From a virus, in the IMG/VR virus record IMGVR_UViG_3300020401_001032, positions 1 through 26,904 of that record: a DNA stretch of 26,904 bases; one strand, 5' to 3'. Position numbers and translations under genes: made by a program. Shown here piece after piece: positions 1-26,904 of the stretch (positions are counted from its first letter, which is position 1; each line of letters opens with the position of its first letter). The notes beneath the pieces are model-generated. The model saw nothing but the letters and a program-made list of their open reading frames with translations, had not been told where the DNA came from and made no database searches.

Positions 1-2
1 CT

Positions 3-578
3 TCATATCAGAGCTTTTACAATAATCTATTTGTTTTGAAGTCACCGGTGTCTTTCACTGCCGTTCCTAAAGAGGGAGGTGTAGATATCGAAAGCGATGA
101 AGTAGATACAAATCAACTGCAAGGATTAGTAACATTACATCAACCAGAAGAAATGTATGATGTTGAAAAACCAATGTTTCAATTTAATCTAAATTACTTG
201 TTTGTTGCAGATGAACCTGTGTTGATGGAAATATTACCTCCATTCCTACTTCCATATCAATTGCCAGGAGAAGTAATTGGTGGTAGTTTTAATATTCATA
301 GTTGGATAAGAAGTATAAGCTGGGGATTTGTTTTTAACAACACACATGATAAGCTAAACATTAGACGTGGTGATCCTTTGTGTTATGTTAAATTTACTCC
401 AAGTAATTTAAAGACAAATATAAAATTACAAGAATGTATGCTTACAGATGAATTAATCAGAGAATTGGACAAAAAGAGATACTTGACACAGTTTAAAAAA
501 GGTGGTATAATAAGTTTAATGAAAAGAGCATTAAAGTTAAGACCAAAAAAATTAATTAAAATAAAACCAAGGTTATGA
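3..578 (+). CDS. Conserved phage hypothetical protein, 5'-truncated by window edge
   Basis: The reading frame is open from the first complete codon of the window, so the true start lies upstream; a TTG at 36 is internal. About 191 residues are visible. The middle part has hydrophobic and aromatic stretches (LLPYQLPGE, then FNIHSWIRSISWGF) followed by IRRGDPLCYVKF, a layout I associate only loosely with small phage proteins of unknown function. The last 40 residues are strongly basic (LRPKKLIKIKPRL), which could suit nucleic-acid or membrane-surface contact. The stop overlaps the next gene by ATGA, so the two are translationally coupled. I assign no function. Confidence 0.75.
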   Translation, partial: SYQSFYNNLFVLKSPVSFTAVPKEGGVDIESDEVDTNQLQGLVTLHQPEEMYDVEKPMFQFNLNYLFVADEPVLMEILPPFLLPYQLPGEVIGGSFNIHSWIRSISWGFVFNNTHDKLNIRRGDPLCYVKFTPSNLKTNIKLQECMLTDELIRELDKKRYLTQFKKGGIISLMKRALKLRPKKLIKIKPRL

Positions 579-817
579 CAGAAGATAACGTAATTAAATT
601 TCCAGAAATAAAAGATACTGTTCATATCTTAAAATTTAAAGTACCTGCTGTCATTAGAATGAACAAAGAGTCAGATAGTGATATAGCACTTGAAATAGAA
701 AGATTAAGTCCAACAGAAGGCATAGGACAGGCATGGGTACCTGCAAAGAATATGCAAGAAGCAAAAAAGAAACTACACAAAATGATTCAAGTAACGGAGT
801 GGTTAGATGATGCGTGA
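575..817 (+). CDS. Small hypothetical protein (80 aa)
   Basis: An 80-residue soluble, mixed-charge protein with no membrane segment and no motif I recognise. The start ATG overlaps the upstream stop (ATGA), with AAGG just before it acting as ribosome binding site. Its 3' end overlaps the start of the DNA-glycosylase-like gene by 11 bases, so all three are one coupled unit. The C-terminal half (MQEAKKKLHKMIQ) looks helical. No function is assigned. Confidence 0.7.
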   Translation: MTEDNVIKFPEIKDTVHILKFKVPAVIRMNKESDSDIALEIERLSPTEGIGQAWVPAKNMQEAKKKLHKMIQVTEWLDDA

Positions 818-1205
818 AGATTTAATGGTGCAACAACAAGTTGAAAACTTATGGCAACATTTTGTAGGTGTCATTTGTTTAAACCAAACAGGAAGAATGC
901 AAGTCAAAAGGGTGTTACCAGAATTTTTTGATAAATGGCCAACTCCTGAAGCCTTCTTAAAAAGCAGAAAGTCTACTGTAATCAAAGTAATTAAAAGTTT
1001 AGGCTTTTACAATAGACGTGAGAATGCAATACGACAGATGACAAAAGATTTTTTAACTTGGGACGGAGAAGATGCTACCAAGTTATATGGCGTAGGAAAA
1101 TATGGATCAGACAGTTACGAATTGTTTTATAAAAAACGTATACCTGATAACGTAGGCGATCATGAATTAAAAAGATACATTAAGGAAGAGTTTAATGCAG
1201 TATAG
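807..1205 (+). CDS. MBD4-like HhH-GPD DNA glycosylase (putative mismatch/uracil glycosylase)
   Basis: This 132-residue protein resembles the isolated catalytic domain of the MBD4 group of helix-hairpin-helix DNA glycosylases, which remove T or U mispaired with G in base-excision repair. Landmarks run in the family order: LWQHFVGVICLNQT (15-28), PEFFDKWPTPEAFL (38-51), KSLGFYNRRENAI (63-75), the hairpin LYGVGKYGSDSYELF (93-107), and the motif GDHELKRY in which D118 matches the catalytic aspartate of MBD4. There is no methyl-CpG-binding domain and no iron-sulfur cysteine cluster of the Nth/MutY type. Two ATG codons in tandem (807, 810) follow a GGAG site. It overlaps both neighbours. In a phage it could repair deaminated cytosine or act on modified bases; the substrate is inferred. 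Confidence 0.8.
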   Translation: MMREDLMVQQQVENLWQHFVGVICLNQTGRMQVKRVLPEFFDKWPTPEAFLKSRKSTVIKVIKSLGFYNRRENAIRQMTKDFLTWDGEDATKLYGVGKYGSDSYELFYKKRIPDNVGDHELKRYIKEEFNAV

Positions 1206-1620
1206 TGAAGTACCTTGGAAAGACGTATTAATAGATACAAAAGAATTTACAGTATTCAAAGACAAGTATCCTGTAACTGAAGGACACGTTCTTTTTGTGC
1301 CTAAGGTAGAAGACTGGGAACACTTGACAGCTTGTTTTACTGCCGCTTACAAATGGGGATATGATTGGGTAGAACGTGGTTATTGTGATGCTTTTAACAT
1401 AGGACAAAATGTTGGTAAAGAAGCAGGACAAACTGTGATGTATCCACACGTACATTTGATTCCAAGACGTGTAGGAGATATGGATGATCCTAAAGGAGGT
1501 GTAAGAGGTGTCATTCCAGAAAAGCAAAAATACACTGACGAAGATGCAAAAAGAAGAGATGGTTCTTTTAACACACAGGAAATTATTGAAGCTCAAGAAA
1601 GGATACTTAAAAGAAGATGA
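1195..1620 (+). CDS. HIT-family nucleotide hydrolase/transferase-like protein
   Basis: A 141-residue protein of the histidine triad superfamily, whose members cleave nucleotide phosphoesters or phosphoramidates. The N-terminal part has the family beta-strand pattern VTEGHVLFVPK (27-37). The signature lies at GQTVMYPHVHLIPRR (78-92). The central catalytic histidine and the one after it are present (H85, H87), but the first histidine of the triad is tyrosine (Y83), seen by aligning with the Fhit-type HVHVH pattern. Activity is therefore plausible but not certain. The gene overlaps the glycosylase upstream by 11 bases and shares ATGA with the next gene. Its physiological nucleotide substrate is unknown. 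Confidence 0.85.
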   Translation: MQYSEVPWKDVLIDTKEFTVFKDKYPVTEGHVLFVPKVEDWEHLTACFTAAYKWGYDWVERGYCDAFNIGQNVGKEAGQTVMYPHVHLIPRRVGDMDDPKGGVRGVIPEKQKYTDEDAKRRDGSFNTQEIIEAQERILKRR

Positions 1621-2501
1621 GAATCGCGGCACTAGGTTGTAGTCACACTTGCGGATATCATGTTGCTGATATTCCTGAAGATGTTAGTCTTAATCATAAG
1701 ACTTGGCCTTACAGTGGCAAGTGGCACGATAATAATTGGGCTGAGTTCTACATCAATAGCAAAGATGCTGACGGTGTCATATTCGCCAACAGTAGCAATG
1801 GTTGGTGGGAATACAGTGAATGGTTAAGTTTCTTATTTAAAAAATATGATGATATAAAAGAAGTCGTTGTACAAAACACTTATTGGAATAGATTTAGACT
1901 TACAATGATGGATCCACCTGATTACGAAAACATGGTTCCACATGATGAACTGTATCATTTAGAACACAAAAAAGGCAAGATTGACCTGTGGTTAAAGAAA
2001 CTACACAATGATGAAAGAAAGATATTTGATATTCCGTTACAATGCTATCCTGAAGACTATGAAAAAAGATTGTATTTTAATGTGAAGTTTGATCCAAGGT
2101 TCATGATGGGTGCTCCAGACTTGAGAGCAGAGCCATACATGAAAGTAAAGACTTGGATGGAAATTATGAGCCTCAAAGCACAAAGAGAATGGTTTAAAGA
2201 AATGTTCATTCTACAAGAGCTATGTCGCCGTAATGGAGCAGAGCTAAAACTTTTTAGCTTAAATAAATGGACATGGATACCAGATGAAATGTTGATTCCT
2301 AAATTAAGGAATTCTTTTTATAATTTTGATTATATCCAAGTCGCAAACAGTCACGTTGAGGAATGGTTCTTACGTGAGAAGAAAGTAGACATAACAAAGA
2401 AAACTGTTGATGGTGAACATTTTGGAGATGATATTCACAAGATTATCGCTTTAGAATATCTTCCACAACAATTTGGAAAGGAAAAGAATGGCATACGATA
2501 G
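1617..2501 (+). CDS. SGNH/GDSL hydrolase-like protein
   Basis: A 294-residue protein that opens with MRIAALGCSHTCG, the beta-strand plus G-x-S-H-T nucleophile loop typical of SGNH hydrolases found in phages and surface-polysaccharide loci. Near the C-terminus DGEHFGDDIHKII (265-277) supplies a D-x-x-H pair (D271, H274) in the place of the usual catalytic Asp/His. An oxyanion Asn is plausible in NSSNGWW (58-64). Such enzymes act on ester bonds, for example acetyl groups on glycans. The start overlaps the HIT gene (ATGA) after an AAAGAAG site. It has no signal peptide. The fold is fairly convincing; the substrate is unknown. Confidence 0.7.
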   Translation: MRIAALGCSHTCGYHVADIPEDVSLNHKTWPYSGKWHDNNWAEFYINSKDADGVIFANSSNGWWEYSEWLSFLFKKYDDIKEVVVQNTYWNRFRLTMMDPPDYENMVPHDELYHLEHKKGKIDLWLKKLHNDERKIFDIPLQCYPEDYEKRLYFNVKFDPRFMMGAPDLRAEPYMKVKTWMEIMSLKAQREWFKEMFILQELCRRNGAELKLFSLNKWTWIPDEMLIPKLRNSFYNFDYIQVANSHVEEWFLREKKVDITKKTVDGEHFGDDIHKIIALEYLPQQFGKEKNGIR

Positions 2502-2694
2502 AAAATTAATGATAGAAGCTATGATTAAACACGCAGAAGGTCATATAGCCAAACATAAAGCCAACGTGGAAGTTTACTTTCACAATGCGGCTGGTGTAGG
2601 TGAACATCCTGATATTTTGGAAGCTATTGAAAAAGAATTGAATATCATTTCAATGTATCATGATCAAATTGAAATGCTCAACAAATACTTTTGA
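2488..2694 (+). CDS. Small helical hypothetical protein (68 aa)
   Basis: The ATG at 2488 is preferred because GGAAAGGA lies just upstream; an in-frame TTG at 2473 would sit inside that ribosome binding site. The product is a 68-residue, His- and Glu-rich protein that looks fully alpha-helical (IEAMIKHAEGHIAKHKANVE, then ILEAIEKELNIISMYHDQIE), suggesting a short two-helix hairpin. The start overlaps the end of the SGNH-like gene by 14 bases. Function is unknown. Confidence 0.7.
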   Translation: MAYDRKLMIEAMIKHAEGHIAKHKANVEVYFHNAAGVGEHPDILEAIEKELNIISMYHDQIEMLNKYF

Positions 2695-2706
2695 TGCATT
2701 TAAAAC

Positions 2707-2735
2707 TTGACAAAAAACCTAAATAAGTGTATAGT
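2707..2735 (+). promoter_or_regulatory. Sigma70-type promoter upstream of folE
   Basis: TTGACA (2707-2712) and TATAGT (2730-2735) are separated by exactly 17 bases. The elements lie between the end of one gene (2694) and the TTG start of folE (2783), the only long gap in this part of the window. This matches a bacterial housekeeping-sigma promoter, as used by T4-like phages for early transcription by host RNA polymerase. The predicted leader is about 40 bases. Confidence 0.8.
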
Positions 2736-2782
2736 ATACACTAAGACTGGAGACATCCTCGTCTATAACTCGGAGAAAGAAA

Positions 2783-3469
2783 TTGAAAAAATTTGAAGAA
2801 ATAACAAAACGTTTACAGGCTGATAAACATAGGTATTGGGCTGGTGATAATATAGCCCAATACATACACAAAGGCGAAAAAGAAATTTTAATTGATGAGG
2901 CAACAGAAGCATTCGAACAAGTCCTCGACAGACTACTAATAGATAGATTTACCGATCCCAATTCAATGGATACTGCAAGACGTCTTGCAAAAATGTATTA
3001 CAATGAAATAATGAGTGGCAGATATCTGCCAATGCCAAATGCAACTGCTTTTCCTAATCATGTAGATGATGGGTACAAAGGTATGTTGGTTGTGCGAAGT
3101 GAAATCAAGAGTATGTGTTCACATCATCATCAACCAGTGAGTGGCGTTGCATACATTGGAATTATTGCGGCAGAAACACTTATAGGACTTTCAAAGTATA
3201 CACGTATTGCACAATGGTGTGCTAAACGTGGAACACTCCAAGAAGAACTTAATAATGAGATTGCTAGACAAATAGCAAAAGCAACAGGCAGTTCTAACAT
3301 TGGAGTTTACTTACAAGCAACACATGGTTGTTGTGAGAATAGGGGTATAGGTGCTCATAGTAGTTTGACGCAGACGACTGTGTTGAAAGGAGCATTCAAT
3401 GATGACCCTGGAACTAAGAAGGAGTTTATGGATAACATTAAACTTCAACAAGAGTTTGCACCCAGATAG
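2783..3469 (+). CDS. folE: GTP cyclohydrolase I
   Basis: This enzyme converts GTP to 7,8-dihydroneopterin triphosphate, the first step of folate and of 7-deazaguanine (preQ0/queuosine) synthesis. The 228-residue length matches bacterial FolE. The zinc ligands are visible as C112 and H115 in MCSHHHQP and C183 in THGCCENRGI. The substrate-pocket segment GLSKYTRIAQWCAKRGTLQEE (135-155) and the C-terminal SSLTQTTVLKGAF (193-205) are also typical. The start is TTG at 2783, eight bases after GGAGAAAG; the leader holds an in-frame stop and no ATG, so no better start exists. A consensus-like promoter sits directly upstream. With queE further along the same strand, the likely role is deazaguanine synthesis rather than folate. 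Confidence 0.93.
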   Translation: MKKFEEITKRLQADKHRYWAGDNIAQYIHKGEKEILIDEATEAFEQVLDRLLIDRFTDPNSMDTARRLAKMYYNEIMSGRYLPMPNATAFPNHVDDGYKGMLVVRSEIKSMCSHHHQPVSGVAYIGIIAAETLIGLSKYTRIAQWCAKRGTLQEELNNEIARQIAKATGSSNIGVYLQATHGCCENRGIGAHSSLTQTTVLKGAFNDDPGTKKEFMDNIKLQQEFAPR

Positions 3470-3481
3470 AAAGGACAGGTC

Positions 3482-3880
3482 ATGGTTATGCAATACAAAT
3501 TTAGACAATTTATAGTTGATGCTTGGAATGGTGTAATGAATTATGAACGTAATCCATTGAGACACATTCCAGACTTACAGGTTAGACACATGGTGATGCA
3601 GGTGTTGGCATTTATGTGGTCAGGTGTATTTGCTTTGCTTATCGCAGATAGCATTACAGTTTTTGCTTACAGTTCAATAGCACACATTGCCTTTATCACT
3701 GCTATTGTGGTTACTGTTGCAACATTTAAGGTTGCAGAAAGAAGCCCAAATGCTTTCAACTTTATAAAAGGATATCACTCGTATGGTAGAGGAAGACAGA
3801 CTATGATTATGCGAGATAAGAATGGTAATCCTTATAAAATTAATTTACCAAAAGGTGACCCAGGCGGAGAGCATGAATAA
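3482..3880 (+). CDS. Two-pass membrane protein of unknown function
   Basis: A 132-residue protein with an N-terminal cytoplasm-like charged segment (1-35), two hydrophobic segments (about 40-60 and 63-83), and a basic, glycine-rich C-terminal tail (SYGRGRQT, then NLPKGDPGG). AGGACAGG precedes the ATG. It heads a run of four small membrane proteins between folE and queE, and its 3' end overlaps the next small gene by 8 bases. I do not recognise the family; similar small membrane proteins are common in marine T4-like phages and their roles are unknown. Confidence 0.75.
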   Translation: MVMQYKFRQFIVDAWNGVMNYERNPLRHIPDLQVRHMVMQVLAFMWSGVFALLIADSITVFAYSSIAHIAFITAIVVTVATFKVAERSPNAFNFIKGYHSYGRGRQTMIMRDKNGNPYKINLPKGDPGGEHE

Positions 3881-3977
3881 ATTGAAGTGGTGGATTTTAG
3901 ACAACTTGCCAACAATATGGATCCTGGCCGTGTTCGGCTTCGGTCTTTTGTTGGCATATAACCAAGCAGGAATGTAA
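3873..3977 (+). CDS. Tiny single-pass membrane protein (34 aa)
   Basis: A 34-codon gene with ATG at 3873 preceded by GGCGGAG. It starts inside the end of the upstream gene and stops in a TAATG overlap with the next. The product begins MNKLKWWILDNLPT and then has a single hydrophobic helix (about 13-29, rich in Trp, Leu, Gly and Phe). The good ribosome binding site plus overlaps at both ends argue that it is translated. Function is unknown. Confidence 0.65.
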   Translation: MNKLKWWILDNLPTIWILAVFGFGLLLAYNQAGM

Positions 3978-4201
3978 TGGAAAACGAAAAACAACTCGAA
4001 CTTTTTGATACTACAGATAAGTTCGGAGTGGATACTCATGCCGCTCCAAAGTTGCCTAAGGTTGACAAAGGTTTTAAAGCAAGAATAATTGATCCTAAGA
4101 ATCAAACAAATTTAGGAGGCAGTTGGTTAAATTTAGGTAACCATGTTTTACTTGCAGGCTTTGTGGCTTGTATAGTGTTTGTAATAATGGCAAGTTATTA
4201 A
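3977..4201 (+). CDS. C-tail-anchored small membrane protein (74 aa)
   Basis: A 74-residue protein with a charged soluble N-terminal half (MENEKQLELFDTTDKFG) and one hydrophobic helix at the extreme C-terminus (about 52-72), the layout of a tail-anchored protein facing the cytoplasm. The start overlaps the preceding stop (TAATG); AAGCAGGAA may serve as the ribosome binding site. Function is unknown. The N-terminal ELFD is a short acidic motif without a clear meaning. Confidence 0.7.
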   Translation: MENEKQLELFDTTDKFGVDTHAAPKLPKVDKGFKARIIDPKNQTNLGGSWLNLGNHVLLAGFVACIVFVIMASY

Positions 4202-4210
4202 GGAGTAAAT

Positions 4211-4459
4211 ATGCCTATACCAGAAAAAATTATTATTCCTGCAAACAAAGACCCAGGTGATGGTCATTTTGCAGTGAGTATTGTAAAAAGTATTTTTAGA
4301 TTTGTAGCAAGTGCCATGCTTTGCTATGCAGGTTATTCTCTATGGTCAGAGAACAACTATACTGATATCTTTATTGCAGATGCAGGATTCTTAATCATGG
4401 CGGCAGGTGCCGTTTTATTTCTAGCTGAAGTATTGGGTATAATAGAGGAGATAGTTTAA
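4211..4459 (+). CDS. Two-pass small membrane protein (82 aa)
   Basis: An 82-residue protein with hydrophobic segments at about 24-44 and 54-78, joined by a short polar loop (SENNYTDI). AAGGAG lies seven bases before the ATG. The stop overlaps the next start (TAATG). It belongs to the membrane-protein run between folE and queE. No family is recognised. Confidence 0.72.
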   Translation: MPIPEKIIIPANKDPGDGHFAVSIVKSIFRFVASAMLCYAGYSLWSENNYTDIFIADAGFLIMAAGAVLFLAEVLGIIEEIV

Positions 4460-4644
4460 TGAAGGAAGGTCCAATGAAAGAACACATTGATAGAGATACT
4501 GATGGTGTTGTCAAAGCAGTTTTTATCACATATCGCAAGAAAAATGGTATGTTTGTAAAAGAAACATCTACTAGACAATTCATGAGTAATGGTGACTACC
4601 ACGATAGTTACACTGATGAACCACTCATTAGTTTGGAGGGATAA
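4459..4644 (+). CDS. Small hypothetical protein (61 aa)
   Basis: A 61-residue soluble, polar protein (DRDTDGVVKAVFITYRKKNG) without recognised motifs. The ATG at 4459 overlaps the upstream stop and follows GGAG; an in-frame ATG at 4474 also has a good site (GGAAGG) and would remove five residues, so the start is not settled. It is flanked by membrane-protein genes on both sides. Function is unknown. Confidence 0.65.
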   Translation: MKEGPMKEHIDRDTDGVVKAVFITYRKKNGMFVKETSTRQFMSNGDYHDSYTDEPLISLEG

Positions 4645-4791
4645 ATGTTTTTCAAATCCAAAAAACAAAGGCCACAATGGGAAGTAATGGCTGATGACGG
4701 AATGAACAAATTTTTGAAATTTGTTATATTTTGTATCTTTACATATGGTGCTTTTCATGTTATAATAGCACTATATGATAGGTTTAGCTAA
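4645..4791 (+). CDS. Tiny single-pass membrane protein (48 aa)
   Basis: A 48-codon gene starting at 4645 after GGAGGG and ending in a TAATG overlap with queE. The N-terminal half is basic and polar (MFFKSKKQRPQWE); the C-terminal half forms one hydrophobic helix (about 22-43). The strong ribosome binding site and the coupling to queE support expression. Function is unknown. Confidence 0.68.
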   Translation: MFFKSKKQRPQWEVMADDGMNKFLKFVIFCIFTYGAFHVIIALYDRFS

Positions 4792-5693
4792 TGGATAAAA
4801 AAGAAAGAAAATACTATTACAGTGAGATATTTTATAGTATCCAAGGAGAAGGACACTATACAGGTGTGCCTACTGCATGGATACGTTTCTTTCTTTGCAA
4901 TTTACAATGTAATGGATTTGGACAGATAGATCCAACTAATCCTGATACATATGATCTGCCTTTTTTGGATTATGATGTATCTAAAATAAAAAGAGTTGAA
5001 GACTTGCCTGTGTGGGAGAAAGGTTGTGATTCTAGCTACACTTGGGCAAAAAAATACAAACACTTGATGGGGCAAGAAACTCCACAGGTACTTGCAAACA
5101 AGATTGTTGATGTTTTAAAAAATGAAGACAATCCAGAAGGTAAGTTTTTACATCCTGTTAGTAAACAACATCAACACTTATGTATTACAGGTGGCGAGCC
5201 TTTGATGCCAACAGGACAAGAAGCAACCATAGGCATTTATAGGGAATTACAAAAGCAAGATAACTTGCCCAGTAGTATGACATTTGAAACTAATGGTACA
5301 CAGATGTTGAAGCCTAACTTTATTGATTGGGTAAAAGAGATTGATACAGAAATATTTTTTAGTTGTAGTCCTAAACTGTTTACAGTATCTGGAGAAGAAA
5401 GCAAAAAAGCAATAAAGCCAGAAGTTGTTGCAGAATATAGAAAACTTTCAAGCAAAGGACAACTTAAATTTGTGGTTGGTGACAAAGACAGAGAATGGAA
5501 TGAGATGGAAGAAGCATTAGAAAAATTTAGATCTGCTGGTGTTGATTGGCCAGTATGGATTATGCCTGTAGGTGCCAGGGAAGAAGAGCAGAGTGCAACG
5601 GCAGGAGAAGTTGCACAAAAGGCATTTAGAAGAGGATATAACGTGGCCGCAAGGGTTCATGTATATCTGTTCGGAAACGCAATAGGCACTTAG
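4791..5693 (+). CDS. queE: 7-carboxy-7-deazaguanine synthase (QueE), radical SAM
   Basis: QueE converts 6-carboxytetrahydropterin to 7-carboxy-7-deazaguanine on the way to preQ0. The opening FYSIQGEGHYTGVPTAWIRF (14-33) is diagnostic. The radical SAM cysteines are C36, C40 and C79 (CDSSYTW), so the usual CX3CX2C becomes CX3CX38C because about 36 residues are inserted between the second and third cysteines. The SAM-binding GGEP follows at 134-137, and TFETNGTQ and FSCSPKL match later QueE segments. The length is 300 residues, longer than typical enzymes. It shares a transcription direction with folE; QueD and QueC are not in the window. The product could feed DNA base modification or tRNA queuosine. 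Confidence 0.92.
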   Translation: MDKKERKYYYSEIFYSIQGEGHYTGVPTAWIRFFLCNLQCNGFGQIDPTNPDTYDLPFLDYDVSKIKRVEDLPVWEKGCDSSYTWAKKYKHLMGQETPQVLANKIVDVLKNEDNPEGKFLHPVSKQHQHLCITGGEPLMPTGQEATIGIYRELQKQDNLPSSMTFETNGTQMLKPNFIDWVKEIDTEIFFSCSPKLFTVSGEESKKAIKPEVVAEYRKLSSKGQLKFVVGDKDREWNEMEEALEKFRSAGVDWPVWIMPVGAREEEQSATAGEVAQKAFRRGYNVAARVHVYLFGNAIGT

Positions 5694-5704
5694 GAGGTGA
5701 TAAA

Positions 5705-6055
5705 ATGAAACCGTTACGAATATTATTAACAATTTTTGTACTGTTTATTGGTATCGTTGTTTACAAAGATGCTAGTGCAGTTGAATGGCAAGAGAAACCA
5801 GTAGTGTGTATGCAAAAAGATGTATTAGATGAAGGACTGAAAGAAAGAGGTGAAGTTCTTATAGCTGGTGGTGTACAGGAGACGACAGTACGTGATATGG
5901 AGGCATTGAGTACAGTTCCGGTATGGTTACCAGTTTCAATTTACAGTAATCCAATTACTAGAACGTATACAATAGTAGAGTATCATCCTGGTTATGAAAG
6001 CTATTGTTTAATTAGCTATGGTCAGGATTGGTATATAAATGGAGCACAATTATGA
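5705..6055 (+). CDS. Exported hypothetical protein with signal peptide
   Basis: A 116-residue protein beginning with a classic signal peptide: a basic MKPLR, a hydrophobic core to about residue 20, then ASA (23-25) as a likely signal peptidase I site. The mature part of about 90 residues has two cysteines (C35 in VVCMQ and one in ESYCLIS) that could form a disulfide in the periplasm. AGGAGGTGATAAA gives a very strong ribosome binding site. The stop overlaps the next start (ATGA). It is likely periplasmic in a Gram-negative host; function is unknown. Confidence 0.78.
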   Translation: MKPLRILLTIFVLFIGIVVYKDASAVEWQEKPVVCMQKDVLDEGLKERGEVLIAGGVQETTVRDMEALSTVPVWLPVSIYSNPITRTYTIVEYHPGYESYCLISYGQDWYINGAQL

Positions 6056-6432
6056 AAGACTTTATAAACAAAGTCAAGGATAAGTTCAAGAAAAATCCAA
6101 AAGAAGAAACGTCTGAACAAAAAAGACTGCGTCTTTTGGAAGAAGAAAAGAAAGCGGCCACAAAGGCAAAGAAACCTTGGGTAGCTGTCTTGAACACTCA
6201 CGTTAACCATCATGACATAAAGAATGGATTCTTTGAGCTTGATTGGAACAATGAGTTTATTGAACAACTTCTTGATGCAGGCTACAAAGGCGAAACTAAC
6301 GAACAAATTGTTGATGCATGGTTTAAAACTATTGCAAGAAACATTTTGGAAGAACAGGGACTTGACCCAAACAGGGATTCAGGTTATATTAAGATAAACA
6401 AAAGAGATGACGGAAAATCGGAGGTAAGTTAA
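6052..6432 (+). CDS. Conserved phage hypothetical protein (126 aa)
   Basis: The ATG at 6052 overlaps the previous stop as ATGA with GGAG upstream, and is preferred over a TTG at 6028. The product has a highly charged, probably coiled or helical N-terminus (6-45, rich in Lys and Glu) followed by a folded segment, WVAVLNTHVNHHDIKNGFFE, then LDWNNEFIEQLLDAGY. From memory this second part resembles a conserved hypothetical protein of cyanomyophages. No catalytic motif is evident. A 28-codon gene follows at once. Confidence 0.75.
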   Translation: MKDFINKVKDKFKKNPKEETSEQKRLRLLEEEKKAATKAKKPWVAVLNTHVNHHDIKNGFFELDWNNEFIEQLLDAGYKGETNEQIVDAWFKTIARNILEEQGLDPNRDSGYIKINKRDDGKSEVS

Positions 6433-6433
6433 A

Positions 6434-6520
6434 ATGAGTCCAAATCCAAATTACATAAACATGATAATTAACTTTTCAATACTTGGTTTATTATTTTACG
6501 TTGCAGTACAGGTAAGCTAA
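6434..6520 (+). CDS. Tiny single-pass membrane protein (28 aa)
   Basis: A 28-codon gene with ATG at 6434 after GGAGGTAAGTT, ending in a TAATG overlap with the RNase H-type nuclease gene. The product is MSPNPNYINM followed by one hydrophobic helix (about 10-27). It fills the space between two larger genes exactly and has a strong ribosome binding site, which argues that it is real. Function is unknown; it may also serve mainly to couple translation. Confidence 0.6.
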   Translation: MSPNPNYINMIINFSILGLLFYVAVQVS

Positions 6521-7503
6521 TGAAATACGTTTTGGTTGATACCGCAAATACTTTTTTTAGAGCAAGGCACGTTGTTCGTGGTGAGCTTGATGTAAAAGTA
6601 GGCATGGCATTTCACATAACATTTAACAGTTTGAAGAAGGCATGGAATGACTTTGATGCTGATCATATTGTTTTTTGTTTAGAAGGAAGAAGCTGGCGTA
6701 AGGATTTCTATCAACCTTATAAACGTAATAGACAAGAATTTAGAGATGCTTTGACTGAAGCACAACAAGAAGAAGAAAAAGTCTTCTGGGAAACGTTTGA
6801 TAGTTTCCGTGACTTTATCACACAGAAAACTAATTGCACAGTTTTACAACATGATGAATTAGAAGCAGATGATCTTATTGCAGGTTGGATACAACATCAT
6901 CCTAATGATGAACACGTTATTATTTCAACTGATGGTGATTTTGCACAACTGATAAGTCCTAAGGTATCTCAATACAATGGTGTATCAAATGTAACTATAA
7001 CAAGTGAAGGTTACTTTGATGACAAGGGCAAACGTGTTGTTGATAAAAAGACTGGTAAAGAAAAGGCCGCTCCTAATCCTGAATGGTTGTTGTTTGAAAA
7101 ATGTATGCGAGGCGATACAAGTGACAACGTGTTCAGTGCTTATCCTGGAGTGAGAGTCAAAGGCACAAAAAACAAAGTAGGTCTTGAAGAAGCATTTGCA
7201 GATAAAAGCAACAAAGGATATGCTTGGAATAACTTGATGTTGCAGAGATGGGTAGATCATGAAGGTCAAGAACACAGAGTACTTGATGACTACAATAGAA
7301 ATGTAACATTATGCGACTTGACAGCACAACCTGAAAATGTAAAAGAAAAAATTAAAAATACAATATCAGAAAATGCACAACCAAAAAACATCAAACAGGT
7401 TGGTTTAAGATTAATGAAGTTTTGTGCAATTTATGATATGCAAAGAATAACTGATAATGCACAGGCTTATGCTGAACCATTACAAGCAAGGTATCCTGTA
7501 TGA
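6520..7503 (+). CDS. rnh: T4 RNase H-type 5'-3' exonuclease (FEN family)
   Basis: A 327-residue member of the 5' nuclease family that in T4 removes RNA primers from lagging-strand fragments. Metal-binding acidic clusters appear in order: LVDTANTFFRA with D7, the helical-arch segment WRKDFYQPYKRNR (59-71), ELEADDLIAGW (113-123), STDGDFAQL (136-144) and RGDTSDNVF (197-205), followed by PGVRVKGTKNKVG, where the helix-hairpin region normally lies. The length is close to T4 RNase H (about 305). It overlaps the tiny gene upstream (TAATG) and the next membrane protein gene (ATGA). Function is well supported at the family level. Confidence 0.88.
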   Translation: MKYVLVDTANTFFRARHVVRGELDVKVGMAFHITFNSLKKAWNDFDADHIVFCLEGRSWRKDFYQPYKRNRQEFRDALTEAQQEEEKVFWETFDSFRDFITQKTNCTVLQHDELEADDLIAGWIQHHPNDEHVIISTDGDFAQLISPKVSQYNGVSNVTITSEGYFDDKGKRVVDKKTGKEKAAPNPEWLLFEKCMRGDTSDNVFSAYPGVRVKGTKNKVGLEEAFADKSNKGYAWNNLMLQRWVDHEGQEHRVLDDYNRNVTLCDLTAQPENVKEKIKNTISENAQPKNIKQVGLRLMKFCAIYDMQRITDNAQAYAEPLQARYPV

Positions 7504-7691
7504 AACTAGATAAAAAGATTTTATTGTTATTAGGTGTTATTACAGTAGGATTGCTTTTTAGTTTAGGTGCGAACGCATATTTGTTAAAGGAAGTAACAGA
7601 TATAAGGATAATATTAGATTCACAATTTGAAGTAATATCAAACATAATGATGATGTTAGGCTTTGAATTAAAAACATTACCGTTAATATAG
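7500..7691 (+). CDS. Small membrane protein (63 aa)
   Basis: A 63-residue protein with a basic start (MKLDKK) and one hydrophobic helix (about 7-28) followed by an amphipathic, Ile/Met-rich region. The helix could be a signal anchor or a signal peptide (GANAYLL offers a weak ANA site at about 25). The start overlaps the nuclease stop as ATGA, with AAGG upstream. Function is unknown. Confidence 0.65.
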   Translation: MKLDKKILLLLGVITVGLLFSLGANAYLLKEVTDIRIILDSQFEVISNIMMMLGFELKTLPLI

Positions 7692-7701
7692 GAAGGTACA
7701 T

Positions 7702-8184
7702 ATGACATCTTTAAAAGCAAACGAAATATTAAAAAACAAGTTTTGGATCATTGAAGATAAAGATACAAAAGAAAAGGTAGGAACATTATCAAAAGATACG
7801 GATAATAGATATATGTATTCCTGTAAAGATGGTTCATGGTTTTATGACAGCAAGAACACAGTAGAACGTGACCTAGGAAACATACTTTGGTCCAAGGGTA
7901 GTATTTCAGATAAGTCAAGTCCAAGCAAAGAAATATATGACTTGCCAACATCAACTAATCCTTACAATGCTATGTTTGATTTAAAAAGAAAATTTGCATT
8001 GTTTACAAAAAGTAAAAAGTCTAAAAGTTTATATTGTGCAGGTTATTTTTGTATTCACTTTGAAAAAGGTTGGGTAAAAAGTTTTTGCCCTAAATTAGTT
8101 ACACTTGAAAAGTATGAACACAAAGGGCCATTTAAAACAGAGCTAGAAATGAGAGCGGAGTTAAGTAATGTCAACAGACGTTAA
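7702..8184 (+). CDS. Conserved phage hypothetical protein (160 aa)
   Basis: A 160-residue soluble protein. The first 60 residues look like a beta-rich domain (NKFWIIEDKDTKEKVGTLSK). Further on are YDLPTSTNPYNAMFDLKRKF and LYCAGYFCIHFEKGWVKSFC, with several cysteines but no clear metal site. GGAAGGT precedes the ATG. From memory it resembles unknown proteins common to marine T4-like phages. It overlaps the next gene by 17 bases. No function is assigned. Confidence 0.72.
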   Translation: MTSLKANEILKNKFWIIEDKDTKEKVGTLSKDTDNRYMYSCKDGSWFYDSKNTVERDLGNILWSKGSISDKSSPSKEIYDLPTSTNPYNAMFDLKRKFALFTKSKKSKSLYCAGYFCIHFEKGWVKSFCPKLVTLEKYEHKGPFKTELEMRAELSNVNRR

Positions 8185-8410
8185 ACCTTTAAACACTATC
8201 CCTTTGCAACAATACATTGATAAAGTTAAAGTTGCAGATAGCACTAACCAACAAGAAGTACGTATGACGCTTGTAGAAGCTAAAAACCTAGCTTTTACAC
8301 TAGCAGGTGTAATGTCAAGATTACATGGTGATCTTGAAAAGCTAGTAGACAAGCAAAATAATACTGAAGAAGTTGTTAGTGTTACCGTAGATGGTGGTAA
8401 GAGCTGGTAG
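8168..8410 (+). CDS. Small helical hypothetical protein (80 aa)
   Basis: An 80-residue protein with a predicted helical core (EVRMTLVEAKNLAFTLAGVM, then RLHGDLEKLV) that could be a coiled coil or small oligomer. The start at 8168 lies inside the previous gene, with GGAG about ten bases upstream. It is the last gene before a 65-base gap. Function is unknown. Confidence 0.7.
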   Translation: MSTDVKPLNTIPLQQYIDKVKVADSTNQQEVRMTLVEAKNLAFTLAGVMSRLHGDLEKLVDKQNNTEEVVSVTVDGGKSW

Positions 8411-8448
8411 CATAATCCAATAAACTACGTATATTACTCCTTTACTGA

Positions 8449-8456
8449 GATAAATA
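8449..8456 (+). promoter_or_regulatory. Candidate T4-like late promoter element
   Basis: GATAAATA differs by one base from the T4 late promoter element TATAAATA and lies 20 bases before the ATG at 8476, in a 65-base intergenic gap. No convincing -35 box was found with it. The match is short and the region AT-rich, so chance is possible. Confidence 0.35.
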
Positions 8457-8475
8457 TTAGTATAAGGAAGTTAAT

Positions 8476-8766
8476 ATGAGTAGACCTAAACCAACAGTTG
8501 TTTTAGAAAACATTAATAGAAAAACTTACAAGTCCGAACAGGTACTTGATGCGGAAGCCATTTGGGCAGTATTTTATAAGGATAAACCTTTTAATTTAAA
8601 AAGCTCTAACACACTGACAAACTATCCAGGACCTAAATATAAAAAAGTGTCATTTTCAAACCCAGGTCATGCTTTTAATCTAGCAAACAAATTAAATGAA
8701 TTGTTTGATGTCAAAGATTTCACAGTAGTTAAGCTCACATCCGGCGAAACAGTTAAGGAAGAATAA
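8476..8766 (+). CDS. Conserved phage hypothetical protein (96 aa)
   Basis: A 96-residue protein with AAGGAAG before the ATG. Readable segments include ENINRKTYKSEQVLDAEAIW, YPGPKYKKVSFSNPGHAFNL and AFNLANKLNELFDVKDFTVV, suggesting a small alpha/beta fold. No catalytic motif is evident. It ends in a TAATG overlap with the next gene, so these two form a coupled pair. Function is unknown. Confidence 0.72.
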   Translation: MSRPKPTVVLENINRKTYKSEQVLDAEAIWAVFYKDKPFNLKSSNTLTNYPGPKYKKVSFSNPGHAFNLANKLNELFDVKDFTVVKLTSGETVKEE

Positions 8767-9161
8767 TGAACTGGAAAGAAACCTATACCAAGGTATTCTT
8801 GAAACAGGCCGGTATTGCAATAAGCGAAAGTTCCCTTGCAGAATATATGCCAGTATGGTGGCAGAATACCAGAGAAAAAGACAGTGGTGGTTTGCGTCTT
8901 ACTGAAGCGGGTCTGTTATTCTTAATGGAAAAAATAGAACTTGCAACATATGATATTCCTTTTCCACCAGATTTTAAAATTACAACCCAGGTTGTAATAT
9001 TTTTGGACAAGTTTATTGACTGTCCATACTTCCTAACAAACAAGGGATTGACTGTAACGAATGAAAAGAAGGCACTCGAACTGCATCTTTTCAGTGGCGA
9101 TGTTCGTAAATATGGATTGGCTAAAGCATTAAAACGGACAGATGAATCAGTAAACCCTTGA
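8766..9161 (+). CDS. Conserved phage hypothetical protein (131 aa)
   Basis: A 131-residue soluble protein. Segments such as GGLRLTEAGLLFLMEKIELA, FLDKFIDCPYFLT and LHLFSGDVRKYGLAKALKR recall a conserved cyanomyophage protein of unknown function. The helix-rich layout with basic residues towards the C-terminus could fit nucleic-acid contact, which is only a guess. The start overlaps the previous stop with GGAAG upstream. It is the last gene before the promoter of the MoxR-type ATPase. Confidence 0.72.
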   Translation: MNWKETYTKVFLKQAGIAISESSLAEYMPVWWQNTREKDSGGLRLTEAGLLFLMEKIELATYDIPFPPDFKITTQVVIFLDKFIDCPYFLTNKGLTVTNEKKALELHLFSGDVRKYGLAKALKRTDESVNP

Positions 9162-9202
9162 TTTTATTGGATTCTTTTTTGGTAAAATAATACATTTTCC
9201 GG

Positions 9203-9231
9203 TTGACCTTTTGAGTAATAGGTGCTATTAT
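9203..9231 (+). promoter_or_regulatory. Sigma70-type promoter upstream of the MoxR-type ATPase
   Basis: TTGACC (9203-9208) and TATTAT (9226-9231) are separated by 17 bases within the 126-base gap at 9162-9287. The rest of the gap is AT-rich, with no other clear element and no convincing terminator. The predicted transcript has a leader of about 50 bases before the GTG start of the ATPase gene. Confidence 0.7.
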
Positions 9232-9287
9232 ATATACATACTTAGAAATAAAGTATGGCACTGAAAAACTAAACAAAGGAGTACAAA

Positions 9288-10373
9288 GTGGAAAACATCG
9301 CAGTAAGACAAGTTAGCCCAAACAATGCAAAGAAAAGCATCCTAAGGGCATTCAATAAACAAAGACCAATCTTTATATGGGGACCTCCAGGTATTGGTAA
9401 GTCCGACATTGTTTCACAGATTAGTGAAGACATTGACGCATATATGATTGACGTTCGTTTGTCATTATGGGAACCAACAGATATTAAAGGTGTTCCTTAT
9501 TATGCGGCAAACGATAACACAATGAAATGGGCACCTCCGGCAGAATTGCCAGATGCTAAAATGGCTAAGAAGTACAAGAAGATTGTATTGTTCTTAGATG
9601 AAATGAATTCAGCCGCTCCGGCAGTACAGGCCGCGGCATATCAACTTATCCTTAACAGGAAGGTTGGTACATATAAATTACCTGACAATGTTTTGATTGT
9701 TGCCGCTGGTAACAGAGAAGCAGATAAAGGTGTAACTTACAGAATGCCTGCTCCGTTGGCAAACAGATTTGTACACTTAGAATTGAAAGTGGACTTTGAT
9801 GATTGGTTTAGCTGGGCAGTTAAGAATAGCATCCATGAGGATGTAGTAGGTTACTTGACTTTTGCAAAGAAAGACTTGTATGACTTTGATCCTAAGAGTC
9901 CAAGTAGATCTTTTGCAACACCTCGTTCATGGTCATTTGTTTCCGAGCTTTTGGAAGATGATGACGATGAAGCAACCACAACAGATCTTGTTAGTGGTTC
10001 AGTCGGCGAAGGACTTGCCGTTAAATTTATGGCACACAGAAAAGTGTCAGCTCAATTACCTAATCCATCTGATGTATTGGCTGGTAAGGTTAAAACTTTA
10101 GATACAAAAGAAATCAGTGCCATGTATTCCTTAACTGTATCTTTATGTTACGAGCTGAAGGAAGCCAGTGATAAGAGCGATAAGAAGTTTGATGACAAAG
10201 TCAATAACTTTTTACGTTTTGCGATGGACAACTTTGATACTGAACTAGTTGTTATGGGTATCAAGTTAGCTCTTACACAATATCAACTTCCAATCGACCC
10301 AGATGAGGTTGAGTGCTTTGATGAGTTCCATGAAAAATATGGCAAATATATTAAAGCCGCACAGGAGAAGTAA
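9288..10373 (+). CDS. MoxR/CobS-type AAA+ ATPase
   Basis: A 361-residue AAA+ ATPase of the MoxR group, the one often annotated CobS in cyanophages. Walker A is GPPGIGKS (32-39), Walker B LFLDEMN (101-107), sensor 1 lies in LIVAAGNREAD (136-146 with N142), and an arginine in LANRF (R160) is a candidate finger. MoxR ATPases work with VWA-domain partners to remodel or mature target proteins, for example by metal insertion. The start is GTG at 9288, seven bases after AAAGGAG. The gene has its own promoter and a strong terminator behind it. The next gene encodes the expected VWA partner. True cobalt chelatase activity is unlikely without the large chelatase subunit CobN. Confidence 0.9.
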   Translation: MENIAVRQVSPNNAKKSILRAFNKQRPIFIWGPPGIGKSDIVSQISEDIDAYMIDVRLSLWEPTDIKGVPYYAANDNTMKWAPPAELPDAKMAKKYKKIVLFLDEMNSAAPAVQAAAYQLILNRKVGTYKLPDNVLIVAAGNREADKGVTYRMPAPLANRFVHLELKVDFDDWFSWAVKNSIHEDVVGYLTFAKKDLYDFDPKSPSRSFATPRSWSFVSELLEDDDDEATTTDLVSGSVGEGLAVKFMAHRKVSAQLPNPSDVLAGKVKTLDTKEISAMYSLTVSLCYELKEASDKSDKKFDDKVNNFLRFAMDNFDTELVVMGIKLALTQYQLPIDPDEVECFDEFHEKYGKYIKAAQEK

Positions 10374-10393
10374 TCCAATATTTTGGAATACTA

Positions 10394-10426
10394 GGGGGAA
10401 AATTTCGGTTTTCCCCCACTCTTTTT
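10394..10426 (+). terminator. Intrinsic terminator after the MoxR-type ATPase gene
   Basis: A perfect nine-base stem, GGGGGAAAA (10394-10402) and TTTTCCCCC (10409-10417), closes a six-base loop and is followed by ACTC and then TTTTT. It lies 20 bases after the ATPase stop and just before the next promoter, so it separates the two units. This is the clearest intrinsic terminator in the window. Confidence 0.88.
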
Positions 10427-10428
10427 GG

Positions 10429-10457
10429 TTGACAAACTCAATTAAATATCATATAAT
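10429..10457 (+). promoter_or_regulatory. Perfect-consensus sigma70-type promoter upstream of the VWA gene
   Basis: TTGACA (10429-10434) and TATAAT (10452-10457), both exact consensus, are separated by the optimal 17 bases. The promoter begins three bases after the T-tract of the preceding terminator, and the gene start at 10481 lies 24 bases downstream. It should be very strong with a host housekeeping polymerase. Confidence 0.9.
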
Positions 10458-10480
10458 AGTATTATAACAATTAGGAAAAG

Positions 10481-11788
10481 ATGGCACAAATGACAACTAA
10501 TATATCAACAAAAGAACAAGAAGTATTAGACAGATGGGAAGAGATTAAAAATGCCCCAGAAGTTGAAATTACTGACGAACTAAGAGCAGAAGTTTTAGAT
10601 AAAATTATTGTAGCAAGGGTAGGACTATTACTTAGACATCCTTTCTTTGGTAACATGGCTACAAGGCTTGTTATTAAAGAAGCAACAGATTGGTGTCCTA
10701 CTGCCGCAACAGATGGTAGACACTTGTTTTATAGTGTTCCATTCTTTGCAAAGATGTCTAACAAAGAAGTTGAATTTGTAATTGCACATGAGATACTTCA
10801 TTGTGTATATGACCATATGACAAGACGTGAAGATAGAGATGCTATGCTTCATAACATTGCCGCAGACTATATCGTAAACAATACACTTGTAAGAGACGGC
10901 ATAGGTGAAAAACCTGCAGATATTCCTATATACCAAGACTTTAAATATGAAGGTTGGACTTCAGAAGCAGTATATGATGAGCTTTACAAGAAAGCTGACA
11001 AAGAAGAATTAAAACAATTAGGTAAACTACTTGACGAACACATTGATTGGGAAAAAGGTGATGGTCAAAGCAAGTCTGGTAGTAAAGATGGCAAGAGTAG
11101 TAAGCCGTCTTATAGCAAAGAAGAACTTTCTAAGATTAGAGATGAAATAAAAGAGAACATGATGTCTGCGGCACAGGCCGCTGGTGCAGGTAAGACTCCT
11201 AAAGAAATTGAAAGAATGATTAAGAATCTTACTGAACCAAAGATGAATTGGAGAGAAATACTTAGACAACAAATACAAAGTACAATCAGAAATGATTACA
11301 GTTTTGCTCGTCCTAGCAGAAGAGGTTGGCACACTGGTGCAATCCTTCCTGGTATGCAGTTTGACGAAACTATTGATATTTGTATTGCAATTGATATGTC
11401 AGGTTCAATTGGTAACGAACAAGCTGAAGACTTCTTAGGTGAAGTACAAGGTATCATGCAAGAGTACAAAGACTATAACATTAAATTATGGTGCTTTGAT
11501 ACAGCCGTTTACAATGAACAAGATTTTACTGCCGACAACGGAAGTGAACTGAGTGAATACAAAGTTACTGGTGGCGGTGGTACAGACTTTAATGCCAACT
11601 GGGAATACATGAAAGAAAATGATATACTTCCTAAAAGGTTCATAATGTTTACAGATGGTTATCCTTGGGATAGCTGGGGTGATGATAATTACTGTGATAC
11701 AGTATTTGTAATTCATTCAAATCATGACAAGAACTTACAGGCACCATTTGGTATCACTTGTCATTATGACGAGAAGAAGAGGGCTTAA
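10481..11788 (+). CDS. VWA-domain protein with N-terminal metallopeptidase-like domain (MoxR partner)
   Basis: A 435-residue two-domain protein. The N-terminal domain has a zinc-peptidase-like HEILH (103-107) followed by NIAADYIVN (124-132), as in putative metallopeptidases joined to VWA-like domains. A Lys/Ser/Gly-rich linker spans about 190-215. The C-terminal VWA domain has a full MIDAS: DMSGS (304-308), the threonine in GGGGTDF (363-369) and FTDGYPW (389-395). Partner proteins of this kind (compare CobT, NorD, ViaA) work with MoxR ATPases, and the ATPase gene lies directly upstream. GGAAAAG precedes the ATG. Whether the HEILH site is proteolytic is unknown. The stop overlaps a 25-codon gene. 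Confidence 0.88.
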   Translation: MAQMTTNISTKEQEVLDRWEEIKNAPEVEITDELRAEVLDKIIVARVGLLLRHPFFGNMATRLVIKEATDWCPTAATDGRHLFYSVPFFAKMSNKEVEFVIAHEILHCVYDHMTRREDRDAMLHNIAADYIVNNTLVRDGIGEKPADIPIYQDFKYEGWTSEAVYDELYKKADKEELKQLGKLLDEHIDWEKGDGQSKSGSKDGKSSKPSYSKEELSKIRDEIKENMMSAAQAAGAGKTPKEIERMIKNLTEPKMNWREILRQQIQSTIRNDYSFARPSRRGWHTGAILPGMQFDETIDICIAIDMSGSIGNEQAEDFLGEVQGIMQEYKDYNIKLWCFDTAVYNEQDFTADNGSELSEYKVTGGGGTDFNANWEYMKENDILPKRFIMFTDGYPWDSWGDDNYCDTVFVIHSNHDKNLQAPFGITCHYDEKKRA

Positions 11789-11865
11789 TGGATCAATTTC
11801 CATATTGGGACTACACGGCACTCTTGATTGTTTCTTTAATAATCATTAACGTATTGGTATTTTAA
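11788..11865 (+). CDS. Tiny single-pass membrane protein (25 aa)
   Basis: A 25-codon gene whose ATG overlaps the VWA gene stop (TAATG) and whose own stop lies one base before the next ATG. The product starts MDQFPYWDYT and continues as one Leu/Ile/Val-rich helix to the end. GAAGAAGAGGG upstream may serve as ribosome binding site. Its exact fit between two genes is the main support. Function is unknown. Confidence 0.5.
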   Translation: MDQFPYWDYTALLIVSLIIINVLVF

Positions 11866-11866
11866 T

Positions 11867-12133
11867 ATGAAACCAAATGCACTAAACTTTTTTGGACTTC
11901 GTGAGGTCAAGTATCAGGCACCACATTTTGAATATATTGAAATAGAACAACAATACAATCTAGAAGATTCAATGAGAAAATGGATTGAAGGAAATCTTAA
12001 AGGCAGATATCACATAGGCAAAACAATGGTATTGGATTCCAAAAACCAATATAAGAACCAAATGAGGATTGGTTTTGAAAATGAAAGAGAGCTTTCATAT
12101 TTCATGTTAGCCTGTCCACATTTGAAGTATTAA
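11867..12133 (+). CDS. Conserved phage hypothetical protein (88 aa)
   Basis: An 88-residue protein with segments MRKWIEGNLKGRYHIGKTMV and IGFENERELSYFMLACPHLK that recall a conserved cyanomyophage small protein of unknown function. It looks like a compact alpha/beta fold with a basic middle. The ribosome binding site is weak (no clear GGAG before the ATG), so expression may depend on coupling to the tiny gene one base upstream. It is the last gene before a 48-base AT-rich gap. Confidence 0.7.
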   Translation: MKPNALNFFGLREVKYQAPHFEYIEIEQQYNLEDSMRKWIEGNLKGRYHIGKTMVLDSKNQYKNQMRIGFENERELSYFMLACPHLKY

Positions 12134-12181
12134 TAAGTATTAAGTAGGTATATAATTATACTATTATAATAGGAGACATAA

Positions 12182-12505
12182 ATGTCAGATGAAAACAAAA
12201 CTGCACAGGCTCCAGTAACTGAGCCGGCACAACCGACTATGGCCGCACCGACGGGTGATGCAAAGACGGGACAAGCACCGCAGGCAACTGAACTAACAGT
12301 TCAAGACCTTGGTGTTATAAAAACTATTATTGAAGTTGCACAAAGTCGTGGGGCTTTCAAAGCCAACGAACTTGAAGCAGTAGGTAAGACTTTTAATAAG
12401 TTAGATACCTTTTTAACTTCAATTCAAAACCAACAAGTAGCAAAGCAACCTGACGCACCTGCGCCAGCAACTGCTCCTACTGAAGGAGACAAAGCAAATG
12501 GCTAA
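12182..12505 (+). CDS. Ala/Pro-rich hypothetical protein (107 aa)
   Basis: A 107-residue protein with low-complexity ends rich in Ala, Pro, Gln and Thr (APVTEPAQPTMAAPTGD near the start, APAPATAPTEGD near the end) around a helical core (LGVIKTIIEVAQSRGAFKAN, then LEAVGKTFNKLDTFLTSI). From memory a similar core occurs in small proteins of cyanomyophages, possibly virion-associated. AGGAG precedes the ATG. The AT-rich leader (12134-12181) contains the palindrome TATAATTATA (12151-12160) and TATAAT (12165-12170) but no convincing -35 box. It overlaps the next gene by 8 bases. Confidence 0.72.
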   Translation: MSDENKTAQAPVTEPAQPTMAAPTGDAKTGQAPQATELTVQDLGVIKTIIEVAQSRGAFKANELEAVGKTFNKLDTFLTSIQNQQVAKQPDAPAPATAPTEGDKANG

Positions 12506-13100
12506 TATGAAGCACATAGGAAGAATGAAAGAGACAGGAAGAAAAGTTGCTGTCGTTTTCAGAACAATACCAGGTGATCCACATAGTGCATTGGTTGTTC
12601 AAACTGAAAATATCAAAGATGCTGATCATGACAAATTAATGACATTGATCGAAAGCAACACTGGACAGACAGCTGACGAACTTGCTGATGCGATGCAAAG
12701 AACACCACTAGGTGATGGTAGCATGATGTTAAACTCATTCCATCTTACTGGTAAACTAACTAAAGTATCTACAAGTGATGTTGAAATGACACCAGACACC
12801 GCATCCACAATAAGTTTAGACGAGCTTAACAAAATGATCGCTGAACAAAAAGGAGTAGGTGTAGCTGATTTGGCAGTTGGAGGAAGTTCAGTTGACACAA
12901 TAGCTACTGCTGAAACTGTTCCATCAGGTGAAGCAAGTGCAACTGTAGAAGCGGCAAAAGAACAACCGCTTACAGATCAGCAACTTGCAAACAATATGAG
13001 AGCAGATGCTGATAGACTGTTTAAAGAAGCAACTGAATTGCGAAAGCAGGCCGAGGATTTAGACCCAAGTAAAAGTGGGAAATCCAGTGGCAAGGCGTAA
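12498..13100 (+). CDS. Conserved phage hypothetical protein (200 aa)
   Basis: A 200-residue protein. The N-terminal 120 residues form a likely domain (MKHIGRMKETGRKVAVVFRT, then PGDPHSALVV, DVEMTPDTAS and LDELNKMIAEQKGV) that I recall as widely conserved in cyanomyophages without known function. The C-terminal 70 residues are low-complexity Ala/Thr/Glu followed by a charged helix (ADRLFKEATELRKQAEDLD). GGAG lies upstream of the ATG. It ends 14 bases into the next gene, within the same tightly packed cluster of conserved unknowns. Confidence 0.75.
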   Translation: MANMKHIGRMKETGRKVAVVFRTIPGDPHSALVVQTENIKDADHDKLMTLIESNTGQTADELADAMQRTPLGDGSMMLNSFHLTGKLTKVSTSDVEMTPDTASTISLDELNKMIAEQKGVGVADLAVGGSSVDTIATAETVPSGEASATVEAAKEQPLTDQQLANNMRADADRLFKEATELRKQAEDLDPSKSGKSSGKA

Positions 13101-13401
13101 AACAAAAAGCCTTCCACCAGAAGTTGTAAACAAATGGCCCGATGTATTCGGGGACGTTGATGTTCGAGCAATACCGCTAGAGTACTTACACTCTTTAAGG
13201 GTGCGTTTTAATAACGGTAAACAATGGGACATAGCAGTAGACGTTAATAAGAACCCTGCTAAACAACTAGAAAAAACACTCAGAGAACTGTTTCATACGT
13301 ATGATAGCAGTATCAAGCACGTGGACTTTAAACTAGACACTGATAGGGTCAAAAAAGACGTACAGAAGTCCACGAATCGCTTTCTAAAACGCCGCAAGTA
13401 A
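13087..13401 (+). CDS. Conserved phage hypothetical protein (104 aa)
   Basis: A GTG at 13087 gives MARRKTKSLPPEVV as the N-terminus and is preferred; an in-frame GTG at 13075 would add four residues and has no better ribosome binding site (GGGAA precedes 13087). The product is a basic 104-residue protein with PDVFGDVDVRAIPLEYLHSL, RVRFNNGKQWDIAVDV and VDFKLDTDRVKKDVQ, resembling a conserved protein of marine T4-like phages near structural genes. Its role is unknown. It precedes the late promoter of the tail-fibre-type gene. Confidence 0.72.
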   Translation: MARRKTKSLPPEVVNKWPDVFGDVDVRAIPLEYLHSLRVRFNNGKQWDIAVDVNKNPAKQLEKTLRELFHTYDSSIKHVDFKLDTDRVKKDVQKSTNRFLKRRK

Positions 13402-13414
13402 AATGCTTATTTGG

Positions 13415-13422
13415 TATAAATA
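13415..13422 (+). promoter_or_regulatory. T4-type late promoter (TATAAATA)
   Basis: An exact TATAAATA, the element recognised by the T4 late sigma factor gp55, lies 28 bases before the ATG of the tail-fibre-type gene in the only gap of this region. AGGAG follows before the start codon. A late promoter in front of a virion protein fits T4-like gene control. Confidence 0.8.
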
Positions 13423-13450
13423 CATATAACAGATCCAGGAGATGTAATAA

Positions 13451-14815
13451 ATGGCGTTAAAATTAAGAAGAGGAACAGACTCACAAAGAGCATTAATTAC
13501 ACCAGCAGATGGTGAATTGATCTATACTACAGACACCAAAAAGCTATTTGTTGGAGACGGAACTACACAGGGTGGTAATCCTGTTGATACAGCCGGCGCC
13601 GCATTAGGGTCAAATCTTTCACTTAACAATTTTGATTTAGTTGGTACAGGTAACATCAACACAACTGGAAATATCACAGTAACAGGTAATATTACTGCTG
13701 ATGGAAACTTAACTTTAGGCGGTAATTTAACAGTAGGTGACGCCAGCTCTGATACATTAAATTTAACTGCAAAAGTAGAATCACACATTTTACCAGATGT
13801 TGATAGTGCAAGAAATGTTGGATCTGCAACATTAAGATGGAACCAAGGTTACTTTGGATCTTTACACATTACAGATACACTTGATGCTGGAAGTGTAAAT
13901 GCAAATATAATTGGTGATGATTCAACTGTAATAGTAAACAAGGCAACTGGAGCCATTAATGCTTCAGGTACATTTAAAGGTGATGTTAAGGCAACTGATA
14001 ATACAAGTTTCTTTAATGCAACATCAAAAGAAATCAATGCAGGTGCGGCAACATTTACTGGAGCAGTTGCGGCTCCAAGTATAACTGCTGGAAGTATAAC
14101 AGGAAACTTCAAAGGTACGATAGCAGGTGATGATTCAACAATATTAGTTGATGCTGTCAACAGTACTGTAAGATTAGACAACGGATTAATTAGTATCAAC
14201 AGTGATACACTATCAGCACTACAGGCTGACTTCTTTATATCAAGCAAGACAGCTGGTGTACCAACCACAATGACAATCAATGATAACTCAGCAGGTGGTA
14301 GTGCTTTAAAAATATTTGGTAAGACAAACAGTTCCTTTGATCCATTAACTGCATTAGTATTCAGAGGATTCAAAGATAATTTAGTAACACCAAATGCAAT
14401 GGTGGCTGGTCAATACATTGGTAAGTTAAGTTTCCAAGGTTATGACACAGGCACAACTAACATTGTTGAGTCAGGTGGTATTGCTTGGAGAGTAGATCCA
14501 AATAACTCACCAATTGGCACAGACACAATGAAAGGTAAAATGGAGGTTGTAACCCAAGCAGGTTCAAACTCATCACCAGATCTAAAATACTTAACATTTG
14601 ATTCACAAGGTAGATTAGGTGTAAACAAACAAACTGCAACTGCCGTGCTAGATGTTGACGGAGATGCAATATTCTCAAGTACAGTAAAATTTGCTAACCT
14701 AACAGAAGTGCAAAGAGACGCATTAAGTTCAGTAAGTGCTGGTATGGTTATCTACAACACAACCTCAAACAAACTTCAAGTACGTACTGGTGTTAGCTGG
14801 GTAGACTTACACTAA
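13451..14815 (+). CDS. Tail-fibre/virion structural protein with repetitive beta modules
   Basis: A 454-residue protein. The N-terminus, LKLRRGTDSQRALITPADGE then LIYTTDTKKLFVGDGT (3-38), is the short module found at the start of many marine phage fibre-type proteins. The middle (about 60-240) is built from short repeats rich in Gly, Asn and Thr (TTGNITVTGNITADGNLTLG; GDDST followed by IV or LV twice), as expected for a fibrous beta structure. The C-terminal part ends in a typical fibre tail (AGMVIYNTTSNKLQVRTG). It is driven by a late promoter, and its stop overlaps the opposing gene by four bases. The receptor or virion position is inferred. Confidence 0.85.
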   Translation: MALKLRRGTDSQRALITPADGELIYTTDTKKLFVGDGTTQGGNPVDTAGAALGSNLSLNNFDLVGTGNINTTGNITVTGNITADGNLTLGGNLTVGDASSDTLNLTAKVESHILPDVDSARNVGSATLRWNQGYFGSLHITDTLDAGSVNANIIGDDSTVIVNKATGAINASGTFKGDVKATDNTSFFNATSKEINAGAATFTGAVAAPSITAGSITGNFKGTIAGDDSTILVDAVNSTVRLDNGLISINSDTLSALQADFFISSKTAGVPTTMTINDNSAGGSALKIFGKTNSSFDPLTALVFRGFKDNLVTPNAMVAGQYIGKLSFQGYDTGTTNIVESGGIAWRVDPNNSPIGTDTMKGKMEVVTQAGSNSSPDLKYLTFDSQGRLGVNKQTATAVLDVDGDAIFSSTVKFANLTEVQRDALSSVSAGMVIYNTTSNKLQVRTGVSWVDLH

Positions 14816-16275
14816 TTAAATTCAGGATAACTTATATTTAAATTGTCACGTATGCTTTGACGCATATCAATAGCACAATAATCATCACCATACAAAATTA
14901 AATCATCAGGTACCAAACTTTTAAATTTGTTCCATTTGATTTTAAGTTGATCTGGACCTTGATTCCAATGCAACATTTCACTTGACCATACATTGGTAGT
15001 CCATAAAACTTTGTTGCCTTCCTGTGCTTTGATAATATTAAAAAGGTTTGTTGGTTCGTTTACAATATCTATTTTGTAATAATTGTGTTCAAGGTTTACA
15101 TACCTATCCCATAGTTTTTTAAATGCTTCAGCACCACCAAAGTCTTGTAATTCTTGTTGCCAAAATGGCTCGTAATTGCCTCTATACGTTGAGGCAAAGT
15201 TATACTTTAGATCATGTTCCAACAGCCACAGGTGTAAATCGACCCCATTCCACGTTTCTATAAGGTCTCTTTTATATAATAAACTTGCATCGCACCAATC
15301 AAAGTAATGTATTTTTGTGTTATCATTGAATCCATTTGTGTTTAATATAGACAAAGGTTTGAATCCAGCGGCCACACTAAACAAATGATCAATGTTTTCT
15401 GTGCGTTTACCTTCGCCAGATAAAGTTTCTGTATTAAAAGCATAAACACGATCCTTTTCTATCTTTTCCTGTTGGTCTAATTTACGTAACCAAGCCTTTT
15501 GATTATAATTTAATTCTTCAACTTGCCAATAATCTTTTTGTATCCAGCTCTTTGAAAGAATGTCTGATTTGTTATATGGATAAAGAAATACTTTACAAGC
15601 CCTCATGTCATTTGTTAGATTATCAATTTTGATATTTGACCTTAAAGCAATATCAATCCAATTACTACCGTCTGATGTTTTTGTCCAATGTTTTTCTCCC
15701 TCAGCAGTATCAATCCAAGCAGGTGTATATTCAGCATGAATCTTTTCTTCACTTAATTTAAAATTTTGTAACTTAGGCATTCTGTCTCTAAATATTCCTA
15801 GTTCATCAAAAGGAGGTTTGCCAAGTTGCTCCCAAACTTTTAGATTAACAAAAAGATACTGCCTATGCAAACCAGGATATGCTCCTTTGGTTGCATAATG
15901 ATTTTGTCCTTTTTTGTCCATGATGTGTCCACAAACAAAGAAGTTAGGATTTTCTTTTGCATATTTTAAACTTTGTTCTACTAGATTAGGACCCCTATAA
16001 AGCAACAATCCTTGTGCGGCCACTATACAATATTCATGTCCTTTTGCAAGACTGTTTTCGAGAATGTTTTCAACCTTGTGCCAACTGCCAACGTAATCTG
16101 CAACTTTCATTTTCATCATTCTATTGATGTAAAAGTAAGTCATTTCTAAACAACGTTTACTTACAAATTCATTTTTTATATCTCTTGAAATATTAAGTAT
16201 GCCTATGCCTACTTGATTATTTGATTGATGATCCTCATAGTATCTATCGTGTGTTAAACTGTTCCAGTCTTTCAT
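14812..16275 (-). CDS. Large unknown protein, possibly glycosyltransferase-like
   Basis: The ATG at 16275 follows GGAGGCGG and overlaps the stop of a small upstream gene, so it is preferred over a TTG at 16305. The product has 487 residues and is rich in Trp, Tyr and Asn. The first 200 residues (GHEYCIVAAQGLLLYRGPNL; GAYPGLHRQYLFVNLKVW; KPPFDELG) look like a GT-A type glycosyltransferase or an enzyme reading a sequential list of residues, but I see no clear DxD in the usual context. It may act with the nearby dioxygenase and radical SAM genes. Family membership is a guess; the coding call is secure. Confidence 0.6.
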   Translation of the reverse strand: MKDWNSLTHDRYYEDHQSNNQVGIGILNISRDIKNEFVSKRCLEMTYFYINRMMKMKVADYVGSWHKVENILENSLAKGHEYCIVAAQGLLLYRGPNLVEQSLKYAKENPNFFVCGHIMDKKGQNHYATKGAYPGLHRQYLFVNLKVWEQLGKPPFDELGIFRDRMPKLQNFKLSEEKIHAEYTPAWIDTAEGEKHWTKTSDGSNWIDIALRSNIKIDNLTNDMRACKVFLYPYNKSDILSKSWIQKDYWQVEELNYNQKAWLRKLDQQEKIEKDRVYAFNTETLSGEGKRTENIDHLFSVAAGFKPLSILNTNGFNDNTKIHYFDWCDASLLYKRDLIETWNGVDLHLWLLEHDLKYNFASTYRGNYEPFWQQELQDFGGAEAFKKLWDRYVNLEHNYYKIDIVNEPTNLFNIIKAQEGNKVLWTTNVWSSEMLHWNQGPDQLKIKWNKFKSLVPDDLILYGDDYCAIDMRQSIRDNLNISYPEFN

Positions 16276-16400
16276 TAACCGCCTCCGAACCCTGTCCAGT
16301 TCCAAGGATCTTTGAACTTGTCGTCAACAGATTTGTGTGGCTTACAAGTACATCTAATGAACAAGCCAGCTAATATTCCTACTAAAAACCAAGTTAACAT
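16275..16400 (-). CDS. Tiny membrane protein with CTCKPH motif (41 aa)
   Basis: A 41-codon gene with ATG at 16400 after AGGGGATAA; its stop overlaps the next start (TAATG on this strand). It begins one base after the stop of the dioxygenase gene. The product has a hydrophobic N-terminal helix (2-16), then RCTCKPHKSVDDKFKD and a C-terminal PWNWTGFGGG. The two cysteines and a histidine could bind metal or be lipidated only if exported. The strong ribosome binding site and precise fit support translation. Function is unknown. Confidence 0.62.
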   Translation of the reverse strand: MLTWFLVGILAGLFIRCTCKPHKSVDDKFKDPWNWTGFGGG

Positions 16401-16401
16401 T

Positions 16402-17112
16402 TTATCCCCTATTAGTGTAATAACTTTGTCTTAACACATAAAACATATCACGTAATCTTCTACCAACTTCACCATGTATTATCATGTGTATCCTTGGTAC
16501 ATCACTTTTGTTCCATACTGCATGAACGTTGCTGATGTCCATTAAAAACGCACCGCCTTTATCTTGGAAAGGCACGACTCCATGATCCTTAAAAATAAAT
16601 TCACAGTCATCAGGATTGTTTAAGGCTATGTTGCATACACTTAATCTTTTTTCTTTTGCATCTCTATCTTGATGAGGCAAAATATATCCTCCTGGTTCCA
16701 GCAACATAAATCTTACTCTATTGAGATACTCCATAGGCCATACATCTTTTAAAAAAGTTTTCACAGTAGGACACTTGTCTGCTACCCATGTCCAATCTAA
16801 TTGTTTAATTACTTTGTCTCTATCACCATAACTGTCTAATGTTTGAGTATCATCATCTAATCCATGTATTGTTAAGCTCTTCCAACCATAGCCATAATCA
16901 TCTCTATGATCGTGAAAAGACTCTAACAAACTTTCTGCTTCGTTGTGCATTTTAGCCCAGGGTTGATTGTCCAGTGCTGATAGTTTAAAGAAAGGCCAAT
17001 GCGATTCTTCAACTAACCACATTGGGTCAAATACATCTTGGTATAAAAAATTTACGTCTTTTTTGTGTTCTTTCCAGAATGTTTCCAGGGTTTTTGTATG
17101 TTCTATATCCAT
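16402..17112 (-). CDS. 2-oxoglutarate/Fe(II)-dependent dioxygenase (aspartyl hydroxylase-like)
   Basis: A 236-residue protein of the 2OG-Fe(II) oxygenase superfamily. The iron ligands are visible as H147 and D149 in LPHQDRD and H197 in NVHAVWNKSD, and R207 in PRIHMIIHG is the likely 2-oxoglutarate anchor. The spacing and the VHAVWN context resemble aspartyl/asparaginyl beta-hydroxylase-like proteins common in marine phages. AAGGTAG lies upstream of the ATG at 17112, and the gene diverges from a radical SAM gene across 35 bases. The substrate may be a protein side chain or a small metabolite. Its place in an island of radical SAM enzymes suggests joint modification of one product. Confidence 0.85.
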   Translation of the reverse strand: MDIEHTKTLETFWKEHKKDVNFLYQDVFDPMWLVEESHWPFFKLSALDNQPWAKMHNEAESLLESFHDHRDDYGYGWKSLTIHGLDDDTQTLDSYGDRDKVIKQLDWTWVADKCPTVKTFLKDVWPMEYLNRVRFMLLEPGGYILPHQDRDAKEKRLSVCNIALNNPDDCEFIFKDHGVVPFQDKGGAFLMDISNVHAVWNKSDVPRIHMIIHGEVGRRLRDMFYVLRQSYYTNRG

Positions 17113-17147
17113 TAAACTACCTTATAATTCAGTTAAATATACTTATC

Positions 17148-18176
17148 ATGTATTTGGATATAGAAGATATAGATACGATTACAGTAGATTTTACTGCTCA
17201 TTGTAATGCTATGTGTGGTAACTGTTCAAGAAATTTAGGTGGAGTAGAAGTAAATCCACGTATGCCTCTTGAACATATGAGTCCTGCAACATTCAAAAAT
17301 CTGTTCAGTGAGAATGTTTTAAGAAACATCAATCAGATTGTATTCAATGGATCATATGGAGATCCTTTGGTAAGTCCACACTTGTTTGAATGTTTGGATT
17401 ATTTAAAAAACTACAAAAAACCTATTATCCATATACATACCAATGGTGGTATGAGACAGCCTAAATACTTTGATGAACTAGCAAATAAATTAAAAGACTT
17501 TCCATTTCCAACTCATGTAGTTTTTAGCATAGACGGTTTAGAAGATACAAATCATCTTTACAGAAGAAATGTTAAATGGAATAAGGTAATGGAAAACGCC
17601 CAAGCATTTTTAGACGCAGGTGGATTAGGAAGATGGCGTATGTTGGTGTTTGAACACAATGCACATCAATTAGAACAAGCAGAAGAATTAAGTAAAAAAA
17701 TGGGATTTGCAAAATTTGATATAAATGGTGGACATACTTTTACTGCTATGAATAGTATGGTTAATAAAGCAATAGAAAAATTTAAAGCCAACAAACGGGA
17801 ACAAGCTCGTACAATAAAATACGATACAAGCAAACTAGATAATTTAAAACGTTTAAAAGATTTGAAACAAAAACATGGCAGTTTGGCTGATGGATTCAAG
17901 AAATCATGTATAACTTGTAAATGGCAAAAGAAAAGAAAAATACAAGTTAGCCATGTTGGTGAAGTATTTCCTTGTTGCTATATGCTATCTGACAGATATC
18001 CAAGAGAAGTAGAAAGCCCTTATGCACAAGAAGTATCAAAAGTAGATTGGCTTAATGTAAATGATATGCCTTTGGAAGTTATATTAGACAGTCCTTTCTT
18101 TGCACAAGATCTGCCTGAAAGTTGGTCTAGTGAAAATAGGTTTAAAATTTGTGAGGTAACTTGCGGTGAGGTGTAA
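17148..18176 (+). CDS. Radical SAM protein with SPASM-like C-terminal cysteines
   Basis: A 342-residue radical SAM enzyme. The 4Fe-4S cluster motif is C19, C23, C26 in HCNAMCGNC. GSYGDP (69-74) stands where the usual GGEP lies, as in some SPASM-type subfamilies. SIDG (127-130) follows in the core. The C-terminal domain carries C254, C257, C276, C277, C335 and C339, enough for one or two auxiliary clusters. The frame is open upstream to 17022 across the divergent gene, but the ATG at 17148 is the sensible start; it has no ribosome binding site, so translation may be weak or leaderless. It overlaps the next radical SAM gene by 11 bases. The substrate (peptide or small molecule) is unknown. Confidence 0.85.
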   Translation: MYLDIEDIDTITVDFTAHCNAMCGNCSRNLGGVEVNPRMPLEHMSPATFKNLFSENVLRNINQIVFNGSYGDPLVSPHLFECLDYLKNYKKPIIHIHTNGGMRQPKYFDELANKLKDFPFPTHVVFSIDGLEDTNHLYRRNVKWNKVMENAQAFLDAGGLGRWRMLVFEHNAHQLEQAEELSKKMGFAKFDINGGHTFTAMNSMVNKAIEKFKANKREQARTIKYDTSKLDNLKRLKDLKQKHGSLADGFKKSCITCKWQKKRKIQVSHVGEVFPCCYMLSDRYPREVESPYAQEVSKVDWLNVNDMPLEVILDSPFFAQDLPESWSSENRFKICEVTCGEV

Positions 18177-19200
18177 GTATTTAGATCATCAAGTAATGAT
18201 ACGCCCTGATGGCGAGTTTCGTTTGTGTTGCATTAGTAATGAAAAGACAAACAAAGAAAACATAAAACAAATGACTCCAGAACAATGGTTAGCAAGTGAA
18301 ACACCTACAAAAGCACGTGAGCAACTTGCTAACAATGAATGGCCAGATGCTTGTAAAAAATGTAAGCTGATGGAAGAAGCTGGTAGACCAAGTATGCGTC
18401 AAAGACCAAGAGAATATGGTCCTGGTATAAGTCATTTGGATATAAGGTTTGGAAACCAATGTAATTTACGTTGTACCATGTGTTACCCAGGTAGTTCTAG
18501 TAGTTTGTACGAAGAACACAAAGAACTAAAGGCAAAAGGCGAAAGCCCATGGGGTTGGTTTGACTATGGCTTATACAACTGGTATACAGATGAGCAGGGA
18601 GAAACATTAGCACGTAATCCTAATTTAAGAGAAGTATATCTTACAGGTGGTGAACCTATGATGGTGAAAGGACTAAACAAGTTTCTTGCAAAACTAGATC
18701 CATCAGTTGAAGTAAGATTTAACACTAATGGTACATTGTTTAATCCGAAAGTTTTTAATGAACTTAAAAGATTCGAACGTGTGAACATGAACTTTAGCAT
18801 TGATGGTATAGGCAGAACAAATGATTACATACGTTGGGGTAGTAATTGGGACGTTGTAGAATACAACCTTAATAAATTTAGAGAGGTAGCTGATGTAAGT
18901 TTAGGTCCTACTGTGCAAATAATGAATGTTTTAGAATATGATGACTATGTTGAATATGCACAGGCAAACCAATTAGAAATATTTGATAACTTGCTAATGA
19001 CTCCAGATTGTCTACACATAAAAAATGCACCACAGGCAATGAAAGATAATATTGCACATTTTGATTACTGGATGAATCACCCTACAAGTATTGAAAAGCA
19101 GGAAGAATTTAAAAAGTGGATAGGTGTGTTAGATAAAAATAGAGGTTGTAGCATCAAGGAATACTTACCAGAAGTGGCAGGATACTATGGAATTAATTAA
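18166..19200 (+). CDS. Radical SAM protein with N-terminal twitch-like cysteine segment
   Basis: The start is GTG at 18166, eight bases after GAGGT, inside the end of the previous gene. The 344-residue product begins with the cysteine layout of twitch-domain radical SAM proteins: C3, C21-C22 (RPDGEFRLCC), C63 and C66 (ACKKC). The radical SAM cluster motif is C99, C103, C106 (QCNLRCTMC), GGEP lies at 161-164, and FNTNGT and FSIDGIG follow. Proteins of this architecture are frequent in marine phages, and their reactions are not established. It overlaps the kinase-like gene downstream by 14 bases. Paralogues lie at 19626 (+) and 22955 (-). Confidence 0.87.
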   Translation: MRCKYLDHQVMIRPDGEFRLCCISNEKTNKENIKQMTPEQWLASETPTKAREQLANNEWPDACKKCKLMEEAGRPSMRQRPREYGPGISHLDIRFGNQCNLRCTMCYPGSSSSLYEEHKELKAKGESPWGWFDYGLYNWYTDEQGETLARNPNLREVYLTGGEPMMVKGLNKFLAKLDPSVEVRFNTNGTLFNPKVFNELKRFERVNMNFSIDGIGRTNDYIRWGSNWDVVEYNLNKFREVADVSLGPTVQIMNVLEYDDYVEYAQANQLEIFDNLLMTPDCLHIKNAPQAMKDNIAHFDYWMNHPTSIEKQEEFKKWIGVLDKNRGCSIKEYLPEVAGYYGIN

Positions 19201-19651
19201 AAAGAATATAGAAAAGAAAAGAGAAGTTTACAAGTTAGATGATAGATATCGTAAGGTTTGGTATATCCATGATGAGTTTGCCTTAGAAGAACACATATCT
19301 ATTTTAGACAAAGTGATACCAGGATATGTATTAGATTATGGCACAACAAAAAATAGTATGTTCATAGATTATCATATAGTACCTGGCACGCCGGCAAACA
19401 AAGTGCCACACACACCAAAATTTTTTAAAAGGATATACACTTTTTGTAATGAAACATTAGATCAAACTTTGCCATATGCACACTATGATTGGGTGTTAAG
19501 CAATATACTTTTAGATGGAGATAACACTTATCTTGTAGATTGGGATAACGTAGGAATATATTCACCACAGGAAATTCAAACAAAAATGGAAAGCGATCTA
19601 CGATCAGCTTTTGGAGAAAAATACGATGAAATGCTTCGCACCATGGCATAG
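19187..19651 (+). CDS. Minimal kinase-like (APH/choline-kinase-type) protein
   Basis: A 154-residue protein with the catalytic loop of aminoglycoside/choline kinase-like phosphotransferases: H99, D101 and N106 in AHYDWVLSNIL, followed by LVDWDNVG (116-123), where D118 matches the metal-binding aspartate. Most of the N-terminal ATP-binding lobe is missing: the family usually spans 250 residues or more, and no glycine loop is evident in the first 70 residues. It is sandwiched between two radical SAM genes with overlaps on both sides. It may phosphorylate a small molecule in the island pathway, or be a binding protein without activity. Confidence 0.72.
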   Translation: MELIKKNIEKKREVYKLDDRYRKVWYIHDEFALEEHISILDKVIPGYVLDYGTTKNSMFIDYHIVPGTPANKVPHTPKFFKRIYTFCNETLDQTLPYAHYDWVLSNILLDGDNTYLVDWDNVGIYSPQEIQTKMESDLRSAFGEKYDEMLRTMA

Positions 19652-20750
19652 TATTTTGGTACGTTTTAATGGTGACATAGTACCTGATGGTGTGTACTTA
19701 AAACGTTACGGAAACGTGCTAGAATCGTCTTTAAATGACCTTTTAAACAGCTATACAGCGTCATACACACGTGATTCAATAAGAGCGGGCCACTTACCGC
19801 CCGAGTGTCAACAATGTGCTTTAAAAGAGCTCTCTGTGGGTCATAGCAGGAGATTATTTTTCAAAGATATTTTGAATCCAATGCTAGAAAATACCAATTA
19901 TGATTACTCCAAAAACTTCACAGATATCTACTTTTTGGAATTCAATATGAGCAATATCTGTAACCTAAAGTGTAGAATGTGCGATGGAATAAATTCAAGT
20001 GCTTGGGTAAAAGATGATCTTAAATTAGCACAAAACGGTAACCCCTATGGACGTAGAATAGATGATCCAGAATTCGGATACACCAATAAAAGCGATGAAA
20101 TAGTTGCTAGACTGTTTGAGGATCCAACACCATTCATGAACTTGAGATATCTTAGCATCAAAGGTGGCGAACCTTACATGGAACCTGCAAATAAATTGAT
20201 ACTTAAAAAATTTATTGATTTAGGAATAGCAAAGAACATAACTATAGACTGGACTACTAATGGCACAATAGTAGATGAAGAAGTCGCTCAATTGGCCAAA
20301 CAATACAAGGAAACAAAATGGACTGTGAGTTTGGAAGGCACAGATGGTTTATATGAATACATTCGAGGCGGAAAAAACTTTACATTTGAACAACTAAATG
20401 AAAATTTAAAACAATATGATTTTGATAGAATAATTATTGCTGTGACTGTGATGGCTTACAACATAGCACACCTTGATAAAATACATTGGTGGTTTGAAGA
20501 AAACAAAAAAGACAACTGGGAAATATATTTCAACAACGTGGTTACAGCCCCTCCTTATTTGAATCCAAGAGTTTTGCCTAACGAGATATTAGATAAGATT
20601 GATTTTAGATTACCTAAGATAAATTATACACAATCTGAACAAGCACCTAAGTATATTGATGCTTTTATAAACTACACAAATGATTTAGATAAAATTAGAA
20701 ATACAAGAGTACTAGATCATTGTCCAGAACTTACTCCCCTGTTTGGATAG
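19626..20750 (+). CDS. Radical SAM protein with a degenerate N-terminal twitch segment
   Basis: The ATG at 19626 follows GGAG and is preferred to a TTG at 19611. The 374-residue product starts MKCFAPWHSILVRFNGDIVP, the usual opening of twitch-type proteins, but where paralogues have a CC pair this one has PDG, leaving only C3, C61 and C64. The radical SAM motif is intact: C112, C116, C119 (ICNLKCRMC), with GGEP at 180-183 and TTNGT and VSLEGTDG later. The auxiliary cluster is probably altered or lost. It overlaps the kinase-like gene by 26 bases, and its end overlaps the convergent SDR-like gene by 20 bases. Confidence 0.85.
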   Translation: MKCFAPWHSILVRFNGDIVPDGVYLKRYGNVLESSLNDLLNSYTASYTRDSIRAGHLPPECQQCALKELSVGHSRRLFFKDILNPMLENTNYDYSKNFTDIYFLEFNMSNICNLKCRMCDGINSSAWVKDDLKLAQNGNPYGRRIDDPEFGYTNKSDEIVARLFEDPTPFMNLRYLSIKGGEPYMEPANKLILKKFIDLGIAKNITIDWTTNGTIVDEEVAQLAKQYKETKWTVSLEGTDGLYEYIRGGKNFTFEQLNENLKQYDFDRIIIAVTVMAYNIAHLDKIHWWFEENKKDNWEIYFNNVVTAPPYLNPRVLPNEILDKIDFRLPKINYTQSEQAPKYIDAFINYTNDLDKIRNTRVLDHCPELTPLFG

Positions 20751-21282
20751 GATCCAAAGCAATATAATGTAGATTAATATCACGAGGTGAATCTATTACC
20801 CACTTCACATATTTTCCTGCTTCGAGCAAACTTATCTTGTGTCTAGTATCATCTTTATTTTTTTGACTTTGACTGTTTAGTTGACCAAAAGCAATATTAC
20901 TAATCCGTATTTTACTGTCACCCCAGCATACATTTTTTGCTAACCTTTTGCTTCTTCCGTCAAGCAAAGTTTTATTTTCAATATAGTTTCTAGGACTGTA
21001 ACCATCACCCCAGTAAGAACTTGTACTGCTGATGTTTATTATGTGTCCGCTATCAAACTTTTCATATACAGCATCTAACAGCTCAACCTGTTCTCCGTTA
21101 GGACCGTATTGGCTGTTAACAAATACATCATATGACTTGGCATAGTTTGCCACCTTTTCATAATCTGTAAGATCCCAACCATTCCATCTTCCTATAAATT
21201 CTACAAAATTACGATTGTATGCTTCGTATATGCCTTTGCATAGTCCTTCATAGTTTGGATTACCTGTAACTAATATTTTCAT
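20731..21282 (-). CDS. Short-chain dehydrogenase-like protein (183 aa)
   Basis: A 183-residue Rossmann-type protein. It opens MKILVTGNPN with a shortened or altered glycine motif, followed by strand patterns DVFVNSQYG and GHIINISSTSSYW (the catalytic serine region of SDR enzymes) and NYIENK (Y-x-x-x-K). It is much shorter than typical SDRs (about 250) and lacks the C-terminal substrate region. AAGGT lies upstream of the ATG, which overlaps the stop of a small membrane protein gene. It is the last gene of the minus block. It could reduce or epimerise a sugar, or be a degraded SDR. Confidence 0.7.
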   Translation of the reverse strand: MKILVTGNPNYEGLCKGIYEAYNRNFVEFIGRWNGWDLTDYEKVANYAKSYDVFVNSQYGPNGEQVELLDAVYEKFDSGHIINISSTSSYWGDGYSPRNYIENKTLLDGRSKRLAKNVCWGDSKIRISNIAFGQLNSQSQKNKDDTRHKISLLEAGKYVKWVIDSPRDINLHYIALDPIQTGE

Positions 21283-21473
21283 TAATCTTTACCTTCTTTA
21301 GAGATATCATCAATACGTTTAGTAGTTGTGTCTTTACTAAATGATGCGGCAATAAAACTTGCGGCCGCTAACATTGGAATGGTATAAACCATCTTATCTG
21401 TGAGATATGCTACCAAGTATGTTGGCACTAAAACTATAACTGCCTGAATTAATCCAATTTTATACTTTTTCAT
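21282..21473 (-). CDS. Small two-pass membrane protein (63 aa)
   Basis: A 63-residue protein with two hydrophobic segments (about 7-25 and 30-46) and a charged C-terminus (KDTTTKRIDDISKEGKD). AAGGAAAG precedes the ATG. It overlaps the upstream radical SAM gene by 14 bases and the SDR-like gene by one base. It may be a membrane partner or an unrelated passenger. No family is recognised. Confidence 0.68.
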   Translation of the reverse strand: MKKYKIGLIQAVIVLVPTYLVAYLTDKMVYTIPMLAAASFIAASFSKDTTTKRIDDISKEGKD

Positions 21474-22371
21474 TTTCTTTCCTTATGTATATGTCGCTTA
21501 AACAACTGCATCTTTCTTTGCCACAAAGTATTTTTTCCTTTGGCAGTTTGTATCTTTCTAAGTTTCCTATTGCTCCGCCAAACTGACAGTCAGCCCTATA
21601 CATATTTCCCCACATATCTATATTGACTCCGTGTAATCCTGCCCAACAGTTCCAACCACTAAACTTGTTTTTATCTTGCAATATTAAATCATTAGCATTT
21701 ACAACTTCATCATTTAACATCATAGCACCCCTATGTAATTCTTCATCATTTACTTTACGTGAAAAAGGCCAATCTTTAATTAATTGTTTTTGTGCTTCTG
21801 TGTATGTCATAACTTCATTTGTGATGTTTTCAGAACTTGTTTTGTCAACTATAACCTTAGGAACTATACTAGCTCTTGCAGTTGAGCTATAAATTTTTTC
21901 AGCAAGTGCAAAAATTTCTTCGAAGTCACTAGGCAATAACATCATGTTTATCACAGTTTCTATTTTGCTTTCATTTATAATTTTTATGAAATGTTCAGGA
22001 TTTGCGTATGCTTTATGATAACTTAACATCATACCATCTGTGTAAGGAGCAATCTTTTTAAAATACTCAGGACTTTGACTGCCATTACTTATAAAGGTAA
22101 ACTTGTGACCTTCTTCTTTAACAAGTTCTGCAAGATCAATAAAGTGTTTCCAATAAGTAGGTTCTCCTCCACTTAATCTATAACAAATTTTTTTATCTTT
22201 TAAATTAAAGTTTTGCACAAATCTTTTTACAGTTGACCATTGAGGTTGTCCTGTACTTCCATTATGTAATATGTCTGGACAGTATTCACATCTATAATTA
22301 CACTTGTTAGACAATGTCCAACTGACTAGGAACCAATTATTTTTTGCAGGATCTTTGTATGTTAGTTTCAT
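21460..22371 (-). CDS. Radical SAM protein with SPASM-like C-terminal cysteines
   Basis: A 303-residue radical SAM enzyme. The cluster motif is C24, C28, C31 (KCNYRCEYC), preceded by LVSWTLS; GGEP lies at 68-71, and FISNGS and MMLSYHKA follow. The C-terminal part carries C242 (NCWAGLHG), C262 (ADCQFGG), and C283, C288, C290 (CGKERCSC), so an auxiliary iron-sulfur cluster is likely. It lacks the N-terminal twitch segment. AGGAAC lies before the ATG, and the start overlaps the SDR gene upstream by four bases. Together with that SDR it may form a two-step oxidation/reduction on one substrate. Confidence 0.86.
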   Translation of the reverse strand: MKLTYKDPAKNNWFLVSWTLSNKCNYRCEYCPDILHNGSTGQPQWSTVKRFVQNFNLKDKKICYRLSGGEPTYWKHFIDLAELVKEEGHKFTFISNGSQSPEYFKKIAPYTDGMMLSYHKAYANPEHFIKIINESKIETVINMMLLPSDFEEIFALAEKIYSSTARASIVPKVIVDKTSSENITNEVMTYTEAQKQLIKDWPFSRKVNDEELHRGAMMLNDEVVNANDLILQDKNKFSGWNCWAGLHGVNIDMWGNMYRADCQFGGAIGNLERYKLPKEKILCGKERCSCLSDIYIRKENEKV

Positions 22372-22958
22372 GGGTTCCTAACCTCTATTCTTGAAATGTG
22401 TGTTCCTTCTAACCAACTTTCAATTATGTATTTTACACAATTTGATATTGATTCTTCTTTTATCAAAGTACCATTTTTTTCGTGGGTACTATATAAATTT
22501 TCAACCCATTTTTTAAAAGGCCCCGTTGCTAGGTTTAGCTCAGATAAATTTGATTTAGTGATGTTAGGGCTTATTACACTAACTTTGCACTTCCAATGAT
22601 TCTTGTTTATCTCTACACTCTGTTCGTCCATATACTTTTTATCTATGTAATACTGTTCTGTTGCAAACTTGCTAGGATCTTCTGCACTAGCAATTTGACT
22701 GCTAATATTTACACACAGTTTGGCCTTGTCCTTGTTTGTCTTACACCAAGCCATAAACAATGCGTTTTGATCTACAGGAATATATGCGTTGTTGATCAAT
22801 ATGTCTGCTGTTGCTATCAGCTCAAGATTGTCTAGCACATCTTGACCATTTTTCTTATCAAGTCCTATTATCTCGTAATCATCAACAAACCACCACAGAC
22901 CCTCCATTATAGCTTTTCCTATTACACTTTCACTGCCTGTTACAATTATTTTTCTCAT
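22368..22958 (-). CDS. SDR-family oxidoreductase-like protein
   Basis: A 196-residue short-chain dehydrogenase-like protein. The NAD(P) motif is TGSESVIGKAI (7-17), close to TGxxxxIG. INNAY (55-59) matches the NNAG-type motif, LCVNISSQIA (81-90) holds the catalytic serine region, and YYIDKK provides Y-x-x-x-K. It is shorter than common SDRs. The ribosome binding site is weak, and the start overlaps the twitch-type radical SAM gene upstream (4 bases). A second SDR-like gene follows the next radical SAM gene, giving an alternating order. The substrate is likely a sugar or polyol; this is inference. Confidence 0.82.
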   Translation of the reverse strand: MRKIIVTGSESVIGKAIMEGLWWFVDDYEIIGLDKKNGQDVLDNLELIATADILINNAYIPVDQNALFMAWCKTNKDKAKLCVNISSQIASAEDPSKFATEQYYIDKKYMDEQSVEINKNHWKCKVSVISPNITKSNLSELNLATGPFKKWVENLYSTHEKNGTLIKEESISNCVKYIIESWLEGTHISRIEVRNP

Positions 22959-24259
22959 ATAAACTGTCCTAGTTCAGGAAACGTTTTTCTAAAATCTGTC
23001 CCACGTCTTTCATCTGTTACTTTTAAATATTCTTGTAAAGCTGGTAACTTGTGACTCCAGTCTTCTTGCATCATGTATTTTAACAAACCATGCCAACGTT
23101 GTGCTCCATACGGATGTTGATTAAATTCTAAATTAAATTTTTGTCTATCTATAAAAGTTTCTACTTTTTCCTTAATCCAATCTTTAGCTGATTTAGGTAA
23201 AACTTGCACGTTCAAGTATGATGGCAAATAGACTAAATGTGTTCCTATTATTCCTCCGCCGAACATTGAAGGATTGATTTTACTAAATCCTTGATCCATT
23301 TTCCATTCAGCTAGTTCATCTATGTACCCTGCATTTAATAATTGTACTGCACAGGCAATATTGATAACTGTGTTGTCCTTTGTATTTTGATCAAGTCTTT
23401 TTAAGTTGGTTTCAACGTCCGACCACTTGCTTGGATAACGTATATATTCATTACGTTGTCCGTAAGCATCTATGCTAAAATTAAATCTAATTTCTTTGAA
23501 ATGATCCCATAACTGAAATAATTTGTCTGGTAATTCTAACCCATTTGAATTATATCTTAAATTACAGTCTTTTGCATATCCTTCCGCAACCATAAATTCT
23601 AATATTGCATAATGTTCAGGTATCAATAATGGTTCACCACCTGCAAAGTATAGTTCCTGTATGTGCTGTGCTTGACTTTTCATCGAATCTATAAAAGATC
23701 CTTTCTTGTACCAAGTATAATCATATTGATCGTCCCAACCTTGATCTGCAATTAAATCTTTGTTTTTATACTGTGGATATTGTAGTTTCCATTCTTTGAT
23801 CCAACTTGAACTATCATGTGGACTACACATAACACATTTAAGTTGACATAAGTTTCCTAAACGAAGATCAAAGTAAGGAATATTTACAGGTGCAGTACCA
23901 TCATCTTGTGTACTTGCAATAAGTTTGTTAAAGTCTAAACGTTGTTTCCATTCTTCAGTTTCCCATTGGCGTTTACTTGTTATACCTTTTGCTTCTTCAT
24001 TAAAACATTTTACGCAACTGCTTGGCACTTCTCCATTTAACATTTGCAGTCTTGTTCTTCTCATGTGTTCACTGTTCCACACTTCTTCTATTGTATGGTC
24101 ACGCAAGTTCATTGCTATACCATCTTTCTTAACAAGTCCTGCTGTCTTTTCATCTTCTTTACCTGCACCACTGGCATTGGCAGTACAACAAACTCTAACA
24201 TCTCCATTAGGTCTTGTAGCTAAATGTATCCATGGCAAAGGGCAAAAAGTTTTAGTCAT
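22955..24259 (-). CDS. Radical SAM protein with complete N-terminal twitch segment
   Basis: A 434-residue twitch-type radical SAM protein with all expected cysteines: C6 in FCPLPWIHLA, C24-C25 in RPNGDVRVCC, C82 and C85 in SSCVKC, and the radical SAM set C138, C142, C145 (LCQLKCVMC). GGEP lies at 207-210, with RYNSNG and FSIDAYG later. GGAAGGA precedes the ATG, and it overlaps the methyltransferase gene upstream by 8 bases. It is the most canonical of the three paralogues in the window. The reaction is unknown. The family belongs to the SPASM/twitch group, whose known members modify peptides, sugars or cofactors. Confidence 0.88.
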   Translation of the reverse strand: MTKTFCPLPWIHLATRPNGDVRVCCTANASGAGKEDEKTAGLVKKDGIAMNLRDHTIEEVWNSEHMRRTRLQMLNGEVPSSCVKCFNEEAKGITSKRQWETEEWKQRLDFNKLIASTQDDGTAPVNIPYFDLRLGNLCQLKCVMCSPHDSSSWIKEWKLQYPQYKNKDLIADQGWDDQYDYTWYKKGSFIDSMKSQAQHIQELYFAGGEPLLIPEHYAILEFMVAEGYAKDCNLRYNSNGLELPDKLFQLWDHFKEIRFNFSIDAYGQRNEYIRYPSKWSDVETNLKRLDQNTKDNTVINIACAVQLLNAGYIDELAEWKMDQGFSKINPSMFGGGIIGTHLVYLPSYLNVQVLPKSAKDWIKEKVETFIDRQKFNLEFNQHPYGAQRWHGLLKYMMQEDWSHKLPALQEYLKVTDERRGTDFRKTFPELGQFI

Positions 24260-24860
24260 CTTTCCTTCCTATTAACATATATCTTGTGTACTTAGGTAAT
24301 TCTAGTTCCATCTTTTCAGAAACTTTTAATTTACTTTTTCTTTCAAAATCTGCAAGACTTTTCATACAATTCACGTGTTCTTCTAGTTCGAAATAATTGT
24401 TGCTTTGTAAAACAATCTGTGCATCACCTGGCACTTTATCTAACCACTTGTTATATTGTTCCTGTGTTATGTGTTCACAACTTGTATTGATTACAAAATA
24501 AGGATTAGTTTTGTATTCATATTCACACATATCTGCTGTAACAGATTCAAATTTACCTTCCATCTCATAACGTTTATTCATTGTTGATGCAATTTCTTTA
24601 CATTTAGGATCTATGTCTATGCTAGTGATATGTTTTATTCCAAGTTCACTATTGAATATCATACAAGCCAACAATCCATTCCAACCTCCGTGTATGATAC
24701 ATTCTGCGTTTCTAATTGCTTTGTGTTTCTCAAGTTGTTCTATTAACCACAACTTGCTTTTGATTTGCCCTCCCCAAAAAGTTTCAAGTGTGCGATCTCT
24801 ATCATCACTGTTGCGGATTGCATCCATCCAAAATTTTATGTCATTAATATCAATTTTCAT
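24252..24860 (-). CDS. Class I SAM-dependent methyltransferase-like protein
   Basis: A 202-residue Rossmann-type protein. IIHGGWNGLLACMI (55-68) stands at the SAM glycine-loop position, followed by ITSIDIDPK with the acidic residue that usually binds the SAM ribose. ADMCEYEY and VINTSCEHI supply the post-strand motifs (the latter in place of NPPY/DxxxH-type signals). IVLQSNNYFELEEHVNC follows. It fits a small-molecule methyltransferase. The glycine loop is less regular than GxGxG, so activity should be taken as likely rather than certain. It overlaps the nucleotidyltransferase gene upstream by 11 bases. Confidence 0.7.
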   Translation of the reverse strand: MKIDINDIKFWMDAIRNSDDRDRTLETFWGGQIKSKLWLIEQLEKHKAIRNAECIIHGGWNGLLACMIFNSELGIKHITSIDIDPKCKEIASTMNKRYEMEGKFESVTADMCEYEYKTNPYFVINTSCEHITQEQYNKWLDKVPGDAQIVLQSNNYFELEEHVNCMKSLADFERKSKLKVSEKMELELPKYTRYMLIGRKDD

Positions 24861-25554
24861 TTATGTAACTTTCTAGATCTTCTGGTGTCCCAATACCTTG
24901 CATTGAAACAACATCAAATGCACACACATTTGCACCTTCCTTTATAGTGTAATTATACACAGGGCAAGTGTAAAATTCATTGTTGACCCTATCATTAGCT
25001 TCAATCATTTGATCTATGTTTCTAAACATTTGTATTGCATCACGCCAATAATAATATCCTACTGTTGCTCTGTCTGATATTGCTTTCTTTTCTGCAACCT
25101 CTACAACTTTGTCTGCAACTGTTTTTGCATAACTCCATTTAGGATTTTTATCTGGACACGTAAAGGTTGCTATAAGTCCGTCTATGCCATTGTCTATGAT
25201 TGTTCTAACCTTGTTGCTATCCCATGCAACACTTTGATCACAGTTGCTAACAAACACACTATCCCCCTCAGCGAATAGTTCTTTGGCTTTGTAAAGTGTA
25301 CAAGCAGTTCCTTCTGTAAGTTGGTCCAGCTCTATGACTGTTGCATTAGAATATAAATCTTTTATTTTGTCAGTGATGTTATGATCCTTACGCACTATAA
25401 AAATACGTTCATCAAAGTCAATACCTATCTGTTGTTCAGCATATTGAAACATTGGTATACCTTTTACAGGAACCAAAGGCTTGGGTATATCATATCCTTT
25501 TTCTTTGAACCTGTTTCCATCACCTGCCATAGGCATTATTAACTTAATACTCAT
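24850..25554 (-). CDS. Sugar-nucleotide-type nucleotidyltransferase
   Basis: A 234-residue protein of the NTP-transferase family, which activates sugar or polyol phosphates with a nucleotide. The signature is at the start: MPMAGDGNRFKEKGYDIPKP (7-26), with the G-x-G-x-R loop and the PKP lysine. SNCDQSV gives the metal-binding aspartate region and TVGYYYW a later family-like segment. The C-terminal GIGTPEDLESYI is typical of cytidylyl/thymidylyl-transferase-like members. AGGGG lies upstream of the ATG. It overlaps the HAD gene by 11 bases; the pair suggests synthesis of an activated building block. Confidence 0.87.
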   Translation of the reverse strand: MSIKLIMPMAGDGNRFKEKGYDIPKPLVPVKGIPMFQYAEQQIGIDFDERIFIVRKDHNITDKIKDLYSNATVIELDQLTEGTACTLYKAKELFAEGDSVFVSNCDQSVAWDSNKVRTIIDNGIDGLIATFTCPDKNPKWSYAKTVADKVVEVAEKKAISDRATVGYYYWRDAIQMFRNIDQMIEANDRVNNEFYTCPVYNYTIKEGANVCAFDVVSMQGIGTPEDLESYINEN

Positions 25555-26128
25555 TTAACAACCCCTTTAAATGTTCTACATTTTTAACTTGCTTTACAGT
25601 AGCCGTGGTTGAAGTTGCCGCTTGTATTCCTAGTGGACTATCTTCAAATATTACTGTTTGCATTGGCGATACTCCGTAATGATACATGGCATTGTAATAC
25701 ATATCAACTTCTGGTTTAGGTTTGTGTTCTGTTGCTGTACACACAGGCTCAAACATATCTAACTTTTGTATTGCTAAACTTTTATCTACAAATTTACGAG
25801 TAGCATTTGAACAAACTGCAAGTCTATATTTTTTGCTTAATCTAACAAATATATCTTTTAGTTCTTGGTCAAACTTAACATATTTGCTAATATCATTCAT
25901 TGTATATTCTTGTTTAAGATCCATTAATAGTGTTTCGTCAAACTGATATCCTTTTGCTTTCAAATAATCAATCTTAACAAAGGTAGGCATTCCTTCTACT
26001 TCTTCGTCAGTATAACGTATTGCGTTATTCACTTTCATACAAGCCTTTCTAAAAGCCTGTTGATGCAGTTCCTTGCAATCTGCAAGTGTGCCATCGTAAT
26101 CAAGTATTAGTAAGTTAACAGTTTCCAT
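25544..26128 (-). CDS. HAD-superfamily phosphatase (subfamily IA-like)
   Basis: A 194-residue HAD hydrolase. Motif I is LILDYDGTLAD (7-17), with the nucleophile and acid/base aspartates. Motif II is AVCSNAT, motif III the lysine in EHKPKPEVDMY, and motif IV IFEDSPLGIQAA. A helical cap between motifs I and II fits the beta-phosphoglucomutase/phosphoglycolate phosphatase branch. It lies between a possible glycosyltransferase and the nucleotidyltransferase with overlaps on both sides, so a role in sugar-phosphate handling is likely. The exact substrate cannot be read from sequence. Confidence 0.88.
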   Translation of the reverse strand: METVNLLILDYDGTLADCKELHQQAFRKACMKVNNAIRYTDEEVEGMPTFVKIDYLKAKGYQFDETLLMDLKQEYTMNDISKYVKFDQELKDIFVRLSKKYRLAVCSNATRKFVDKSLAIQKLDMFEPVCTATEHKPKPEVDMYYNAMYHYGVSPMQTVIFEDSPLGIQAATSTTATVKQVKNVEHLKGLLNEY

Positions 26129-26844
26129 TTTATTTCATCTCTTAAAAAAATATTTTCTCCTGCATCACCAGTAAGTATGGCTTGCCAAACGTGTGTATTC
26201 TTTACTCTATCTCCTAATTCCATAATCCAAGGATTGTTTATTATCGATTGTATTGATGTAATAGGATCATCTGCCCATACAACTAAATTTTTAAACATAT
26301 CATATGGTCCTGCATAATACCAATCTTCTGCTCTAAAAATGTTGTCATCAAAACTTATTTCAGGACAATGTATTTTGCCTTTTTGAAACTCTGGCAACTG
26401 ACCTTTGCCCGCCGCATCAGATCTTCCTAACCAAACGTAATCGTATTTTTCTGCGTTCTTTAAATTAAATCCAGCTATGCTTCTAAATGCTTTTGCCCTG
26501 CTAATATATTGTCCACAAGGAAAGTTTTCAACATTGAAAGATGTATCATAATCTTCAACTTCAATAAACCTAGGATTGTATATGCTATACTCTTCCATGA
26601 TAACTTCCCTGTAATTTTTTACTATCTCAAAATCAGGCGGATAAAACTTTGAAGTTTCTGGTCTTGTACCAAAGCGATACTTTTCATTGGCTTTGGTCCA
26701 TCTACCAAGCTGTGTCCAACTGTGGATATACGTATGCACCTTGTACTTCTCGCACAACTGTTGATATATTTCATCTTGTCTAAATGTTTCTGCTACCAAT
26801 CTAGCTTCACCACCAATTATGTATGCAAGTGTTTTCTTTTTCAT
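26107..26844 (-). CDS. Putative glycosyltransferase-like protein
   Basis: A 245-residue protein. It opens with a strand and loop, LAYIIGGEARL (6-16), then YKVHTYIHSW (34-43), and has KYDYVWLGRSDAAG (133-146), a pattern like the YDYVxRxRxD segment of WavE-type surface-polysaccharide proteins. AEDWYYAGPYDMF follows in the place of the acceptor/donor site. These suggest, without proving, a glycosyltransferase of the GT-A type. The ATG overlaps the stop of the cut-off gene upstream, and no strong ribosome binding site is seen. It overlaps the HAD gene by 22 bases. Confidence 0.6.
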   Translation of the reverse strand: MKKKTLAYIIGGEARLVAETFRQDEIYQQLCEKYKVHTYIHSWTQLGRWTKANEKYRFGTRPETSKFYPPDFEIVKNYREVIMEEYSIYNPRFIEVEDYDTSFNVENFPCGQYISRAKAFRSIAGFNLKNAEKYDYVWLGRSDAAGKGQLPEFQKGKIHCPEISFDDNIFRAEDWYYAGPYDMFKNLVVWADDPITSIQSIINNPWIMELGDRVKNTHVWQAILTGDAGENIFLRDEIKWKLLTY

Positions 26845-26904
26845 TTTTTAAGTTTCTTTATTAACAGTGGTAAGTAAACGCATACTGCAACTACACTCCA
26901 GAAG
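26841..26904 (-). CDS. C-terminal end of a small membrane protein, cut by window edge
   Basis: On the minus strand one frame is open from the window edge to a TGA that overlaps the next ATG as ATGA, the junction style used throughout this window. The visible end reads FWSVVAVCVYLPLLIKKLKK, a hydrophobic helix followed by a lysine-rich tail, as in a single-pass membrane protein. A second frame is also open but ends three bases short of the next ATG and gives a less protein-like sequence. Only about 20 residues are visible. Confidence 0.45.
   Translation of the reverse strand, partial: FWSVVAVCVYLPLLIKKLKK

What the first reader, a model, noticed from the sequence alone, without database searches (positions are those of the whole stretch)
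14812..26904. Phage accessory island with five radical SAM proteins and sugar-nucleotide-type enzymes
Within 12 kb there are five radical SAM genes (17148, 18166, 19626, 21460, 22955), two SDR-like genes, a 2OG-Fe(II) dioxygenase, a kinase-like gene, a methyltransferase, a nucleotidyltransferase, a HAD phosphatase and two possible glycosyltransferases. The motifs are seen directly. That they form one pathway is inferred from overlaps within three blocks and the dense packing. The radical SAM cysteine sets and the nucleotide-sugar enzymes together suggest synthesis and radical chemistry on an unusual sugar or glycan, for virion decoration or change of the host surface. A peptide target is the main alternative.
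Basis: partly seen in the sequence, partly recalled or inferred. Interest (0 to 1): 0.78.

Follow-up and report, generated by a model that had tools for sequence, protein, structure and literature searches.

The report
Radical-SAM sugar island in ocean phages
A family of uncultured marine viruses of bacteria carries, beside its tail-fibre genes, a tightly co-inherited set of nine radical enzymes plus sugar-transfer enzymes, whose core also sits in sugar-coat gene neighbourhoods of Bdellovibrionota bacteria, so it probably makes or edits an unusual surface sugar.

Summary
All five radical SAM (rSAM) genes are present at the stated starts, with intact CxxxCxxC motifs and strong purifying selection; three are N_Twi_rSAM (NF033640). 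The window cuts the island short: a 99.4% identical contig shows nine rSAM genes in about 21 kb, between tail-fibre genes and an Mtd_N tail protein of a T4-like phage. The core is co-inherited: rSAM2, rSAM3, rSAM4 and the kinase are in 17/17 distinct relatives; c1, c3 and c7 in 21/21. The window's 'sugar-nucleotide' genes (NTP, HAD, GT245) and SDR2 are not core; they occur only in close relatives. A reduced core (c3, c1, rSAM5, MT, c7) also lies in chromosomes of about 20 of 369 Bdellovibrionota genomes, among neighbours about 34-fold enriched in GT2 glycosyltransferases. No conserved precursor peptide was found. Best reading: an accessory pathway in the phage's host-recognition region that builds or edits an unusual glycan by radical chemistry and attaches it with GT-A enzymes. 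The substrate is not shown. rSAM-rich marine T4-like phages were already noted (PMC5332604, PMC7029224); the conserved module and its bacterial counterpart were not found in the papers searched.

The parts
13451..14815 (+). Flanking tail-type protein with Mtd_N (major tropism determinant N-terminal) domain; left border of the island
   Evidence: PF18454 4e-12; same border in the 268-kb relative
14812..16275 (-). GT497: two-part protein, GT-A-like N-terminal half, C-terminal half uncertain (ATG start; a TTG start at 16305 is also possible)
   Evidence: No Pfam/PHROG hit; AlphaFold pLDDT 83, weak Foldseek matches to GT-A enzymes and AviRa; conserved in relatives
16402..17112 (-). 2OG-Fe(II) oxygenase of the Asp_Arg_Hydrox family
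   Evidence: PF05118 1e-11; present in 16/17 distinct relatives
17148..18176 (+). rSAM1, class A: radical SAM with C-terminal SPASM
   Evidence: PF04055 5e-11, PF13186 1.6e-4; CxxxCxxC at residue 19
18166..19200 (+). rSAM2, class C: N-twitch radical SAM (GTG start)
   Evidence: NF033640 2e-73, 248 bits against cut-off 170
19187..19651 (+). KIN: minimal kinase-like protein, HxDWVLSN and DWDN motifs
   Evidence: Motifs invariant 37/37; PF01636 weak; weak profile match to kinase domains incl. OspG; 17/17 relatives
19626..20750 (+). rSAM3, class C: N-twitch radical SAM
   Evidence: NF033640 5e-66
20731..21282 (-). SDR1: short SDR-like protein (YxxxK)
   Evidence: Weak SDR matches; 14/17 relatives
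21282..21473 (-). 63-residue membrane protein, accessory
   Evidence: Only in near-identical relatives
21460..22371 (-). rSAM4, class B: radical SAM without SPASM
   Evidence: PF04055 3.5e-12; 17/17 relatives
22368..22958 (-). SDR2: SDR-like, accessory
   Evidence: Weak SDR matches; missing from most relatives
22955..24259 (-). rSAM5, class C: N-twitch radical SAM; ortholog in Bdellovibrionota
   Evidence: NF033640 1e-127; 46-50% identical bacterial copies
24252..24860 (-). MT: class I methyltransferase-like, core
   Evidence: PF13649 weak; GGWxG 76/76; 20/21 relatives
24850..25554 (-). NTP: sugar-nucleotidyltransferase-like, accessory
   Evidence: PF12804 2.5e-5; PDB 4evw 1e-11; phrog_3980
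25544..26128 (-). HAD phosphatase, accessory
   Evidence: PF13419 4e-21
26107..26844 (-). GT245: possible glycosyltransferase, not confirmed, accessory
   Evidence: Only phrog_13607 of unknown function, 3e-4

Best explanation
The island is part of a roughly 23-kb accessory pathway in the host-recognition (tail-fibre) region of a large T4-like marine phage. Its stable core is three kinds of radical SAM enzyme used together, here called class A (rSAM plus C-terminal SPASM: rSAM1, c1), class B (no SPASM: rSAM4, c3) and class C (N-terminal twitch: rSAM2, rSAM3, rSAM5, c0, c22), with a methyltransferase, a mini-kinase, a 2OG hydroxylase and GT-A-type transferases (c7, GT497). Shown: gene content, co-inheritance, intact motifs, purifying selection, and a chromosomal counterpart of the core in glycosyltransferase-rich loci of Bdellovibrionota. 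Inferred: the rSAM enzymes act on a sugar or glycan intermediate (epimerisation, oxidation, deoxygenation or C-methylation), which is methylated, phosphorylated or hydroxylated and then transferred by the GT-A enzymes. The final acceptor would be the host surface glycan or the phage's own tail fibres. Swappable genes (NTP, HAD, SDR2, UDP-sugar dehydrogenase, aminotransferases) would supply or diversify the sugar.
For: Core co-inheritance 17/17 and 21/21 in distinct phage relatives, repeated with c7 as bait. Nine rSAM genes between tail-fibre-type genes and the Mtd_N protein. GT-A folds for c7 and, weakly, GT497. UDP-sugar dehydrogenase in the extension and a sugar-nucleotidyltransferase-like gene. 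Bdellovibrionota counterparts: c3-c7 in 17 genomes against 1.3 expected, c3-MT in 20 against 2.3; neighbours 14/84 GT2 against about 0.5% of genes. Distant N_Twi-type rSAMs also lie among glycosyltransferases on a Methylomagnum plasmid and, by reading the sequence, in Vibrio phage K566. No conserved precursor ORF.
Against: No substrate or product known. The nucleotide-sugar genes of the window are not conserved with the core. Most characterised SPASM/twitch enzymes act on peptides (own knowledge). A distant class-B relative sits in a peptide-export-like cluster. c7 TM-scores are low, 0.35-0.41. Bacterial neighbourhood enrichment is association, not function.
Confidence: 0.55

Rival explanations
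1. The rSAM enzymes modify protein: they install post-translational changes (epimerisation, cross-links, C-methylation) on phage tail fibres or on a host peptide, with the 2OG hydroxylase, kinase and GT-A enzymes adding further marks to the same protein.
For: SPASM/twitch architecture; 2OG of the Asp/Arg-hydroxylase family; tail-fibre genes on both sides; a distant class-B relative with HlyD, peptidase-ABC transporter and GT2 on a Photobacterium plasmid; weak kinase-profile match to large kinase-domain proteins.
Against: No conserved small ORF in the cassette, no PqqD/RRE match and no maturase equivalog cut-off reached; bacterial counterparts lie among GT2 genes.
Confidence: 0.27
2. The island makes a diffusible small molecule or lipid (cofactor, signal or antibiotic-like product) that benefits infection, not a glycan; the GT-A enzymes decorate it.
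For: Mixture of rSAM, methyltransferase, kinase, 2OG and, in relatives, aminotransferase and porphobilinogen deaminase; halogenase-like and AMP-binding-like genes beside the island in the 268-kb relative (by reading the sequence).
Against: No carrier-protein or terpene/polyketide core enzyme seen; those extra genes are not conserved with the core; tail-fibre position and bacterial glycosyltransferase setting fit a surface role better.
Confidence: 0.12
3. The genes are unrelated cargo collected in a hypervariable tail-fibre region, with no shared pathway.
For: Five genes of the window island are not co-inherited, and gene order around the core is mosaic.
Against: Core co-inheritance in phages and, independently, in Bdellovibrionota; strong purifying selection.
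Confidence: 0.05

Closest known systems
Host recognition cluster (HRC) of pelagimyophages and cyanomyophages (Zaragoza-Solas et al. 2020, PMC7029224)
   Same: T4-like phage, large variable island beside tail-fibre genes with glycosyltransferases; [quoted passage not shown]
   Different: Here the rSAM set is a conserved core (nine genes in this phage) with methyltransferase, mini-kinase and c7; the passages read describe no such module. The phage host is unknown and the flanks VrlC/gp14 were not verified.
T4-like ocean genome TARA_ERS488813_N000010 (Nishimura et al. 2017, PMC5332604)
   Same: T4-like, 12 radical SAM genes in one genome.
NF033640 N_Twi_rSAM (twitch domain-containing radical SAM protein)
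   Same: rSAM2, rSAM3 and rSAM5 pass the curated cut-off.
   Different: The family has no assigned function; rSAM1 and rSAM4 are outside it.
Bdellovibrionota chromosomal clusters c3-c1-rSAM5-MT(-c7), found here
   Same: Same five gene families, often adjacent.
   Different: Bacterial copies lack the kinase and GT497 in the loci examined and lie among GT2 genes.
Vibrio phage K566 (OZ196521.1) rSAM cassette
   Same: Cultured phage with four N_Twi-like rSAMs between genes that read as glycosyltransferases.
   Different: Only about 21-29% identical to the phage rSAMs here; no class A or B rSAM, methyltransferase or mini-kinase recognised in the 11 genes examined.

Membership tests
NF033640 N_Twi_rSAM | Whole-protein score above the curated cut-off (170 bits) | tested here: met
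   rSAM2 248, rSAM3 223, rSAM5 426 bits; rSAM1 (46) and rSAM4 (18) do not reach it
Radical SAM superfamily (PF04055) | Score above cut-off and CxxxCxxC motif | tested here: met
   All five
RiPP rSAM/SPASM maturase system | Adjacent conserved precursor-peptide gene | tested here: not met
   Core genes abut or overlap; the only small ORF (16276-16401) is in 4 of 24 loci with this junction, window included
RiPP rSAM/SPASM maturase system | PqqD/RRE recognition domain or maturase equivalog cut-off | tested here: not met
   No PqqD match in Pfam; no maturase model reached its cut-off. A fused or divergent RRE is not excluded
Prokaryotic viperin (pVip) | Score above NF038283 cut-off (180 bits) | tested here: not met
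   Best is rSAM4 with 48 bits; PADLOC pVip 54 bits, partial
Host recognition cluster of T4-like marine phages | Large variable island among tail-fibre/structural genes with glycosyltransferase genes | tested here: met
   Structural and tail-fibre PHROG hits upstream, Mtd_N protein downstream; GT-A-like genes
Host recognition cluster of T4-like marine phages | Located between VrlC and gp14 | tested here: inconclusive
   A 4,937-residue ORF precedes the island in the 268-kb relative, but VrlC and gp14 identities were not tested
Surface-glycan biosynthesis pathway | Sugar substrate or product | not testable with these tools
   Needs biochemistry

The most novel reading that the evidence does not exclude
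The recurring A + B + C radical SAM set with methyltransferase and GT-A enzyme is a so far undescribed multi-radical pathway for a new kind of surface sugar, shared between Bdellovibrionota envelopes and hundreds of uncultured aquatic phages, which use it to remodel the host surface or to decorate their tail fibres.
Probability: 0.35. Interest if true: 0.82.

Novelty: new variant of a known kind. Interest (0 to 1): 0.62.

Why it matters
Glycan-modifying islands beside phage tail fibres are known, but this one is dominated by radical SAM enzymes, mostly of a subfamily with no assigned function. The conserved core, the three-class pattern and the chromosomal counterpart in Bdellovibrionota reduce many unknown genes to a five-gene module (c3, c1, rSAM5, MT, c7) that can be expressed and assayed. 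The cultured Vibrio phage K566 gives a possible laboratory model for a related rSAM-glycosyltransferase cassette. If the substrate is a sugar, it would bring radical enzymology into phage-host surface conflict in the ocean.

Tried and rejected
Viperin-type antiviral nucleotide synthesis: rejected, scores far below cut-off. Classical RiPP cluster with its own precursor: no conserved small ORF. Queuosine pathway: the QueE-like gene (4791-5693) and the FolE-like gene (2783-3469) lie outside the island. 'All genes of the island form one pathway': rejected for NTP, HAD, GT245, SDR2 and the 63-residue protein. Cultured phages: c3, c7 and GT497 have no hit among 50,697 records, and rSAM5 only 23% in two Vibrio phages. 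Plasmids gave only distant rSAM hits. The genome-contig scan with rSAM5 used strict patterns and returned only three loci. A PDB profile search for c7 gave nothing useful. A first attempt at this report failed its schema.
Full report
WHAT IS THERE. The window is one IMG/VR virus fragment of 26,904 bases. They are of three kinds. Class A has a C-terminal SPASM domain (rSAM1). Class B has no SPASM (rSAM4). Class C has an N-terminal twitch/SPASM domain (rSAM2, rSAM3, rSAM5) and passes the NF033640 cut-off. The class names are mine.

THE WINDOW CUTS THE ISLAND. A 75-kb record aligns to 18.5 kb of the window at 99.4% identity and a 48-kb record to 17 kb at 99.9%. In the 75-kb record the island runs on with UDP-sugar-dehydrogenase-like, SGNH-like and glycosyltransferase-like genes and four more rSAM genes: c22, c0, c3 and c1. 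That makes nine rSAM genes in about 21 kb, between structural genes and the Mtd_N tail protein. In the homologous region of a 268-kb relative the upstream genes hit baseplate-hub/tail-lysozyme and tail-fibre PHROGs. A Radical_SAM search of 13 long records finds 7-10 matches each, nearly all in one cluster.

CO-INHERITANCE IN PHAGES. rSAM5 finds 149 confirmed relatives, of which 80 were kept. Among loci long enough to see it, after removing near-duplicates, rSAM2, rSAM3, rSAM4 and the kinase are present in 17/17, 2OG in 16/17, rSAM1 and SDR1 in 14/17, c1, c3 and c7 in 21/21 and MT in 20/21. By contrast NTP, HAD, GT245, SDR2 and the 63-residue protein occur only in close relatives or sporadically. 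Pairwise dN/dS against a 95% relative is 0.02-0.16 (Nei-Gojobori). Catalytic motifs are kept: CxxxCxxC in 29/31, 34/37, 47/48, 56/57 and 81/81 for rSAM1 to rSAM5; kinase motifs 37/37; 2OG motif 28/29. Some misses may be truncated ORFs.

BACTERIAL COUNTERPART. A genome scan found an Oligoflexia MAG (JAALKR010000004.1) with rSAM1-, rSAM5- and rSAM4-like genes, MT and a c1+c7 fusion between chromosomal housekeeping genes. c3 and c7 coincide in 17 (1.3 expected, p 2e-21) and c3 and MT in 20 (2.3 expected, p 1e-20); shared ancestry of the genomes inflates these p-values. Several genomes have the genes side by side, for example c3-c1-rSAM5-MT in L189, L195 and L200. Identities to phage are c3 48-56%, rSAM5 mostly 46-50%, c7 about 40-45% for the closest copies and c1 mostly 36-41%. 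In quick trees the phage and bacterial c3 proteins form one supported clade, with one phage sequence inside the bacterial part. Neighbouring bacterial genes are Glycos_transf_2 in 14 of 84, against about 0.49% of genes (assuming one gene per kb) in ten of these genomes.

FOLDS. c7 is predicted with confidence (pLDDT 88.7) and its best PDB matches are GT-A enzymes (RmlT, chondroitin polymerase, GalNAc-transferases) and the GT-A-like HddC, though TM-scores are only 0.35-0.41. GT497 (pLDDT 83) matches weakly the PBCV-1 capsid glycosyltransferase, KdsB and the methyltransferase AviRa. I read it as a GT-A-like half plus another domain; this is tentative.

HOW IT MOST LIKELY WORKS. Shown: a conserved, selected, multi-rSAM module tied to GT-A-like enzymes, sited with tail-fibre genes in phages and with glycosyltransferases in bacteria. 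Inferred: rSAM enzymes edit a sugar or glycan, helpers methylate, phosphorylate or hydroxylate it, and transferases place it on the host surface or the virion. Against a classical peptide pathway: no conserved small ORF, no PqqD/RRE hit and no maturase cut-off reached. For a protein target: SPASM/twitch architecture, the Asp/Arg-hydroxylase family 2OG, tail fibres next door, and a distant class-B relative in a peptide-export-like setting on a Photobacterium plasmid. I give glycan 0.55, protein 0.27, small molecule 0.12 and unrelated cargo 0.05.

WHAT IS KNOWN. Nishimura 2017 (PMC5332604) reported a T4-like ocean genome with 12 rSAM genes, read as Fe-S metabolism. Zaragoza-Solas 2020 (PMC7029224) described the host recognition cluster with glycosyltransferases and mentions rSAM cassettes. 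A viromics study (PMC7150976) lists rSAM and glycosyltransferases as prevalent together in some samples. None of the passages read describes the module. Subscription papers and preprints were not searchable, so novelty is provisional. Cultured phages lack c3, c7 and GT497; Vibrio phage K566 has a distant rSAM-glycosyltransferase-like cassette.

LIMITS. ORFs were called mechanically; glycosyltransferase labels in K566 and several extension genes rest on reading the sequence. IMG/VR contigs are fragments and redundant. Other bacterial phyla were not surveyed, so Bdellovibrionota may not be the only or the donor group, and the phage host is unknown.

Noticed in passing
L014:9165-10004 and relatives: A complete porphobilinogen deaminase (HemC, PF01379 1e-65) is encoded inside the island of several relatives, between MT and rSAM5.
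   Followed up: partly
L095 (G001:178142-179302) and L095-L096 (G001:179782-180450): Beside the island of the 268-kb relative, a protein that reads like a flavin-dependent tryptophan halogenase and one that reads like an AMP-binding enzyme; not tested by profile.
   Followed up: no
L021:14714-17078: A pair of about 380-410-residue proteins (c13, c14), by eye repeat-rich and beta-propeller-like, sits between KIN and rSAM3 in most relatives but not in the window.
   Followed up: partly
window 16276-16401 (-): A 41-residue ORF, MLTWFLVGILAGLFIRCTCKPHKSVDDKFKDPWNWTGFGGG, with a hydrophobic start; shared with two near-identical contigs and with the more distant L029, absent elsewhere.
   Followed up: partly
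L121, L122, L205 and genomes G014-G016: Oligoflexia/Bdellovibrionales MAGs hold tandem arrays and 7 to 9 or so N_Twi_rSAM genes per genome above cut-off, none with a known function.
   Followed up: partly
L092-L094 (G001:124570-139383): A single 4,937-residue ORF precedes the tail-fibre genes in the 268-kb relative.
   Followed up: no
window 9288-11788: A MoxR-like ATPase and a metallopeptidase/VWA-domain protein are adjacent (phrog_1297, DUF2201).
   Followed up: no
L082: Mosaic inheritance: rSAM1-rSAM2-KIN-rSAM3 are 86-90% identical to the window while rSAM5 and MT are 66-70%, as if two blocks recombine separately.
   Followed up: partly
L029:2369-3935 and L079/L084/L278: Amidinotransferase-like and DegT-aminotransferase-like genes (c47, c37, by reading the sequence) recur together in some islands.
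   Followed up: no
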